A stretch of 64,000 nt of DNA, taken from Methylobacterium bullatum (lineage in GTDB: Bacteria; Pseudomonadota; Alphaproteobacteria; Rhizobiales; Beijerinckiaceae). The notes beneath the pieces were generated by a model. It was not told the DNA's origin. It ran no database searches and saw nothing but the letters and a program-made list of their open reading frames with translations. Where the stretch lies: NCBI RefSeq assembly GCF_014845095.1, contig NZ_NKUG01000003.1, positions 17,086-81,085 of the forward strand. Reading direction: 5' to 3'. Within the stretch, counting starts at the first letter, position 1, and every line of letters begins with the position of its first letter. Positions 1 to 64,000 of this stretch are shown here, piece after piece. The position numbers were made by a program, and so were the translations under genes.

Positions 1-618
1 AACGGTGCCGGAAAGACATCGCTGATGCGTGGCCTCACCGGCCTCGTCCGGCCTTCCGCCGGGCGGGTGATGTTCAAGGGCGAGGACACGACGCGCCTGG
101 CCGCCCACGCCAAGGTCGCGCGCGGGCTCGTGATGGTGCCCGAGGGCCGGATGCTGTTTCCCGACCAGAGCGTCGAGGACAATCTGATCCTAGGGGCCTA
201 CGTCCACGGCGGGTTGAAGCGGCTCGAGGCCAAACGCAACCTGGAACGGTCCCTGACCCTGTTTCCGCGCCTGCGCGAGCGCCTTCAGCAGCCGGCCGGC
301 AGCATGTCGGGCGGCGAGCAGCAGATGCTAGCCATCGCCCGCGGCCTGATGACGGAGCCGGACCTCCTCGTCATCGACGAACTCTCCCTCGGCCTAGCGC
401 CGAAGATCGTCGAACAACTCATCGGCATCCTGCGCGATCTCAACCGCCAGGGCCTTAGTATTCTTCTCGTCGAGCAGCTTGCCTCGTACGCCCTCGCCAT
501 CACGGACTACGCCTACGTAGTGGCGCATGGGCACGTCGAGCGCGAAGGGCCGAGCGCCGTCCTGGTGCGGGACCCGGACGTCATGGCGGCGTTTCTCGGC
601 AAGAAGAAAGCCGCCTGA
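1..618 (+). CDS. livF: Branched-chain amino acid-type ABC transporter ATPase, 5' end missing
   Basis: ATP-binding subunit of a high-affinity LIV-type importer (amino acids, amides or related organics); it works at the inner face of the membrane with LivG and the LivHM permeases. The window opens inside Walker A, read as NGAGKTS from base 1, so the true start lies upstream. The signature MSGGEQQ lies near residue 101 of the visible part and Walker B reads LLVIDELSLGLAP. The short helical region and end near residue 205 fit LivF rather than the longer LivG. The cyclase and amidase genes follow on the same strand, which suggests an amide or acid substrate, though this is only context. The family is clear; the substrate is not. 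Confidence 0.88.
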   Translation, partial: NGAGKTSLMRGLTGLVRPSAGRVMFKGEDTTRLAAHAKVARGLVMVPEGRMLFPDQSVEDNLILGAYVHGGLKRLEAKRNLERSLTLFPRLRERLQQPAGSMSGGEQQMLAIARGLMTEPDLLVIDELSLGLAPKIVEQLIGILRDLNRQGLSILLVEQLASYALAITDYAYVVAHGHVEREGPSAVLVRDPDVMAAFLGKKKAA

Positions 619-716
619 TCCCGGGGCGGCCAGCCTCGCGACACGGTCGACAGAGACGCGCTTCGGTAAGCTTCGGAGCACGAACGATCCCCCACGTCCC
701 AATCGAAGGACAAGCC

Positions 717-1418
717 ATGCCCCAACGCGTCGTCGACCTGAGCCTCCTGATCGAGGACAACATGCCGGCCCACAAGCTGTTTCAGCGGCCGGTCATCACG
801 ACACATATGAGCCACGAGAGTTCGAAGGCGCTCAACCTCGGCGTCCCTGGCGACGCGATGACGTTCCAGACCAACTTCATCGCAATGCTTGACCACGTCG
901 GTACCCATGTGGACGCTTTTCGCCACGTGAACCCGAACGGTGCGGCCGTCGACGAGATGCCGCTCGACCTGTTCATGGGCAAGGCGGTGTGCTTCGACCT
1001 GCGCCACATCCCAGATCTCGGCGACATCACGGTGGCCGACATGGAAGCGGCCGAGGAACAATGTGGCGTTAGGGTCGACGGTCACATCGTGCTGCTCTGC
1101 ACCGGTTTCCATGCGCGCAACTACCCTGGCCTGGATTCCGTCTGGAAGAACCCACTGCTGACGGCGGAAGCCACGCGATGGCTCCACGCGCGCGGCTCGA
1201 AGATGCACGGCGTCGAGGGTCCCTCGACTGACAAGCCAAGCGACGACATCTTCGCCCAGCACCGGCTCTGTCGCGAACTTGGCATAAGCCATTGGGAATG
1301 GCTGGTGAACCTTGAGGAACTCGTCGGACAGGGAGTGGTGCAGTTCTTCGGGGTTCCGCTGAAGTTCAAGGGCGGCTCCGGCTCGCCGGTGCGTGCCTTC
1401 GCGATCCTCGACGCCTGA
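717..1418 (+). CDS. Cyclase-family (kynurenine formamidase-like) metal-dependent hydrolase
   Basis: A 233-residue protein of the cyclase/kynurenine formamidase fold, whose members hydrolyse amides, lactones or cyclic compounds with a divalent metal. The hallmark HVGTHVDAFRH near residues 61-71 supplies the metal ligands (family consensus HxGTHxDxPxH, with F in place of P here). The start ATG follows a short purine stretch (GAAGGA) about eight bases upstream. It sits about 100 bases after the livF-like gene and about 100 bases before an amidase, all on the plus strand, so a catabolic operon fed by the ABC importer is a reasonable inference. The substrate cannot be named. Confidence 0.8.
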   Translation: MPQRVVDLSLLIEDNMPAHKLFQRPVITTHMSHESSKALNLGVPGDAMTFQTNFIAMLDHVGTHVDAFRHVNPNGAAVDEMPLDLFMGKAVCFDLRHIPDLGDITVADMEAAEEQCGVRVDGHIVLLCTGFHARNYPGLDSVWKNPLLTAEATRWLHARGSKMHGVEGPSTDKPSDDIFAQHRLCRELGISHWEWLVNLEELVGQGVVQFFGVPLKFKGGSGSPVRAFAILDA

Positions 1419-1515
1419 TACCGCCGCCGGAGCCACGAACTTCGTGGGCTTCGGCCCCGGCATCCGTTTTTGAACCCAGGCCCCGTTCCGCAGCCACCTC
1501 GCCCGGAGGATCGTG

Positions 1516-2919
1516 ATGAGCGAGTTCGACTTCATGAGTGCGCTGGACCTGCGGCGCCTCGTGGCGACCCGGCAGGTCTCACCGGTCGAGCTGACCGAGC
1601 GGGCCCTGAATCGGGCCGAGGCCACCCAATCCAGCCTGAACGCCTTCTTCGTGCTGATGCCGGAGGAAGCCCGCGCCGCCGCCCGGCAGGCGGAGGCGGC
1701 GGTCATGCAGGGGGGAGCGCTCGGCCTGCTGCACGGCCTGCCGGTGTCGGTGAAGGACCTCATCTCCATTGCGGGCCAACCCTTCGCCTCGGGCTCCCGG
1801 GCGATGGCGGACAACGTCGCCGCCGTCGATGCCCCTTCGGTGGAGCGCCTGGGGAGGCACGGGGCCGTCATCATCGGCAAGACCACGACCAGCGAGTTCG
1901 GCTGCAAGCCGGTCGGGGACTCGCCCCTGACTGGGATCACGCGCCACCCCTGGGATCTGGCCAAAACCCCCGGAGGATCGAGCGCCGGGGCCGCGGCGTC
2001 GGTCGCGGCCGGCATCACCCCGTTCGCACTCGGAACCGACGGTGGGGGCTCGCTCCGGATCCCCGCCGCGCTTACGGGTCTCGTCGGTCTCAAAGCGCAG
2101 TTCGGACGTATCCCCGTATGGCCGACCTCCGCGACCCCGACGCTCGCCCATGTCGGCGCGCTGGCCCGGTCCGTCGGGGATGCGGCGCTGCTAACCACGG
2201 CCGTGGCTGGCCACGACACACGGGACCCGTTCTCCGTCGCCGGCCCCGTTCCGGATCTCCTAGGAGCGGTCCAGTCTTCCGTCGCCGGACTGCGCGTCGC
2301 CTGGAGCCCGACGCTCGGCTATGCCCGGCCGGACCGGGACGTGGTCGAGATCTGCCGCGCTGCCGCGATGGCGCTAGCCGAACAAGGCGCCGTCGTCGAG
2401 GAGGTCGAGACCGTGTTCGACGGCGATCCCGGCGATCTCTGGACGGCTGAGTTCTATGCCGGCGTCGGCACGCGCCTGCGCGGCGTCCTGGAGACGCAGC
2501 GCGATCTCCTCGACCCGGCCGTGGCGGACGTGCTCGATGCGGCCCTCGCGCAGGAGATGCGTGCCTATTACGAGAGCGTGTTCCGGCGCTACGCGCTTCG
2601 CGATGCCATGGTTCGCTTCTTCGACCGCTACGACGTGCTGCTCTCGCCGACCGTTCCGGTCTCGTCGCTCGCGGCCGGATGCGATCTGCCCGCGCGGTTG
2701 TCGGACCGCAGCCTCGTCACCTGGGTATTCTATACCTATCCTTTCAATCTCACGGGGCAGCCGGCCGCCTCGGTCTGCGCGGGCCTGGGCGCGGACGGAA
2801 TGCCGGTGGGTCTCCAGATCGTCGGCCGCAGCCTCGGTGAGGTGGACGTGGTTCGGGCGGCGGCGGCTATCGAGCGTACCAAGCCTCCGGGCTACAACCT
2901 CAAGCGGCCGGTCGTCTGA
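1516..2919 (+). CDS. Amidase signature family hydrolase
   Basis: Amidase of about 467 residues, the usual length, hydrolysing a carboxamide to acid and ammonia. The Ser-cisSer-Lys machinery is visible: the lysine in VSVKDL (near residue 80), the glycine- and serine-rich GGSSAGAAASVAAG (near 155-168) and the ALGTDGGGSLRIPA strand carrying the nucleophile serine. A GGAGGA ribosome site lies five bases before ATG 1516; a GTG one codon earlier could also serve. Coming after a LIV-type ATPase and a cyclase-family hydrolase, it probably takes part in degrading an imported amide or cyclic amide. The genes after it run on the other strand. Confidence 0.88.
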   Translation: MSEFDFMSALDLRRLVATRQVSPVELTERALNRAEATQSSLNAFFVLMPEEARAAARQAEAAVMQGGALGLLHGLPVSVKDLISIAGQPFASGSRAMADNVAAVDAPSVERLGRHGAVIIGKTTTSEFGCKPVGDSPLTGITRHPWDLAKTPGGSSAGAAASVAAGITPFALGTDGGGSLRIPAALTGLVGLKAQFGRIPVWPTSATPTLAHVGALARSVGDAALLTTAVAGHDTRDPFSVAGPVPDLLGAVQSSVAGLRVAWSPTLGYARPDRDVVEICRAAAMALAEQGAVVEEVETVFDGDPGDLWTAEFYAGVGTRLRGVLETQRDLLDPAVADVLDAALAQEMRAYYESVFRRYALRDAMVRFFDRYDVLLSPTVPVSSLAAGCDLPARLSDRSLVTWVFYTYPFNLTGQPAASVCAGLGADGMPVGLQIVGRSLGEVDVVRAAAAIERTKPPGYNLKRPVV

Positions 2920-3334
2920 TCGAGCCGTGTCGGTAGCCCCGATCAGGGAGCCGACTCCCTGTGGAATGTCCCGCAACCTTGCGTGCGCACGGCGGCCCTG
3001 TCTGTGGAGCGGAGCTGAAACATGGCCATCTCAAAATTCTACTTCGGTCATCGCTGAAGCGAGGGAATATCCCTGCCGAGCGCGGTCAGGATCGGCGCCG
3101 ATCCTGACCGCGCCAAAATCTTGAATCCTGTTGATTTTTGAGAGACTTGGCGACGAGTATCATGGGGGTCATGCTTCGACGCCGATCCATAGCGATAGCC
3201 CGCCCTTTCGCGAGCGTAGAACGGTAAGCCTGTCCCCGAAAGAGGCTGGGTTGTTGAATGTTGCCGACGGTAGTTGCGGCGCTTGAGATCGATAGGATCG
3301 CCTTCGATCCCGAAGAGCGCCCGGTAGAGTGGCG
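2920..3334. other. Intergenic region between convergent genes, with a long palindrome
   Basis: This gap separates the plus-strand amidase from the minus-strand exporter gene. It holds a perfect 34-base palindrome (separate entry). A 96-codon minus-strand reading frame runs from GTG 3338, overlapping the exporter stop as GTGA, down to 3048. It resembles no family I know and reads through the palindrome, so I do not call it a gene, although the overlap leaves translational coupling possible. Confidence 0.5.
3080..3113. repeat. Perfect 34-bp palindrome
   Basis: The left half GCGCGGTCAGGATCGGC (3080-3096) is followed directly by its exact reverse complement (3097-3113), with no spacer. It lies between two convergent genes, where a bidirectional transcript end is expected, but no T-tract follows on either strand. 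A hairpin terminator, a dispersed palindromic element or a protein site are all possible. Confidence 0.75.
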
Positions 3335-4561
3335 TCACCTATTTGGCATCACCGCGATCAGGGCGAGGCTGATCAGGATGAGCACGGCCAGGGATGCCGA
3401 TACCGCCAGCGCGACTTGCCGTCCGACACGTATGACCGCCCGCAAATCCACGCCAAGGCCAAGTGCTCCCATGGAGACGACAGTCAGCGTTGCGGCTAAG
3501 TCAGAGATCGGCGTCCTAAGCGAAAACGGGACAAGTTCGAGGGACCGCAAAGCGGCGAGGGTTAGAAATCCGAGAATGAACCAGGGCGCCACCTTGGAGA
3601 GAGCGATGCGCTCGTGCTGGACGGATGGGGCCGTGCTATTGGCACCGCCGCCGACCAGCCGGGGTGCCAGTATCATGAAGGCCATTACCATAGGCCCGAG
3701 CATCAGCACGCGTACCAGCTTCACCAAAGTGCCGACCTGCGTGCTAACGAGTCCTACCGGAGAGGTTGCGGCAATGACCTGCGGAACCGCGTAGACGGTC
3801 AGGCCAGCCAAGACGCCGTACTGGTGCTGGCTCAGGTTCAACAGTGGAACAAACAAGGGAAGCGCGACCACCAGGAGCACCCCAAGAATTGCAGTGAAGG
3901 CGATCGAGGCGGCAACGTCCTGTTCGTCCGCTCCGATCACGGGTGCGAGCGCCACGATAGCCGAGTTTCCGCAGATCGCGTTACCACAAGCGATCAGGAT
4001 CGCCATCCGGATCGGGACACGAAGCGCTTGGCAGATCCACAATCCCGCACCGATCGAGATGACGACTATGGCAATGATCCCGCTCACCAGTAGTGGTCCC
4101 GTTTCAGCAATCTTGCCAATGCTCACGGAGGCGCCGAGAAGCGCGACGGCGAATTCGAGAAGAGGCTTTGCACTGAACTGGATGCCAGGCTGGAAGCCGG
4201 AGGCGGGTTGCCAAGCGGTTCGTATCGCTGCCCCGACCAGAATGGCGATAATCAACGCGTCGAGATAGGGCTGACCGAAGACACCTCGCTCGAGTTCGAC
4301 GAGCTGGAACGAGATGAACGCGAGACCAGTGCAAAGCGCGATGCCCAGCAGGCGCGAGACGATCCATGTCCAGCAGGCTCGGATGACACTCAGCCTCTTT
4401 CTGGCGCAACGGTCGTGCGGGCTCGGCGCGAGTAAATCAACGGGTTCAACCGCCCTCGCGTGGACGATCTCGGGACGCCGCTCGTACGCACTCTGTTCGA
4501 GCAATCGGCACGTTTCCTTGAGTAGGGCATCTATTTCCGCGTCGCTGAAACGAAGGCTCAC
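3335..4561 (-). CDS. YeiH/UPF0324-family putative sulfate exporter
   Basis: Integral membrane protein of 408 residues, belonging to the family annotated as putative sulfate exporters (PF03601). About 85 N-terminal residues are soluble; about nine or ten hydrophobic segments follow. The family motif is seen as ACGNAICGNSAIVA near residues 190-203. The GTG start overlaps the stop of the ferredoxin-NADP reductase gene as GTGA, so translation is coupled and it is the last gene of a leftward operon. Its place behind an organosulfur-type ABC importer and redox proteins fits export of sulfate or another anion released in catabolism; this role is inferred. The soluble extension before the first membrane segment is longer than I expect for the family. 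Confidence 0.78.
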   Translation of the reverse strand: MSLRFSDAEIDALLKETCRLLEQSAYERRPEIVHARAVEPVDLLAPSPHDRCARKRLSVIRACWTWIVSRLLGIALCTGLAFISFQLVELERGVFGQPYLDALIIAILVGAAIRTAWQPASGFQPGIQFSAKPLLEFAVALLGASVSIGKIAETGPLLVSGIIAIVVISIGAGLWICQALRVPIRMAILIACGNAICGNSAIVALAPVIGADEQDVAASIAFTAILGVLLVVALPLFVPLLNLSQHQYGVLAGLTVYAVPQVIAATSPVGLVSTQVGTLVKLVRVLMLGPMVMAFMILAPRLVGGGANSTAPSVQHERIALSKVAPWFILGFLTLAALRSLELVPFSLRTPISDLAATLTVVSMGALGLGVDLRAVIRVGRQVALAVSASLAVLILISLALIAVMPNR

Positions 4562-5331
4562 TTCTCGACGAAGGCCTTCTCGATGACGTAGTGGCCAGCC
4601 TCGCCGTGGTTACCTTCCACGTACCCGCCGCTGATCAGCATCTCGCGGGTGTCGCGGATCATGTCCGGCGAGCCGCACAGCATGAACCGGTCGTTCTCCA
4701 CGGACATCGGCGGCAGTCCGATATCCTCGAACAGCTTACCGGAGGTAATCAGGTCAGTGATCCGGCCGCGGTTGCGGAAGGGCTCGCGGGTGACGGTGGG
4801 GTAATAGATCAGGCCGGCGGTGATGACCTCGCCGAGGAACTCGTGGTTGGGCAAGTCCTGCGTGATCGTCTCGCCATAGGCGAGCTCCGAGACCTGCCGG
4901 CAACCATGGACGAGAACGACCCTCTCGAAGCGCTCGTAGGTCTCAGGATCCTTGATGATCGACATGAACGGCGCGAGGCCAGTGCCAGTGCCTAGGAGAT
5001 AGAGGTTTTTACCCGGCATCAAATTGTCGAGCACCAGCGTACCGGTAGGCTTCTTGCCGACGATGATCGGGTCCCCGACCTTGAGGTGCTGCAGCCGCGA
5101 GGTGAGCGGGCCGTTCTCGACTTTGATCGAGAAGAACTCAAGCTCTTCCTCGTAATTGGCCGAGACGACGCTGTAGGCGCGCAGCAGCGGACGGCCCTCG
5201 ACCTCGATTCCCATCATCACGAACTCGCCGTTGCGGAAGCGGAACGCCGGGTCACGGGTGGTGCGGAAAGAGAACAGTGTGTCGGTCCAGTGGTGGACGC
5301 TGAGAACCCGTTCTTCAAGATACTTGCTCAT
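4558..5331 (-). CDS. fpr: Ferredoxin-NADP(+) reductase
   Basis: FAD enzyme of 257 residues that moves electrons between NADPH and ferredoxin. The FAD-binding RAYSVVSANYEEELEFFSIKV lies near residues 52-72; the NADP-binding GTGTGLAPF follows near 114-122, and MLCGSPDMI near 217-225. The length matches bacterial FPR enzymes of the plant-type superfamily. It lies 27 bases after a 7Fe ferredoxin gene on the same strand, so the two probably form one electron chain serving an oxidation or reduction encoded in this cluster. A general housekeeping FPR is also possible, but the position inside an importer operon argues for a dedicated pair. Confidence 0.9.
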   Translation of the reverse strand: MSKYLEERVLSVHHWTDTLFSFRTTRDPAFRFRNGEFVMMGIEVEGRPLLRAYSVVSANYEEELEFFSIKVENGPLTSRLQHLKVGDPIIVGKKPTGTLVLDNLMPGKNLYLLGTGTGLAPFMSIIKDPETYERFERVVLVHGCRQVSELAYGETITQDLPNHEFLGEVITAGLIYYPTVTREPFRNRGRITDLITSGKLFEDIGLPPMSVENDRFMLCGSPDMIRDTREMLISGGYVEGNHGEAGHYVIEKAFVEK

Positions 5332-5358
5332 GACATCACCTGCGGCGTCTAAATGAAA

Positions 5359-5697
5359 TCACGCGGCTGCCGGGTCGGAGACGCCGAAGACGGCTTTGAG
5401 CTTGTCGCTGCGTCCGTCCCACTCAGCCGCGTCGGCGAGCGGGTCGAGCTTTTCACTGATATTCGGCCAGATAGCGGAATACTTTGCGTTGAGGGCAAGC
5501 CAGCCGTTGAGGGCCGGCTCAGTATCGGCTTTGATCGCCTCGGCGGGACATTCCGGCTCGCAGACGCCGCAATCGATGCACTCGTCGGGATTAATCACAA
5601 GCATGGTATCGCCGACATAGAAGCAATCGACCGGGCAGACTTCGACGCAGTCAGTGTATTTGCAGCGGATACAGTTGTCTGTGACGACATATGTCAT
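5359..5697 (-). CDS. fdxA: 7Fe (3Fe-4S/4Fe-4S) ferredoxin, FdxA type
   Basis: Small electron carrier of 112 residues. The N-terminal half carries the cysteines in [19 protein letters not shown] (3Fe-4S-type spacing) and [12 protein letters not shown] (4Fe-4S). The tail, with the [15 protein letters not shown] stretch, is typical of alphaproteobacterial FdxA. The ferredoxin-NADP reductase gene lies just downstream and the ABC ATPase gene just upstream, all reading leftward, so it is likely the redox partner of that reductase. The family is certain; the metabolic partner is inferred. Confidence 0.92.
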
Positions 5698-5735
5698 TAC
5701 AAAACCTTGCTAATTTATTCAGATTTCTGGCGCAA

Positions 5736-6596
5736 TTAGAGAACAGCCGAGAGATCCTGTCCTTCGAGATTGATCGCGAGCCCCTTGAGCGAATCGAGGC
5801 TAACTTCGCCGCCCATGGCACGGATGCTTTCCTCGCGGATAAGCGACATCAGCCCCCGGCGCAGGCCCAGAAATTCCGATGACAGGGTCATCGAGGGCTC
5901 GCGCGGCCTCGGCAACGGCACCGCAACCTCGGCCTTGATGCCGCCGGGACGGGCCGTCATCACGTAGATGCGGTCCGACAGGAAGATCGCCTCGTCAATG
6001 TCGTGCGTCACGAAAAGGACCGAGATCTTTAACCGCTGCCACATATTGGTGAGGATCTGCTGCATGATCAGCCTGGTCTGCGCATCGAGCGCCCCGAACG
6101 GCTCGTCCAAGAGCAGGATGCGCGGTCCAGTGGCCAGCGCCCGCACGATGCCGACGCGCTGCTTCATGCCGCCGGACAGACGATCGGGATAGTGGTTCTC
6201 GAACGGGGTGAGACCTGCGAGACCGAGCAACGTGCGGGCACGGCGCTCGCGCTCGCTGCGGGACACGCCCTTCATCTTAAGGCCGAACTCGACATTCTCG
6301 CGGACGGTCTTCCAGGGGAACAGCGAGTATTGTTGGAAGATCATCCCCCGATCCGCGCTAGGGCCGGAGATCGCCTCGCCATCCACGGTCACGGTTCCGC
6401 CCGATGGCGTCAGGAAGCCAGCAAGCGCGTTCAGAAGAGTCGACTTCCCGCACCCGGATGGACCGACAATCGAGACGAACTCGCCGGGCTGGACGTTGAG
6501 AGAGACGTCGGAGACCGCATCGACGGCGCCCTCCATGGTCTCGTAGCGTAGGCAGAAGTCGTGGACCTCGATCAGGCCTCGAGCCGTTCCGGCCAT
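5736..6596 (-). CDS. Nitrate/sulfonate/taurine-type ABC transporter ATPase
   Basis: ATP-binding subunit of 286 residues, SsuB/TauB/NrtD class. Walker A is GPSGCGKST near residues 42-50, the signature is LSGGMKQRV near 139-147 and Walker B is ILLLDEPFGALD near 159-170. The C-terminal part after about residue 240 is somewhat longer than in TauB. The permease and binding-protein genes lie directly upstream in the same direction, completing an importer. The ferredoxin gene follows after 39 bases. The substrate class (sulfonate, nitrate, taurine or a pyrimidine precursor) cannot be settled from this subunit. Confidence 0.88.
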   Translation of the reverse strand: MAGTARGLIEVHDFCLRYETMEGAVDAVSDVSLNVQPGEFVSIVGPSGCGKSTLLNALAGFLTPSGGTVTVDGEAISGPSADRGMIFQQYSLFPWKTVRENVEFGLKMKGVSRSERERRARTLLGLAGLTPFENHYPDRLSGGMKQRVGIVRALATGPRILLLDEPFGALDAQTRLIMQQILTNMWQRLKISVLFVTHDIDEAIFLSDRIYVMTARPGGIKAEVAVPLPRPREPSMTLSSEFLGLRRGLMSLIREESIRAMGGEVSLDSLKGLAINLEGQDLSAVL

Positions 6597-6645
6597 GGCG
6601 TGTCCCCTTTGTCCAGTGAAACAGGAGGTCGAGTTGGAGTCGGCC

Positions 6646-7554
6646 TCAGCGGGCCGTCCCCCCGGGCATCACGATGCGGCCGAGCACGCGGATCGCGAAG
6701 CTCGATCCGAGACCGAGGACGCCGATCGTAATCATCCCGAGTGCGATGTCGGAATACTGGACCAGGGAGTATGCCTCCCAAGTGAAATAGCCGATGCCGA
6801 ATTGGCCAGAGATCATTTCGGCGGCGATGAGCGAGACCCAGGCGACGCCCATGCCGACCGTCAGGCCAGTGAAAATCTGCGGGAGCGAGGCCGGAAGGTA
6901 GACCTCGCGGAAGACCGAGGCCTCCCGAGCACCAAGGCAGCGCGCGGCTCGCACCAGCACCGGATCGACGGTCGCCATACCCTGGAGCGTGTTGATGAGG
7001 ATCGGGAAGAACGACCCGAGGAACGTGATGAAGACGATGGATTCCTCATTCGTCGGCCACAGCATGATCGCCATCGGCACCCAGGCGATGGCCGGGATCG
7101 GCCGCGTGAACTCGCAGATCGGAAACACGATCTCGCGAAGGATCTGAAAACGGCCCATCAACAGACCGAGGGGGATCGCGACTGAGCTGGCGAGGGTGAA
7201 ACCGTAGACGATCCTTCGGCAGCTCATCCAGATATGCTCGCCGAATATGGGATTGTGGAACGCGAGGATCGCACGGTCCAGCACGTCGGCAGGGCTCGGG
7301 ACGTTGGTGAAACGGACGTAGAACGTCGCACGGTTGACGGTCAAAAGCTGCCAGATTGCTACGAAGATGGCGATAGAGACGAGACCGAGCGCCATGGCCC
7401 GCAGCTGTCCACGATGAAGCCGGAGCCAGCGTGCCACGCGATCCGTCGGGACAGCCGGGAGGGGCGCCGGTCCAGCTTTGGCTTTGGCGGGTGCCTCGGC
7501 GGGAAGCGTCAACGCTGGCACGGTCTCAGGGAGTTGGCGAAGTGCGGCTTCCAT
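6646..7554 (-). CDS. SsuC/TauC-type ABC transporter permease
   Basis: Inner-membrane permease of 302 residues from the BPD_transp_1 family. The first 50 residues are Ala/Pro-rich and cytoplasmic; about six membrane helices follow. The coupling loop that contacts the ATPase is visible as AARCLGAREASVFREVYLPASLPQIF near 210-235, with the EAA-type glycine. It starts four bases after the binding-protein stop and ends 49 bases before the ATPase gene, the classic operon order. It works with these neighbours; no other permease gene is in sight, so it probably forms a homodimer. Confidence 0.88.
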   Translation of the reverse strand: MEAALRQLPETVPALTLPAEAPAKAKAGPAPLPAVPTDRVARWLRLHRGQLRAMALGLVSIAIFVAIWQLLTVNRATFYVRFTNVPSPADVLDRAILAFHNPIFGEHIWMSCRRIVYGFTLASSVAIPLGLLMGRFQILREIVFPICEFTRPIPAIAWVPMAIMLWPTNEESIVFITFLGSFFPILINTLQGMATVDPVLVRAARCLGAREASVFREVYLPASLPQIFTGLTVGMGVAWVSLIAAEMISGQFGIGYFTWEAYSLVQYSDIALGMITIGVLGLGSSFAIRVLGRIVMPGGTAR

Positions 7555-7558
7555 GGGA

Positions 7559-8992
7559 TCAACCTCCCGACACAGCGGCCTTGATGGCCTCGTCGTAGGG
7601 CATCACCCTCGCCCCGGATTTCTCGGCCGCAGCTTCGGCATCCCGCTTCAGCAGGTAGGGGGAAATGTCTCCCTTGCCACCGACCGCGTAGAACGCCTCC
7701 TTGGCGAAAAGCTTGATACCGCGCGATGTATCGAAGACGTAGGCAACGTTGATCTCCTTGCCCTTGGCCTTAAGATCATCGAGAGCGCCCAGCGTGCAGG
7801 CTGCACTCGAATAGGGATAGATATTTCCGCCCTTGACCCAGATTTCGCCGGCCTTCCGCGGATCGGAAACGGGTTTTTTGCAGAAGCCGTCCTTGCCCGA
7901 AACCTCGTAATTTGAGGTGCTAACGACCTGCTTCTCGTAGTCGAGCCCGCTGTCGGCAAAGACCCTGCGCAGCGGCTTGTCGTTTACCCAAGACGTAACG
8001 TCGAACTCCTTCACGCGGTCGAGCTTCTGCAGGACCTTCACGTCCTCCTTGGCCGCGTCGACCAGTTGCGGCTTAATGGTCGGATCGATGGTCATGATCC
8101 CGCCCGGACCGAGGAAGATGTAGACGACCTCCTTATCCGTACCGGTCCAGGCCGAGATCTGCTCGGCCGCGCGCTTCGGGTCGGCCTTCACCCAGGCCTG
8201 TGCATCGAGGATCGCTCTCAGATAGGCGTCGACGATTTCAGGATATCGCTTGGCGAAGTCGGTGCGGACCACGACGCCGTGCCAGGTCGGCAGATTGGTC
8301 TCGACGCCGTCGAAGACCTTGCGGGCAAAACCCCGGAACGGCAGCAATTCGGCGAACGGGACGAAATCGGCGTGCGCGTCGATCTTCTTCTCCTGGAGAT
8401 TGGTCGAGCCGACTTCGGGGCTCTGGTTGACTAAGCGGAACCAAGTCTGCGGATAACCCTTGTCCTGCAATGCCTTGAGTACCATGCCGTGCGCGGCCGA
8501 GCCGAATGGGACGCTAACCACCTTCCCCTTCAGGTCATCGAAGGAAAACGCGTCGGTCTCTTTGTTAACGACGATGCCATTGCCGGAGCCGTAGAGATTG
8601 TAGGCTGCGACGGCAATGAGCTCGGACTGGCTCTCCGGGTTGTTCTTAAAGGTGAAGCCGTTCACGACAAGCGGATAATCGCCCATCGCTCCGAACTGCA
8701 GCTTGCCGGCCATCATGCCGTTGGTGACCGGCGGCCCGGAGGTGAAATTCTGCCAGTCAAGGGTAATCTTGACGTCGGCATACTTGCCGGTTTTCGGCAG
8801 GTGCTTCTCGAGCAGCTTAAGCTGGCGGATCACGACGCCGACGGTGGCGGTGTTCGTCGTGGTATCCTGCGTGCCGATGCCGACCGTCAGAGCGGTCTCG
8901 GCACAGGCGGGGGTCGCGAGCATCGCACCGGCTGCAGCGAGCAGCGCAATAGCAGAGACCGCACTTCGTCCAACCCAAGTCGACGTCATCAT
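7559..8992 (-). CDS. SsuA/NMT1-like periplasmic binding protein with a NosL-like C-terminal part
   Basis: Secreted solute-binding protein of about 477 residues. I chose the ATG at 8992 (or the next codon, 8989) because AGGGAG stands just before it and a signal peptide follows, ending near the ATPACAET stretch. Residues of about 35-340 match the SsuA/NMT1 binding fold, for example KLQFGAMGDYP and KGKVVSVPFGSAAHGM. This is longer than the usual 320-340 residues. The extra C-terminal 110-130 residues contain a cysteine pair region and INVAYVFDTSRGIKLFAKEAFYAVGG, which resembles NosL, the copper-site accessory protein of nitrous oxide reductase. The NosL similarity is my pattern reading and is less sure than the binding-protein call. 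Confidence 0.82.
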   Translation of the reverse strand: MMTSTWVGRSAVSAIALLAAAGAMLATPACAETALTVGIGTQDTTTNTATVGVVIRQLKLLEKHLPKTGKYADVKITLDWQNFTSGPPVTNGMMAGKLQFGAMGDYPLVVNGFTFKNNPESQSELIAVAAYNLYGSGNGIVVNKETDAFSFDDLKGKVVSVPFGSAAHGMVLKALQDKGYPQTWFRLVNQSPEVGSTNLQEKKIDAHADFVPFAELLPFRGFARKVFDGVETNLPTWHGVVVRTDFAKRYPEIVDAYLRAILDAQAWVKADPKRAAEQISAWTGTDKEVVYIFLGPGGIMTIDPTIKPQLVDAAKEDVKVLQKLDRVKEFDVTSWVNDKPLRRVFADSGLDYEKQVVSTSNYEVSGKDGFCKKPVSDPRKAGEIWVKGGNIYPYSSAACTLGALDDLKAKGKEINVAYVFDTSRGIKLFAKEAFYAVGGKGDISPYLLKRDAEAAAEKSGARVMPYDEAIKAAVSGG

Positions 8993-9149
8993 GCGCTCCC
9001 TTTGATGAAATGCCGTTTCGACATCCAGGGCATGATCGGGCGCTTGATGGATCGCGATCAAATGGAGAGACCAATGTCGAGTTGATTAGTTGCCCAAAAA
9101 GTTTGGCCCACCGCGGACGTGATGCAAATCTGTGCGAGAAGCATTCTAA

Positions 9150-9932
9150 TTAAGCGTCTTTCTTGTCTCCCGGCATACGCGCGAGGACATCGGGACGCTG
9201 GATCAGGATCTGCGAGCGGCGGGCGGAGACGATACCCTGCTCCGTCAACCGCTTCAGGCTGATCGTGACCCATTGGCGGGTGGCGCCGACCATGTGCGCG
9301 AGATCGGCATGGGTGAAATCGGCGGCAATCAGGATGCCGCCCTCCTCCTCCACGCCATAGAGCCCTGAGAGGTGCATCAGCAGGAAGGCGAGGCGATCCG
9401 TGATGGATCGCGTGCCGAGCATTTGAGCGAGCGCCGAATAGCAGCGGCCCTTGAAGGAGAGGCCCTCGATGATTCCGAAAGCCAGTGCGGGAATCTTCGT
9501 CACGAGTTGGCGAAGCGCCGCGCCCGGGAGATGGAGAACGGTCGAGTTGCTCGCAGCCATGCCCGACCAGCTATGGGTACCTGTTCCGAACACCTCAGGG
9601 CCGCCGACGAAATTGCCGGGATACCAATAGGCCAGGGTGATCTCGCGCCCGGTCGGCGCGGCGTAGAACACGCGGATACGTCCTGTCTCGATCAGCCAGA
9701 TGCCGTCGTTTGGCGCCTCCTGGGTGAACAGCGTCGCGCCACGGTAAAGGACCCGGCGACGTCCCTGCTCCATCACTAGGTTACGTTCGAGCTCACTTAG
9801 CCCATAGAGCAGCGGCCGAGGACCGGCTGGCTGCGGAAACGCCTCCATGGGGTTCGGGCCTCCGGAGCATGTGAGAAGCGAAAGGCCCGAAGAGAAATGG
9901 GCTGTCTCCGTCCGAACGGGGGTGGGCTGCAT
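9150..9932 (-). CDS. Crp/Fnr-family transcription regulator
   Basis: Regulator of about 260 residues with an N-terminal cyclic-nucleotide-binding-like beta barrel and a C-terminal winged helix; the HTH reads DLAHMVGATRQWVTISLKRLTEQG near residues 217-240. No FNR-type cysteine cluster is visible in the N-terminal part, so an oxygen-sensing 4Fe-4S role is unlikely. GAGG stands seven bases before ATG 9932; an internal ATG at 9848 is the other possible start. It lies between the importer operon and the flavoprotein/HEAT operon, all reading leftward, and is the natural candidate to control both. The ligand is unknown. Confidence 0.85.
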   Translation of the reverse strand: MQPTPVRTETAHFSSGLSLLTCSGGPNPMEAFPQPAGPRPLLYGLSELERNLVMEQGRRRVLYRGATLFTQEAPNDGIWLIETGRIRVFYAAPTGREITLAYWYPGNFVGGPEVFGTGTHSWSGMAASNSTVLHLPGAALRQLVTKIPALAFGIIEGLSFKGRCYSALAQMLGTRSITDRLAFLLMHLSGLYGVEEEGGILIAADFTHADLAHMVGATRQWVTISLKRLTEQGIVSARRSQILIQRPDVLARMPGDKKDA

Positions 9933-10050
9933 CGCTGAACCTCGCAGGTGACCAAGTGCGATGCCGCAAAGCCTATACCAGCTCTAAACTACGAATCAGT
10001 CCGATACCCAGAGAATGCGAGACTCAAGACAGGCAGCCAATGTCCGCAAA

Positions 10051-10087
10051 GAAGCGGCGCAGGACCTTGGAGGTCCTGCGCCGCTTC
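10051..10087 (-). terminator. Strong hairpin terminator after the HEAT-protein gene
   Basis: A perfect 17-bp stem (arms 10051-10067 and 10071-10087) encloses a three-base loop. Read leftward it is followed by TTTGC, giving a short T-run. It lies 28 bases after the HEAT gene stop and before the Crp/Fnr gene, so it closes the DUF971-flavoprotein-ferredoxin-HEAT transcript. Confidence 0.85.
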
Positions 10088-10114
10088 GTCGGCGTCATGG
10101 GCTGAGGTCTTCGT

Positions 10115-11080
10115 TCAAACCTCCGCCCGACACCGGCCGATGGCCCAGCGGATCAACTTGCGAACGTCCGGATCGGGGTCCTCCGACGCGCTTTCAAGGA
10201 AGCCAAGCGCCTCTGGATGGGCGATCTCGCCGAGAGCCGCAGCAGCTTCCTTGCGCACGTTACTGATGTCCGAATCGAGGGCGCGGCCGAGCACGTCTAT
10301 GGCCGCAGTCGACTTAATCCGCCCAAGGGCATTGGCCGCCTTGGTCTTCACCTGCCAGACTTGGTCAGCCATAGCCGCGATCAGCGGCTCGACGGCCTCC
10401 GGAAGTCGGCTCTTCGCGATGGAAACGGCGGCCTCCTCTCGCACCTGCCAGTTCTCATCCTGCAGGCCGGCCAGCAGCGTCGAGACGCCGGGCCCACCCG
10501 AACGCAGGAAGACGAGGGCCGCCATCGTGGCGCGGCGCACGCTCGCATCGCTGTCGCGTGCCGTAGCGAGCAGGGCTGGAAGCGCCTCCTCGGCCTTGAG
10601 GTAGCCAATCACCCCGAGCCCTTCGCGGCGCACTTCGGGTGAGCCGCTGCATAGGGCTTTCAGCGCGGCGGAGAGAGCATCCGGGATAATCAACTCCCGG
10701 AGCGCCCGGAGGGCTGCGGCCTGGACGAAGGGATCGCTGTGCTCTGCCCGCTCGATGAGCAGCGGTCCACAGGTCGGCTCCTTTTTCTCGGAGAGGGTCT
10801 CGGCTGCGGTGCGGCGCACGTCCTCGTCCGCATCCTCGAGCGAAGCCACCAGGCCCTCGACCACATCGGGACCGTCATGTTCGTCAAGCGCCTTGGCGGC
10901 GGCGGCGCGGACCATCGGATCGTCGTCGCCGAGACCCTTAAGTAAAAGGACCTTAGCCTCGGATCCTACGGCCTCAGCGAGTTCCATCATCGCCACACGG
11001 CGAATGCCGGCATCGGGGCTGGCTGCGCGCTCGGCGAGATCCTCCAGATCATCGTCGAAGGTTTCGATTACGGGGCTCAT
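10115..11080 (-). CDS. HEAT-repeat protein (PBS-lyase-like repeats)
   Basis: About 321 residues made almost wholly of tandem HEAT repeats of about 31 residues, with the recurring pattern of Asp, Val-Arg and Ala-Ala (for example DDDPMVRAAAAKAL, DEDVRRTAAETL, DSDISNVRKEAAAALG). Such all-helical scaffolds bind proteins, and some are found with metal-cofactor enzymes. The start at 11080 follows an AAGAGG site six bases away; an upstream start would translate leader sequence. It is the last gene behind the AprB-like ferredoxin, 46 bases apart, so I infer an assembly, scaffold or docking role for the flavoprotein/ferredoxin pair. No catalytic residues are visible. Confidence 0.85.
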   Translation of the reverse strand: MSPVIETFDDDLEDLAERAASPDAGIRRVAMMELAEAVGSEAKVLLLKGLGDDDPMVRAAAAKALDEHDGPDVVEGLVASLEDADEDVRRTAAETLSEKKEPTCGPLLIERAEHSDPFVQAAALRALRELIIPDALSAALKALCSGSPEVRREGLGVIGYLKAEEALPALLATARDSDASVRRATMAALVFLRSGGPGVSTLLAGLQDENWQVREEAAVSIAKSRLPEAVEPLIAAMADQVWQVKTKAANALGRIKSTAAIDVLGRALDSDISNVRKEAAAALGEIAHPEALGFLESASEDPDPDVRKLIRWAIGRCRAEV

Positions 11081-11126
11081 TTTGACCTCTTGGATCACAA
11101 CGTGGTGGTCTGGCCGGGGCCAATGC

Positions 11127-11360
11127 TCAGCGGAGCAAGTAGGGAATATTGACTTTGACAGCATTCGTTGGGCAATCAACTTCGCATGGCATGCAGTACC
11201 AGCACTCATCGTACTTCATATAAGCTTTTTGCCGCGTTTCATCGATCGCGAGGATGTCGAGTGGGCAGACGTCGACACATACGCGACAACCCTTCTCCGC
11301 GATGCACTTCTCGTCGTCGATAACGACCGCTGCGCTCTTGGCTTGTGTGATGATGGGCAT
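11127..11360 (-). CDS. AprB-like 2[4Fe-4S] ferredoxin
   Basis: A 77-residue iron-sulfur protein. Cysteines occur as CIAEKGCRVCVDVCP (residues 19-33) and CWYCMPCEVDCP (53-64), giving two 4Fe-4S clusters. The insertion in the first motif and the aromatic CWYC second motif resemble the N-terminal part of AprB, the beta subunit of adenylylsulfate reductase, but the longer AprB C-terminal tail is absent. It starts 41 bases after the flavoprotein gene on the same strand and is very probably its electron-transfer subunit. The start ATG 11360 has GGAGA nearby. A role in APS reduction or oxidation is possible but not shown. Confidence 0.85.
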   Translation of the reverse strand: MPIITQAKSAAVVIDDEKCIAEKGCRVCVDVCPLDILAIDETRQKAYMKYDECWYCMPCEVDCPTNAVKVNIPYLLR

Positions 11361-11401
11361 GGAGGTCTCCGTGTCTCTGGGAAAAAGGCCGTCGCGGCGC
11401 G

Positions 11402-13144
11402 CTACTCGGCGGCGACTGGCGTCTTGATGCGGAGTTGATGGTAGGCGCTCATCTCTTCGTCCGCGACGGGAACGATGAAGGGGTCGACTTCGCGCTTGGC
11501 ACTCGCCATGCGGCCGCACTCGTCCTTGAACAAGACTGTATGGCAGGCCCAGTTCGGATCGGTTTCGGGGTGGTCGACGCGCAGGTGGTAGAAGCCCCAG
11601 CGGCTCTCGGTGCGGTACAGCGAAGCGTGTGCTGCCATGTCGGCGCAATCAAGAATGGTCTGTGTCTCCAAAGCCCGCAGCAATTCGTGCGGGTCGCGAG
11701 CAACGAGGTGGCCAAGATCCTCGCGGATCTCCGCAAACCGGCGCTGGCCGAGCTCCATTTTAGCCGTGACCTTCGGCGGCTCGAGATAGTCGTTCACGAA
11801 GCGCCGGGTCTTGAACTCCATCTCGTTCGGGGTGATGCCATCCTCGCGCCGTGTCGGCGCCAGCACTCGCTCCTGCTCGGTCAGGAAGTCGCTCTCGTCG
11901 TAATTGGCGAGGGTCGTTGAAGCGCAATAGGCTGCTGCATCCGCACCGGCGATGCCGCCATTCACGAAGGCGCCGAGCATGTAGTTGTGCGGTACAGCCG
12001 CCATGTCGCCCACGGCGTAGAGGCCGGGAATGGTGGTACGAGCATACTCGTCGACCCAAACGCCCGAGGCGGAGTGGCCGGAGCAGAAGCCGATCTCCGA
12101 GATGTGCATCTCGACGGCACGCTGACGGTAGTTGGTGCCGCGGCGCTCGTGGAAGCGGCCTCGCGAGGGGCGCTCGTTCGAGTGCAGGATCGTTTCAATT
12201 TCCGAAATTGTCTCCTCGCGCAGGTGGTCCATCTTGAGGAAGACCGGGCCGTTGCCGCCCTGCAGTTCCCGCCAGAATTCGAGCATCATCTGACCCGACC
12301 AGTAGTCGCACTCGATGAAGCGTTCACCTTTGTTGTTGGCTGTGAAGCCGCCGAACGGGCCGGTAACGTAGGCGCAGGACGGGCCGTTGTAATCCTTGAT
12401 GAGCGGGTTGATTTGGTAGCATTCGAGGTTCGCGAGCTGCGCACCGGCGTGGTAGGCCATCGCATAGCCGTCGCCGCAATTGGCCGCGTTCTCGTAGGTG
12501 CCGAACAGATAACCGGAAGCGGGCAGGCCGAGCCGCCCGGCAGCACCGCAGGCCAGCACCACCGCCTTGGCCTTGATCACGAGGAATTCGGAGGTGCGTG
12601 TGTTGACGCCGATCGCCCCCGCAATGCGGCCGTCTGGCCCCTTCAGCAGCCGGGTCGCCATGTAGCGATTGGTGACCGCGACCTGGAGGCGGCGCAGCTG
12701 CCTATAAAGCACCTTCTTGACGTTGTGCCCCTCTGGCATGGGCAGCACGTAGGTCCCCATATGGTGGACCTTGCGCATGTTGTATTCGCCCGAGCCGTCC
12801 TTCTCGAACTTGACCCCGAGCTTGTCGAGATACTGGATCATCGGGAAGGAGCCTTGGGCGTAGGCCATCACCGCCTTTTGATTGACGATGCCGTCATTGG
12901 CGACGGTGATTTCCTTCACGTATTGCTCGGGCGTGGCATAGCCCGGCACGACGGCGTTGTTCAGCCCATCCATGCCCATGCTGATTGCGCCTGAGCGCTT
13001 CACATTCGCCTTCTCCATCAGCAGCACCCGCAGCTTCGGATCGGCCTCCTTGGCCTTGATCGCGGCCATCGGACCGCCCGTGCCGCCGCCGATGACGAGA
13101 AGATCGGTCTCGATGATTTCGACCTTGGGGCTGGTGACGCTCAT
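11402..13144 (-). CDS. AprA/fumarate reductase-type FAD flavoprotein
   Basis: FAD enzyme of about 580 residues in the succinate dehydrogenase/fumarate reductase flavoprotein superfamily. The dinucleotide fold is LLVIGGGTGGPMAA near residues 15-28; the substrate-side stretch NVKRSGAISMGMDGLNN (near 46-62) and the later GLYAVGDMAAVPHNYMLGAFVNGG are most like AprA, the alpha subunit of adenylylsulfate reductase. The C-terminal part, with TESRWGFYHLRVDHPE, is also AprA-like. The ferredoxin that follows is AprB-like, so the pair is a two-subunit oxidoreductase. No sat, aprM or qmo gene is in the window, so a sulfur-oxidising role is unsupported, and a distinct substrate is likely. I prefer ATG 13144 to ATG 13159; neither has a strong ribosome site. 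Confidence 0.82.
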   Translation of the reverse strand: MSVTSPKVEIIETDLLVIGGGTGGPMAAIKAKEADPKLRVLLMEKANVKRSGAISMGMDGLNNAVVPGYATPEQYVKEITVANDGIVNQKAVMAYAQGSFPMIQYLDKLGVKFEKDGSGEYNMRKVHHMGTYVLPMPEGHNVKKVLYRQLRRLQVAVTNRYMATRLLKGPDGRIAGAIGVNTRTSEFLVIKAKAVVLACGAAGRLGLPASGYLFGTYENAANCGDGYAMAYHAGAQLANLECYQINPLIKDYNGPSCAYVTGPFGGFTANNKGERFIECDYWSGQMMLEFWRELQGGNGPVFLKMDHLREETISEIETILHSNERPSRGRFHERRGTNYRQRAVEMHISEIGFCSGHSASGVWVDEYARTTIPGLYAVGDMAAVPHNYMLGAFVNGGIAGADAAAYCASTTLANYDESDFLTEQERVLAPTRREDGITPNEMEFKTRRFVNDYLEPPKVTAKMELGQRRFAEIREDLGHLVARDPHELLRALETQTILDCADMAAHASLYRTESRWGFYHLRVDHPETDPNWACHTVLFKDECGRMASAKREVDPFIVPVADEEMSAYHQLRIKTPVAAE

Positions 13145-13211
13145 GATGTGCACTCGCATGTCGGGCGCAGATGCGGACCGCGCGCTCGGGAAAGGAAAGA
13201 CGGGTCAGCGA

Positions 13212-13589
13212 TCAGGCAGCCTTGGGCGTCCGGTCATCGGCCGTGCCGATTTCCAGCTTTGCGGCCTCGCGAGCCAGGTCGCGGAGATAGACCCACGGGA
13301 AGATTCCACGCGCGTGTCCGTCGGAGAACCCGAGGTTCACCGCATATCCGCCCATCGGGTCGATTTTGGTAACGGCGACGGTCTCGAAGGATATAGGAAA
13401 ATTGCCCTGTACTCGGTCCCGCGTGCACCAGGCGCAGCGGCAGCGCAGCCGCAGCGTCTCCGCCTGCAGTACAGCTTCCTCACCATTGGGCCAGACAAGG
13501 CGCATATCGCGACCACCACGGGAGACCACGGCATCGGTCGGGATCGCTTCCGGATCAAACGGCGGCTGTTCGGGCAGTCTCATCGGCAT
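13212..13589 (-). CDS. DUF971 (gamma-butyrobetaine hydroxylase-like N-terminal) protein
   Basis: About 125 residues of the DUF971 domain, found alone near Fe-S assembly genes or at the N-terminus of gamma-butyrobetaine hydroxylase. The family motif is seen as GGYAVNLGFSDGHARGIFPWVYLRDL near residues 82-107. A CRCAWC cluster near residues 47-52 could bind zinc or an iron-sulfur centre. It lies 67 bases upstream of the flavoprotein gene and is the first gene of that leftward operon, so a role in loading or stabilising the Fe-S/flavin partners is a fair guess. ATG 13589 and GTG/ATG choices nearby differ by only two residues. Confidence 0.78.
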   Translation of the reverse strand: MPMRLPEQPPFDPEAIPTDAVVSRGGRDMRLVWPNGEEAVLQAETLRLRCRCAWCTRDRVQGNFPISFETVAVTKIDPMGGYAVNLGFSDGHARGIFPWVYLRDLAREAAKLEIGTADDRTPKAA

Positions 13590-14272
13590 GTCCGTTATCT
13601 ACTGGTGCCAGAAGGCAGACGGATTAGACCCGGCGAGGCGGATGCCAGCGAGCAATTAGTTGCCGAAAGCGGCCGAAATAATTATGCAAGGTAGAAGCGA
13701 GTGCCCTGCGAGATTTATAAATCAGAGGGGAGCACAAGCCCGTCATCGATGGCGCCCCAATGCACATTCAACGTCAAGCTAACAACATCCGATAGGTTAT
13801 CGCATTGGCAACACTGCGGTCATGCCTTCTAACCATTATCCAAAACCAAAAGATGAAAATTATATAAATATAATTATCATTTTTATCTGAAATAATTATA
13901 ATCTATAGCTGTAAGAATCGATCAATTGCCATATGTATATTTTTAAATATAAATAAATACAAATATGTACGCGCCGCAATCAGCAAGCTTCAGTCGCACA
14001 ATGACTCCTCACTCTACGAAAGCCTCGGGCATCACGTCAATTGAGTAGAACTCCTTTGCTGGATCGAACCCTGCATCACTGATTTGAACAATCGAACTAG
14101 AGAAAAGGCCGTTGAACGCATATTTTTCAATGGTTCCTGACCCGGAGCGGACGCAGGGACGGTCCGCCTGTCGGCGTCGAGCCAGAGTCTGCCGAAAGCG
14201 CTATGTGGCGACAGTTGATGGCCGCAAATGTGAAGGACGATCGCTTCAGGCGTCTCGCCGGGGGTATGCGAT
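13590..14272. other. AT-rich non-coding boundary segment
   Basis: No convincing gene is seen. From about 13,846 to 13,970 the sequence is strikingly AT-rich, with repeated ATATAA and AATTAT tracts, against a genome that is otherwise strongly GC-rich. It lies upstream of the DUF971 operon, whose promoter must be here, and marks the change to accessory DNA on its right. Short reading frames at 14032-14319 have no family likeness. Confidence 0.55.
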
Positions 14273-14500
14273 CTACGCTCGCGCCAGCCGCTTAATCGCT
14301 TCGTCGATCTGGGTGTCACCTTTGGTCAGCTCAATGCTGGCCCGGCTCTCCTGGCCGACGAGGGAAGAGATCAAGGCGATCCGTGCATCCCGGCGCTGCT
14401 GGGCCTCCTCGATATCCCAATTCAGGTTGAGAAGGCGGCAGCAATCGACAATCGCGCCGTTACCAGGCTGGCTCGACCAGCAGGCAGGGGCGGGGATCAT
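14273..14500 (-). CDS. Small protein of unknown function
   Basis: A 75-codon reading frame beginning MIPAPACWSS, with a good GGAGG ribosome site about six bases before ATG 14500. The C-terminal two thirds is charged and probably helical (EEAQQRRDARIALISSL and IDEAIKRLARA). I do not recognise a family. It lies next to a decayed IS481 copy, so it may be a real small gene of the accessory region or a leftover fragment. The ribosome site is the main support. Confidence 0.4.
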   Translation of the reverse strand: MIPAPACWSSQPGNGAIVDCCRLLNLNWDIEEAQQRRDARIALISSLVGQESRASIELTKGDTQIDEAIKRLARA

Positions 14501-14541
14501 GGGCGGCCTCCGGAACTGGAGGCGCCATGCAGGTTCTATGG

Positions 14542-15164
14542 TCAACGCGGGGCAAACGCCGGCATGTGGAGCATCAACAGGTTGTCCTCGGATAATCCGA
14601 GGCGGCTGATGGGTGTCTGGCGGTTGATGCCCATGTGAGGCCGCTGCCAGTTGTAGCGGAAGAGGAAGGCTGGGAGCTCCTTCCCGCGTTGATCGGACGT
14701 GTCGTAGGCACGGGCATAAGCCCATTCGCGCAAGGACGTCTGGACGAAGCGCTCGGCCTTGCCGTTGGTCTTCGGGGTGTAGGGCCGGGTGCGTTTATGG
14801 GCGATTCCGAGCCATCGCAAGGCTTTGGCGTAGCGCCTGGATTTGAAGGCCGATCCGTTGTCGGTCATCACGCGCTCGACCGCGATGCCATGGCGACGGA
14901 AGAAGCGCAGGGCGTTGAGGAGAAAGGTCAGGCAGGAGCCTCGCTTCTCGTTGGGGTGGATCTCGGAATAGGCCAGCCGGGAATGATCGTCGACGGCCAA
15001 GTGCAGGTACTCCCATCCGGTCCCGCGGCCTTTGCCCTAACCCGTGCGCTTGACCCTGACCCAGCAAACTGGTCCGCACGGGGCGCGCCGCGACGATCGC
15101 GCACAACATGCCTCCGCTCGACGGCTGCTTCCTCGGGTCGGATCAGACGGCAGAGGAGACGCAA
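14542..15164 (-). pseudogene. Truncated IS481-type transposase with an amber stop
   Basis: The C-terminal half of an integrase-core (DDE) transposase: LAVDDHSRLAYSEI carries the first catalytic Asp region, TDNGSAFKS the second and the KTNGKAERFVQ stretch the Glu. Reading upstream in the same frame gives RVKRTG, a TAG at 15037-15039, then GKGRGTGWEYLH, which shows that the stop interrupts a formerly continuous protein. The N-terminal HTH part is not found in frame; pieces of it seem to continue in another frame to about 15164. It is therefore dead unless the TAG is read through. Confidence 0.78.
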
Positions 15165-15426
15165 GCCGAGGTTACCGAGCGGGAAGCCGAACGCATCCGC
15201 ATCGCCAAGGACGTGATAGCCGAGCGGGAGGTTACGGTGGTGGTGATCGCAATCGGCACGCTCATCAACGGGTACGGGCCCGCGCTCGTGCGTCTCCTCG
15301 GCTTTGAGATCTCATCATGAGCGACGCCGAGTTCGAGCATCTGCTGCCAGCCCATATTGACATCACCCGATGCAACCCGATGTTAAGCTTCAGAACAGTA
15401 CGTATTTATCTTTAAAATTCCATTCT

Positions 15427-15741
15427 CTAAAAACTATCTCTACATGTCGCACAGTCTACAAGTTCGCCCCTTGGGGGGATATTGTACTGTCCTGTAAGTG
15501 GATCTCTACCATACCGCAGACAGGGGTATGGAGGTGGCCCAGTCCGAACGCACACAAATGGCGGCGGAGCCATAAAGGCGGAAGTACTAGCAACAAGAAG
15601 ATGAACTTCGGCTTCGGATAATGACTTTTTTCTTCTGTATCCTTTGGGCGGCTTACTCGTATGGCTCCCTTTTGCGACCGCGGTAACAAGTTGGCCAACA
15701 GTTTCAGTGATCTTACGATCTTCAACAGGCTCATTAGGCAT
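15427..15741 (-). CDS. Small Cys/Pro-rich protein of unknown function, downstream of a lipoprotein gene
   Basis: A 104-codon gene with an excellent GGAGG site seven bases before ATG 15741. The first half is charged and leader-like (KGSHTSKPPKGYRRKKSLSE); the C-terminal half is rich in Pro, Gly and Cys, with cysteines in FVCVRTG, YPCLRYG and VDCATC. It starts 25 bases after the lipoprotein stop on the same strand, so they probably form an operon. Base composition is less GC-rich than in the flanks, which suggests transfer. No family is recognised; a zinc-binding protein or a processed peptide precursor are both open. Confidence 0.55.
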   Translation of the reverse strand: MPNEPVEDRKITETVGQLVTAVAKGSHTSKPPKGYRRKKSLSEAEVHLLVASTSAFMAPPPFVCVRTGPPPYPCLRYGRDPLTGQYNIPPRGELVDCATCRDSF

Positions 15742-15766
15742 AGTTCAACCTCCAAAGAATATGTGC

Positions 15767-16606
15767 TCACCGCTGAAAGGCATTCCTGATGCCCGCCTCA
15801 ATCGATCCAGACAGGACAGTCGAGAAGTGTAGTTCTGCTCCTTGCCGGCTAGGATTTACAATCGTTTTGCTACGTTGCTGACCATTACTGGCTACGGCCT
15901 TGATTACTTCTTCTGATGCTGGAGAAAAGGTAATAACTAAATCATGCGTCCTCGTTCTGCTAGTACTAAAGAAATTTCCATCAGAATTACCGGTAAATTC
16001 TTTCAGCTTCCATGTAGGAGTTGCTGACGCTGTGGTCGTAATCTCAAACGTGACTTGATGCTGAAATACATTTTCTTTAACGACAAGAGGAGTTGTCTTA
16101 AAATTAATTGTATTAGTTATTGCAGCACTGACTGCGGTGAAAAGCCATTGTGATAGAAGTAGATCACTTTGCAGCAGGAATAGGCCATTCGAGCGAGATT
16201 CATCTGAGCATCGTGCGTTCACAAGATCTGAAACTAAATAATATCCATTTATTAGATTTTTCCGCTTTGCGTCGGACGAGAAGTTGAGACCGGCTCCAAG
16301 TGAGAACGCTGGATTTGTAGGAGTAAGGGGTGACCAAAGGACACTTGGTGTTAGTCCTACTTTTTCATCCTGTGAGAGAGTCAAAGTCATCTGGGCACCC
16401 CATGTATCTAGAAAGGTGCCCTCTGGATAAGCAGCGCGCAAATCAGACACCGCACTACGCAGATCACAGGTAATATTAGTTAGTATTTCTTGTACCAACC
16501 TCTGGCCTTCGACTCGACCGCCGCCCTCCTGTATCTCTGGGACTCTAAATCCACAGGCTGTCAAAAAATGAATTGCAAAAAGGGAAAATACAAACAACAA
16601 GCGCAT
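15767..16606 (-). CDS. Outer-membrane or periplasmic lipoprotein of unknown function
   Basis: A lipoprotein of about 279 residues. The start MRLLFVFSLFAIHFLTACGF gives a short signal peptide with lipobox LTAC, so the mature protein begins with a lipidated Cys. The rest is soluble, with serine/threonine-rich beta-like stretches and no membrane segment. An ATG 21 bases upstream (16627) is in frame but would spoil the charged start. Codon use is AT-rich relative to the neighbours. The small Cys-rich gene follows 25 bases later. No family is recognised. Confidence 0.65.
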   Translation of the reverse strand: MRLLFVFSLFAIHFLTACGFRVPEIQEGGGRVEGQRLVQEILTNITCDLRSAVSDLRAAYPEGTFLDTWGAQMTLTLSQDEKVGLTPSVLWSPLTPTNPAFSLGAGLNFSSDAKRKNLINGYYLVSDLVNARCSDESRSNGLFLLQSDLLLSQWLFTAVSAAITNTINFKTTPLVVKENVFQHQVTFEITTTASATPTWKLKEFTGNSDGNFFSTSRTRTHDLVITFSPASEEVIKAVASNGQQRSKTIVNPSRQGAELHFSTVLSGSIEAGIRNAFQR

Positions 16607-16737
16607 GACGTACTCACTTGACAACATCCGCCAAGCAGACGAATCGTTCGAATACTTGGATCAGACGCACTTCATTTACGCAATCTGACATCTATAAAAA
16701 ACAAGCATCTGTGTTTTTTATGCAACACATCAAGCCA

Positions 16738-17110
16738 CAGAAGAACACAGTGCGGCTCTGGCGCTGCGCCTATCGGGGTGGCAGCCCGGAGGCGTTGCGT
16801 CGCCGCCTGGCCGCCGGGCCGCCTCCTGTGAAGGCCAAGGCGGCGCTGCGCGTGGCGGCTCCGTTGCTGAGCGCGCCGGTGGCCGACCGGACCAACTGGA
16901 CCCTGGCGCGGCTGGCCGAGGAGATTGGACGCCAGGAAGGCGTAACGATCTCGCGCTCGCAACTCTCAAAGGTCCTGCGCCGAAAAGGGAGCTGCGCTAC
17001 CGGCGCCCGCGCCACACACAGAAGGGGCGCCAGGATGCTGACGCCATGGCCCGAGTCGGCCTGCGGTTAATCCTGCGCAAGCAGCAGCTTGACGCCCCAA
17101 GCCATCGCCA
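16738..17110 (+). pseudogene. IS630-type transposase N-terminal remnant, frameshifted
   Basis: The translation gives the winged-helix part of an IS630 transposase: SPEALRRRLAAGPP, then TNWTLARLAEEIGRQEG and SRSQLSKVLRRKG. After about 16,988 the likeness moves to another frame (LRYRRPRHTQKGRQDADAM), showing a frameshift. The DDE domain is missing. It is a remnant, different in sequence from the fuller IS630 copy at 20,911-22,076. Confidence 0.72.
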
Positions 17111-17294
17111 ACCAAGCTGTCACAGCCCGAGAACTTGCATAGGCTGTGGAGCGCAAAGCGGGTCAACTCCACCTGCGGCTGTCGCGAGCGAATCTAATCA
17201 GTTTTAGACATTGCGGATACTGTAGTGTTGATAGAAGCTGCAGACGCGAAGTCCAGCAGGCGCGGGCAGTGTAGGAAGCGGGAGGAGAGCAGCT

Positions 17295-17813
17295 ATGGCC
17301 ATAGCGATTAAGCCGGCGATGACGGGTAAGAAGCAACTCGGGCCGTTAGGACTTCTCCCGGATTTTGTTAGCGCATCAGCTCTCGCCCAGGACATAGTAG
17401 ACAAGATACGATTTTTGGAAGATTTTGACATGGAGCGAGAGAGAAAGATTCTGACAGCAGAGATCAATGATGAATTTCTTTCACACGTTATGGTCCGAGA
17501 ATTTAAGAGGTTCTTTTCTCTCGAACTCCTTTTCCCTGATGCAGATTATCCTTTTGTTCCGTCTGAGGAAATCGACCCAATTTGGCATGACATCGTCTTA
17601 GACTCAAGGCGTTATGTTGGTATTTGTGAAAAACTGTACGGTGGATATGTTCATCATACACCTGTTGACACTTGCCCTGGCGAGATGGCTCAGAACGCCG
17701 GAGAACGTTTCGGCCATACCAAACGTCTCTTGGAACGAGCTTTCGGCGGGATTACACCGTCGGCTTGGGGGGTAGCGGCCTACTGCAATCGAGCAGCTTG
17801 CACGTGGCCGTAG
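17295..17813 (+). CDS. Glycine-rich domain (GRDP-like) protein
   Basis: A 172-residue protein with a GGAGGAGAG ribosome site before ATG 17295. The central stretch VPSEEIDPIWHDIVLDSRRYVGICEKLYGGYVHHTP matches the GRDP/DUF1399 pattern, in which an acidic residue, Trp and His (EIDxxWHxxxL) are conserved. It ends with paired cysteines (AYCNRAAC). The biochemical role of this family in bacteria is not known to me. Composition is AT-richer than the flanks, and it sits among IS remnants, so it is probably acquired. A terminator follows 70 bases later. Confidence 0.6.
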   Translation: MAIAIKPAMTGKKQLGPLGLLPDFVSASALAQDIVDKIRFLEDFDMERERKILTAEINDEFLSHVMVREFKRFFSLELLFPDADYPFVPSEEIDPIWHDIVLDSRRYVGICEKLYGGYVHHTPVDTCPGEMAQNAGERFGHTKRLLERAFGGITPSAWGVAAYCNRAACTWP

Positions 17814-17883
17814 GCCGAGCCATAACTTCTTGGATCAGTGACTCAAAACATGAACACTGAAATTTCCGCCTTTCGATCATCAT

Positions 17884-17906
17884 ACCCGCCTTGAGCGGGT
17901 TTTTTT
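17884..17906 (+). terminator. Rho-independent terminator
   Basis: ACCCGC, a CTTGA loop and GCGGGT (17884-17900) run into seven T residues. It lies 70 bases after the GRDP-like gene and reads in its direction. Confidence 0.85.
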
Positions 17907-18141
17907 CATGCCCGAGATCCAGTGGGCACGCCTACCATATTACCTCTCATGACTCGGCGACCGGACGACGGTGGAGTTGCAGGCAGAAGCTACCGGACCG
18001 AAGTAGGCGGCTGGCACCTCGTCACGGCGCGGACGTCGTTCTTCGCGGCAGCCTGTGTGCTTCTCGAAGAAGGCGCTTGCCAGCACTTCGTCAGCGACGA
18101 TCCGCAGGACCGCGAGTTGCCCGGCGGTGAACCGCGCGGCC

Positions 18142-18540
18142 AGGGTGTTCGTGCGGATCCTGCGCGAAGCGATCCGGGGAGCCGGTAAAGACGCACTTCA
18201 GCCCCGTCCATGGGACGGTGCGGCTCGGGTCCGAGACATTGCGGCAGGCACCTGGCGCGGCAAAGCGCGACCGCAGATCAAGTCCTCGGGCTACGTGATC
18301 GACACCCTGGAGGCGGCGCTCTGGTGCACGAGCCAGTCTGCGAGCTTCGAGGAGGCACTGGTGCTCGCCGTCAATCTCGCGGGCGACGCGGATACCGTCG
18401 GTGCGGTCACCGGTCAGATCGCCGGCGCTGTGTTCGGAGCCCCATCCATCCCTCTGCACTGGCTCGAGCCCCTGGCTTGGCGCGGTCGGTTGGAGACCCT
18501 CGCCGCACAGCTCGTCCGATTGTCCGACCCATCCATGTAG
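18142..18540 (+). pseudogene. ADP-ribosylglycohydrolase C-terminal fragment
   Basis: About 130 residues match the end of the DraG-type ADP-ribosylglycohydrolase fold: SGYVIDTLEAALWC, then AVNLAGDADTVGAVTGQIAGA (the metal-binding DADT motif) and PLHWLEPLAWRGR. The N-terminal half of the enzyme, with its own metal ligands, is absent, and no proper start is seen, so it is a broken gene. Whole enzymes of this family remove ADP-ribose from proteins or small molecules. The frames upstream (17,922-18,140) show no likeness. Confidence 0.7.
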
Positions 18541-18694
18541 AAGGTTGGCGCAATGGAGGCAGTCATGGCGGACTCCATGCCTAGCGTCGGCCTCTTCTGA
18601 GGCTTTCCTGCCGCGAGCGGCTCGATTGCCCTCACATCGATTTCACCTCAGTCGTCCAGCGGGTTCAGACGCGGATGCAATTCGGAGCGTTTCA

Positions 18695-19603
18695 TTATCC
18701 GAGTTCAGAAATGCTGCGCAGCACCGACACGTAGCGCTCGGTTTCAGCGTCTAACCATCTGATGATCCGTTCACGTTCGCCTTCGTCGACATAGCGAACC
18801 GACAACTTTTTGATGAAGAAGTATGGGCTAGTGGGATTGAAGGGAGTTCCGAGCCGCTCGCTTAGGGTTGACGCCAACGGTGCGAGGCGCTCCGCAGTCA
18901 GTGATGGTGCGGTGCGGGCGGGCCCACGGATGAACAATCCAACTTCTTGAACAGCAAGATAGCGAGCCACGACAAGACCCTTGTCGTCGAGTGGTACCGT
19001 GCGGCTGGATGCAGCCGTCGGCACGCCATAGGCACTCTCGTTGGGAAGACGCTCGCAGAAAGCCGTCCAGAAAGTGAGACGTTGCTCACCCAAAGCAGTA
19101 CGCCGTCCGCTCTCCTGTGTGCTTCCTTGAAGCCGTCGCTCCCAACCGTTAGGGCGCTCCAGTACGTCGAAGAGCGGAGCGAGAGGCGAGTCTCCAATTC
19201 GCACAATTCTGAGTTGAACTGCGAAAAACGCAAAGTCTTCGGCTGTGTGCTGGTTGAGCCAGCGAATGGCAGATAGATGCGGTTCGCGGAACTGAGGCGC
19301 TACCCAGATTACAGCGCGAGCGTCCAAGCCCGCAAGGTAGGTCATGATTTGACCGAGGTGGGTGTGATCGCTGACCTCGAGCTGGTTCTCGATCAAAACG
19401 TGTGAACTGTCTTGCACGTTGCGGGCGAGTATGTCGGCAGCGAACGAATCGACAGCAGCCTCGGACTGGACGTGCTCCAACTGGAGCCCGACCGCGCTGC
19501 CCAAGCGGCCGAGGTTCTGAGCCAGCCAGGGCGTAAAAGCATGGGCCTCGTGCGACCAACCAATCCGGACAGGCACATCTTCCAGCACACCAAATTCTGC
19601 CAT
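18695..19603 (-). CDS. PD-(D/E)XK-type nuclease with a DUF4268-like C-terminus
   Basis: About 302 residues. The N-terminal half looks like a restriction-type nuclease fold: an Asp in FAADILARN, then VLIENQLEVSDHTHLGQIMTYLAG, where ENQ takes the place of ExK; WLNQHTAEDFAFFAVQ follows, as in the family usually labelled DUF4268-containing. The C-terminal half is the DUF4268-like part. I chose ATG 19603, with a GGTGAG site; a TTG at 19645 would add 14 residues. It starts 58 bases after the SRA-HNH nuclease gene on the same strand, so the two probably form one defence operon. Confidence 0.68.
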   Translation of the reverse strand: MAEFGVLEDVPVRIGWSHEAHAFTPWLAQNLGRLGSAVGLQLEHVQSEAAVDSFAADILARNVQDSSHVLIENQLEVSDHTHLGQIMTYLAGLDARAVIWVAPQFREPHLSAIRWLNQHTAEDFAFFAVQLRIVRIGDSPLAPLFDVLERPNGWERRLQGSTQESGRRTALGEQRLTFWTAFCERLPNESAYGVPTAASSRTVPLDDKGLVVARYLAVQEVGLFIRGPARTAPSLTAERLAPLASTLSERLGTPFNPTSPYFFIKKLSVRYVDEGERERIIRWLDAETERYVSVLRSISELG

Positions 19604-19660
19604 TTCACTCACCCGTGCCGAGGATCTGTCGCATAGCTCGCTCAAGCGGAGCCATCGGAT

Positions 19661-20587
19661 TTAATTGAGGGAACCTGGCGTGCTGTGCTCCCATAGCGCT
19701 CGATGATAGGCGAGGTACTCGGCAGCAACGGAATGACCCCGGGCCAACCGTAAGCATCCAGTTAGCCCTCGAAGGGATAGATCCTCCTCAATCGTGAACC
19801 CACCATTGTCGAACAGGACATGATGGTTCGGGCACAGACACAGGATGTTCTCCGTCCGGTCAGGCCCATGGTGAGGCGACCCTAATGGCTTTACATGAGC
19901 AGCCTCCGCGTAGGGTCCTCCCTCGCAGAGCAGTCGAATCCCACAGGCCTGGCAGGTGTAGTCGTGAAGCCTCTTGATGGATCGACCAAGAGCGGTATCG
20001 CGCACGACCCGCAAGGCCGTGACCTGGGTCCGGCGTGTTGAGTCTTCACCTGGTAGCTCGCTCCCGGGTCGGGGATCAGCCCTTGCAGATTCACCAACTT
20101 CAGCCTCAAGCTGAAACCGGCAGATTAGGAATCCGTCTCGACCCCGCTCACGCCAGTACCGCTCAACGCGAAATAGGCCATCGTAGCGGTAACCGAATGG
20201 CGGCGAGTGTGGTGAGCGATGTACTGCGCCACGTACGACTCGAACCAGCAAACCGTTGAGGCAGCTCGTGACAAGCGCCTGGTTGTGACCCGTGAAATCC
20301 TGGTCGGCGATCTGCCTGCCGGTCTTGGGATCCCGTCCACCTGCACCGGTGTAGATAATTGAGGAGCCGTGGTCCTCGTCGTCAAAGTAGCCTCCCGACA
20401 GCACGATTGACTCGGCTCCGAACTCGCGGCGACCCACAATGCCAGCCTGAAGAGCCCGGTGCGCACCTGCGTCGTGGAGCGCGCGCCGGCTGTCGAACAG
20501 GCTGCCCACCTCAACGCCTCGCAGGGAGCCGATCAGAGTCTTGTTTACGCGGGTGGACTCACCAGTCTCGTTGGCCGTCGTAGGCAT
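19661..20587 (-). CDS. SRA(YDG)-HNH modification-dependent endonuclease
   Basis: A 308-residue two-domain nuclease. Residues of about 22-165 form an SRA/YDG domain, which flips out a modified cytosine: VEVGSLFDSRRALHDAGAH, IVLSGGYFDDEDHG, IIYTGAGG and GYRYDGLFRVERYW are all family hallmarks. Residues of about 215-275 form an HNH nuclease: YTCQACG, AEAAHVKPLG, ENILCLCPNHHVLFD. This architecture is known in type IV enzymes such as Sco5333 and TagI, which cut 5-methylcytosine DNA. The start ATG 20587 has a strong GGGGGG site. The target modification is inferred from the family. Confidence 0.9.
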   Translation of the reverse strand: MPTTANETGESTRVNKTLIGSLRGVEVGSLFDSRRALHDAGAHRALQAGIVGRREFGAESIVLSGGYFDDEDHGSSIIYTGAGGRDPKTGRQIADQDFTGHNQALVTSCLNGLLVRVVRGAVHRSPHSPPFGYRYDGLFRVERYWRERGRDGFLICRFQLEAEVGESARADPRPGSELPGEDSTRRTQVTALRVVRDTALGRSIKRLHDYTCQACGIRLLCEGGPYAEAAHVKPLGSPHHGPDRTENILCLCPNHHVLFDNGGFTIEEDLSLRGLTGCLRLARGHSVAAEYLAYHRALWEHSTPGSLN

Positions 20588-20910
20588 GATACCCCCCCAG
20601 AATGCGCCTGTGGTAAGACCAAGGCCGATGGCTCATTCATCATCAGAGGTCAGAATGACAGGGACGGCTGCCCGAGGCAAACGTCATCTGCGGCGACAAT
20701 TAAATCATAATGTGATATTACACAGTTACCAAGACCTAATTATTTATTTGCGATGCCCCGCAATGCTTGGGAATACTACTTATTAATAAGATTTATAAAA
20801 GTATTTTTGTTTTAGATGCCCAATGTATTATTGTTTTAATCTTAGAGGAGTGAATCCTGTCACACGCCGACGGGTCGGAGAAGTGACAGGCAAGTGAGTG
20901 GCATTGGACG
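20588..20910. other. AT-rich intergenic region upstream of the SRA-HNH operon
   Basis: No gene is seen. Between about 20,690 and 20,840 the DNA is AT-rich, with TAATTATTTATTT and TTATTAATAAGATTTATAAAAG. The promoter of the leftward SRA-HNH operon should lie here; the left end of the IS630 copy follows. Confidence 0.5.
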
Positions 20911-20969
20911 CTAGTGCACTGACGCGGACGAAGGATTCACGCATACAGTGAGACGTGCGAGTCTGGGCA

Positions 20970-22063
20970 ATGGCTCAGACAGTATGCGTGCTTCTCGATG
21001 CGACAGATGCGGCACGGCTGGCTGCGATCGCCAGCGACCGCTCCCGTCCGCTCAAGCACACTCAGCGCGCCCGCATCGTCCTGCTCTCAGCCGAGCGCCT
21101 AAGCGTCCAGGACGTTGCCCGGGGGGCGGGCGTCAGCTGTCCGGCTGTGTAGCGCTGGCAGCTGCGCTATGCTGAGGTGGGCGTCGAAGGTCTGCTGCGC
21201 GACAAGACGCGCCCGCCCGGGACACCACCCCATTCGACTGAGACGCTGGCCGAGGTACTAGCGCTGACCTGCTCAGAGCCGCCGGGCGAGGTCACGCACT
21301 GGACCGGCCGTGCCGTGGCCCGCTCTGTCGGGATCTCGCTCCGCTCCGTGCAGCGGATCTGGGACGCTCACCGCCTCCAGCCGCATCGGCTGCGCACGTT
21401 CAAGCCCTCGCACGATCCCGCCTTCGCCACCAAGGTCGAGGATGTGGTCGGCCACAACACGAGACCCACCCGCCCGCGCGGTGGTGCTGTCCATCGATGA
21501 TCCTTCGAGGACCTCAGGATGAGGAGAGCCAGATCTAGGCGCTGGAGAGGACCCGCCCCGACGGTCCGCTCGCCTTTGGCCATCCCGCCGCTCAGACCCA
21601 CGACTATACCCGTCACGGCACCACGACGCTGTTTGCCGCCCTCGACGTCCTGGCGGGCATCGTGCTCGGCCGCTGCATGCAGCGCCACCGGAACAGTGAG
21701 TTCATCCGCTTCCTCAACGCCGTCGAGGCCACCGTCCCGCCCGAGAAGGCGATCCACGCGATCCTCGACAACGTCGCCACCCACAAGCATCCGAAGGTGC
21801 ACGCCTGGCTTGCCCGCCACCCGCGCTAGACCTTCCACTTCACCCCGACCTCCGCCTCCTGGCTCAACGCGGTCGAGGGCTTCTTCTCAGCGCTCACCCG
21901 GCGTCGGTTGCGGCGCGGCTCCTCCACCGGCGTCGTCGACCTGCAGGCGGCGATCAAACGCTACATCGCCTAGCATAACCGACGCGCCAGACCCTTCGTA
22001 TGGACCAAACCCGCTACCGACATCCTCGCAGCCGTCAGCCGAACCCCTGAACCATCCGTCTGA
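20970..22063 (+). pseudogene. IS630-type transposase with four amber stops, a frameshift and an insertion
   Basis: The N-terminal HTH (TQRARIVLLSAERLSVQDVA) and DDE domain (VLSID, then THKHPKVHAWLARHPR and WLNAVEGFFSALTRR) are all recognisable, so the gene was once whole. It is interrupted by TAG codons at 21150-21152, 21536-21538, 21827-21829 and 21971-21973, by a frameshift near 21,460 and by a palindromic insertion near 21,498-21,522. Two of the TAGs stand where Trp is expected and one where Gln is expected. It cannot make a normal transposase. Confidence 0.85.
21498..21522. repeat. Short palindromic repeat inserted in the IS630 transposase
   Basis: The stretch TGATCCTTCGAGGACCTCAGGATGA is an imperfect palindrome (TCCT..GAGG / CCTC..AGGA). 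It splits the conserved catalytic LSIDE motif and adds bases that break the frame. Its sequence resembles the short dispersed palindromes (CTCATCCTGAGG...GAAGGATGAG type) common in rhizobial and Methylobacterium genomes; this likeness is from memory. Confidence 0.6.
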
Positions 22064-22109
22064 GTCAGTGCACTAGGCACCTGTTAACCAGGTCCGCGTT
22101 CGACCCGAC

Positions 22110-22373
22110 ATTGTCATTCGAGATCGCTCCTTCAAGCTGAGAAACCGGACCTTCAATAGGCATCGGTACTTGTATCGGTGGCCGGCCCCCACTCGCGGCC
22201 TCGGCTACCCTGAACTCGGCTTCGTGCCCCTGTCGGAGTTGCAGAATGTGCGCCGCAAACTGGGCTTGCCGGTCGAGTGTAATCTCTGGTCCGAGGCCAA
22301 GGGACCGCTGTTCGCCTTCGCTGCGGTCGCCCATCGGACGGAACACATCGTCGAGCTGATGGCGGCTGCATGA
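22110..22373 (+). pseudogene. Possible DUF2958-like protein fragment
   Basis: A frame open to 22373 reads ELGFVPLSELQNVRRKLGLPVECNLWSEAKGPL, close to the DUF2958 pattern (ELGYFSLSELESVRGPLGLPIERDL...PLS). DUF2958 proteins are carried on plasmids and integrative elements. The upstream half and a start are not convincing, and the IS630 right end lies just before it, so a remnant is most likely. The match is short, and a different origin is possible. Confidence 0.35.
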
Positions 22374-22436
22374 GCGCCGGTCCCCGCTACATCGAGGAGC
22401 ACACTGCGCCAGCGTGCGGCGTGCTCTACAAGAGGG

Positions 22437-23324
22437 TCACTTGCCAGAAATGAGCAGGTCCCAAGTATATCCTGATTTCCGGTTATAATTGTATGTGTTC
22501 TTGATGTCTGATGCCACACCCTCGCGATCGATAAGATTTATACCATTGATATTCATCAGCTCCAACTTTGCAAATACTCTTCCAGCCTCGCTATGAGGAA
22601 CAAGGAATTTATAAGCTGTAGGCTTTTTGCCGCCGCCCGGTTGAGAAGGCTCTTGTATCTTTTCAACAAAATCATGAAACGAGCGGAATTGCGCACCTGA
22701 TGCGTTGGTTAGTGCATCATATACAAAACAGCCCTGCTGGCTTTGCATGCGTCGGTTCCAGCTGGCCGGAAAGTGGATAAACTTTAAAACATCCGCAGGG
22801 TACTCAGTGGCAAAGAAATCGGGGGACTCGTAGAGGAAATTATCGTACTCCTCCGGGCGTAATTGAAAAGATTTCACCCAGCCTTGAGCCAGTAATTGTG
22901 TATCGAGAGCTATTATAGCCGCATTTTGTGCTTCATTTGTTTCTGTATTTACTGGCGCAGCGTATCGCCATTGAATACTGCTGAAAGCAAAATAAGTTGC
23001 AACATACGGCGACCAGCTGAAATCTATAACGGGCGTGGGAACTCCGTAATGACGGCCAAATTCCAAAATTGATCGGCGATCAAAATTATCGAAAGGTATA
23101 GAGTCCAAGGATTTCATTTTATACATGAAATAAATTAGCATTTCTTCTAAATCGGCCTGAAAGCTATTCATAGGTATATTTGTATATCGAGTCAGAGTAG
23201 ACTCAATTAGCCAATTAGAATTTTGGTGCCCCCGAAATGCATATTGTCCACCAGATAATGCAAGATCCTCTAGTTTGCCGAAGAGGGTAGTAGCGTCCGT
23301 ATATGGGATCGTTTTTATTGTCAT
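22437..23324 (-). CDS. FRG-domain protein
   Basis: About 295 residues with the FRG domain, named for its Phe-Arg-Gly motif, here QYAFRGHQNSNWLIESTLTR near residues 24-43, followed by EFGRHYGVPTPVIDFSWSPYVATYFAF near 83-109. FRG proteins occur often in anti-phage loci; their activity is unsettled. I chose ATG 23324, which follows the stop of the DUF2235 gene by 47 bases; an in-frame ATG at 23408 would overlap that gene. The codon use is AT-rich compared with the genome, as in its partner, so the two were probably acquired together. Confidence 0.8.
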   Translation of the reverse strand: MTIKTIPYTDATTLFGKLEDLALSGGQYAFRGHQNSNWLIESTLTRYTNIPMNSFQADLEEMLIYFMYKMKSLDSIPFDNFDRRSILEFGRHYGVPTPVIDFSWSPYVATYFAFSSIQWRYAAPVNTETNEAQNAAIIALDTQLLAQGWVKSFQLRPEEYDNFLYESPDFFATEYPADVLKFIHFPASWNRRMQSQQGCFVYDALTNASGAQFRSFHDFVEKIQEPSQPGGGKKPTAYKFLVPHSEAGRVFAKLELMNINGINLIDREGVASDIKNTYNYNRKSGYTWDLLISGK

Positions 23325-23371
23325 GCTTATAAACCTGTCAGTGCTTTGAGATAACTCAGTATGAATGACAT

Positions 23372-24523
23372 CTAATTTATGAGGGAGAGAAATTCGCCAG
23401 AAAGCCATTCCTTCGCGTATGGCAGATTTGTAAAATTACTTGGCAACTTGTATATGTGGTTGCTCCTCTCGTTTTTATAAAGGACCACCGAGCCATTAAG
23501 TTTTCCACAAAAAGGATGTAGAGATTGTTCGATATTTTCGTCGACTTGCCTATAATCGTTTTTTCGAGATAGATATTTCCAATACTTCGTCCGCTCGTTG
23601 TGGATCCTGATAAAATCTCCCATGTAAGGAACTGACAAAGTGCCATGTATCTTATGGTAAGAATTTTTATCAAAAGATAAATCTGTTTTAGCGATTAATC
23701 TATCTATCATTGTCAAAAGACTAAGGTCGCCAAGGTAGCGATCAGCATACGCGCCGCCGACATCCGAATGTACGCCGGGCATCCAAATCTGTTCGAAATG
23801 AGCTGAAGTTTTATTTCTTTTGATTTCCTGAGACACTTGCCTACCGGCCCAGAGTGTTGGACGAAAAAATTTTCTCGTCTCATCAATTGCCATTATATGT
23901 ACAGCATTTTTTACATTAGGCAACAATCTACGTTGGCCCAGCCTAAGTACTTGTGCAACCTCAGCAAGCCCATAACCTCCTGACACTGTGTCAAAAGCTC
24001 CTACGAACTCAATAGACGGTTCGACATCTGAGCATTTTGATTTGTACTCGCCAATGTTTCTATGTGCTGAGGTTTCTTCGGGTGCCCCCAGGAAGGAAAC
24101 ATCATCTTTGCCCGTGAAATCTCGCCAGACGTGCTCAAATAAATTAATATGCTTGGCATCCAGAATCCCCAGCGACAGCAGGCCAGTCAACGCTCGCGCA
24201 ACAACCGCACCGCGAGAAAAGCCGAACAAATAAATTTTGTCGCCCGGCTCATAATTGGAGCATATGTTTAGATAGATATCGGCAATATTGGCATCAATGC
24301 CGTACGAAAATCCTCCGGACCTGTACTTGTCCATGCCAGATATTGAGCCTAGGCCCCTCGAATAATAAACAATTTGGGCTTTACCATCTTTTGCCTCTTG
24401 CTCCAGCAGTAAATTCAATCTGTAAATATTTGAATATCTGTCGAGAGATCGATCACTGCCGGCCCAGAGCCAAGTGCCATCAATTAAGTATATTAGATGC
24501 CTGTGGCCACCTTTTCTTGACAT
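23372..24523 (-). CDS. DUF2235 alpha/beta hydrolase (Tle1-like phospholipase family)
   Basis: A 383-residue protein of the DUF2235 family, related to type VI phospholipase effectors of the Tle1 type. HLIYLIDGTWLWAG stands at the N-terminus, the nucleophile elbow is YLFGFSRGAVVARAL (GxSxG-like, Ser near 105), and MPGVHSDVGGAYADRYLGDLSLL (near 249-271) holds the usual acid/His region. No signal peptide or membrane segment is seen, so it acts in the cytoplasm or at the inner membrane face. The FRG gene follows 47 bases later. In anti-phage loci such hydrolases are thought to act as membrane-damaging effectors; that role is inferred here. Confidence 0.82.
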   Translation of the reverse strand: MSRKGGHRHLIYLIDGTWLWAGSDRSLDRYSNIYRLNLLLEQEAKDGKAQIVYYSRGLGSISGMDKYRSGGFSYGIDANIADIYLNICSNYEPGDKIYLFGFSRGAVVARALTGLLSLGILDAKHINLFEHVWRDFTGKDDVSFLGAPEETSAHRNIGEYKSKCSDVEPSIEFVGAFDTVSGGYGLAEVAQVLRLGQRRLLPNVKNAVHIMAIDETRKFFRPTLWAGRQVSQEIKRNKTSAHFEQIWMPGVHSDVGGAYADRYLGDLSLLTMIDRLIAKTDLSFDKNSYHKIHGTLSVPYMGDFIRIHNERTKYWKYLSRKNDYRQVDENIEQSLHPFCGKLNGSVVLYKNERSNHIYKLPSNFTNLPYAKEWLSGEFLSLIN

Positions 24524-24745
24524 GAACCTCTCGCATAATTTGAGCTAGAAAAAACGATGAATCTTTAGACTACAGGGATGGAGGTGCCAAGTGGGTTTTA
24601 GAATTTGTCAACAGCACCAACTTCTTCGTCGATGGTTTTGCCGTGGTTCAGACCGTATGATTCGAACAGAGTGCGACAAGACGAAGGAAGAATACCAAAG
24701 CTCCGCGCCGGTGAGGGCTGTGGGGCTTCTGAAAGTCTTCTCTGA

Positions 24746-25732
24746 CTAGTTGTCTGGTTGTGAGACCTCCTTGGCATCTGCAACGATGCGAAGGGCTTTC
24801 CGGAGGATGCCGGGCTTGAGCGGTCTGTAAGCTGGATTGGCCAGCGCAGGATCGGCTTCGATGCGCAGGCGCAGGACCATCTCGGGCGAAAGCCCCTTCA
24901 GTACGCGCTGGCGGCGACCATTGCAGGCCGCGTTGAAGCCGCGCAGGACGATCTCCAAGTCGCCGTGGCTGCAGAGCGTAATGTCCAACACCTCCCGCTG
25001 CACCCGACCGTTGAAGCGCTCGACCATGCCATTGGTCTTTGGCGTGTAGGGTCGGGTCTTGCGGTGCTGCACGGCGTGGCGCTGACAGGCGGCCTCGAAG
25101 GCATCGGCGGTGAAGCAGGATCCGCGGTCGGTCAGCAGGGGGAGCACCCGGAAGGGAAAGGCACCGAGCGCATCTGTCAGGAAGGCGACGGCGGATGCGG
25201 CCGTCTCGTCGTCTTTGACAGCGAGGTGGACAAAGCGCGAGGCGCGGTCCATGGCGACGTACAGGTAGCGCTTGCGGGTGATGCCATCTCGATCACGCAG
25301 TTTGGGAAGGTGCTTCACGTCGACGTGCACGAAGCCGACCTCGTAGTCTTTGAAGATGCCATGTGGCTTGCGGACGTATTCGGAGGGCGGCAGGCGATTG
25401 AGGCCCTAGGCCTTGAGGATGCGGTAGACCGCATCCCGGTTCAGGTGCGGCAGGAAGTGGCTGACGACGAAGGTCAGCGCATCGAGAGGAAAGCCGGTGC
25501 TGCGGCGGAGCGCACACACAATGGCGCGCTCTCCATCGCTGGCACGCCAGGGTAGCTTGTGGGGTCGGGCCGAGCGATCCCGACAGTCGGTGGGACCGCG
25601 CTGCCGCCACTTGCGAATGGTCTCGGTCGAGACGCCGTAGCGCCGGTCCAGAACGCTGGAGCCCTCAGAGGAACTGGCGATCTCGGCGCGCACGGCCGGG
25701 GTGGTGCGGGCATTCGGATGGATGGCGAGCAT
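24746..25732 (-). pseudogene. IS481-type transposase with a single amber stop
   Basis: The HTH half (ETIRKWRQRGPTDCRDRSARPH, then LPHLNRDAVYRILKA) and the integrase-core half (HVDVKHLPKLRDRDG, TDRGSCFTADAF, KTNGMVERFNGRVQ) lie in the same frame and are parted only by a TAG at 25406-25408. All three catalytic acidic residues appear to be present. The gene is dead unless the amber codon is suppressed, and a single point change separates it from an intact transposase, so the damage is recent. Confidence 0.85.
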
Positions 25733-25839
25733 CAGCGGCTCCTCCTGATGGTCGCAGCGCGGCGCGATCCCTCAAAACGCCAAGCGTGTTCCTCGATTGC
25801 CCAACGAGCAGCATCCCAACAACGTTCCGCAACCAAACA
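24751..25839 (-). mobile_element. IS481-type insertion sequence
   Basis: Imperfect inverted ends: TGTCTGGTTGTG at 24751-24762 and CGCAACCAAACA at about 25828-25839, matching at 10 of 12 bases. It carries one transposase gene, on the minus strand, whose stop codon (24746-24748) lies in flanking DNA just outside the left end. No target duplication was recognised. It lies between the DUF2235 operon and rdrA. Confidence 0.7.
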
Positions 25840-25930
25840 GCCCTCATCTTGTGGAACAACCTTGACGGTCGACATCTCCCCAAGGGCGACCTACCGTTAT
25901 GAACGAAGAGCTCAGACGTATGAGGGGCCG

Positions 25931-28900
25931 GTGGGCAAGATTGAGATCGATCTGGATTGGGCGGGATCCGGCGACGGCGAGTCGTACGGCGGCAACGTAG
26001 AGACCGGCATCCGGCAGGATGCCATGCGGCAGGTCCTGCGCAAGCTCGCGGCAATGCCAGGTCGGGAGGAGCCCGAGCAGGACGACCGCTTCAAGTCCCG
26101 GCCCCGCGCGCTCAATGTCATGCCCAACCGCCGCCACGAGGCCATCCTAGTGAGTGCACGGCGAGGGGACGGCAAGACAACCTTCCTGATCGACATCCTG
26201 CGTCTCATCGAGAAGGGCGCATCGGCCTACAGACCGTATGTGCCCACGGGCAAGGCGGACGAAAAGCTGGCGGCCCTCTACAGCCTCGGGATCGTCGACC
26301 CGACCCTCATCGAGACGAAGCAGAACATCGTCGTCATCGTCATCGAGAAGATCAAGGTCGCAGTGGACCATGTGCACCGCCGCAACGAGGCTGCGAAGAA
26401 GGGTACGTACGAAGATTTCAAAGCGGCACTGCGCGAGCTGGCCGCTGGCCTCACCCTCCTCGACGGCATTGGTAACGACGCACTTTATGGCAAGGACTGG
26501 GCGGACGCCGACTACGTGCTCGATCGCGGCCTTGACAAGGCGCGCAGCGCCGGCGGGTTCGAGCGGGCGTTCCACCACTACGTCAGGGAAGCCTGCTCTT
26601 TCATAGGCGCGGATGCCTTCGTCCTCGCCATCGACGACGTAGACACATCCTTTGATAAAGGCTGGCCGGTTCTTGAGGCGCTCCGAAAGTACTTCGCGAC
26701 GCCGCACCTGAAGGTGATCCTCGCCGGCGACCTAAAACTCTACAATTTGCTAGTGCGCCAGCAGCAGTGGAAGCAGATCACGAAGGACTTCCTGGACGTC
26801 GAACAGAAGGTTTTCAAAATTGAGCAGGAGGTGGGCGGATCGGGCTCGTACGCCGATCAGCTAGTTAAGACAGTGGACGTTCTCCAGGACCAATACCTCG
26901 TAAAGATCGTGCGCCCGGAGAACCGGATAGAGCTGGCTCCGCTGCTGCATCTGACGAGCCAAAGCAATGAAATAGAGTTTCACGCCTCGCGGTCGGCGAC
27001 GCCGGGGTCGGCGAAAGAGCGCGATACCTCCCGTCGATTCGCAGAGCGGCTTCTCTGCATTAAATCGAGCGCCGATCAGGAGCTAATCCGCGCGACCGTG
27101 CTCCGGCTTCCGATGCGGAGCGGCTTGCAAGTGATGGCAGGCGCCTGGGACCTTGTCGCCGCGAAGGAAGCGCCCTCCGGTGGCGAACTCGAACGAGCCA
27201 GCGCCGCCGCATTGGACATACTGAGACAGGTCGCGTCGACGTCCCTGATGAGTCTCGATCTTGATGAGTCCGGTCTCACGGATCCGAACTCGGGCCGGGT
27301 ACTGGGAGCACTGAGCGAGTGGATGGCCTCAAAGCCTGATCTCTGGTTGGCAATGTCGCGCTGCCATCCAGGCGGCGTCGATGAGAAAATCGACTTCGTC
27401 AGCATCCGGATCGCGGCTCAGCTCGTCGAACTGTTCCTCCGCCAGCCTCACGCTATGGTCGATTACTGGCTTCGGATCTCGACGATCCGCGAGAAGCTGG
27501 ATCGAGGCGAGGTCATTTGGATCCCTCAGAGGGCATCGGATCGGTCTACCGAAAACGGTGCGCGAGACCTTCAAGCCTTGCTAGAGCACGTCAATGCCGG
27601 GATGGCGGAACGCGCAACCCAGTTCGTTAGCCGGTTGGCAGCCTGGGATGCTGGCCGGGGGCGTCAGGTTAATCGTCGCATACGGCTGAGCGGCGCCATT
27701 GTATTGGCTAAGCACACGATGCCCGGCGATGCTGCAGCGCTACAACTGTACGGAGTTGCGAAAGCGGAGGACGTCAGAGCCTTCTTGAAGAAGGCTTTCG
27801 AAGGAAGTGCGACGGACCAAAAGAGTCGGCTTCTGGATGCGATTCCAGCACCGATGCACGGCTATCACCAAGCTCTGAAAGAAGCCTCAGGAGGCTCTCC
27901 GACGCAACTCCTTTCCGAAACCGGATCCAGATCGATCCTTGCCAACTCTCTTGCAAGCCTCGAGGCCGGCCTCACCGGAGACGCGTGCTTCGCCGCCATG
28001 TTGCCGGCTTTTCACATCGTCAGTGGTCAAGGAGCAGAGAACGGAGCCTACTCGGTCCTCCGCCTCATCGCATTCATCTCCGAGATGATCGGTTCAAGAC
28101 AGCCGAGCATCTCAGAGGAGACAGTCAAGAGCATCATGAACACGCTCGTGAGCCGTAGGAGCTATCCCACGACGACGTTCTCCGGAGGTGACAGCTCGAC
28201 CGATGAACGACCGGGCAACGAGGGTTCTCCGCGTGAGACGGCCGCGAACACTGCCTCTACCCCTGGCGACAAGCCTGTCGCACCCCCGACCCCACTTTCT
28301 CATCTGCTCGCAGAATGGCTCAAAAGCCTTGAGATCGAGCAGAGGCCCATAACGGTCGCTCCAGTCACGCTCTCCCGCATGTGGACGAGGTTTACCTACG
28401 CGTTCGACGCCATATCCAGCGAGCTCAAGCTCGGCGAAACCCGCTATCTGGGAGTGTTGATGCACCGATCTATCACGGCCTTTCTACATGCGGTGGGCCT
28501 GGAGGCGGTGCGCGCATCGGGCATTTCGCCGGAACCTCAGGCGATGAACAACCCAGTTAGACATAGCGCACCGCTTCTTGAAGTGTTGAAAACCCTTAAA
28601 AAGAATCCAAACGTAAAGAATGACCAGAACGTCCGCTTCTTCAAATCAGTTTTTTCGTGCCCCCTGTGGGGGTATTATCTTGCTAGCGGCAAAATTGCAT
28701 TCACTGGACGCGTCGCGCCTCGGAGTGCAGATAGAGAAGTATTTGATCTCTACAAAGCGGCCGTTGTGGAGGCGACGAAGCAGGTTCCGAGTTTTGAGAT
28801 TGAGTTTAAGACTTCTGAATATGTTCTAAAACTGGAAGGCCCACAACTCCTTCTAAACTCTGTTCCTATTCAGGGACAAGCAGCCAGCTCAAAGCCAGCC

Positions 28901-29029
28901 CAGCAGAGAACTTCTGAATTAGGGGAATTAATTTCCTCAGTATCTACTGAGATAAAAACTGAGGAAAGGCCTTTGAGGCCAAGGGCAGTGACGAAGGTTT
29001 CCAGAAAAAGTCCAAAAAAGCAGATTTAA
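25931..29029 (+). CDS. rdrA: RADAR system ATPase RdrA
   Basis: A P-loop ATPase of about 1,032 residues. Walker A is SARRGDGKTTFL (Lys near residue 82) and Walker B is FVLAIDDVDTSFD (Asp near 235), with a following LKVILAGDLKLYN stretch as in KAP/STAND-like NTPases. No membrane segment is seen. The adenosine-deaminase gene starts five bases after its stop; this pairing and order are those of RADAR, where RdrA and RdrB form a large complex that deaminates adenosine or ATP during phage infection. I chose GTG 25931, with GAGGGG before it; an upstream TTG near 25,859 is possible. The frame stays open back into the IS481 copy, but that part is transposon DNA. Confidence 0.85.
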   Translation: MGKIEIDLDWAGSGDGESYGGNVETGIRQDAMRQVLRKLAAMPGREEPEQDDRFKSRPRALNVMPNRRHEAILVSARRGDGKTTFLIDILRLIEKGASAYRPYVPTGKADEKLAALYSLGIVDPTLIETKQNIVVIVIEKIKVAVDHVHRRNEAAKKGTYEDFKAALRELAAGLTLLDGIGNDALYGKDWADADYVLDRGLDKARSAGGFERAFHHYVREACSFIGADAFVLAIDDVDTSFDKGWPVLEALRKYFATPHLKVILAGDLKLYNLLVRQQQWKQITKDFLDVEQKVFKIEQEVGGSGSYADQLVKTVDVLQDQYLVKIVRPENRIELAPLLHLTSQSNEIEFHASRSATPGSAKERDTSRRFAERLLCIKSSADQELIRATVLRLPMRSGLQVMAGAWDLVAAKEAPSGGELERASAAALDILRQVASTSLMSLDLDESGLTDPNSGRVLGALSEWMASKPDLWLAMSRCHPGGVDEKIDFVSIRIAAQLVELFLRQPHAMVDYWLRISTIREKLDRGEVIWIPQRASDRSTENGARDLQALLEHVNAGMAERATQFVSRLAAWDAGRGRQVNRRIRLSGAIVLAKHTMPGDAAALQLYGVAKAEDVRAFLKKAFEGSATDQKSRLLDAIPAPMHGYHQALKEASGGSPTQLLSETGSRSILANSLASLEAGLTGDACFAAMLPAFHIVSGQGAENGAYSVLRLIAFISEMIGSRQPSISEETVKSIMNTLVSRRSYPTTTFSGGDSSTDERPGNEGSPRETAANTASTPGDKPVAPPTPLSHLLAEWLKSLEIEQRPITVAPVTLSRMWTRFTYAFDAISSELKLGETRYLGVLMHRSITAFLHAVGLEAVRASGISPEPQAMNNPVRHSAPLLEVLKTLKKNPNVKNDQNVRFFKSVFSCPLWGYYLASGKIAFTGRVAPRSADREVFDLYKAAVVEATKQVPSFEIEFKTSEYVLKLEGPQLLLNSVPIQGQAASSKPAQQRTSELGELISSVSTEIKTEERPLRPRAVTKVSRKSPKKQI

Positions 29030-29034
29030 TCCGC

Positions 29035-31575
29035 ATGGCCTCTCTCATTTACCGCCGCGGCTTCAGCGACACTTACGGCTTGGCCATGCTTGGCCGGGGG
29101 CAGGTGCCGTCTATTGAGGAGACGCGGCGGCGGATCTTTATCGCCGAGCGGCGGTCGGGTGTCGGGCGGCCGGACCACTTCTACAAGGGCTACCTTGAGC
29201 ATCGCCTCGGGGACGCCCAACACGTGGGAGACTTACCCTGGATCGTCCTTGGGAGCCTCGCCGAGCGCTATCTGGAGCGGCGGGGTCGGCGCGTGGCTGT
29301 GCGCTACGAGCTATTTGGGGAGTGGCACGAGCTCCTGCCGTTCCTCTCGCCGCTTGCCGTAATAGTCGCCTTTCTAGTGAACGAGGGGCGCGGGCCCGCC
29401 CATGGCGTGGACCCGCGCCCGTTCCTGGCGAAGGAGATCGGCGAGACGGCGCTCATCGGGGCCGCGGATCCCAGCCTCGACGACCTTGTCGCTCGCGAGG
29501 GGCTGAACGAGCTGCACATGCACCTCAACGGCTCGACGGAGCTCGACGTGCTGTGGCCGGACGCGTGTAGCGCACCGGACGCGTTCTATGCCGAGCTCAA
29601 AGAGGCGCAAGGCAAGAGCCCGGAGCCGTCTCTAGAGCTCTACGAACAGCTGGAGCCGGGGCTGGGGCCCTACGGTGTCTACCAGCGGCTTCGCGCGGCC
29701 CGGCGCGTGCGCCGGCACCTCGTCGCGGAGCTTAAGCCCGACCTCGGAGGAAAGGCGGGAAAGGCCCCCCTGGCGACAGGCCTCGAAGCCTTGCTGCGGG
29801 CGGCGGTGTTCGACCTTCCGGACGGTGACTGGCCCCGCCCGCTGGGCAGTCCCCTGAGCATGCATCCGGCCTGCGTACTGTTCGGCGGGCCACCGCACCG
29901 GCCGATAATCGAAGAGGCGGCCTTCCTATACTGCTGCCTTGCCACTCTTCGGCGCGACCCGGGACACAAGGTGATCGGGGCCGGGCTCTACTTCAACCTC
30001 CTAATGCTCACCCAGCTGGCGCGCCTTGCGGTCCAGCAGGTCGACGAGAGCGGCTTCGACCAATTCCAGAAGTACACCCTGCTCGGTACCCGGGAAAGGA
30101 TTGAGCGCCGCTACCTCGCCCGCTTCCGCCAGTTGAATGGCCACGAGCCCTTCGACACGCTTCGACACCTGGAAGGCCGCTTCGCGCCCAAGGCAACCGT
30201 AACCAAGACCCGGACCCTCATCGCTGACATCGTGGGTGGCTATCTTGATTTCCGGGGCTGCCGGTCCGATCGGCGGGAGCGAGACCTCCGAGGCGCGCCG
30301 CCGCGGTGCCTTTTCGGCCGCCATTGCGGGATCGCCCCCTGCGGCCCGTCGGGGCGTGCGAATGCAGAGTTCGCCCTCGTCGCCCACTTCATTAAGCGTC
30401 GTGCAACCGACGACAACGACCGCAGCCGGCGATGCCGCGACAGCGACTTGCGGATCGGGCTCAACGAGCAGGCCCGCGTCCTAGAGACGCTCCGGAAGGG
30501 CAGCGCGACGGTGAGAGCGCTGCTCCAGGGGATCGACGGGGCTTCCAACGAGCTGCACGCCCCACCCGAACCGTTCGCGCCCGCCTTCCGCCTCGCGCGC
30601 CGCGCGGGCATCTCCCGCGCTACTTTCCACGTCGGTGAGGACTTTCGGCACCTGTTGTCGGGAATCAGGTCGGTTGTGGAGGCGCTTGTCTTTTTGGACC
30701 TTCGCTCCGGGGATCGTATCGGCCACGCGACGGCTCTCGGCATCGATCCGGCGCTCTGGCTATCCAGGACGGCCCCGCGCGCGGTGCTGAGCCGGATTGA
30801 CGTTCTGGACGACGCGGTCTTTGCCTTCCGCTCACTGGCGGCGGTCGGGGGGTACGCCCAGGACATGCTCCTTCTCGGGCGTCTGATCGCCGAGCACTCT
30901 GAGATCCTCTACGGGCAAGAGCGAAGCCCCGATCTTCTCCACCGGGCCTGGGAGCTGCGCCGCCTCGATGCGCTCGAAGTGCGGGCGGTGGAGCGAAGCC
31001 TTCTGAGAAACGGCCAGGTGCTCACGGGCGAGGCCGTCGCCCAAGAAGCACAGTTCCTGTCTCAGACTGCCTTGGACGAGCAGCGCTCATCCGAGCTTCG
31101 CTTGATCGCGGACATGGTCGCCCGGTCCGGGGCCGCCTACGAGGTCTTCAGCGAGCGGCACGCCCTCGACCCGAAGCGGGCGAACGAGCGCGTCGACGTG
31201 GAGGCGGCGCAGATCTCAGAAAAAGCTTTCACGGCATTGCAGGACCACGCACTCGGTTTCGTCAACGAACGCGGGGTGGTCTTAGAGACGCTGCCGACAA
31301 GCAACCTGCGGATCAGTTTCTATGACAGCATGGCCGAGCATCATCTCTACCGCTGGCTCGGCCTGTGCGAGCCGACGATCACGAACTGGCCCACCGTTTG
31401 CGTTGGGAGCGACGACCCCGGAATCTTCGCGACAAACCTCCGCAACGAGTACGCTGCGATTGGGAGTGTCCTGCGCCAAAGGTTCAAGCTGACCGCGTCC
31501 GAGACAGCTGGTCGGTTGGAGCAGCTAAACGCGAACGGCCGCGCACACCGCTTTCCTCCTGACTGCGATCCTTGA
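29035..31575 (+). CDS. rdrB: RADAR adenosine deaminase RdrB
   Basis: An 846-residue metal-dependent adenosine deaminase-like enzyme. The ADA signature is split as is typical for RdrB: NELHMHLNGSTE (His161, His163), FHVGEDFRHLL (His near 532 and the catalytic Glu), DRIGHATALG (His near 564) and CVGSDDPGIF (Asp near 793-794). Large insertions lie between the first and second motifs. It follows rdrA by five bases, so expression is coupled. In described RADAR systems RdrB converts adenosine or ATP to inosine forms and stops growth of the infected cell. An accessory SLATT or Csx27 membrane gene, present in some systems, is not seen. Confidence 0.9.
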   Translation: MASLIYRRGFSDTYGLAMLGRGQVPSIEETRRRIFIAERRSGVGRPDHFYKGYLEHRLGDAQHVGDLPWIVLGSLAERYLERRGRRVAVRYELFGEWHELLPFLSPLAVIVAFLVNEGRGPAHGVDPRPFLAKEIGETALIGAADPSLDDLVAREGLNELHMHLNGSTELDVLWPDACSAPDAFYAELKEAQGKSPEPSLELYEQLEPGLGPYGVYQRLRAARRVRRHLVAELKPDLGGKAGKAPLATGLEALLRAAVFDLPDGDWPRPLGSPLSMHPACVLFGGPPHRPIIEEAAFLYCCLATLRRDPGHKVIGAGLYFNLLMLTQLARLAVQQVDESGFDQFQKYTLLGTRERIERRYLARFRQLNGHEPFDTLRHLEGRFAPKATVTKTRTLIADIVGGYLDFRGCRSDRRERDLRGAPPRCLFGRHCGIAPCGPSGRANAEFALVAHFIKRRATDDNDRSRRCRDSDLRIGLNEQARVLETLRKGSATVRALLQGIDGASNELHAPPEPFAPAFRLARRAGISRATFHVGEDFRHLLSGIRSVVEALVFLDLRSGDRIGHATALGIDPALWLSRTAPRAVLSRIDVLDDAVFAFRSLAAVGGYAQDMLLLGRLIAEHSEILYGQERSPDLLHRAWELRRLDALEVRAVERSLLRNGQVLTGEAVAQEAQFLSQTALDEQRSSELRLIADMVARSGAAYEVFSERHALDPKRANERVDVEAAQISEKAFTALQDHALGFVNERGVVLETLPTSNLRISFYDSMAEHHLYRWLGLCEPTITNWPTVCVGSDDPGIFATNLRNEYAAIGSVLRQRFKLTASETAGRLEQLNANGRAHRFPPDCDP

Positions 31576-31819
31576 AAGCGTTTGCAGGACCTATCTGAAG
31601 GCCGCAGGCCACCCTGTGCCGAAGATGAGGGGGCTTGGCGCTCTCTGGCCAGAAACGGCAAAACATCTTGGCTTGGCTCCCGGCGCGCTTGCCGATGATG
31701 ACCTCAGACGAATCCTGCAAGGCTTACTTAGCGTTGCTAATGGAGTAGCCGCATTGCGCGCACCCATGAAGGATCGGCTCAAGGCAAGGGAAACGTTGAA
31801 AAGAAAAGGCATAACTTAG
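31553..31819 (+). pseudogene. Abortive-infection (Abi_C-like) domain fragment
   Basis: In the frame +1 to the end of rdrB, the DNA reads LTAILESVCRTYL, then WPETAKHLGLAPGALADDDL and RRILQGLLSVANGVAALR. This matches the Abi_C pattern (short helical domain ending in a VVNGxxALRTxxGDAHG motif), but the sequence departs just before the GDAHG part, and no start codon of its own is seen. It overlaps the last codons of rdrB. It is best read as the broken tail of a former neighbouring defence gene. Confidence 0.55.
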
Positions 31820-32532
31820 AGCCACGTCACGCTTGGCTGGCAGTGCATGCTGCGCATACGATGGCTCTTTTGATAATCGAAACGTGGTCAGCGCGAAAGA
31901 TATAAAAAGCTGCATTGAGACAAAATTGGCGGGTATGATTAAAGACGGTCAGCCCGGAAGATAAGTACGGGCATAATCATCCTACAAAAGGGGGAAGGAT
32001 TTTTTACGTCATACTGGAACCAAAGATCCGGAGATCCTCGAGACACACTTTATAATTTTTTAAGAGCCAAAGTGATTGTGTCCGCAACGGCTTTTATATA
32101 GCTCATATTTCCAGCTCTGTATTTTTTAGGGGACTGATAAAACTGGGCAGGCTGGTGATTTTTTTTGGTGGATTTGTGAACCGAATTCTGCAGCAGAGGG
32201 TGCTCTATGCCGCGTGATCAACGGCCGGGAGACGCTCCAACTTCGCCAACTGAGCCTGTAGCACCTCTCGGCACCAAAACTGCGGATGAACCAAAGTTGT
32301 ACGCCGAAACACACTTTTGACGGCTCCAGGGTGGCACGTGTGGTGACGCCGGGGGCGTGGGGAAGTGGGGCACGTCAGGGCCTTTTGAGAGCACTCGGCG
32401 GCCACGTAGCAGAGCGTCGGCGATTGCCGCGAAAAGTCATTGCAGATGTCTCCGTGCATGTTATGCACGGGTAGGTTCACTCAGTCACACTGCTAATGAC
32501 AAATTGTATTCGAGGGCAAATCGGGGCTCACT
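31820..32532. other. Non-coding interval between RADAR and the HNH gene
   Basis: No credible gene is seen in 713 bases. The first half (31,850-32,130) is moderately AT-rich; the second half contains only short frames with no ribosome sites and no family likeness. A promoter for the following gene must be near 32,480-32,530. Confidence 0.5.
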
Positions 32533-33675
32533 ATGCAGTTAAGCAAAGAAGTGTTTCAGCAACAACTTAAGGTCATGCAAGATCGGGTTTTACGAAAAAC
32601 CAAAATTCCTTTTGTCTCATTTAATGAGGGCCTGCCGTTTGAATGGGAGGGCTACAAGGAAGGGCTACGGCAGCGAGGCCTGAAACGCCTCCAAGTCCAT
32701 ACTTGGCAGAAAAGCTCTGTCGGCAGCGGCGCCATCCTGAAGCGGCTGATCTACGCAATCGAAATCCCAAAGGGGGTTGAAGGAGACGCCAACGGCTTTG
32801 TCAGCTGGGCGAATGAGCATGGGCACGCCAGTCGCTCCCATCGTGAACTGCTTGATGCGCAGGAAGAGCCGGCGCTGACGAAGCGCGCCGAGTCATGGGC
32901 TTTTGAATTCTATCGCGAGAATGGCGATCCTGAAGATGCCTTTGAGGAGCTGCTGGAGATCGCAGGACCTCGCTACGATTTGGTCGCCTATCTGTTCTTC
33001 CTGCGGGATTCGCAGCGCTTCATGCCGATCCGCGTGCAGACGTTCGACAAGGCTTTTCGCGATTTGCAATTGAGTCTGAAGACCGAAGGTCATTGTACCT
33101 GGGCGAACTATCAGCAATACATCGAAGCGCTGAAATCGGTGCAGGCCGAGCTCCAGACCATGCCCAATCTATCCGACGCCGGATTGGTCGATGCTCACTC
33201 CTTCTGTTGGCTACTTGTGCGCCCGGAACTCGATGGGGATGACGATCGGTTGATCGCGAGCGCAAAAGGCAAAGCTTCGAACTCGAAGAAATACGACGGC
33301 AGGCAAGTTGCCGTCTTTGACATGGCAAATATGACCATGGAAACGGTGCGCCAAGCAAATGGGCAGATAGTAGAGACGACCCGGAAGGTCAAAGAGCTGT
33401 GGATGTCAAAAACCGGCCTGCAAACCTACATCGAGGCATTGCTCGAAAAGCAGGAGGATAAGTGTGCGCTGACTGGCATAACATTCCATTACGTTGGAAA
33501 GGGCGATGATAAACAGAGGCGCCCGTCCCTAGATCGAAAAGATAGCGACAAGCATTATGAGGTCGGAAACCTGCAAGTTGTATGCAAGTTCATAAATAAA
33601 TGGAAAAGTAACGCTCGCGACGAGGAGTTTCTTCGTCTAATAGGTCTTGTTAGGAAGCCGCCGGGAGAAATTTGA
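32533..33675 (+). CDS. HNH-type nuclease-like protein of unknown specificity
   Basis: A 380-residue soluble protein. The last 80 residues have the layout of an HNH nuclease: KCALTGITFHYVGKG, then RPSLDRKDSDKHYEVGNLQVVCKFINKWKS, which is like the SLDRIDxxxGYxxGNVQ...CxxxNxxK pattern of phage-type HNH proteins; the first His of a strict HNH is not evident. The first 300 residues match no family I know. It stands alone downstream of RADAR and upstream of the ISL3 copy, so a defence or mobile-element role is likely. The gene is intact. Confidence 0.6.
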   Translation: MQLSKEVFQQQLKVMQDRVLRKTKIPFVSFNEGLPFEWEGYKEGLRQRGLKRLQVHTWQKSSVGSGAILKRLIYAIEIPKGVEGDANGFVSWANEHGHASRSHRELLDAQEEPALTKRAESWAFEFYRENGDPEDAFEELLEIAGPRYDLVAYLFFLRDSQRFMPIRVQTFDKAFRDLQLSLKTEGHCTWANYQQYIEALKSVQAELQTMPNLSDAGLVDAHSFCWLLVRPELDGDDDRLIASAKGKASNSKKYDGRQVAVFDMANMTMETVRQANGQIVETTRKVKELWMSKTGLQTYIEALLEKQEDKCALTGITFHYVGKGDDKQRRPSLDRKDSDKHYEVGNLQVVCKFINKWKSNARDEEFLRLIGLVRKPPGEI

Positions 33676-33743
33676 GTGTCGTATTTGAATAAAATAATGT
33701 TGGAATCGAGATAGGGGCGTTTATTGGCGTTTTCGCTCCCCTC

Positions 33744-33835
33744 TATTTCATAAATGCCAGCGAGGAGAACCGGAATAAAGAACGTCAGATGGCGACGGCG
33801 CCAGCAGAAGAACGTCCTACTTATTTCATAAATGC
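33744..33835. repeat. Direct repeat pair TATTTCATAAATGC
   Basis: The same 14 bases occur at 33744-33757 and 33822-33835, 78 bases apart, in the gap after the HNH gene. Their cause is not known; they may be a binding-site pair or a duplication scar. Confidence 0.6.
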
Positions 33836-33941
33836 GACCGGGGGAGTCATGATCCTCGTACGGGAGAATTACGCTCTCCCTGCATTGCGTCCTCGAAAAA
33901 ACGCCGCAGGGGCGGTGAGGTAATGATTCGCCGCCATTGAA

Positions 33942-35710
33942 GTGGCTCTTCGCCAAGTCTGGTGGATTGGGTTGTTGGGGCGAATGCTGGGAGGGAGCTC
34001 CTGGCTGAACCGGGCGGGGATTCTCAGATCAGGGCATGACCCTACTCTGTCATATCCCCGGTTGTCGCCTTCTCCACGTCAGGCGTGAGGAGAGCGCTGC
34101 TCTTTGCATTGCCGCTCAAGCGAAGCGCGATCATGCCCGTTGCCCACGCTGTCATACAGTCAGCCGGTCGGTGCATAGTCGCTATCACCGGCGTCCCGCC
34201 TACCTGCCGACGATCGGTCAGGAGGTGCGTCTGACCCTGACGATCCGACGTTTCTACTGCCACGATCCTGTTTGCGCGCGTCGGACCTTCGCCGAGCGTC
34301 TGCCCCGCCTCCTCGACCGCTACGCTCAGAGGACCCGCCGCCTGGCCGATGCCCAGGTTCGGACCGCGCTGGCGCTCGGTGCCACACCCACCGCCCGGCT
34401 GCTGCCGCACCTGGCGATGCCGACCAGTGCCACGACGCTGCTGCGGGGTATCCGCAAATGGCCGCTGCCGCCCGGATCCAAACCGATCATCGTCGGTGTC
34501 GACGACTGGGTCCTGCGCAAGGGCCGAACCTATGGCACCATTCTCGTCGACCTCGAACGCCGCCGTCCCATCGACCTGCTACCGGATCGTTCGGCCTCGA
34601 CGCTGGCGGCCCGGCTCCGGCGCGACCCACATATCCAGGTCGTGGCACGGGACCGCTCGACCGAATATGCGCGCGGGACCGCCATGGGTGCGCCCGATGC
34701 CGTTCAGGTCGCGGATCGGTGGCATCTCCTGCTCAATACCCGACAGATGGTCGAGCGCTGGCTCGCCCGCGTCCATCCGCGTCTGAAGCTGTTGCCGGCC
34801 GTGGCCCCGTCATCGCCATTGATTCAGCGCGTCGCGCCCTACCCGCGCGCACGGTCCGAGATGCTCGTGCGGGCCGCGGCCCGTGGTCGATGGGAAGCGG
34901 CCTATGACGACGTGCGTCGCCGCCATGCGGAGGGGCACTCGCTTCGGCGCATCAATCGCGAGACTGGCTTGGCCCGAGCGACGGTACGCAAGTACGCCTT
35001 CGCCGAGAGCTTCCCCCGGAACGGTATGCGTGAACCGAAGCCGAGCATGCTCGATCCTTATCTCGGGCATCTGCATGGCCGCCTCGAGGAGGGCTGCGAG
35101 AACGCTGCGCAGCTCTGGCGCGAACTTCAGGGTATCGGCTTTGCTGGCACCTCGAAGCAGGTGCGTCGCTGGTTGTCCGAGTGGCGCGCAGGCCCGGCTG
35201 GAACGACTATTCGGTCGTCGCCAGCACCGGCTGACATCCGTGTTGCGACCTCCACCGCATCACCCCTGGCCTCATCCAAGAAGCTGTCCTGGTATCTCCT
35301 ACGGGAGCCCGAAGACCTCGGCCCCGAGGCAGCCGCGGTCGTCTCGCGCGTCCTGCAGGATACCGAGGCGGCCAAGGTCGTCGATTTCGGCCGCCGGTTC
35401 TGCCGGATCGTCCGGAGCCGCTGTGGCCAGCAGCCGTCAGGAAAATCAGATGTCACGGCGTTCGATGAATGGCTGGGCGACGCGCAAACCTGCGGTGTCC
35501 GGATCGTCGAGAGCTTCGCTGCTGGCCTCGGTCAGGATAGAGATGCTGTTCGCTCCGCGCTGACACTGCCTTGGAGCAGTGGACAAGCCGAATGGCAGAT
35601 CACGCGTCTCAAGCTCTTGAAGCGCGCCATGTACGGCCTCGCCAATCTCGATCTCCTACGACGACGGTTCCTCCTCGCAGCCTAATCCACCAAACTTGGC
35701 GAAGAGCCAC
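33942..35710 (+). mobile_element. ISL3-family insertion sequence, complete
   Basis: Inverted ends of 27 bases (33942-33968 and 35684-35710) that differ at one position, beginning GTGGCTCTTCGCCAAGTCTG. The transposase between them is uninterrupted. I could not find an 8-bp target duplication in the flanks. It stands between the HNH gene and the recombinase module and may still be active. Confidence 0.9.
34036..35685 (+). CDS. ISL3-family transposase
   Basis: A 549-residue transposase, the full length for the family. The N-terminal zinc-finger part is RCPRCHTVSRSVHSRYHRRPAY, followed by RRTFAERLPRLL. The DDE core starts at GVDDWVLRKGRTYGTILVDLERRRPIDLLPDR, and the last acidic region lies in SSGQAEWQITRLKLLKRAMYG. 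No stop or frameshift interrupts it, unlike the three other transposase copies in the window, so it is probably the latest arrival. The stop codon overlaps the right inverted end. Confidence 0.93.
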   Translation: MTLLCHIPGCRLLHVRREESAALCIAAQAKRDHARCPRCHTVSRSVHSRYHRRPAYLPTIGQEVRLTLTIRRFYCHDPVCARRTFAERLPRLLDRYAQRTRRLADAQVRTALALGATPTARLLPHLAMPTSATTLLRGIRKWPLPPGSKPIIVGVDDWVLRKGRTYGTILVDLERRRPIDLLPDRSASTLAARLRRDPHIQVVARDRSTEYARGTAMGAPDAVQVADRWHLLLNTRQMVERWLARVHPRLKLLPAVAPSSPLIQRVAPYPRARSEMLVRAAARGRWEAAYDDVRRRHAEGHSLRRINRETGLARATVRKYAFAESFPRNGMREPKPSMLDPYLGHLHGRLEEGCENAAQLWRELQGIGFAGTSKQVRRWLSEWRAGPAGTTIRSSPAPADIRVATSTASPLASSKKLSWYLLREPEDLGPEAAAVVSRVLQDTEAAKVVDFGRRFCRIVRSRCGQQPSGKSDVTAFDEWLGDAQTCGVRIVESFAAGLGQDRDAVRSALTLPWSSGQAEWQITRLKLLKRAMYGLANLDLLRRRFLLAA

Positions 35711-35770
35711 CTCGTTGGGGCCGATCAATAGGACTGCATGGATATTTGGTGAAGCCTAGCAAGTGCTCTT

Positions 35771-37453
35771 TCACTTTGCGTTGCCGTCGCAAGCGTTAGG
35801 ATATTCGCTCCAGACCATGGGCACGTTCATGAGCACGGAGATACCGGCCCCTTCCGGCAATGTGCCGGCGATCGCTGCTTGAATGACGGACGGGGCGAGG
35901 AAGGCGAGGTTGAGGGTCATACGCACCGAGCGCTCACTGCAGCCTTCCGCTACGGCGATGGCATGGGTGTCGGCGACACGGCCGCTGACAAGATCATCGA
36001 GCCAGAAGCGCGCCTTGGCGATCCCGTCGACGAGGCGCGCTCGGGTCTCGACCCGCATCGGCCGCGGCGACGCTGCCCCCTCATCACCCTCAGCGTGGAT
36101 GACCTCGCGCCGACGACGGATTGGTCGGGCCGACCAGGGCACACGGAGCGGAGACGGCTCGGTGCCTTCTGCTCCGCCAGCCCTCTCGTCGCGCCCTACC
36201 TCGCCCGGCTCGACGAAGCTGATCGCCAGGTGGCTCGGGTGAACGACGATGCGGCTCACCTGGGCGAGCAGCGGCATCTCTTCGGATGGTGAAGGTTGGT
36301 TAGGGGAGGGTGGTGTTAGCGCCTCCCGCACGGCCTGCTCGATCTCGGGTGCAGAAACCCGCGAGACCGAGCCCGCCTCGCTGCGCTGCCCCGTTTCGAG
36401 GGCGCGTGAGACGTAGTAGCGGTAGTGCAGAGCGCCCTTCCTCGCCGAGCTTGGCGTCATCCGATTGCCGCGATCGTCGTAGAGCAGCCCCGTCAGCCAT
36501 GATCCGGTGTTGCCCCGGATGGAACCTTGCGCCTGCGCCTTCTCGCTCAGCGCTGCCTGGACCGCATCGAACAGCTCGCGTGGGACGATGCCCTCGTGCT
36601 CTCCGGGGTAATGCCGGTCCTTGTGGATCACCTCGCCGATATAGACCCGGTTGCGCAGGAGATAGGCCAGCGGACCCTTGGTGAAGGGGATGCCGCCCCG
36701 GATCGTGCCATCTCGGCGGGGGGATCGCTTCGTCAGAATACCCCGGCTTTGCAGATCGGCCGCCAATCCGTTCAAGCATCCAAGCGCGAGGTAGCGCTCA
36801 AAAATCGTTCGCACCTGATCAGCCTCCATGGGGCAGGGGACCAGTTTTTTGTCATGGACGCGGTAGCCTAGTGGCACAGGTCCGCCCATGCGCATGCCCT
36901 TACGCTTCGAGGCCGCGATCTTGTCGCGGATGCGCTCGGCCGTGACCTCGCGCTCGAACTGGGCAAACGACAGCAGGACGTTAAGCGTCAGCCGCCCCAT
37001 GCTGTTGGTGGTATTGAAGGCCTGGGTCACCGAGACGAAAGAGACGCCGTGCGCGTCGAACAGCTCGACGAGCTTGGCAAAGTCCGAGAGGGCGCGGGTG
37101 AGCCGGTCGACCTTGTAGACCACCACCACATCGACGCGTCCCGCCTCGACTTCGGCAAGCAGCCGCTGCAGGGCCGGACGCTCGAGGCTGCCGCCTGAGA
37201 CACCGCCATCGTCGTAGGCCTCCGGCAGCAGGCGCCAGCCCTCATGCGCCTGGCTCTTGATGTAGGCCTCGGCGGCCTCGCGCTGGTTGTCGAGGGAGTT
37301 GAAGGCCTGATCGAGACCGTGCTCGGTGGATTTGCGGGTGTAGATCGCACAGCGCAGGGACTTCTGGGCTTGGGATTTAGGAGCCTGGCTTTTGGGTGCT
37401 TGGATCTTCGGAGGCTGGGCTTTGAGGTGCGACGGCTTGGAGAGGGATGCCAT
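35771..37453 (-). CDS. Large serine recombinase (resolvase/invertase superfamily)
   Basis: About 560 residues. After a Lys/Gln/Ala-rich lead of 35 residues with APKSQ repeats, the resolvase domain begins CAIYTRKSTEHGLDQAFNSL, with the catalytic Ser in RKS; DGGVSGGSLERPALQRLL and VYKVDRLTR follow. A recombinase domain (VPLGYRVHDKKLV...) and a zinc-ribbon-like part come next. Such enzymes integrate or excise mobile DNA. ATG 37453 overlaps the stop of the DUF2924 gene as ATGA, so the two are translated together. It is the last gene of a leftward set; the att sites are not identified. Confidence 0.9.
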   Translation of the reverse strand: MASLSKPSHLKAQPPKIQAPKSQAPKSQAQKSLRCAIYTRKSTEHGLDQAFNSLDNQREAAEAYIKSQAHEGWRLLPEAYDDGGVSGGSLERPALQRLLAEVEAGRVDVVVVYKVDRLTRALSDFAKLVELFDAHGVSFVSVTQAFNTTNSMGRLTLNVLLSFAQFEREVTAERIRDKIAASKRKGMRMGGPVPLGYRVHDKKLVPCPMEADQVRTIFERYLALGCLNGLAADLQSRGILTKRSPRRDGTIRGGIPFTKGPLAYLLRNRVYIGEVIHKDRHYPGEHEGIVPRELFDAVQAALSEKAQAQGSIRGNTGSWLTGLLYDDRGNRMTPSSARKGALHYRYYVSRALETGQRSEAGSVSRVSAPEIEQAVREALTPPSPNQPSPSEEMPLLAQVSRIVVHPSHLAISFVEPGEVGRDERAGGAEGTEPSPLRVPWSARPIRRRREVIHAEGDEGAASPRPMRVETRARLVDGIAKARFWLDDLVSGRVADTHAIAVAEGCSERSVRMTLNLAFLAPSVIQAAIAGTLPEGAGISVLMNVPMVWSEYPNACDGNAK

Positions 37454-38004
37454 CACGACATCCCTCCCACGGCCACAACTATCGATGCCGCTTCGGCCCC
37501 GCTTGGCGCTCCGGTGGGGACCTTGTCCCACAGGCCGAAGAAGCGGGGTCCGTTCCAGCGGGTGCCGGTGATGGCGCGAGCAACCTCCGACAGGCTGGCA
37601 TAGGTCGTCTCCCTCCAGGCAAACCTACCCGTCATCACGGTGACGGTTTGAACCTCGCCCCCGAACTCCCGCACCAGCAGCGTGCCGGGCCGAAGCCCGG
37701 GCGCCGGGATCGGCGGGACGATAGGCGGCGCCTTCGGCTTGGCCGCGCGTTCGGCGGCGGCGCGGCGGCGCAGACGTTCCCTCGCGATCCGATCGAGCAG
37801 CCGAGCGCTGTCGCGATCGAGGTCGCCCAGCACCTTGGCCTGGATGCGGTACGCGAGGAGCCGAACCATCAGGGTGCGGGACAGATGCGGGGGAGGGGCG
37901 GTTCGCAGGTGCTGCCGCCAGCGGATGCGCAGGTCGCCCAGATCGAGGGAGGCAAGCGCCTCGATCTCGCGCTTGAGCTTGGGGCTGATCACGGCGGCCA
38001 TCAC
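37453..38004 (-). CDS. DUF2924 protein
   Basis: A 183-residue basic protein with the DUF2924 layout: a helical N-terminal part (EALASLDLGDLRIRWRQHL and SRTLMVRLLAYRIQ), a Lys/Pro-rich hinge, then GTLLVREFGGEVQTVTVM and FAWRETTYASLSEVARAITGTRWNGPRFFGL. This family lies beside large serine recombinases in mobile DNA and may be a DNA-binding helper, but its function is unproven. Overlaps of ATGA type tie it to both neighbours. Reading starts MMAAVISPK. Confidence 0.85.
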   Translation of the reverse strand: MMAAVISPKLKREIEALASLDLGDLRIRWRQHLRTAPPPHLSRTLMVRLLAYRIQAKVLGDLDRDSARLLDRIARERLRRRAAAERAAKPKAPPIVPPIPAPGLRPGTLLVREFGGEVQTVTVMTGRFAWRETTYASLSEVARAITGTRWNGPRFFGLWDKVPTGAPSGAEAASIVVAVGGMS

Positions 38005-38531
38005 CGGACCTCAACCGTGGCATCGTCGGTCAGGCGGTAGACGGTCCGACCCTCGGCATCGCATCCCTTCGTGAGGATCATCCCGCGCTTGCGCAGGCCG
38101 GTCAGGGCGGCACGCGTCGAATGGGCGAGCCAGCCGGTGGCAGCCATCAGGTCGGCGAGCGTGGCGCCCTCGTCACGCCGCAGCATCGCGATGATCAGCG
38201 CCTGCTTCGTACCGGATCGCGGCTTCATCTCAGCCCTGTCCGATCCGGCATCCAGAACCGGCCGCGAGGCGGCGAGGACGCTTACGGCGAGCCCGAAGCC
38301 AAGGCTTTGCTGGCCGGCTGGCGTCAGGCGCAGCCCGATCGGACCGCGCTGGTCTTGATGCCAGTGCCGCTCATCCCCGGTGACGACGACCTCGACCGCC
38401 AGCGCGGTCCTGCAGAGCTTGGCGAACAGCGCCTTGGCGGCTCTGGTGTTCAGCCCTGCGGGCCGGGCGATCAGCTGGTCGTGTGACTCGGCGGCGGTCT
38501 TCAGCAGTGCGTGGTGCGTGTCGTCGATCAT
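38001..38531 (-). CDS. DUF3489 protein (winged-helix type)
   Basis: About 176 residues. The C-terminal 75 residues are the DUF3489 domain: SGTKQALIIAMLRRDEGATLADLMAATGWLAHSTRAALTGLRKRG, a helix-turn-helix that probably binds DNA. I chose ATG 38531 (MIDDTHHALL); upstream codons in frame lack a ribosome site. Its stop overlaps the DUF2924 start. It is the first gene of the recombinase operon and may act as regulator or recombination factor; that is inferred from position and fold. Confidence 0.82.
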   Translation of the reverse strand: MIDDTHHALLKTAAESHDQLIARPAGLNTRAAKALFAKLCRTALAVEVVVTGDERHWHQDQRGPIGLRLTPAGQQSLGFGLAVSVLAASRPVLDAGSDRAEMKPRSGTKQALIIAMLRRDEGATLADLMAATGWLAHSTRAALTGLRKRGMILTKGCDAEGRTVYRLTDDATVEVR

Positions 38532-39266
38532 TACGGGTGGACCTTGCGAGGGTTGGGCAGCGGGTCTGCTGCCACCAGCGCAACCCTGCGGATCGCGAGG
38601 GATCGGCAGGGGGTCGAAGGCGTACCGCGTCGGCGGCCTCAAGGACGCTGACAGTTCCGCTCCATTCGCAGCGCAAGTCCAGTCCGAAGTGGCGGTAATC
38701 GCTCACACGCCAGTGCACGGCCGCCAGCGAACCAAGGCTCCGCTGGCCTGCGAACCGGTCTCCAGCTAAGCCACCTGCAAGGCTGCGGAAGCTGCACCGA
38801 CGACCAGCGAGAAACTAGCCGAAATCGCCGAGAATCCGGGCCGCAGGAACGCCCCGGAGAAGAGGCCTAAAAACGGCAGCTTTTCGCTATGCCCTTGAGA
38901 CGCGGCACGTCTCCGGCCAAACGCGAACGTCCGTCGTTCGTGGGGAGTGAGTGGTGGGGCACGCATCCCGTCCAAACCGGTCTCTAGCGCCGTTTCCCTG
39001 CTAACAGGGAAAACAACAGGGAAAACGGAGGAGTGCAGCTCTCGGGCGCGATTTTGGTCGGCAATACTGCAGCAGATGCAATGATTTAAGGACCAATTCC
39101 CTGTGCGGCGGAACAGGGAATTGGTCTCATCCGAACAGGGACGCGTGTCGTCGAAACAGGCAAGCCGATCGCTGTGAGCAGGGATCGTCTCGGGTCAAAC
39201 GCAAGAAAGCCGGAGAGCCGCGAGGCTCTCCGGCTGCACGATGTTCTACGGATCGGGGCAGGACGC
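38532..39266. promoter_or_regulatory. Regulatory or recombination region with five CAGGGA repeats
   Basis: No gene is seen. At 38992-39026, GTTTCCCTG is followed by two copies of CAGGGAAAAC two bases apart (39005-39014 and 39017-39026), the first copy forming an inverted repeat with the GTTTCCCTG. At 39091-39126 a perfect 14-bp inverted repeat (GACCAATTCCCTGT, 8-base loop, ACAGGGAATTGGTC) repeats the CAGGGA core, and GAACAGGGAC follows at 39133-39142. The set lies between the recombinase and methylase operons and may be operators, att or res sites. Confidence 0.6.
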
Positions 39267-39734
39267 TCAGGTGCCCGCGGGTTCCAGAAGGACGTCTCCC
39301 GGGCTGACGAACCGAACCTCGATGCTGGGTGGATCTTTTGGACTGTCGTCCAGAACGTCCAGCCATTCCTCATGGGACATGCCGTCGGGCTCTGTCTTCG
39401 GCGCCAAGGCCTTGATGTTATCGAAAAGGAGCTTGGCGGCTTTCATATCGCCCTGCATGGCCTTCCGGGTGAGCTGATGGGCCAGGGCCTCGATCTGGGT
39501 TGTCCGGATCGTGCGGCCATCCTTGGTGATGGTGATCGGCTCACGTGCAGCCTGGGTAAATGCGTCCAGAAGATCGCGCCGGCCGAGTGGCGCCGAGTGG
39601 CCTCGGGGCCGGCCGCGGGGATTGCCGGACTGGCCCTTCCGGAAGCGATGGTCGGCCGGCGGCTTGCCGTATCCGACCTCGTACCCGGTGGGCCGCTTGG
39701 GTTCGGTCATCGTGGTGCTCGTGTTCCCAGCCAT
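39267..39734 (-). CDS. DUF5681 protein
   Basis: A 155-residue protein. Residues of about 20-50 match the DUF5681 pattern VGYGKPPADHRFRKGQSGNPRGRP, a short basic motif found in genes of mobile elements and phages. The C-terminal part is more acidic. ATG 39734 overlaps the stop of the methylase gene as ATGA, so translation is coupled. The role is unknown. It lies last in the methylase operon. Confidence 0.8.
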   Translation of the reverse strand: MAGNTSTTMTEPKRPTGYEVGYGKPPADHRFRKGQSGNPRGRPRGHSAPLGRRDLLDAFTQAAREPITITKDGRTIRTTQIEALAHQLTRKAMQGDMKAAKLLFDNIKALAPKTEPDGMSHEEWLDVLDDSPKDPPSIEVRFVSPGDVLLEPAGT

Positions 39735-41083
39735 CACGCAGCCTCCTCGAGCAGGGCAGGGGCCGTACGGGCCGATCGGACCTCGTCCCAGGTCTCGTCC
39801 GTGCCGTCGAGGATGGCGTCTCGTCCCGTGAAGGCCTGCCAGCGCCGGATAGCGACATCGACATAGACCGGGTCGAGTTCGAGCACCCGCGCCTCCCGCC
39901 CCGTCTTCTCCGCAGCCAGCAGGGTCGTACCGCTGCCGGAGAACGGATCGAGGACGATCGCACCGCGGCGCGTCACATCCTTGATCGCATCGACGACCAG
40001 GGCCACCGGCTTGACCGTGGGATGCAGCGCCAGATCGCCCGCGCCCTTGAAGGTGTTGACCCCGGAATAGATCCACACGTTCGAACGGTTGCGGCCGTGC
40101 CGGCCAAGCTCGACGTTGTTGGTGTGGCTGGCTGTACCGACTTTGTAGAGCGCGATCAGTTCGTGCTGCGAGCGGTAGAGCGAGCCCTGCCCCGGATTGG
40201 TCTTGCTCCACACGATCAGGTTCTTCTGCTCGCCGTAGAGCGGGCGGGTCGCGGCATGCAGCTCCGGTAGGTGACGCCAATCCATGCAGACGTAGTGCAG
40301 GGCCCCATCACACGAGACCGAGACGGCATTGCCGAGGCTCTCGGTTAGGAAGGCGGTGAAGGCCTCCTCCGTCATCTCGCCCGAGCCCATGACGAACTCG
40401 CGATGCTGGACCCGGCCACGGCCCATGACGTGGCCGTTGACGGGCACGTTGTAGGGTGGATCGGTGAAGACCATGTCGGCCTCTCGTCCACCCATCAGAC
40501 GCTCGACATCATCGCGGCTGCACGCGCTGCCGCAAAGGATCCGGTGCGGGCCAAGCTGCCACAGGTCACCGAGCTGCGAGACCGGTTCTTCGGGCTTAAC
40601 ACACTCGTCCTCGCGCGAAGCGAGGCGCTCCTCTTCGAGATCCCCCGTCAGCAGATCGAGTTCGGCGATCTCGAAACCGGTGATCGACAGATCGAGGCCG
40701 ATCTCGGGCAGGTGGATGGCGAGTTCACCAAGCTCGAGGGCGAGGGTCGCCCGATCCCAGCCGGCCAGAGTCGCGATCTTGTTGTCGGCGATGGCATAGG
40801 CGCGCTTCTGCGTCTCACTCAGGTGATCCAGCCGGACGGTCGGGACGGTGGGCAGGCCAAGCTGCTTCGCCGCGAGCAAACGTCCATGTCCGGCGAGCAC
40901 GAGGCCGGCCTCGTCGACGACGAGCGGCACGGTGAAGCCGAACGCCCTGATGCTGTCGGCGATCATGGTGATCTGCTTCTTCGAATGGGTACGGGCGTTG
41001 CGCGGGTTGGCCCTGAGGGCAGCCGGAGCCTGGTCGAGGATGGTCAACCCGGCCGTGGGGAAAGCAGGCGTGTTCGTCGTCAA
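39734..41083 (-). CDS. ParB-N domain plus N6-adenine/N4-cytosine DNA methyltransferase
   Basis: A 449-residue fused protein. The first 130 residues form a ParB/sulfiredoxin-like domain (NPRNARTHSKKQITMIADSIRAFGF and LAGHGRLLAAKQLGL). Then an amino-methyltransferase of the beta type follows: the catalytic motif IV is VFTDPPYNVP near 206-215, and the SAM-binding motif I is LDPFSGSGTTLLAAEKTG near 373-390, in that order. It uses a TTG start (41083) with AAGGA upstream. No restriction gene is adjacent, so an orphan enzyme, as on phages and conjugative elements, is likely. Its target sequence cannot be read from this. Confidence 0.88.
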   Translation of the reverse strand: MTTNTPAFPTAGLTILDQAPAALRANPRNARTHSKKQITMIADSIRAFGFTVPLVVDEAGLVLAGHGRLLAAKQLGLPTVPTVRLDHLSETQKRAYAIADNKIATLAGWDRATLALELGELAIHLPEIGLDLSITGFEIAELDLLTGDLEEERLASREDECVKPEEPVSQLGDLWQLGPHRILCGSACSRDDVERLMGGREADMVFTDPPYNVPVNGHVMGRGRVQHREFVMGSGEMTEEAFTAFLTESLGNAVSVSCDGALHYVCMDWRHLPELHAATRPLYGEQKNLIVWSKTNPGQGSLYRSQHELIALYKVGTASHTNNVELGRHGRNRSNVWIYSGVNTFKGAGDLALHPTVKPVALVVDAIKDVTRRGAIVLDPFSGSGTTLLAAEKTGREARVLELDPVYVDVAIRRWQAFTGRDAILDGTDETWDEVRSARTAPALLEEAA

Positions 41084-41678
41084 GATGGGGATGTCCTTGG
41101 AAAGCGCGCACGACGACGGGCCCGCGTGCCGAAGGGCAGCAGGGTCAAAGTCGACGTGGTGGTTTGAGAGGAGGGCCTGTCAGGCCCGGAGACAAGAACG
41201 CCCCGGGGCAGGTGCCGCGGGGCGAGGGGACATGCAATCACGCAGCGAGCTGTTCTAGGCGCGCCGTTCGAGGAGGATCACGATTGCGGGTGGGCCGAAG
41301 CTGGTCTACTGCGGACGTAGTGACCTCGACTTAGTAAAAATGCGCAATTTGCCCGTCGGGTGTCAAGACGTTCTTTTGCTAGCTTCTCGGTATCAAAGGA
41401 AAATACAAATCAGCGATCTGCCCCCTTTCACATCATTTTTCGGCACGCCGATAGGAGCTACGTGCCGTGATGTTTCCGTCCTACGTCCGTCATGGGTGGA
41501 TTTCGGCCAGTCCGTTCCCGGGCGGCGATGCATGGAAGCTGACGTCAGAGCCGCATCCGTTTCCACCATATGCTGGTCGCGAAGACCAGCATCGGCGCTT
41601 CCCGGAAGCAGCCATTCATCGGCCGTCTGAGGTCCGCCATGCTGCGGGAGCCGAGCATCAACTGGAGGTTTTGGACCC
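41084..41678. other. Intergenic boundary between mobile module and chromosomal-type genes
   Basis: No gene is seen in 595 bases. A small GGGCCTG-T-CAGGCCC palindrome is at 41173-41187, and the promoter of the leftward methylase operon must lie nearby. GC content falls slightly at 41,330-41,450. Confidence 0.5.
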
Positions 41679-42572
41679 TCACAGATCCGGAAACTCCTTC
41701 GCCAGATGGTCGATGAGGGCGCGGACGGCGGGTGGCAGGCCGCGGCGGGTAGTGAACACGAGATGGACGATGCCATCCCTGCTCCGCCAGTCCCGGAAGA
41801 CGCGGACGAGCCTTCCGGAGTCGATGTGCGCCGCACAAGCGTGATCGGGCAGGAAGGCAACGCCCAGCCCGTCCGCTGCGGCATCGCAGAGAACCGCGTA
41901 GTCGGCACAGGTCAAGCGCGGCTCGTGGCGCATCACATGCGCTGTCCCGTCCTCGCGCTCCAGCATCCAAGTGGTTTCGCCCGCCCCGTCGCTTGTGCCC
42001 ATGGTGGGGACGGAGGCGAGGTCGGCAAGGTCGGCGCCGAGGCCGCTCGCGACCTGTGGGCTTGCGACAAGGATCCAGCGGGAGCGGCCGAGGGACCGCA
42101 TGGTAAGGGACGCATCGCTCGTCAGTTCGTAGCGGACGCGCAGCGCGACATCGATCCGCTCCTCGATCAGATCGACGGCTCGATCCGTTACGACGAGCTG
42201 CAACTGGACCTTCAGGAAGCGGTCGAGGAAGCCGCGAATGATCACGGACACGACCGTCACGAGGTTCCGCGGGCAACTCATGCGGATGCGCCCATGCGGT
42301 TCGGCCTGGGCTTCCGCGATAATCGCTTCGGCCCGCTCCGCCTCCAGCATCATGGCACGGCAGCGCTCGTAGAAGGTCTGTCCGACCTCGGTGACGCGGA
42401 AGCGCCGGCTGGAGCGCTCAATGAGCCGCACCCCGAGTCGGGCCTCCAGCGCTGAGACACGGCGGCTCAGCTTCGACTTCGGCTCGCGGAGTGCTCGACC
42501 CGCGGCGGTGAAGCCGCCATGGGCGACAACCTCGGCGAAGGTGACGTAGTCGTTGAGGTCTGGACGCATCAT
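41679..42572 (-). CDS. LysR-family transcription regulator
   Basis: A 297-residue regulator with the N-terminal winged HTH ([45 protein letters not shown] near 11-55) and a periplasmic-binding-like effector domain. The PKSKLSRRV helix marks the AaeR/DmlR-like group. It is divergent from the SDR gene, with 111 bases between the starts, the usual arrangement for a LysR protein that controls its neighbour. The effector is unknown. ATG 42572 and 42569 are both possible. Confidence 0.9.
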
Positions 42573-42683
42573 CGTTCCCCAATTGGAACGCTAAGTGCCA
42601 TTTTTAAGGCCTATTCGCATTATCGTTCTCGGATCATCTCTCCCGTCAGTGGCTCACACGCAGCCGAACCATGGAGAACGACG
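42573..42683. promoter_or_regulatory. Divergent promoter region of the LysR and SDR genes
   Basis: The 111-base gap must hold both promoters and the LysR binding site. A partly symmetric, AT-richer segment (GTGCCATTTTTAAGGCC and ATTCGCATTATCG) lies at about 42,596-42,626. A clear T-N11-A box could not be fixed by eye. Confidence 0.4.
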
Positions 42684-43439
42684 ATGACCGGCAGATTCCA
42701 GGACAAGGTGGTGGTGGTGACCGGCGGCACCAGCGGCATCGGCCTCGCCGCCGCCAAGGCCTTCTCGCGGGAGGGCGCCTCGGTTTTCGTCACCGGCCGC
42801 CGTCAGGACACGCTCGACGCGGCAGTGACGCAGATCGGAGGCCGGGTCACCGGCGTCCGGGGGGATATGGCGAACCTCGCCGACATCGACCGCCTCTACG
42901 ACGCCGTCCAGCAGAAGCACGCGCAGATCGACGTCATCTTCGCCAATGCCGGCGGTGGCGAGTTCGCGCCGCTCGGTGCCATCACCGAGGAGCAGTTCGA
43001 CAGCACCTTCGACACCAACGTGAAGGGCACACTCTTCACCGTCCAGAAGGCCCTTCCGCTTCTCAAAGATGGCGGCGCGGTGGTGCTGACGGGCTCGACC
43101 GCCGGCAGCGAAGGGACGCCGGCCTTCAGCGTCTATTCCGCCAGCAAGGCGGCCGTTCGCAACTTCGCGCGCACCTGGATCCTTGACCTGAAGGAGCGGC
43201 GCATCCGCGTCAACGTGGTTAGCCCCGGCGCGACACGCACGCCGGGTCTCGTTGGCCTCGCCGGCGACGATGCCGAGAAGCAGCAGGGCCTTCTCGATTT
43301 CCTGGGCTCGCGCATCCCCCTCGGACGCGTCGGCGAGGCGACGGAGATCGCAAATGCAGTCCTGTTTCTGGCCTCCGATGAGGCGAGCTTCGTCAACGGC
43401 GTCGAATTGTTCGTCGACGGTGGTCAGGCTCAAGTCTGA
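42684..43439 (+). CDS. Short-chain dehydrogenase/reductase (SDR)
   Basis: A 251-residue classical SDR using NAD(P)(H). TGGTSGIG near residues 14-21 binds the cofactor, NAGG near 88-91 is structural, and the catalytic Ser and YSASK are seen in VVLTGSTAG and [24 protein letters not shown] after the second strand, with an Arg pair, suggests NADPH preference. The start ATG 42684 follows GGAGAACG. It is probably regulated by the divergent LysR protein. The substrate is unknown. Confidence 0.92.
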
Positions 43440-43891
43440 CAAAGCGAAGTGAACACGCCCCGTTCCAACGTTCCCGCCAGCCGACTGCTTTTGGGGCTCG
43501 CCAACTATGGTCCCTGTCAGCGGCCGATAACGAAAATACGACAATCCTCGGCACCGCCGACGTAAGCACTCCTGTCCGCTTCCCACAACTCTTAATGAGA
43601 AGCGGACTGGCTGCTTGCGAGTTCCACACCTAAGGACCAAGATAAATCGTATTCCTGCATCCGACAATGAGCAGTGAAGTTGGGTTTTTTGGTGCCACAA
43701 GCTCATAAGCGACTCCTTGAAGCATTTGCACTCGGGTTAACAAACTACCTGTTTAGTTCATATAAGCTTGTACGCCGAGTGATGCTTCCAGGAGCTGAGC
43801 GTTACAGATGCAACCAAAAATCTCATTCTCAGCATCGGCCCGTAACATTGACGGAATGAAAGCATGTGGCGAGCAACCATGGAGACTTGGC
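43440..43891. other. Intergenic region, no gene recognised
   Basis: About 450 bases between the SDR gene and the next hydrolase. Short frames only. Composition becomes AT-richer to the right, in line with the less GC-rich hydrolase gene that follows. Confidence 0.5.
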
Positions 43892-44677
43892 ATGCCGGAA
43901 GTAAAAAAAGGCGGGGTGAAATTGGTCTATGAAGAGCTTGGTGGCGGATCAAAATCTGCAGTACTTCTGGTGCATGGGTGGGGATGCAACCGCTCATTCA
44001 TGAGGCATCAACAAGAGTTTTTTGGGCAGAAACGGCGGACTATCGCGGTCGATCTTCGCGGTCATGGCGAAAGCGATGCTCCGCCTGAAGATTATACGGT
44101 CACAAACTTCGCCAATGATCTTGCATGGACCTGTCGAAATCTCGAAATCGAAAGACCCATCGTCGTTGGACACAGCATGGGCGGGACAGTTGCACTCGAA
44201 TTTGGCGCAAATTACCCATATCTCGTAGGGGCAGTTGTAATGATAGATAGCTATGTTTGTCTATCTCCATTTTTTCTGCAAGAAATGACAAAATTAAGCG
44301 AAAGATTAAATAGAACCGACTACATAGAGGCAATCGATTTAAGTCTTCAAGGTCTATACCTACCTGGCGAAGATCCTGGTATCCGAGAAGCGTTTTTTGC
44401 TTCGCTTCGCAAGACGCAACAGCGCGTTCTCTCAAGTGCGTTTGATGACCATATCCTCCACTACAATGCTGAGCCTGCTGCAAGGCGTTGTGCAGTGCCG
44501 ATCGCCTATATTGGCGCAGAAACCTCCGGTGCGAACATCGACCGCTTGCGCGAGGTCCAGCCTCAGATCAAGGTCGGACAGACGATGGGGTCAGGTCACT
44601 TCTCGCCACTTCTCGTACCTGATCAAATCAACGCCATGATACGTGATTTCGCCCATGCCTATGTGACAGGCGGGTAA
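43892..44677 (+). CDS. Alpha/beta hydrolase, first of two paralogues
   Basis: About 261 residues. LLVHGWGCN (oxyanion part), DLRGHGESDAPPEDYT, the nucleophile elbow VVGHSMGGTVAL (Ser near 93) and a late GSGHFSPL His are all seen, so the catalytic triad seems complete. GGAG stands about eight bases before ATG 43892; starts at 43808 and 43856 are in frame but less likely. It is closely similar in motif spacing to the hydrolase at 55378-56232 (for example RGHGxSDAPxxDYT, then DxAWxCRxLxxxxPxVxGHSxGGxVALE), but its gene is clearly more AT-rich. Substrate unknown; esterase or ring-cleaving cofactor-free dioxygenase-like enzymes share this fold. Confidence 0.82.
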   Translation: MPEVKKGGVKLVYEELGGGSKSAVLLVHGWGCNRSFMRHQQEFFGQKRRTIAVDLRGHGESDAPPEDYTVTNFANDLAWTCRNLEIERPIVVGHSMGGTVALEFGANYPYLVGAVVMIDSYVCLSPFFLQEMTKLSERLNRTDYIEAIDLSLQGLYLPGEDPGIREAFFASLRKTQQRVLSSAFDDHILHYNAEPAARRCAVPIAYIGAETSGANIDRLREVQPQIKVGQTMGSGHFSPLLVPDQINAMIRDFAHAYVTGG

Positions 44678-44983
44678 CATCAGACGTCGCGTGGCAAAGA
44701 ATCGTCGCCGGCACGGCGGTGGGAGGCTGGCGCCCAAGTATCGTTCCGAGCAAGTCGCATTGGTATCCTGCCGGCAAGGCCTATGGCTGGGTCTGAGCCA
44801 ATGGGTGGCCTTCGGGCCTCAAACCAGTATCCGTTTGCCACCCCGAGCCGACGCTGCCGGACCGCTCACGAAAGGCCGTTTCGGAAGGGAACCGACGGCT
44901 CTGCGCACAACGTGCAGGGATGCAAGCGCAGTCTTCATGGATCGTTCAAGACAGTCCTGCCGGTCTGTTAAGGGAGAGTTGCG
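44678..44983. other. Intergenic region, no gene recognised
   Basis: About 300 bases of high-GC DNA with short frames only. A GGGAGAG ribosome site for the next gene stands just before 44984. Confidence 0.5.
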
Positions 44984-45796
44984 ATGCTAGACAAATTCAC
45001 CCTCTCGCTCTTTGCCTTGTGCCTGCTCGGCACTCCGGCCATCGCACAGACCGGATTGGCGAGGCAAACCCTTGTTGCGGGAGAGCGGGTGGTGGATCTG
45101 CTGCTCGGCGACGGTCAGAACCAGCGCGTCCTCTACGACGCACCGCCTCACCCCCGGGCAACACTCGTCATGCTGCCGGGGGGCTCCGGCAACATCGGCG
45201 TTGGGCGCGATGGCGACCTGCGACACCAGGAGAATTTCGTTGTCCGCACGAGGGCCGACTGGGTGGCAAGGGGTTACGCCGTCCTGGTTCCGGACACTCT
45301 CGATCGGGCGAACTTGCGAGGCCTGCGAAGCTCTCCAGCCTACGGCCGTCTGGTGGTGAGTCTGGCTGCCTTCGCCCGGGATCAAGCGCCTTCGCCCGTC
45401 TTCCTCATTGGCACCAGCCAGGGGACGATAGCGGCGATGAGAGGCGCCGCCCAAGCCGGGCCGGGTCTTCTTGCGGGCTTGGTGTTGACCGAGGCCGTGT
45501 CGATACCGGGACGACGGAGCACCGAGACGGTCTTCGACGCGGACCCGCAGAGCGTGCGCGTTCCCGTGCTCGTCGTAGCCAACCGCGACGATGCCTGCGC
45601 CGTGACCCCACCCGAAATGGCTCCACGCATCGCCGCCGCCCTGTCGCACGCGCCGAGTGTTCGCATCCTTGCGGTCAGCGGCGGCATGCAGCGTTCGGAT
45701 AGGGGCTGCGGTTCACTCTCGCCCCATGGTTACGACGGCATCGAGCAGGAGGTGGTGGGCGGGATCGCCGGGTGGCTCCAAATGCACGGCGGGTAA
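44984..45796 (+). CDS. Secreted alpha/beta hydrolase-like protein
   Basis: A 270-residue protein with a signal peptide (FTLSLFALCLLGTPAIAQ, cut after AIAQ). The hydrolase fold is suggested by LVMLPGGSGNIG, then FLIGTSQGTIAAM, with the nucleophile Ser in GTSQG, PVLVVANRDDACAVTPP with an acid, and a C-terminal SPHGYDG His. It therefore acts in the periplasm, probably as an esterase or peptidase-like enzyme on a small substrate. GGGAGAG precedes ATG 44984. Neighbours offer no clear partner. Confidence 0.8.
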   Translation: MLDKFTLSLFALCLLGTPAIAQTGLARQTLVAGERVVDLLLGDGQNQRVLYDAPPHPRATLVMLPGGSGNIGVGRDGDLRHQENFVVRTRADWVARGYAVLVPDTLDRANLRGLRSSPAYGRLVVSLAAFARDQAPSPVFLIGTSQGTIAAMRGAAQAGPGLLAGLVLTEAVSIPGRRSTETVFDADPQSVRVPVLVVANRDDACAVTPPEMAPRIAAALSHAPSVRILAVSGGMQRSDRGCGSLSPHGYDGIEQEVVGGIAGWLQMHGG

Positions 45797-46365
45797 CCGC
45801 AGTGGGCCGACGAGAGGTCGCTGAGCGGGTGCGCGCGTACGGGCCGTTGCCGCGTGGACTGGTCCCGCGGGCGGTGAAAGCGACTCCAACGCGCCGTTGA
45901 GCCGCGATTTGACGGCTCTGTGCCCCACTCCGTCACTTCAGCAGGATGGCCCCCTGCTCCAAGGCATGCGCCCCACCTCAGGTGCGTCGGTCGATGGGAC
46001 CATCCCCTCCGACACGACAGATCCCCAGGTTCGGCCTGAACCGCTCGGTCCTTCGAGTCGTGTGGGCGCCATCGCGGCGCGGGTCGCCGTGATGTGGGCA
46101 GCCATTCTTGACCGGGCTCAGCTTGGATCCCTTACGGTGGCCGCTGCGACGATCCGGTCGTGCCTGGCGAAGGATGGAGGCTCGGCCGCCGGCCTTCCTC
46201 CCTGATGTGCGAAAGATCCTCGGTCATCATGCGCCGGATGCGCCAGCGGGCGACGTTGCAGCGCAATAATGCGAAGCGCCCAAGATTCCGGAAAGTTTTT
46301 TGCAATCCGATGCCTCTTCCAGGCGCGCCGAGCGCGCGGATCTGACCCCACTGCCGCGTCGGTTC
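45797..46365. other. Intergenic region between convergent genes
   Basis: About 570 bases, between a plus-strand hydrolase and a minus-strand P450. Reading frames at 45897-46205 and 46160-46345 have neither ribosome sites nor family likeness. No clear terminator was found. Confidence 0.45.
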
Positions 46366-47775
46366 TCATGCGCAGGGAAGCAAGCGGAAAGCCGGGGATC
46401 GGTTTGGCCGGGTGGCGAATGCGCCGACCGGCAGCACCGGCCCGTCTTCGTCAAGGACGAGGTCATTGTCCCGCAGCAACCGCGCCAGGACCAGGACCGC
46501 CTCCGAGGTGGCGAGTTGCGCCCCCATGCACACGCGTGGCCCCGCGCCGAACGGCAGGAAGCTGTAGCGATCCGGCTTCTCGGGGCCGAGGAAGCGCCCG
46601 GGATCGAAGCGCTCGGGCGAGACCCACAAACGCGGGTCGGTGTGCAGGAGGGTGAACGGCATCAGCACGATGGCCCCGCGCCTGACGGGTACGCCGCACA
46701 GCTCATGATCCGCCACCGCTTGGCGTGCCGTCATGTACGCCGGAGGATAGAGCCGCAGCGCCTCTTCCACCACGGCGCGCGTGTGCGGCAGCGCGCCGGC
46801 CGCCGACCCAGCTCCGACCGGGGACAAGTCGACCTGCCGCGCTTCTCGTCGAACGGCGCGTCGCCAGTCTGGCGCATTGGCCAGGAGGTAGCAGGCCCAG
46901 AACAGCGTCAGGCCCGTCGTCTCGTGTCCGGCGAAGATCATCGTTGAGACCTCATCGGCGAGGAGGTCCTCATCCCGATCCCCGTAGGCATCCGACAGGA
47001 GGTCGAAGAGGTCGCGCGGCGCCCCGGCCGAGTGAGATGCCCGGCGCCGGGCGATGATCGCAAGGATGAGCGCCCGCCAGCGCCGGCGAAAGCGAGAGCG
47101 GCGGAAGGTCGTCAACGTCGGCAACCAGCCTGGCAGGATGAAGTCGCTGGCGCGCGGCCGCCCGATGCCGTCCGCGTAGAAGTGGAGCATGTCGCGCAGC
47201 TGTGGCCCGAAGGCTTTCGTCTCCAGAGAGAACATGCTCGTGCAGGCGACGGCGAGGCTGAGATCCTGCATCACCCCGAGCAGGTCCAAGGGCTCCCCGC
47301 GGGATGCCTCCAGCGGGCCGAGGGCCGCCTCGGTACAAGCGGCCATGTGCGGGGCTAGCAGGGTCACGGTGCGGGGCGTGAAGGCCGGAGCCAGGATCCG
47401 GCGCTGCCGGCGCCAAGCCTCTCCCTCGCTGGCCGCCACGCCGCGTCCGATGAGGGCACCGAAGATGCGGTCGCCGGCCGCGATGCGCCGGTAGAGACCC
47501 GGGCGCGTGGCCAGCACGTCGCGCATCGCCTGCGGACCAGCCGCGATGACCACGTCGCGACCGAGCATGGGCAGTACGAGCACCGGCTGCTCGCGGCACC
47601 GCGGCGGGAAGGCGGAATAGGCATTGCGGCGCAGGCCCGCCAAGATGCCGAGGGCGCCCACGCCGTCCGGCGCCAGCGGTGGCATGGGCGGGGTGAAGCA
47701 GACTTGCCCGCACGTGTCGGGTACCTTGGGGATGCTTTCCATCGGTGTGTCCTGATCGAAGGCGGTCGCAGCCAT
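46366..47775 (-). CDS. Cytochrome P450 monooxygenase
   Basis: About 469 residues. The I-helix oxygen-binding stretch is MIFAGHETTGLTLFWA, the ExxR motif is VEEALRLYPPAYM and the haem-binding loop is SFLPFGAGPRVCMGAQLA with the axial Cys. The sequence looks like the CYP102/CYP4-like side of bacterial P450s rather than the shorter class I type. ATG 47775 is preferred; 47742 is also possible. The histidine kinase gene ends 88 bases before it in the same direction, so it may belong to that operon. It needs a reductase that is not in the window, although the Fpr/FdxA pair at 4.6-5.7 kb could serve. Substrate unknown. Confidence 0.9.
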   Translation of the reverse strand: MAATAFDQDTPMESIPKVPDTCGQVCFTPPMPPLAPDGVGALGILAGLRRNAYSAFPPRCREQPVLVLPMLGRDVVIAAGPQAMRDVLATRPGLYRRIAAGDRIFGALIGRGVAASEGEAWRRQRRILAPAFTPRTVTLLAPHMAACTEAALGPLEASRGEPLDLLGVMQDLSLAVACTSMFSLETKAFGPQLRDMLHFYADGIGRPRASDFILPGWLPTLTTFRRSRFRRRWRALILAIIARRRASHSAGAPRDLFDLLSDAYGDRDEDLLADEVSTMIFAGHETTGLTLFWACYLLANAPDWRRAVRREARQVDLSPVGAGSAAGALPHTRAVVEEALRLYPPAYMTARQAVADHELCGVPVRRGAIVLMPFTLLHTDPRLWVSPERFDPGRFLGPEKPDRYSFLPFGAGPRVCMGAQLATSEAVLVLARLLRDNDLVLDEDGPVLPVGAFATRPNRSPAFRLLPCA

Positions 47776-47862
47776 GCGCCGTTCGCTGCATGAAGACCGA
47801 TCCGCCAAGCTCTGCGCAGGGTCCGAGGCGACCGCTGCCTGTCGGGGCACCGTCATGACTTG

Positions 47863-50352
47863 CTACTGCGCTACCACTCGATCGGGGGCGACCTTGCGCT
47901 GGGGTGGCGCGCTCCGCGCTTCCGACCCCAGGTGTCGCCGCAGCGTCAGTGCGAGCGTGCTCGAACGCCAGGGTCGGTGCGCGACGTCGACGATCGGGAT
48001 CGCCGAGAGAACCTCCGGTCGCACCGTGTCGGCGGCCGAGAGGGAGAGCACGATCGGACGATCGACGATACGGGCAGCGCGGCGGGCGAAGGCCAGACCG
48101 AGCGAGAGCGACGGGTGATTCTCGACGATGAGCAGGTCGAAGCGCTTCGGCTCCGTCCGCAAGGCGGTCAGCGCCGCGTCCGGATCTGTGTAGCCGATCG
48201 GCTCGTAACCCAGGGCCGCGAGGGTCTCTTCATCCTCCTGCACCGCGGAGCGCGCGGCTCCGACGATCATCACGGTGCCGCCGGCGGCCGAGACGCCGAG
48301 CTCTGCCGCCGGGCGTGCGGCCAGCCACACCTCGAACGCGCTGCCGACGCCTGGGGCGCTCCGGACGTCGATGGCGCCCGCCTGTTCCTGGACAAACTCA
48401 AAGGCCGTGGCGAGCCCAAGGCCAGTTCCGGCGGGACGCGTGGTGAAGAATGGCTCGAAGATCCGAGCGCGGGTAGCCTCGTCCATCCCGCGGCCCTTGT
48501 CGGACACGCGGATGCAGGCGTAGGCGCCCGATGGCAGCTCTCCGTGAGAAAGAGCGCGCCGCTCCGGAAGTTGGACCCGTTCGAGCTGCACGTCGACCGC
48601 TGCGCCCGGCTCGGAAGCCTGGATGGCGTTGCGGATCAAATTGTGGATCACCTGCTGCAGCTGTGCCGGCTCGCCGTCGACGATCGCGCCGTCGGTGGTC
48701 CCGGTCAAGCGGATCGCGGTCGGGTCTGCGGTCGATGTGCGGATCACGTCCACCGTCTCGGCCACGATCGCGTCGACCGCGCTCGTGTTCTGCGACGAGC
48801 AGCCCCGCCGCCCGTAATCAAGGATCTGTCCCGCGATCTCGTGGGCCCGACCACCCGCTTGGACCAGCAGCCCGATATGCTCGGTTGCCCGTCCCGGATC
48901 GACCGGCAGGGCATCCGCGGCGATCTCGGCATGACCGAGCATGACGTTGAGCACATTGTTGATGTTATGCGCCACGCCGCTGGCGAAGATCCCGATCGCT
49001 TCGAGTCGCTGCGCACGCCGCAGGGCCGCCTCGATCTCGCGACGTTCAGCCCAGACGTGCTGGCGCTCCAGCGCCGCGCCGAAGCTTTCGGCCACGACGC
49101 GCAGGAGCCCGCGCGAGTGCCGCATCCAGGGGGGCAGGACGCTGATGGTGCGCTCGAAGCACAGCACACCGACGATTTGTCCCCCCCGTCGCAGGCGCGC
49201 GCAGGTAAACGTCGCGACCCCGCGCTCCGCCAGGGGGCGAACCAGTGCCGGGGGCCCGATTTCGTCCGATGTCTCGATGAAGATGTAGTCTTCAGGCGCA
49301 GTGATGATGTCAGGCACCAGAGCGCGTTGCGTGAGCGGCCATCCGCGGGGCTCCGGCAGCCCCGCTCGGTTCCACAGATGGACCGCATCGGAACCGTCGA
49401 GCATCAGTATGTAGCAATGATCAGTGCAGGCTCCCGTGCTCACCATCGCCATGACATCGACGATGCGCGATGCAATCTCATCGGGCTGACTGGCCGAGAA
49501 ATGGTTGGCGGCCTGAGCGACGACCGATTGAAAGGCGATCGTTCGACGCAAGACGAGAGTCCCTGCTCGCATCAGCAGGCCCACGCGCACCACCAAGGCC
49601 ACCAAGCACAAGGCAGCCGCATAGAGTGCGAGACGGAATCCGTCCGCACGGGCCTGCCGCTGGTCCCGAAGGGTACGACGAGCCTCCAAGAGCGCTTGGC
49701 GAGCCGCCTCGCTCGATGAGTCCGGCAGGGAACGGGTGACAGTGTCGACCTGCGGCAGCAACTCCAGGAGTTGGCGCCCATGCAGGACGATGGCGGTGAT
49801 GTCCGCGCCTCGGTCCGAAGGTGCGCCCGCCGCCAGGACATCGAGTCGGGCGCGGATGTCGTCGAAGCGCTTGGGGCTCGATTCGCGGGCAAGTTCCGCG
49901 ACCCGGATCTGCAGGGCGGCGACCGCGCGGGCGAGGTTGGGATCGATATCCGGCTCGGAGAGCCGATCGCTGAGAGAGTTGAAATAGGCGATCGAGTTCT
50001 GCAAGAGGGCGTTGCCGGTCTTGAAGCGCTCGACCATCTGCGCCTCCCGGTCGATCGCCTCGACGAGCGAGCGCATCTCGCTATCGTCCGGCCCGCTCGC
50101 CGCCCGCAACCCGGACAGCGCTGCCTGCATCTCGCGGAGGTGGGCTACGATCGGATCGTAGTTGCGCAGGAGTCCGGTCCGCGCCCGGAGCACGTCGTGC
50201 TGCATCCGGGATTCGGCGAGGGCGATGGCATCGACCGTGCGCCGGGTCTGCCCAAAGGCGGCGTCCATCTCGCCCTTGCCGTTGATCATCAGCCACGTGA
50301 GCAGCGCGGCGAGCAGCGCGCCGAGGACGGCGGCCTGTAGGGTCAACCTCAT
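47863..50352 (-). CDS. VirA-like hybrid sensor histidine kinase
   Basis: About 829 residues. A membrane helix (AAVLGALLAALLTWLMI) at the N-terminus and a second near residue 250 (LALYAAALCLVALVV) flank a mostly helical periplasmic domain. A GAF-like domain, then the phospho-acceptor helix with GVAHNINNVLNVMLGHAEIA follow; the ATPase has NLIRNAIQAS, SDKGRGMDEAT and TGLGLATAFEF. The C-terminal receiver-like part has LLIVENHPS where the Asp is expected, so it is probably not phosphorylated. HNINN replaces the usual HEFNN. ATG 50352 overlaps the peroxidase stop as ATGA. The response regulator is encoded two genes upstream. Confidence 0.87.
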   Translation of the reverse strand: MRLTLQAAVLGALLAALLTWLMINGKGEMDAAFGQTRRTVDAIALAESRMQHDVLRARTGLLRNYDPIVAHLREMQAALSGLRAASGPDDSEMRSLVEAIDREAQMVERFKTGNALLQNSIAYFNSLSDRLSEPDIDPNLARAVAALQIRVAELARESSPKRFDDIRARLDVLAAGAPSDRGADITAIVLHGRQLLELLPQVDTVTRSLPDSSSEAARQALLEARRTLRDQRQARADGFRLALYAAALCLVALVVRVGLLMRAGTLVLRRTIAFQSVVAQAANHFSASQPDEIASRIVDVMAMVSTGACTDHCYILMLDGSDAVHLWNRAGLPEPRGWPLTQRALVPDIITAPEDYIFIETSDEIGPPALVRPLAERGVATFTCARLRRGGQIVGVLCFERTISVLPPWMRHSRGLLRVVAESFGAALERQHVWAERREIEAALRRAQRLEAIGIFASGVAHNINNVLNVMLGHAEIAADALPVDPGRATEHIGLLVQAGGRAHEIAGQILDYGRRGCSSQNTSAVDAIVAETVDVIRTSTADPTAIRLTGTTDGAIVDGEPAQLQQVIHNLIRNAIQASEPGAAVDVQLERVQLPERRALSHGELPSGAYACIRVSDKGRGMDEATRARIFEPFFTTRPAGTGLGLATAFEFVQEQAGAIDVRSAPGVGSAFEVWLAARPAAELGVSAAGGTVMIVGAARSAVQEDEETLAALGYEPIGYTDPDAALTALRTEPKRFDLLIVENHPSLSLGLAFARRAARIVDRPIVLSLSAADTVRPEVLSAIPIVDVAHRPWRSSTLALTLRRHLGSEARSAPPQRKVAPDRVVAQ

Positions 50353-51356
50353 GGCTGCGGCGGGGTGTCGGGCGCCGGCGAAGGCGTCAGTGGACGCCCC
50401 TCGTACGAGCCCGTGAGCGTGCCGAGGAACGCCACGATGGAGCCGATTTGTGCGTCGGTCAGCTCCCGGCCGAGCTGCACCCGGGCCATCAGCCGCACCG
50501 CCTCGGGGAGCGTGGGGACACCGCCGTCGTCGAAGTAGGGGGCCGTGACCGCGACGTTTCGCAGGCTCGGCACTCGAAGCACCTCGGCGGCCTTGTCGGG
50601 GATCGTGACGAAGATCCCGACTTTCTCGAATAGGTTGCCGCCGACATTGGCGCCCTGGTGGCAAGCCGCGCAGCCGATGCCTTTGAACAGGGTGTAGCCC
50701 GACCGCTCCGACTCGGTAATCGCCTGGACGTCGCCGCGCAGCCACCGGTCGAAGCGGCTATCGGGCGTGAGCAGGCTGCGCTCGAAGCTGTTGATCGCGT
50801 CGATCACCGCCGCTCGATCGGCCTCCCGGCCATAGGTCGCCCGGAACGGACCATCGAGTGCCGGGTCGGCTTGGATCACCGCGAGGATGCGGGACCAGGA
50901 TCCACCCAGGAACTCCGGCCGGGTCAAAGCAATCTCGGCTTGGTCCGCCAGCGTCGGAATTTCGCCCGCCCAACCTAAGCGGAAGCTCAGTGCCGCGTTA
51001 AAGGCCGTGGGTGTGTTGCGCGGCATCGATGTGCCGTCGGTGGTCAGGTTTCGGGTAGCCGCGCTCGCGCCGCTGCTGTGGATATCGTGGCAGGTGATGC
51101 AGGCCCGGTCGCCCCCACGCGACAGCCGAGTGTCGGTGAACAGCCTCCGGCCAAGGGCGACCCGCTCCGGATCCGCCCCAAGGCTGCTCGGGACGGGGGT
51201 GATGACGTCCTGAGCTTCCACAGCCTCGGCCGCCTTGGACGCACCCGGCGGGCCTTCCCCGGCGGCCGACGGCAGGATGGACAGGGCGCTGCCGATGAGG
51301 GCGGCGACTAAGGCCGCCACGGGGGAATAGGCCCGGCGCGACGGTGCCACAGTCAC
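50349..51356 (-). CDS. Di-haem cytochrome c peroxidase (MauG/CCP family)
   Basis: About 335 residues. A signal peptide is likely (VAALVAALIGSALSILPSAAG). Two haem sites, ACITCHDIHSSG and GCAACHQGANVGG, are the CxxCH motifs of bacterial cytochrome c peroxidases, with LGRRLFTDTRLS and APYFDDGG as supporting family motifs. It would reduce peroxide or oxidise a partner in the periplasm. GTG 51356 overlaps the regulator stop, and its own stop overlaps the kinase start, so three genes are translated as one block. A sensing or signalling link between peroxidase and kinase is an inference from this. Confidence 0.88.
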   Translation of the reverse strand: MTVAPSRRAYSPVAALVAALIGSALSILPSAAGEGPPGASKAAEAVEAQDVITPVPSSLGADPERVALGRRLFTDTRLSRGGDRACITCHDIHSSGASAATRNLTTDGTSMPRNTPTAFNAALSFRLGWAGEIPTLADQAEIALTRPEFLGGSWSRILAVIQADPALDGPFRATYGREADRAAVIDAINSFERSLLTPDSRFDRWLRGDVQAITESERSGYTLFKGIGCAACHQGANVGGNLFEKVGIFVTIPDKAAEVLRVPSLRNVAVTAPYFDDGGVPTLPEAVRLMARVQLGRELTDAQIGSIVAFLGTLTGSYEGRPLTPSPAPDTPPQP

Positions 51357-52114
51357 AGCTTCTCGACGGGCACGGCGAAGACGTAGCCGATGCCGCGCTC
51401 GGTCACGATCAGACGCGGCGCGCTCGGATCCGCCTCCAGCTTGCGTCGCAGCCGCAGGATCTGCACGTCGATGCTGCGGTCGAACACATCCTCGTGGACA
51501 CGCGTGGCTTGCAGGAGCTGCTCGCGGCTCAGGGGACGCTGGGGGGCATCGAGGAAGGCGACCAGCAGCGCGTACTCGCCCTTGCTCAGAGCGATGTCCG
51601 CACCGTCGGGATCGGTCAGGCGCCGGCGCCGGCGGTCGAGCACCCAACCGTCGAAGCGGCTGCGATGGGAGTCCTGAACCCGCGTCGGGGCGGGCGTGAC
51701 CTCGGCCCGGCGCAGGATGACCCGCACCCGCGCCAGTAGCTCGCGCAGGCCGTAGGGTTTGACGATGTAGTCGTCCGCGCCGAGTTCGAGGCCGATCACC
51801 CGGTCGATTTCGTCCGGGCGATGGCCGGTAGTGATGATCACCGGTAGGTCGCTCCGGGCGCGCAGGTCGCGCAGCAGATCGAGGCCGTTCTCCGATCCCA
51901 AGCGCAGGTCGAGCACAACGAGGTCGAACGCGCCCTCCGCGAGCCGCCTCTCCGCCTCCCTCCGGTCGGTCGCCGGAGTCACATCGACATCGTGGTCGGC
52001 GAAGTGGTCCGAGACGATGCGCTGAATGCCCGCATCGTCCTCAATGAGCAGGATACGCGTCGTACCGGCCCGTGCGCCTCGAGCCGGACTCCGGCTCAGA
52101 CTGGGTTCGATCAT
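51353..52114 (-). CDS. VirG/OmpR-type response regulator
   Basis: About 253 residues. The receiver domain has ILLIEDDAG with the acidic pair, LVVLDLRLGSENGLDLL with the phospho-acceptor Asp, and VKPYGLREL with the Lys. The C-terminal winged helix of the OmpR type ends IDVQILRLRRKLEADPSAPRLIVTERGIGYVF. AAGGAG stands six bases before ATG 52114. It is the first gene of the block with the peroxidase and the VirA-like kinase. The output genes are unknown; the P450 and peroxidase are near. Confidence 0.92.
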   Translation of the reverse strand: MIEPSLSRSPARGARAGTTRILLIEDDAGIQRIVSDHFADHDVDVTPATDRREAERRLAEGAFDLVVLDLRLGSENGLDLLRDLRARSDLPVIITTGHRPDEIDRVIGLELGADDYIVKPYGLRELLARVRVILRRAEVTPAPTRVQDSHRSRFDGWVLDRRRRRLTDPDGADIALSKGEYALLVAFLDAPQRPLSREQLLQATRVHEDVFDRSIDVQILRLRRKLEADPSAPRLIVTERGIGYVFAVPVEKL

Positions 52115-52857
52115 TACCAACTCCTTCTCGCGGCAGCCAGCCGAGCCGCCATGATCTCGACAGGCAGGGTCGGAAACTTGGAGACCTGTCACGCCGAGCG
52201 ACGAACCCCAGCAGATCCCCGCGTCCGTCACCGGCCCGCCCTGGATGCCAAGGAAGTCGTGTCCGGACGTGGGGCCTTGAACCGCCGATTTGGTATCATG
52301 CCCCCCAAAGGATTGCGCCCTTCATATTGTACGGTCGCCCCCGTGCAAGCATTCGCGCCAGACATGGCTTCGGTACGTGTCTATATGATTGTATTACCAT
52401 TGTAATACAAAATTCTGCGCGCCGAAACAGTGGCGTAACTGAGGAAAATCACAGTCATTATACCACTTCCGGTAGGCTGAGATGAACGGTTCCACGATTG
52501 ACGGGCGACGAGCGCTCCGCCGCAGACACTTTTACCTTTTAAGGTCCGGGCGTCTCGGATCATGAGCTGAACTTATCGGACTGCCCGCTAAGAGGCGGCG
52601 GGAGCCTGCCGTTTCGGCTCCGTCACCGGATCCGGGACGCCGACCGGAACGCAACAGCCTCGTTCTGCACGACCTGATCGGACAGACTACCCGCTAGGTC
52701 GCGCACCCATCATCATCCATCCGGTTCACCCCTGTTCGAACCGGCATGTGCAGTCGCTCCGCGGACCGGATCCGTACATCCGCGCCTGCACGTCGGCAAA
52801 GCCCCCCATCACAACATGAATACCGCGCGCCCGCGCGGTTAGACCGGGAATCCCGCC
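52115..52857. other. Intergenic region with a divergent promoter and a dyad
   Basis: This 740-base gap separates the leftward regulator operon from the rightward glycosyltransferase operon, so both promoters lie in it. It holds the 22-base dyad described separately and an AT-richer stretch at 52,375-52,500. No gene is recognised. Confidence 0.5.
52389..52410. promoter_or_regulatory. 22-bp dyad, probable operator
   Basis: TTGTATTAC, a CATT spacer and GTAATACAA form a perfect 9-base inverted repeat. It lies in an AT-rich patch between divergent operons, 275 bases from the regulator start and 450 from the glycosyltransferase. The form fits a dimeric regulator such as a GntR or TetR type; which protein binds is unknown. 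Confidence 0.6.
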
Positions 52858-54129
52858 ATGTCGCTTGACGTCCTATGCATTTCTTGGGGAACCACGGGCA
52901 ATCTCAGCCCTGTGCTCACGGCAGCGCGGCAGCTGCGCCGGGCGGGCCACCGCCCACGTGTCATGGCGGATCCGGCGATGATCGGCGAGGTTGAAGCGGC
53001 GGGCTTTCCGTTCGTCGGGTGGCGCCGGGCCCCGACCGGACAGGAGGCCGATCCGGTCGATTTCTCGGATCTGTCCGATTGGCTGCGCCAAGCCATGTTC
53101 GCCCCAGCGAGCACCTACGCTGCGGACACGCTCGACGAGATCCGTCGTCTCCCGACCGACGCCGTCCTCAGCATCGACCTGCTGGTCGGCTGCGCCCTGG
53201 CCGCTGAGGTGGCCGGCATCCCGCACGCGATCCTGTCGCCGCATATCAGCATTCGCCCGCTGCCCGGCATGCCTCCCGCCGCGAGCGGCCTGACGCCGCC
53301 GCGGACCGAAGCGGAGCGGGCCGCGGTCGACACAGCAACCGACACGATCGTTTTGGCAATGGAGCGCAGCCGGCCGGCGCTCAACGCTGCACGCCGCGCA
53401 TTCGGGCTGGCGCCGGTCACGACCGCCTTCGCGCATTACGAACAGGCCGAGCGGGTCCTCCTGGCGGTCAGCCAAGCCTTCGACTTCGACGGGGCGGTGC
53501 TCCCCGCCAATTACCGCTACATCGGCCCGCTGCTCGACGAGCCGGTCTGGTCGCAGGGCGCCCGGACCCTGTGGTCCGGGGCGGGCCAGCCGCGCATTCT
53601 CGTCGCCGGCAGCACCGGTGCCCAGAACCAGACCGACCTCCTCCGGCGGATCGTGCGCGCCGTCGGGAAGGTCGAGGCCGAGACCATCGTGACCACTGGC
53701 CCGAACGTCGACGCCAGGGACCTGGACGCCCCCGACACCATCCGCGTTGTGGCGACCGCCTCCCATGACGCCCTCATGACCGAGGCCGACCTAGTGGTCT
53801 GCCAGGGCGGCCACGGGACCGTCAGCCGCGCACTGCTGCACGGCGTGCCGCTGCTGGTGATCCCGCTCGCCCGCGACCAAACCGACAACGCCGCCCGGAT
53901 CGCGCTGCGCGGCGCCGGCCTACGCCTGCCCGCGACGGCGAGCGCCGACGAGATCGCTGCGGCGGTCCACCGGCTCCTGGCGGAACCGACCTTCCGCACG
54001 GCCGCCGAGGGCCTCGGCGCCGCCGTCCGGGCCGATCTCGACGCGGGCGGGCTCGTCCGAGAGATCGCCGCGATGGTTGCCGCACATCGGGACGCCGCAT
54101 CCCGGGACGGAGGCCGGCTTTGGGGTTGA
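52858..54129 (+). CDS. MGT-type glycosyltransferase (GT-B fold, GT1 family)
   Basis: A 423-residue glycosyltransferase. The N-terminal half begins LDVLCISWGTTGNLSPVLTAARQLRRAGH, and the C-terminal nucleotide-sugar region is VVCQGGHGTVSRALLHGVPLLVIPLARDQTDNAARI, the classic GT1 motif of macrolide and flavonoid-type sugar transferases. It is predicted to glycosylate a small, likely hydrophobic molecule. The MFS gene overlaps its end by 10 bases, and a hydrolase and a P450 follow, so it is the head of a small tailoring and export operon. The acceptor is unknown. Confidence 0.88.
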   Translation: MSLDVLCISWGTTGNLSPVLTAARQLRRAGHRPRVMADPAMIGEVEAAGFPFVGWRRAPTGQEADPVDFSDLSDWLRQAMFAPASTYAADTLDEIRRLPTDAVLSIDLLVGCALAAEVAGIPHAILSPHISIRPLPGMPPAASGLTPPRTEAERAAVDTATDTIVLAMERSRPALNAARRAFGLAPVTTAFAHYEQAERVLLAVSQAFDFDGAVLPANYRYIGPLLDEPVWSQGARTLWSGAGQPRILVAGSTGAQNQTDLLRRIVRAVGKVEAETIVTTGPNVDARDLDAPDTIRVVATASHDALMTEADLVVCQGGHGTVSRALLHGVPLLVIPLARDQTDNAARIALRGAGLRLPATASADEIAAAVHRLLAEPTFRTAAEGLGAAVRADLDAGGLVREIAAMVAAHRDAASRDGGRLWG

Positions 54130-55388
54130 GGGGAACCGCCACCGTACCGGCACGCCCCAGAATTCGCCCCGACTCGCGGGCCTTCTCGGCGCTGCTCGGG
54201 CTACTTGCGGCACTCCCCACCTTCGGGATCGACATGATCTTGCCAAGCCTGTCGGAGACGGCGGTCGCGCTTCACGTCCCGGTTGCCGCAATGGGTGCGG
54301 CCCTGGCCATCTACCTGCTCGGACTCGGGGCTGCGCTCCTGGTCTACGGGCCGGTCTCGGACCGGCTAGGCCGCCGGCCGGCAATCGTCTGCGGCTGCCT
54401 CCTCCTGATCGGAGGAAGCATCGGCTGCGCCGCGGCACGGACGCTGCCGCACTTCCTGCTGTTCCGGGCCATCCAGGGGATCGGCGCAGCAGGCCCGGGC
54501 ATGGCGGTCTTCGCGATGGTCCGCGACCTGTTCGCCGGCGAGGCGGCGCGCGTCCGGATGTCCTTCGTCGTCTTGAGCATCAACGTGGTGCCGATGGTGG
54601 CCCCGACGCTGGGGGCCGGCCTGATGGACCTCGGCGGCTGGCGCCTGATCCACGCCGCTCCGCTCGTGGCGGCCCTGACGGTCCTGTCGGCGATCCCACA
54701 TGTCGAGGAAACCCTGCCTCGTGCCTCCGGCCCGGTGCCGGTCGGAATCCTGGGCCCCTGTCGCCGGATCCTGGCGTGCCGCGCCTTCCTCGGCCACGCC
54801 CTCTGCAATGCCGCGGCGGCGGGCGCGGTCTTCGCCTACATCACCGGCTCCGCACTGGTGTTCATCGACGTCCTTGGGTTCAGCCCGACGGCCTACGGGC
54901 TCGTCTTCGGGGCGAGCTCCCTGTCGGTGATGGCCGGCGCCGCCCTGAACGGCCGCCTCACCGCCCGGGGCATCTGTCCTCATCGGGTGATTGGCATCAG
55001 TCTCGCCGGAGCGACCCTCCTGCCGGCGATGCTGCTCCTCCATGCGCTGGCTTGCCCGCCCGCGGCGTCGCCGGTGATCGCTGCGATGGCCGGCATGAGC
55101 TTGGCGTTCGGCCTCGTCTCGCCAAACGCCATGCACGGCGCGACGGAGGCGAGCCCCGAGGCCGCCGGCACCGCCGGCGCCGTGGTCATCTGCCTTCAGA
55201 TGATTGGGGCGGCCATCGCCAGCGATCTCGTTGCTCGGTTCTTCGACGGGCGCTCCGCCCTGTCGATGGCCGCCGTGATGCTCGGCGCCTGCCTCGCGGC
55301 GATCGCCGCCTATGCCAGCCTTGCGCGTCCGGCCGTCCTCGTCCCGCTCCCCCCTCGCAGCCACACGGAGAACCCACATGATCTTTGA
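54120..55388 (+). CDS. MFS transporter, Bcr/CflA-type drug exporter
   Basis: A 422-residue transporter with about 12 membrane segments. FGIDMILPSLSETAVALHVPVAAMG in helix 1-2 and VYGPVSDRLGRRPAIVCG, the MFS motif A, are typical of Bcr/CflA multidrug efflux proteins. It uses a TTG start inside the end of the glycosyltransferase gene. Its stop lies inside the hydrolase gene (11-base overlap). In this position it probably exports the product made or modified by its neighbours, or protects from it. Confidence 0.87.
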   Translation: MGLRGTATVPARPRIRPDSRAFSALLGLLAALPTFGIDMILPSLSETAVALHVPVAAMGAALAIYLLGLGAALLVYGPVSDRLGRRPAIVCGCLLLIGGSIGCAAARTLPHFLLFRAIQGIGAAGPGMAVFAMVRDLFAGEAARVRMSFVVLSINVVPMVAPTLGAGLMDLGGWRLIHAAPLVAALTVLSAIPHVEETLPRASGPVPVGILGPCRRILACRAFLGHALCNAAAAGAVFAYITGSALVFIDVLGFSPTAYGLVFGASSLSVMAGAALNGRLTARGICPHRVIGISLAGATLLPAMLLLHALACPPAASPVIAAMAGMSLAFGLVSPNAMHGATEASPEAAGTAGAVVICLQMIGAAIASDLVARFFDGRSALSMAAVMLGACLAAIAAYASLARPAVLVPLPPRSHTENPHDL

Positions 55389-56232
55389 CCCGCCCCCGTG
55401 GCAGCCCGTCCACCTCACTCGCGACGGCACCCGGCTCGCCCATATCGAGGCCGGACCACTCACGCCCCAGGCTCTCCCCCTGCTCCTAATCAACGGCTGG
55501 ACCGGCGATCACGGCGTCTTCACGCCGCAGATCGCGCACTTCGCGCGGTCGCGCCGCGTCGTGGCGGTCAACCTGCGCGGCCACGGTGCCAGCGATGCGC
55601 CCGAGGGGGACTACACGATGGAGGGCTTCGCCGACGACATCGCCTGGCAGTGCCGGACCCTGGACCTGGCGAAGCCGGTCGTCATCGGTCACAGCCTCGG
55701 CGGTGCGGTGGCCCTGGAACTGTGCGGCCGCCATCCCGACCTCGCCGCCGGCGTTGTCATGATCGACACGATCGTCCTGCCATCACACGACGCGGCGGAC
55801 AGCGCCGAGATCGAAGGTCTGCTGGCAGGCGTGGGCAGCCCGGACTACCAGACCGTCGTGCAGGACATGGCCTGGGCGATCGGATGCGACTACGACCATC
55901 CGGCGCGGCGGCAGGCACTCTTCGACACGTTCATCCGCGGCCCGGCTGAGCGGACGCCGCAGCACGTGGCCTACGCGGCGCTGCGCAGCATGGTGCAGGA
56001 CCACGACCCCGTCCCGGCCGCACGCGCCTGCCGGATCCCCATGGCCTACATCTCGGCGGACGTCCCCCTGGTAGAGCAGGCGCGGAACCTCGACAGGCTG
56101 CGTGAACTCTGTCCGCAACTGGTGACGGCGAAGACGCTGCTCGCGGGGCATTTCAATACGATCGAGGTCGCCGATCAGGTCAACGCAATGATCGAACGGT
56201 TCCTGGCTGTCGGCCTCAAGGCCGGCGGCTGA
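55378..56232 (+). CDS. Alpha/beta hydrolase, second of two paralogues
   Basis: A 284-residue hydrolase. LLINGWTGDHG, NLRGHGASDAPEGDYTMEGF, the elbow VVIGHSLGGAVALEL (Ser near 102) and a late LLAGHFNTIE His are seen. GGAG stands before ATG 55378, which overlaps the MFS stop by 11 bases. Its motif spacing is nearly that of the gene at 43892-44677, so the two are paralogues. It probably hydrolyses an ester, lactone or thioester in the product of this operon; the substrate is unknown. Confidence 0.87.
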   Translation: MIFDPPPWQPVHLTRDGTRLAHIEAGPLTPQALPLLLINGWTGDHGVFTPQIAHFARSRRVVAVNLRGHGASDAPEGDYTMEGFADDIAWQCRTLDLAKPVVIGHSLGGAVALELCGRHPDLAAGVVMIDTIVLPSHDAADSAEIEGLLAGVGSPDYQTVVQDMAWAIGCDYDHPARRQALFDTFIRGPAERTPQHVAYAALRSMVQDHDPVPAARACRIPMAYISADVPLVEQARNLDRLRELCPQLVTAKTLLAGHFNTIEVADQVNAMIERFLAVGLKAGG

Positions 56233-56279
56233 TAGGGCCTCGCCGCCTTCCCGCCCGCGTGAAGCCGGACGGTGCCTGT

Positions 56280-56316
56280 GCTCAGGGCGGCATCCGTCCC
56301 GGATGCCGCCCTGAGC
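56280..56316. terminator. Hairpin between convergent genes
   Basis: A perfect 17-bp stem (56280-56296 and 56300-56316) with a TCC loop, rich in GC. It lies between the plus-strand hydrolase stop and the minus-strand small gene end, and may terminate both. No long T-run follows on either strand. Confidence 0.75.
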
Positions 56317-56328
56317 CGCGAGTCCTTC

Positions 56329-56565
56329 TCACGGATCGAGCCGCCTTGGCGCTCGGTTGCCCAGGAGGCGCCGCGCCGACGCGATGACCTGGAGGGTCTG
56401 GGGGCTCAGCTGCTCTTTGCGCGCACGCCACGCGTGGTGCTGCAGGAGCGTAGCGAAGACCGTCGCGCTGGGGATTGCGTGATCCAGGCCATCGATCACG
56501 GACTGGGTGATCGTGCGCCTCAGCAACGCTTCGAAGATGTCTTGGTCCGCTTGTTCTGCCCGCAT
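56329..56565 (-). CDS. Small protein of unknown function
   Basis: A 78-codon gene with GGAG about eight bases before ATG 56565. It is probably all helical: AEQADQDIFEALLRRTI, then VFATLLQHHAW and LSPQTLQVIASARRLLG. It is read opposite to the glycosyltransferase operon and divergent from the P450 gene. No family is recognised; the charged helices and small size allow, but do not show, a regulator. Confidence 0.45.
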   Translation of the reverse strand: MRAEQADQDIFEALLRRTITQSVIDGLDHAIPSATVFATLLQHHAWRARKEQLSPQTLQVIASARRLLGNRAPRRLDP

Positions 56566-56789
56566 GAGAAGTTCTCCCGTGATGCGGATCGTTCTCGGAG
56601 CAATGGATGACGGCACGATTTCAGGAGCCTCGACGCGTACGAAGCGCCGCATCGCACGTGTTCTTTCGCACGAATGGCACGCGTGGCCGCCCGGTTAGGC
56701 GGCATGTTAAGACGGTAACCGTCTGCTCTCCATTGGACATGCTCGTGTAACTTCGGCCTTCGAGGCTCCTCTCTCAAAGCAGCGAGGAT

Positions 56790-58034
56790 ATGTCGATGGA
56801 TGGAAACGAAAATCGGATACGACAGGCCGGCCCGCTCGAGCCTCCCCAGAGCATCCCAATTCTGACGGTTGCCGAACTGGAGGCCGATCCGCACGGGACG
56901 TTCCGCAGCTGGCGGCCCCGGCTGCCCGTCGTCGGCCACGAGGTCGCGGGCTTCGTCGTCCTCCGGGCCAGGGACGTCGATCGGCTCATGCGCGATCCGC
57001 GGGTCCGGGCAACGGAGACGCTCTACCCCGAGACGCGCGGGATCCCGGAGGGCCGGCTCTTCGACATCTTCGCGCACGGGATGCTCACCGCCAACGGGGC
57101 GACCCATCGCCGACGCCGCTCACCCTTCACCCGGACGTTTGCGGCCCGGATGATCGAAGGCCTGCGCCCCCGGATCCGTACGGCCGCGGCGAGCCTTATC
57201 CGAGACTGGCTGCCGGACGGGGAGGTCGACCTCGTCGAGCGCTACACCGCGCTCATCCCGGCGCAGACCCTCGCCGACATCCTGGGCCTTCCGCACGAGG
57301 ATATCCCGCGCTTTACGCACCTTGCCTACGAGGTCTCACGGGTGCTGAGCTTCACCTTCGGGCCGGAGGACATCCCGGACCTCGAAGCGGCGGCGGCCGC
57401 GCTGCAGGATTACGTGCGCGCGATCCTCGAAGCGCGTCGGTCGGCGCCCCAGGACGATTTCCTATCGCACTTCCTTGCGGAGGCCGAGGCGGCGGGCGAT
57501 CTCACGCCTGAGGAGGTGGTCGTCCAGCTCGTACAGATGATCATCGGCGGGACTGACACGACCCGGGTTGCCGGCGCCCTGCAGGCGGGGCTGCTGCTGC
57601 AGCATCGGGAGCAATGGACGGCGGTGCGCCACGATCCAGGCCTGATCCCGGCCGCCGTGGCGGAAGCCCTCCGCTATGAGCCGAGCGTCGGCTCCGCGGG
57701 GCGGGTCGCCCGCGAGGAGATCGACCTCGACGGAACCGTTGTGCCGGCAGGAAGCATGATCATGCTCTCGACCCTGTCGGCCCTGCGGGACGAGGCGGTC
57801 TACACGCTCCCCGACACGTTCGACATCCGTCGGGCCGACCTTCCGCGCCTGCATCCGATCTTCGGCGGCGGCGCACACCGGTGCATCGGCGAGGCTCTCG
57901 CCCGGGTCGAGCTGGAGGAGGGGCTGGGCGCCCTGACGCACCTCGCTCCGGGCCTGCGCCTGACAGGTGCGATGCCGGTCGTCCACGGCCACAGCGGCAT
58001 CCGCCGCATCGGTCCGCTGCAGGTCGCCGCCTGA
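56790..58034 (+). CDS. Cytochrome P450, bacterial class I type
   Basis: A 414-residue soluble P450. The I-helix is MIIGGTDTTRVAGALQ, the ExxR motif is AEALRYEPSVG, and the haem loop is IFGGGAHRCIGEALARVELE with the axial Cys. The length and short N-terminus are those of class I enzymes fed by ferredoxin and ferredoxin reductase. It starts about 560 bases after the hydrolase, on the same strand, and is likely part of the same tailoring pathway as the glycosyltransferase. No ferredoxin gene is next to it. Substrate unknown. Confidence 0.92.
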   Translation: MSMDGNENRIRQAGPLEPPQSIPILTVAELEADPHGTFRSWRPRLPVVGHEVAGFVVLRARDVDRLMRDPRVRATETLYPETRGIPEGRLFDIFAHGMLTANGATHRRRRSPFTRTFAARMIEGLRPRIRTAAASLIRDWLPDGEVDLVERYTALIPAQTLADILGLPHEDIPRFTHLAYEVSRVLSFTFGPEDIPDLEAAAAALQDYVRAILEARRSAPQDDFLSHFLAEAEAAGDLTPEEVVVQLVQMIIGGTDTTRVAGALQAGLLLQHREQWTAVRHDPGLIPAAVAEALRYEPSVGSAGRVAREEIDLDGTVVPAGSMIMLSTLSALRDEAVYTLPDTFDIRRADLPRLHPIFGGGAHRCIGEALARVELEEGLGALTHLAPGLRLTGAMPVVHGHSGIRRIGPLQVAA

Positions 58035-58082
58035 TTAGGCACCAAATTCGATGAGCGGCCGTCGTTCCATGGCACGCACGAC

Positions 58083-58109
58083 GGCACCCGCCCCGCTGGA
58101 GCGGGTGCC
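58083..58109 (+). terminator. Hairpin after the P450 gene
   Basis: GGCACCCGC (58083-58091) and GCGGGTGCC (58101-58109) form a perfect 9-bp stem with a nine-base loop, 49 bases after the P450 stop. No T-run follows, so its efficiency as terminator is uncertain. Confidence 0.5.
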
Positions 58110-58278
58110 AATCGAGCATCGGCAGATCGCACTCAAATAATGGTCAACTTCTCGATTGATAATACAACTACAGATACATCGATATGCGTTTCCGATGTCA
58201 CGGGTTTCTGGTTGTTTCGCAATTGCAGTGTAATTCCAGAACTCGATCCTGAGGCTCCACACATCGGAGCATACGATC

Positions 58279-58524
58279 ATGGTTTTCAAGCGGACAAGAA
58301 CGATCGCAAGCACGGCGGCGAGAGCCCTTCTCCTGTCTCTCGCGGTCCCGACCGCTGCGCTGTCGCAGACGGTCCCGCGCTTTGTGCAGCTCGATGTGCC
58401 GAGACTCGCCTCACCGTCGCGCCCGCTCTTGTCCTCAACGAGTCGGGAAGTCCGCTCGCCCACGCTGGAGCGCGAGCATCTCCGGGCGCAACGCATCATC
58501 AATCGCGTCTGCTCGGGCTGCTGA
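58279..58524 (+). CDS. Small secreted protein coupled to a cyclase gene
   Basis: An 81-residue protein with a signal peptide (AARALLLSLAVPTAALSQ, cut after ALSQ), then a Ser/Pro/Arg-rich mature part ending REHLRAQRIINRVCSGC, with a CxxC. The stop overlaps the cyclase start as TGATG, so the two are translated together. No family is recognised. It may be a periplasmic partner or ligand-binding part of the membrane cyclase; this is inferred from coupling alone. Confidence 0.55.
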   Translation: MVFKRTRTIASTAARALLLSLAVPTAALSQTVPRFVQLDVPRLASPSRPLLSSTSREVRSPTLEREHLRAQRIINRVCSGC

Positions 58525-59453
58525 TGTCGGCGATGGTCCTTCCTAAAGCCACCGCTGCGGCGGCAGATCTGGCTCCCTGGTTTGGCCGGCCGCACCGTGA
58601 GGCCGGGGCGGCTCCGACTCTCTGCCGGCACCGCGTGGCCGCGGCCTGGGGTGGCGCGCTTCTCACGGCGGCGCCGGCAGCGCTGCTTCTTGGGCTCGCA
58701 GCCGCGACCGGGTCTGAGCCGATGGCTCTCGGTCTCGCCGGGCTTGCCCTGACATCGCTGGCGCTGGAGGTGCGGCGCCTGCGCTCCGTCGCGCGGGTCG
58801 CAATGGTACACCGGGACAACTTGGCGCGGTTGGCGGCGCCAGCGGTGGCTCGGTTGGTGGCGGAGACTGATCCCTCGACCCTACGTGCTGGCTGGGAGCA
58901 GGAGGCGACGGTGTTGTTTGCCGACATCCGCGACTTCACTCACCTTTGCGAAACCGTGTCACCGGGCGATGTGGCGGCCTTCCTCGCTGAATTCCGGTGC
59001 CGGGTCGCGGAGGCAATCGAGGCGGCCGGCGGGTTGGTCGACAAATTCGTCGGTGACGAGGTCATGGCCGTATTCGGCGTACCGCACGCGGGGTTCGGCG
59101 ACACCGATCGCGCCATCGCGGCGGCCCGCTCCCTGGCCGCCGCGATGCTGGGCTGGACTCGCGAGCGGGGGCGGACTGGTCTGCCGCCGGTCCGCATCGG
59201 GATCGGCCTCCACCGCGGTCCGGTGTTCGTCGGCGCCATCGGGGCGGAGCGCGTCGAGTTCACCGCGGTGGGCGATACCGTCAACGTCGCACGCCGCCTG
59301 GAGCAGATGACCCGCACAACGGCCTGCGACTGCATCGTCTCGGAAGCCGTGGTGCGGGATGCGACGTCTTGCGAGGCGCGGATCATCGCCGTTCAGCCCG
59401 TACGAGGCGCGCGTGCCGTCTTGCGGCTGTTTGCTATCGCTCTGGCCACGTAG
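58524..59453 (+). CDS. Membrane-bound class III adenylate/guanylate cyclase
   Basis: About 309 residues. Two hydrophobic helices near residues 40-85 (GGALLTAAPAALLLGLAAA and MALGLAGLALTSLAL) anchor it; the catalytic domain follows. VLFADIRDFTHLCE holds the metal-binding Asp pair region, DKFVGDEVMAVFG the second, and VRIGIGLHRGPVFVGAIG and FTAVGDTVNVARRLEQM are class III hallmarks. It makes cyclic AMP, or possibly cyclic GMP. I chose ATG 58524, which overlaps the stop of the small secreted gene; the longer frame from 58140 is shared with that gene and is not credible. Confidence 0.85.
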   Translation: MSAMVLPKATAAAADLAPWFGRPHREAGAAPTLCRHRVAAAWGGALLTAAPAALLLGLAAATGSEPMALGLAGLALTSLALEVRRLRSVARVAMVHRDNLARLAAPAVARLVAETDPSTLRAGWEQEATVLFADIRDFTHLCETVSPGDVAAFLAEFRCRVAEAIEAAGGLVDKFVGDEVMAVFGVPHAGFGDTDRAIAAARSLAAAMLGWTRERGRTGLPPVRIGIGLHRGPVFVGAIGAERVEFTAVGDTVNVARRLEQMTRTTACDCIVSEAVVRDATSCEARIIAVQPVRGARAVLRLFAIALAT

Positions 59454-59472
59454 CAGCCGGGCGCAGTCGTCC

Positions 59473-60258
59473 ATGGACCGGAGTACGATCTGCATGGCTG
59501 CCGAACAGGTTCGACGAGGCCGGGGCTGGAAGCGCCATCTGGCGCCCTTTCTCGGACTGACCGCACTCCTGGCAGGATTCGCCAGTGCGGTCAGTGTCGG
59601 TGCGCATCTTCTCAGACCGAACGCCTACACATCCGTGACGTCGATCGAGACGCGGCCGGACTTCCATGATCCTGCACTGCTGGCGCGGGCCTGGGCCCTG
59701 CCGGTCGCCGCCGCGTACCGCAGGCGGCCCTACGAATACCAGCGCAACCCGAGTTTCTGCGGTCCTGCCACCGTGGCGAACCTGCTCCGCTCCCTCGGCG
59801 TCGACTTCTCGCAAGCCGACGTGCTCCGCGGGACGACGTTCCAGCCTTGGTTCGGCGTGCTCGTGAACGGTCTGACGCTGGAGGAGCTGGCCGACCTGAT
59901 ACGACGACGGCTCGACCGTCAGGTGCACGTCGTGCGCGATCTCTCGTTGCCCGCATTCCGCGACCTGATGAAGAGCGGCAACGATCCGAGAAAACGGCTA
60001 ATCGTCAACTTCCACCGGGGTCCGTTATTTGGCCGGGGAGCCGGGCATTTCTCGCCGATCCTCGGATATCTGCCGAGCCAGGACCTCGTCTTTGTCGGGG
60101 ATGTCAACGGAGATTACCGGCCCTTTCTTGTCAGCAGCGAGCGCCTGTGGCGCGCCGTTGCGACGCACGACAACACCTCCGGCAAGTCACGTGGATTGCT
60201 GATCGTCGATGTAACTCGGTCTGAGGTCGTGGACGAATCGGTTGAGGGCCGGTGGTAG
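59473..60258 (+). CDS. Membrane-anchored phytochelatin synthase-like peptidase
   Basis: About 261 residues. The first 45 hold one membrane helix (LAPFLGLTALLAGFASAVSVGAHLL), then a phytochelatin-synthase domain of the papain-like kind: the catalytic Cys in YQRNPSFCGPATVANLLRSLG (near residue 96), His in GRGAGHFSPILGY (near 193) and Asp in VGDVNGDYRPF. Bacterial members mostly hydrolyse glutathione or its conjugates and rarely make phytochelatins. The anchor would place the catalytic part in the periplasm. The start is 59473 or 59494. It follows the cyclase gene by 19 bases on the same strand. Confidence 0.85.
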   Translation: MDRSTICMAAEQVRRGRGWKRHLAPFLGLTALLAGFASAVSVGAHLLRPNAYTSVTSIETRPDFHDPALLARAWALPVAAAYRRRPYEYQRNPSFCGPATVANLLRSLGVDFSQADVLRGTTFQPWFGVLVNGLTLEELADLIRRRLDRQVHVVRDLSLPAFRDLMKSGNDPRKRLIVNFHRGPLFGRGAGHFSPILGYLPSQDLVFVGDVNGDYRPFLVSSERLWRAVATHDNTSGKSRGLLIVDVTRSEVVDESVEGRW

Positions 60259-60384
60259 AGCCGGTGCCCTGAGCGCAGTCGCCCTTGGATGCCCCTCGTT
60301 AACATCCCGGAAGATCGACCGCAGGGCTACTGGTCGACGTTTCCTTATGCCTGACGTTCATGGAGCTGATCAATATCGGATTAA

Positions 60385-61206
60385 TCAGGCCGTCCGCTTG
60401 AAGTTCGGGCGAGCGTAACTGAAGGTCAAACCAGCCCGCTCTTGATTGCGATACGATGTGAAGCCCTTGTCGGCGCGATTGATGGGGTGCGATGTTTCGC
60501 AGGTGAAAACTGTTGCACCCATCTCCGCAGCCGCACTCATCTGCGCGGCGATGATGCTGCGCTGAAAGCCGCGGCATCTAAAAGCCGGTCGGGTTGCCTG
60601 CATTCCGAACCAAGCAACCTCATCGCGCACGAACATGGCGCCGCAACTGGCAATCTCACCATCTACGATGGCGGCAAAGCATTGCCAAAGCGGGCGGTCG
60701 GCAAGCGCGGCAAACCAACCTTGGCACACTTCCGGAAGACCAAATCCCTCAATGACGGCCCTGCCGAACTCGTCTGCTCTCTCGTCATCGATAATCTCGA
60801 CGGTCACCGGCTCGAGGATCGGATCGCGGCTGCGAGGGGCATCTTGAGCGACGAATTTCGCCCAACCCGAACCCGCTTCTGACAGCGCAGCACGTGCAAT
60901 AAAGTCGCTCAGTGCAGGTGTTCGGGCCCCCGGTGCGATCTGCATCGCCCAGGACACCGTATGCCGGTCGAGCCATGAGGCTGCGGCATCGAGATCAGTC
61001 ATCGACGGCGATTTCTGTATGCCGACGGCGATCGCCCGATTCAATTCGATGATCGGGATAGCGCGGCAGCCTAGCAGCCCCATGCCGGCGATCGTCGTGC
61101 TCGTTAAGCCAAGCTCATCACGCACCCCATCGGGCGCGGCCGCGAACCAGTCGATCCAGGCATCGCGCTCGATCAACTCTGCTGAACGATTTATGTCCCT
61201 CATCAT
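60385..61206 (-). CDS. GNAT-family N-acetyltransferase
   Basis: About 273 residues. The C-terminal half has the acetyl-CoA fold: GEIASCGAMFV, then FGMQATRPAFRCRGFQRSIIAAQMSAAAEMGA, where RCRGFQ takes the place of the RxxGxG loop, and ATVFTCETS. The N-terminal half is a longer, helical domain, so it may be one of the two-part GNAT proteins. GGAAG precedes ATG 61206. The substrate is unknown. It is read opposite to the phytochelatin-synthase-like gene. Confidence 0.78.
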   Translation of the reverse strand: MMRDINRSAELIERDAWIDWFAAAPDGVRDELGLTSTTIAGMGLLGCRAIPIIELNRAIAVGIQKSPSMTDLDAAASWLDRHTVSWAMQIAPGARTPALSDFIARAALSEAGSGWAKFVAQDAPRSRDPILEPVTVEIIDDERADEFGRAVIEGFGLPEVCQGWFAALADRPLWQCFAAIVDGEIASCGAMFVRDEVAWFGMQATRPAFRCRGFQRSIIAAQMSAAAEMGATVFTCETSHPINRADKGFTSYRNQERAGLTFSYARPNFKRTA

Positions 61207-61714
61207 ATGATCTTCCATCCCATTCAACAGCCCGGACATCACATGATAATTATGTTATGATCTTCGTGCCCGAAGAGCCGGGACCTCATCCGATCGTCTA
61301 TAAAAAGTAAAACTCATGCGCATCTACATGGATTTTATAATCAAATATCGATTTTTTCGATGGAATGTACGTCGTCTTAGCTAAGGCAAGGAGCGGCGCG
61401 GGTGTGCGCATTCGTTCTGTGGAACGTTCAGGGCTTCGAATCTGTCCGACGAGATTGGCGGAAGTCCGACAGATCTTGCACGTGGCCTACTCCGGAGCGA
61501 ACCAGCAGATTTCGGTGGGTCTTCGCTTAGGCTCGCGACAGGATGGACAGCTGGACCGAAACGAAATGATCGCTTGGCTAAAAGGATACGGATCATCGGC
61601 TCTCAGTCCTGAAACGGACTTTGAAGAGCTTCAAGTTTCCCTAGCGTGACGAATATCTGCCGACCTAACCAAAGGCCGGAACTTGTCCCGCGATGACGTC
61701 GATCTTGATGTCGA
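61207..61714. other. Intergenic region with a doubtful small reading frame
   Basis: An AT-rich patch lies at 61,230-61,360. A 94-codon plus-strand frame (61365-61649), read LRLGSRQDGQLDRNEMIAWL near its middle, has only a weak ribosome site and no family likeness, so it is not called as a gene. The promoter of the GNAT gene lies in the left part. Confidence 0.45.
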
Positions 61715-63019
61715 TCACGCCGAAAAGGATTTTTTGACGAGGCTATCAAGAACCCTGAATATTGCGGCCGGCGTGTCGATCGCAGCCATGTCCGCCGCGA
61801 TCGCCCTCGCACGGGCGCGATAGGACGGATCGGTCAGAACAAGATCGACCGCCGCACGCAGCTCCCGAGATTCAGGCCGCTGCGAGGGGATCTCGAGACC
61901 CACACCCGACCACGCAACCCGGGCCCCAACCTCGGCTTTGTCCTCGGTCCGCCCCGCTGAAACGATCGGCACGCCGGCCCGAAGTGCCAGCTGCACCGTA
62001 CCGTACCCGCCATTGGTCACCAGCACGTCGATCTTCGGTAGGAGCGTCGCGAAATCGAGGAACTCTGCGAGCCGAGCATTCCCTGGGACCGGTCCGCGGA
62101 CGTTGCCGATCGGCCGGCGTCCGGTCGTGACGAGCACCAGCAGTTCTTCGCGGTCGCCGAGGGCAGCGAGGGTCGGCTCGACAAGCTCACCGAAATCCGC
62201 GTTGGCGACCGTGCCCTGTGTGACGAGCACGACCTTTCTGGACCCGTCGAGCTGCTCCCACCAATCCGGCAACGCTGCATCCCGCGACGGCGGTGGGGGC
62301 AAGGCGCCAACGAACCGGACGTGTTCGGGCATGTGTCCGAAATCGTATTCGAAGGCCGGGACGGTCGTCTGGAGGAAGGCGTCGGCCATGAGGTGCCGCG
62401 AGTGCAGCACTCCACATGGCAGCGGCGGCAGGCCCATTTCAGCGAGCTTGGCATCCGCGTAGGCTCGGATCGGCGCTCCGAAGACTTTCTCAGCTTCGAC
62501 CGCCATGGCTGCGTAAGACGTCCGTGTGGCCTCGTCGAGGGCAGGCGGCAGCCCGATCATGGTTGGGGCACCGTCCGGTCTGTCCGCCACCATGATCGTA
62601 ATGCTGCAGGCGACGATCGGCGGGCGGGGCGTCTTGCGATCCAGGAACAAGGCCGTCGCGCCGAAGAACAGATCGTCGACGACGACGATATCGGGTTGAT
62701 CCGTCGCGATGATCCGGCAAAGCGTTTCTGCCTGTCGCGGCATCGGATCGAGGAAGATGCGCTCGAAATTGTAGCGGAGTTGCTCCGGCCCTGGGGGTAG
62801 GCTGGCGCGCTCGGGCAGAATCTCCTCGGCCCGGGTCAAATCGATATCGGCACCGGGGGCGAGCGGCCGGAAGCGGGCACCGGATGCTTCGACGGACGTC
62901 CGGAGGTAAGTGGCTGTGGCCACCAGGGCCTCGTCGCCGCGGGCAAGGGCCATGCGGGCGATGGCGAGCAACGGATTGAGATGGCCGGTGGAGGGTGTGG
63001 CGGCAAAAAGGATCTTCAT
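61715..63019 (-). CDS. MGT-type glycosyltransferase, second copy
   Basis: About 434 residues in the GT1 group. The start MKILFAATPSTGHLNPLLAIARMAL is typical; the C-terminal donor site is LVTNGGYGTVQLALRAGVPIVSAGRTEDKAEVGARV, where GRTEDK replaces the usual DQ. ATG 63019 is chosen because it begins the canonical sheet. It is not closely like the glycosyltransferase at 52,858 outside shared motifs. It stands alone, about 4 kb from the P450 operon, on the other strand. It may serve the same product pathway or a separate one; substrate unknown. Confidence 0.87.
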   Translation of the reverse strand: MKILFAATPSTGHLNPLLAIARMALARGDEALVATATYLRTSVEASGARFRPLAPGADIDLTRAEEILPERASLPPGPEQLRYNFERIFLDPMPRQAETLCRIIATDQPDIVVVDDLFFGATALFLDRKTPRPPIVACSITIMVADRPDGAPTMIGLPPALDEATRTSYAAMAVEAEKVFGAPIRAYADAKLAEMGLPPLPCGVLHSRHLMADAFLQTTVPAFEYDFGHMPEHVRFVGALPPPPSRDAALPDWWEQLDGSRKVVLVTQGTVANADFGELVEPTLAALGDREELLVLVTTGRRPIGNVRGPVPGNARLAEFLDFATLLPKIDVLVTNGGYGTVQLALRAGVPIVSAGRTEDKAEVGARVAWSGVGLEIPSQRPESRELRAAVDLVLTDPSYRARARAIAADMAAIDTPAAIFRVLDSLVKKSFSA

Positions 63020-63350
63020 GCGATACCCGTTGCGACGAAGGAGAATTGATGGACGGCCGCACGCGCCGCGCTGTCCTTGCGCTCGGCCGTGAATGACCGA
63101 TTCCATTCAGTTGCCATCGTCTGCGCCCTGCAGATGACTGCAGCGTTTCATCGACGCGCGGGAGAGTTACGTCCGTAACTTCGATACGCTGGCCATCCCT
63201 CCCAATCGAATCCGCGAGCGGGCGATCGTCCCCGGTTACTCGCGTGATGCCTGTGTCTGGACCACGGTGCCGGTCTCAACGAGATTGCCTTGACTGGATG
63301 GAGGCGAGAGGTCCCGAGCGCGGGCTCACGCGCGCCCGGGACGAGCCGGT
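63020..63350. other. Intergenic region with an inverted repeat
   Basis: No gene is seen. An imperfect GC-rich hairpin (about 63311-63342, GTCCCGAGCGCG against CGCGCCCGGGAC) may end the small gene read leftward. The glycosyltransferase promoter lies to its left. Confidence 0.45.
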
Positions 63351-63620
63351 TCAGTTCGGGATGAGTTCCCGAGCGGGACCGCCTGTCTCCTGGCCACGGG
63401 CCTGGGCATAGCCCGGCAAAGCGGGGTTCTTGGCGTTTCCGCTATCGGTGTCCGGCCCGCCGAGCCAGTACGCGGATCGCGCCGGCACCGGGATCGAGCC
63501 GGTGATCGCCGGGCTCTCCGTCCGATGCGGGACGGTCCGGGCCTGGGAAGCTCCGGTCAGGGCGGCAAAAGTGCAGGCGGACGCGAAAGCGACGGCCGAA
63601 ACGGTCTTGATCATCGTCAT
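63351..63620 (-). CDS. Small secreted protein of unknown function
   Basis: An 89-residue protein with a signal peptide (VAFASACTFAALTGASQA, cut near SQA). The mature part is rich in Pro, Gly and Ser (AITGSIPVPARSAYWLGG and NPALPGYAQARGQETGG), with no cysteine, and is probably unstructured. GGAGA stands just before ATG 63620. It is divergent from an ECF sigma gene, so stress control is possible. No family is recognised. Confidence 0.65.
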   Translation of the reverse strand: MTMIKTVSAVAFASACTFAALTGASQARTVPHRTESPAITGSIPVPARSAYWLGGPDTDSGNAKNPALPGYAQARGQETGGPARELIPN

Positions 63621-63902
63621 GTCAGGTCTCCGGTGTTTCCTGCTCGATCCGATCTCGTCGAGCAGCGATGCCGGACAGACGACGTCTTCGGCTGCTTATT
63701 CCATGATCCTATCGAAAAATTCCAACGCCATGATCGAGACCACATCAGCGTGAACGAATACTCGATGCCGGGTGCGAAGTTTTTTTGTGCGAACGCGGAA
63801 TAAACACGATTTCCCGGCGTCCATGCCCCTGTCGCCGGCCCCTGAGCACGTTCGGTCCGGCCGGCACGCATACAGGAGCCCCGCCCATGCCAGGAGACAG
63901 GA

Positions 63903-64000
63903 GATGATGGACATGATGCGCCTCATCGAGCCGCTGATCCCGGCCCTGCGCCGATACGCGCGGGCCCTCCTGCGCAATCCGACCGATGCCGACGATCTGG
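63903..64000 (+). CDS. ECF-type sigma factor, 3' end cut by the window
   Basis: Only about 32 residues are seen. MRLIEPLIPALRRYARALLRNPTDADDL matches the N-terminal sigma region 2.1 of extracytoplasmic-function sigma factors, as in RpoE/EcfG-like proteins. GGAGACAGGAG stands just before ATG 63903. The rest lies outside the window, so a cognate anti-sigma factor cannot be judged. It is divergent from the small secreted protein gene. Confidence 0.75.

What the first reader, a model, noticed from the sequence alone, without database searches (positions are those of the whole stretch)
3335..13589. AprAB-like redox pair with HEAT and DUF971 proteins beside an organosulfur-type importer and a putative sulfate exporter
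Seen: ten leftward genes, including an AprA-like flavoprotein, an AprB-like ferredoxin without the AprB tail, a HEAT-repeat scaffold, DUF971, Crp/Fnr, SsuABC-like transporter, FdxA, Fpr and a YeiH-type protein. Known: AprAB interconverts APS and sulfite plus AMP, and YeiH-type proteins are annotated as putative sulfate exporters. Inference: an undescribed pathway takes in a small, perhaps sulfur-containing, compound and releases an anion. No sat, aprM or qmo gene lies here, so it is probably not dissimilatory sulfur oxidation.
Basis: partly seen in the sequence, partly recalled or inferred. Interest (0 to 1): 0.72.

Follow-up and report, generated by a model that had tools for sequence, protein, structure and literature searches.

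The report
APS-reductase cousin with sulfonate importer
A set of genes found together in many bacteria encodes a transport system predicted to take in a small sulfonate-like compound and a flavin enzyme, related to but distinct from sulfate-metabolism enzymes, that would likely split it to release sulfite; if so, it is a likely new way for bacteria to obtain sulfur.

Summary
In detail: eleven (not ten) leftward genes at 3335-13589 form a compact operon-like set. It is not a local accident. Among 80 named relatives the ferredoxin gene lies beside the flavoprotein gene in 80, HEAT in 77, and ferredoxin, HEAT and a complete ABC importer together in 68; relatives occur in cyanobacteria and actinobacteria. 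The flavoprotein is neither AprA nor a fumarate reductase: it groups apart, beside AprA and PAPS-reductase-like proteins. In 86 of 86 loci and 120 of 120 database hits an AprA active-site arginine is Leu and three cysteines stand in active-site segments; 0 of 126 AprA/PAPSR-like proteins share these. The binding protein keeps TauA's sulfonate-holding Gln and Gly but not its amine-holding residues, in 73 of 73. Electron carriers (FdxA, Fpr; Rnf once), Fe-S maturation genes (DUF971, Mrp) and sulfite-exporter relatives (YeiH, TauE) recur, the exporters in a minority. Best reading, inferred: a small amine-free sulfonate is imported and reductively split to sulfite with NADPH-derived electrons. Substrate, reaction and direction are untested. 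Ten searches of the held open-access library found no description of the cluster. The most useful tests: ligand screening of the binding protein and a sulfite-release assay.

The parts
13212..13589 (-). DUF971 / GBBH-like_N protein (125 aa), predicted Fe-S maturation helper
   Evidence: PF06155 69.6 bits, cut-off 22.8; gene linked in 63 of 80 named loci; the two cyanobacterial loci have an Mrp/NBP35 gene after HEAT and no DUF971 match by tblastn
11402..13159 (-). AprA-like FAD flavoprotein (585 aa), separate branch of the APS-reductase superfamily
   Evidence: NF006131 1056.7 bits, cut-off 587; TIGR02061 aprA 144.5, cut-off 641.75; nearest solved chain MtPAPSR 9.8e-60; trees; residues
11127..11360 (-). 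AprB-like two-[4Fe-4S] ferredoxin without the AprB tail (77 aa)
   Evidence: Fer4_7; matches AprB and MtPAPSR beta chains; motif CW.C..C...CP in 87 of 87
10115..11080 (-). HEAT-repeat protein (321 aa), predicted scaffold of the flavoprotein
   Evidence: HEAT_2 1.7e-49; matches the HEAT half (positions 631-894) of the flavoprotein-HEAT fusion model NF010374, 95 bits; such a fusion is present in Tsukamurella L088; 77 of 80 loci
9150..9932 (-). Crp/Fnr-type regulator
   Evidence: PF00027 and PF13545; a Crp (32) or GntR/UTRA (41) regulator in 73 of 80 loci, never both
7559..9061 (-). ABC substrate-binding protein, TauA/SsuA-like, with an extra C-terminal domain related to NosL
   Evidence: Foldseek TauA 1e-20, SsuA 2.1e-18; TauA Gln30 and Gly61 kept in 73 of 73; NosL PF05573 hit in 14 of 35 relatives, not in the window copy
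6646..7554 (-). ABC permease
   Evidence: PF00528 2.5e-25; 70 of 80 loci
5736..6596 (-). ABC ATPase
   Evidence: PF00005 1.6e-35; 72 of 80 loci
5359..5697 (-). FdxA ferredoxin
   Evidence: NF045490 163 bits, cut-off 135; 32 of 80 loci
4558..5331 (-). Fpr-like ferredoxin-NADP reductase
   Evidence: NF008178 164.5 bits, below its cut-off of 390; PF00175 and PF00970; 29 of 80 loci
3335..4561 (-). YeiH-type (UPF0324) membrane protein, predicted sulfite exporter
   Evidence: PF03601 200.9 bits, cut-off 24.5; TIGR00698 127, below cut-off 232.6; 14 of 80 loci

Best explanation
This conserved gene module encodes an APS-reductase-like flavoprotein of a separate branch together with an ABC importer, and it is predicted to import a small sulfonate-type anion and likely to split off its sulfo group reductively as sulfite. 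Shown: the operon, its conservation, the separate position of the flavoprotein, the altered active-site residues, and the sulfonate-holding residues of the binding protein. Inferred: the binding protein captures a small sulfonate that has no amine group. NADPH electrons pass through Fpr and FdxA (or through Rnf in one relative) to the AprB-like ferredoxin, across its conserved Trp, to FAD. Reduced FAD, probably with the invariant cysteines, cleaves the substrate to sulfite. The HEAT protein holds the flavoprotein; DUF971 or Mrp helps load the iron-sulfur clusters. Sulfite is reduced by the cell's sulfite reductase, and surplus would leave through YeiH or TauE.
For: Linkage: Fd 80, HEAT 77, SBP 70, permease 70, ATPase 72, DUF971 63 of 80 named loci; all of Fd, HEAT and ABC in 68 of 80. 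A cyanobacterial plasmid carries importer, flavoprotein, ferredoxin and HEAT with YeiH and TauE/SafE; an actinobacterial plasmid has flavoprotein and HEAT in one 893-aa protein. Family one group at 98/94 or 82/95 without the NadB row; split from SDH/FRD 100/100 in both. Residues. Binding protein: TauA Gln30 and Gly61 kept 73 of 73, Ser131 73 of 73, while Glu106, Trp176 and Asp205 are Asn, Phe and His in 73 of 73 (roles of Gln30, Gly61, Glu106 and Asp205 from passages of PMC6906117). Redox partners: FdxA or Fpr in 43 of 80; Rnf genes and TauE beside one relative, L023. The own genome has two sulfite/nitrite-reductase-family (NIR_SIR) genes.
Against: No activity, ligand or phenotype is known. 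YeiH is linked in only 14 of 80 loci and FdxA or Fpr in 43 of 80, and no TauE passed the linkage rule, so exporter and donor are not obligatory parts. Alkyl carbanions are poor leaving groups, so flavin attack on a plain alkanesulfonate is chemically hard; an activated sulfonate or an N-, O- or S-linked sulfo group would be easier. The cysteines are placed at the active site by alignment only; the flavoprotein model is weak there (stretches with pLDDT under 50). The importer proteins fall below the curated cut-offs of the sulfonate and taurine models. The 80 loci are the best of 590 and over-represent close kin. The own genome also has an SsuD over its cut-off, so the module is not the cell's only predicted desulfonation route.
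Confidence: 0.45

Rival explanations
1. The module handles an inorganic or N/O-linked sulfo anion (for example thiosulfate, a polythionate or a sulfamate) rather than a carbon sulfonate, again yielding sulfite.
For: Only the sulfo-holding residues of the binding protein are kept; the tail-binding residues differ in 73 of 73. S-S, N-S and O-S bonds suit flavin or thiol attack better than C-S (general chemistry).
Against: The nearest solved binding proteins are the taurine and alkanesulfonate ones.
Confidence: 0.22
2. It is an APS or PAPS reductase of the AprAB or MtPAPSR type used for sulfate assimilation.
For: Nearest solved chains are MtPAPSR alpha (9.8e-60) and AprA (1.3e-37); Asn67, Asp256, His362 and Trp521 are shared with all 126 cousins compared.
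Against: The AprA Arg is Leu and the AprA Trp is Tyr in 86 of 86 loci and 120 of 120 hits; the PAPS loop Lys-Arg-Ser is Val-His-His; the own genome has two adjacent PF01507 genes, presumably cysH and cysD; an importer would not be needed.
Confidence: 0.08
3. It imports and reduces a metal, metalloid or organometal compound, with the cysteines as ligands and the NosL-like domain as metal carrier.
For: Invariant cysteines in the flavoprotein; NosL-like domain on the binding protein; the ATPase scores best against SaoA, which I recall as linked to organometal-type selenoprotein clusters.
Against: Sulfonate-holding residues kept 73 of 73; the cysteines of the C-terminal domain of the window copy are absent from many relatives; nearby YeiH and TauE point to sulfite.
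Confidence: 0.12
4. It is an ordinary fumarate-reductase-like enzyme acting on a carboxylate.
For: Same fold and automatic name; E. coli FrdA chains rank above D. gigas AprA in the fold search.
Against: Separate from SDH/FRD with 100/100 support; the SDH residues recalled as catalytic (H242, R286, H354, R399) are absent in 27 of 27 by alignment.
Confidence: 0.04

Closest known systems
PAPS reductase of Methanothermococcus thermolithotrophicus (MtPAPSR, 8a8o)
   Same: Nearest solved structure by sequence and fold; FAD subunit with small two-cluster ferredoxin subunit; shared Asn, Asp, His and Trp positions
   Different: Arg to Leu, Trp to Tyr, new invariant cysteines, no PAPS loop residues; partnered with HEAT and an importer
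Dissimilatory APS reductase AprAB
   Same: Superfamily; small ferredoxin partner whose CWxC motif aligns with D. gigas AprB
   Different: Below the aprA cut-off (144.5 against 641.75); no AprB tail; separate group; no sat, aprM or qmo gene among the eleven
TauABC and SsuABC sulfonate importers
   Same: Binding-protein fold and the Gln/Gly/Ser sulfonate cradle
   Different: Amine-holding residues replaced; extra NosL-like C-terminal domain; no SsuD or TauD oxygenase in the operon; scores under the curated cut-offs
NCBIfam NF006131 (PRK08275) and NF010374 (PRK13800)
   Same: The flavoprotein is a member of NF006131 (1056.7 bits, cut-off 587); NF010374 is a flavoprotein-HEAT fusion that matches two separate window proteins
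   Different: Both carry only a generic fumarate reductase/succinate dehydrogenase name, with no reaction assigned
YeiH sulfite-resistance protein of Salmonella (PMC12880088, abstract read)
   Same: The window protein is in PF03601 and scores against the YeiH family model TIGR00698
   Different: It scores 127 against the TIGR00698 cut-off of 232.6; the Salmonella protein was not compared directly

Membership tests
AprA, dissimilatory APS reductase alpha | Score over the TIGR02061 cut-off | tested here: not met
   144.5 against 641.75 bits
AprA, dissimilatory APS reductase alpha | Active-site Arg265 and Trp234 (A. fulgidus numbering; labels recalled) | tested here: not met
   Leu and Tyr in 86 of 86 loci and 120 of 120 further proteins; Arg and Trp in 6 of 6 AprA and 120 of 120 PAPSR-like
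AprA, dissimilatory APS reductase alpha | Conserved Asn74 and the active-site His (labels recalled) | tested here: met
   Asn67 and His362 in 86 of 86 loci and 120 of 120 hits
AprA, dissimilatory APS reductase alpha | AprB partner with C-terminal tail | tested here: not met
   77 aa, against 150 and 166 aa for solved AprB chains
MtPAPSR-type PAPS reductase | Lys120-Arg121-Ser122 loop | tested here: not met
   Val131-His132-His133 aligned
MtPAPSR-type PAPS reductase | PAPS-dependent activity | not testable with these tools
   needs protein
Succinate dehydrogenase / fumarate reductase | Falls inside the SDH/FRD clade | tested here: not met
   split 100/100 (four outgroup rows, three), with long-branch warnings in both
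Succinate dehydrogenase / fumarate reductase | Catalytic H242, R286, H354, R399 (E. coli SdhA; labels recalled) | tested here: not met
   Asn, gap, Ile or Val, gap in 27 of 27 by alignment; the gapped columns are less sure
NF006131 (PRK08275) | Score over the curated cut-off | tested here: met
   1056.7 against 587 bits
Sulfonate binding protein (SsuA/TauA) | Score over the TIGR01728 cut-off | tested here: not met
   117.6 against 163.5 bits
Sulfonate binding protein (SsuA/TauA) | Sulfonate-holding Gln30, Gly61, Gly79 of TauA | tested here: met
   Gln 73 of 73, Gly61 73 of 73, Gly79 as Gly in 48 and Ala in 25 of 73
Taurine-specific TauA | Amine-holding Glu106 and Asp205 | tested here: not met
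   Asn and His in 73 of 73; the Asp205 column lies near a gap
YeiH family | TIGR00698 cut-off | tested here: not met
   127 against 232.6 bits; PF03601 is met, 200.9 against 24.5; the Pseudanabaena relative scores 218.6
NosL domain | PF05573 match of the C-terminal domain | tested here: inconclusive
   14 of 35 relatives at E <= 0.01, best 5.7e-7; none in the window copy at E <= 1

The most novel reading that the evidence does not exclude
A widespread oxygen-independent desulfonation route: a third class of APS-reductase-fold enzyme in which cysteines lining the flavin pocket replace the arginine used on APS, so that an imported sulfonate is split by a flavin-thiol mechanism fed by ferredoxin, with sulfite assimilated or pumped out. 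It would join the known oxygenase, lyase and glycyl-radical routes as a separate chemical solution.
Probability: 0.3. Interest if true: 0.82.

Novelty: new variant of a known kind. Interest (0 to 1): 0.62.

Why it matters
A residue signature (Leu253 with Cys247, Cys262 and Cys359) now separates it cleanly from the AprA and PAPS-reductase-like proteins compared, which would keep sulfur-cycle surveys from counting it as APS reductase. If the reading is right, soil and plant bacteria, rhizobia among them, have a reductive route to sulfonate sulfur that needs no oxygen, and the conserved binding-protein pocket makes the substrate directly findable.

Tried and rejected
APS reductase and fumarate reductase readings: rejected by residues and trees. 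The only APS reductase of the cell: unlikely, since two adjacent PF01507 genes, presumably cysH and cysD, are present. NifA-controlled alkane sulfonate operon of Paraburkholderia phymatum (Bphy_7232-37, PMC8305402, passages read): not shown to be this cluster; no P. phymatum record is among the 51 plasmid records listed. Literature: the searches listed no paper that I could recognise as describing the cluster in the held open-access library. I read listings only, except passages of PMC8305402, PMC12581299 (no match to the cluster), PMC10322725 and PMC6906117, and the abstract of PMC12880088. Most subscription papers, and preprints, are not held.

Faulty steps that I discarded or mended: the HEAT query was out of frame, so its HEAT column is void (mended); the ORF clustering was swamped by reverse-strand ORFs (replaced). 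In one search three TauA positions (Asn55, Asp84, Ser109) did not match the residue in the fetched sequence and were dropped. The NadB row is a long frame cut to its last 560 residues with an end branch of 6.13; the tree was therefore built again without it: support for the family fell from 98/94 to 82/95 and for the PAPSR-like group from 98/99 to 91/98, while AprA plus PAPSR-like stayed at 100/99 and the split from SDH/FRD at 100/100. The flavoprotein model (mean pLDDT 72.6) is too weak at the pocket to judge the cysteines. Foldseek rank order for it is MtPAPSR, A. fulgidus AprA, E. coli FrdA, with D. gigas AprA only twelfth.

Row selections: the tree (48 rows) used 27 of 87 family proteins (86 loci and the window), 11 of 120 listed PAPSR-like hits, 6 of 40 AprA matches and 4 outgroup rows. 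Residue counts use 86 loci (80 kept of the 590 relatives, plus 6 of the 51 plasmid records), all 120 listed hits, all 120 and 6 AprA; loci and hits may share sequences. 73 of 75 binding proteins were used (two under 400 aa dropped). The 87 ferredoxins include the window's own copy. The YeiH count drops L010, whose 63% identical frame is only 152 aa.
Full report
What is there. Eleven minus-strand genes fill 3335-13589: DUF971, AprA-like flavoprotein, 77-aa ferredoxin, HEAT, Crp/Fnr, binding protein, permease, ATPase, FdxA, Fpr-like and YeiH-type. Nine of ten gaps are under 90 bases or an overlap, and the widest is 182 (ORF starts as listed). An integrase-core fragment lies upstream at 14542-15000.

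Is it more than chance. Linked to them (starts at most 3500 bases apart, step by step) the ferredoxin is present in 80, HEAT in 77, ATPase in 72, binding protein and permease in 70 each, DUF971 in 63, a regulator in 73 (GntR 41, Crp 32, never both), FdxA in 32, Fpr in 29, YeiH in 14, Mrp in 3 and TauE in none; ferredoxin, HEAT and a complete importer occur together in 68 of 80. Gene order varies (for example GntR-AprA-Fd-SBP-Perm-ATPase-HEAT-DUF971 in 12, the window order without YeiH in 6), so linkage survives rearrangement. Only 60 of the 80 loci are 19 kb or longer, so the counts are lower bounds; the sample is biased to close kin. The flavoprotein is patchy: 26 of 297 genomes of the order, 15 of 299 of the phylum, and 3 of the 6 own-genus genomes in that sample.

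Beyond Proteobacteria. On plasmids, 51 records match; I read six regions. Pseudanabaena has the importer, a LysR gene, flavoprotein, ferredoxin, HEAT, Mrp/NBP35, YeiH and TauE/SafE. Nostoc has the flavoprotein, ferredoxin, HEAT and Mrp, with other genes between, near metX and an O-acetylhomoserine aminocarboxypropyltransferase gene; it has sulfonate-type binding proteins but no permease or ATPase match in the stretch. Tsukamurella has ferredoxin, importer and one 893-aa protein with an FAD domain and HEAT repeats, over the cut-off of the fusion model NF010374 (1568.1 against 1196). Acinetobacter, Acidithiobacillus and Mesorhizobium carry variants. The fusion model matches the window flavoprotein (positions 11-568, 806.6 bits) and the window HEAT protein (positions 631-894, 95.1 bits) separately, which argues that the two proteins touch.

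The flavoprotein is a separate branch. Solved chains rank MtPAPSR (9.8e-60), AprA (1.3e-37), SdhA (1.3e-21). In a 48-row tree the 27 family rows form one group (98/94), beside AprA and PAPSR-like rows joined at 100/98; all are split from SDH/FRD/NadB at 100/100. Without the doubtful NadB row the family stands at 82/95, AprA plus PAPSR-like at 100/99 and the split from SDH/FRD at 100/100. The outgroup is small and on long branches, so the root is less sure than the split.

The active site is different. In 86 of 86 loci and 120 of 120 further family proteins the equivalents of AprA Asn74, Asp268 and the active-site His, and Trp521, are kept, as in 120 of 120 PAPSR-like and 6 of 6 AprA (residue roles recalled). 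Arg265 is Leu253 and Trp234 is Tyr222 in all of the former and in none of the 126 cousins. Cys247, Cys262, Cys359 and Cys505 are present in all of the former and in none of the 126. By alignment, Cys247 lies four residues before, Cys262 next to, and Cys359 three residues after positions that are catalytic or substrate-binding in SdhA (SDH labels recalled). So the pocket is likely lined with thiols and has lost an AprA arginine. The PAPS-specific loop is also absent.

Electron path. The ferredoxin keeps CW.C..C...CP in 87 of 87, the motif that aligns with the CWEC of D. gigas AprB; a Trp of the MtPAPSR complex (Trp42) is proposed for electron transfer (PMC10322725, passages read). FdxA passes its curated cut-off (163 against 135); Fpr does not (164.5 against 390) but has both domains. 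In L023 Rnf genes and TauE follow the cluster. These partners fit a reductive direction; that is inference.

The importer. The binding-protein model is good (mean pLDDT 87.6) and nearest to TauA and SsuA. TauA holds the sulfonate with Gln30 and the main-chain amines of Gly61, Gly79 and Thr132, and the amine with Glu106, Thr132 and Asp205 (PMC6906117, passages read). In 73 of 73 family proteins Gln, Gly61 and the neighbouring Ser131 are kept; Gly79 is Gly in 48 and Ala in 25; Glu106 is Asn, Trp176 is Phe and Asp205 is His. This pattern points to a sulfo group on a small ligand without an amine, likely the same ligand throughout. A C-terminal domain of about 100 residues matches NosL in 14 of 35 relatives, though not in the window copy; its role is unknown.

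Sulfite as product. [quoted passage not shown] YeiH is linked in 14 of 80 loci. TauE lies beside the Pseudanabaena and L023 clusters; three more TauE-like matches, in L026, L027 and L072, were not followed. The own genome has two adjacent PF01507 genes, presumably cysH and cysD, two sulfite- or nitrite-reductase-family genes and an SsuD over its cut-off, so the module would add to, not replace, oxygen-dependent desulfonation.

Mechanism. I commit to import of a small sulfonate and reductive release of sulfite by the FAD protein, with a likely cysteine-sulfite intermediate. The gene set, trees, residue signature and sulfonate cradle are shown; substrate, direction, product and cysteine role are inferred. 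DUF971 as a Fe-S maturation helper rests on its place beside Fe-S proteins and on an Mrp/NBP35 gene in the two cyanobacterial clusters, where no DUF971 match was found. The weakest link is chemistry: a plain alkylsulfonate is a hard target for a flavin, so an activated sulfonate or a related sulfo compound may be the real substrate.

Verdict. It is a new variant of a known kind, the APS-reductase superfamily, in a conserved module that is undescribed as far as the searches of the held literature show.

Noticed in passing
window 25559-31575 (+): Two adjacent genes match RADAR defence proteins: 1156 aa RdrA (7e-23) and 846 aa RdrB (4.9e-30).
   Followed up: partly
window 18695-23408 (-): Further defence-candidate genes: PDC-S11 match at 18698-19645 (2.2e-83), PDC-S15 match at 22440-23408 (1.2e-34), and a weak type IV restriction match at 19664-20587 (2.6e-5).
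   Followed up: partly
window 29083-29153 (+): The only predicted tRNA (Ser) lies inside the RdrB-like reading frame and is probably a false positive.
   Followed up: no
window 14542-15000 (-): Integrase-core (rve) fragment beside the cluster, consistent with mobility.
   Followed up: no
L086 6652-8667 (-): A LysR regulator gene next to the Pseudanabaena cluster also carries an NMT1-like binding-protein domain, weakly matched (3.6e-4); it may sense the imported compound directly.
   Followed up: no
L089 10574-14035 (+): A 1153-aa FAD oxidoreductase of unknown role follows FdxA in Acidithiobacillus caldus and has relatives in L044, L068 and L076.
   Followed up: no
window 717-2919 (+): A putative cyclase and an amidase gene lie beyond the YeiH end on the other strand; the amidase groups with genes of five other loci.
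   Followed up: no
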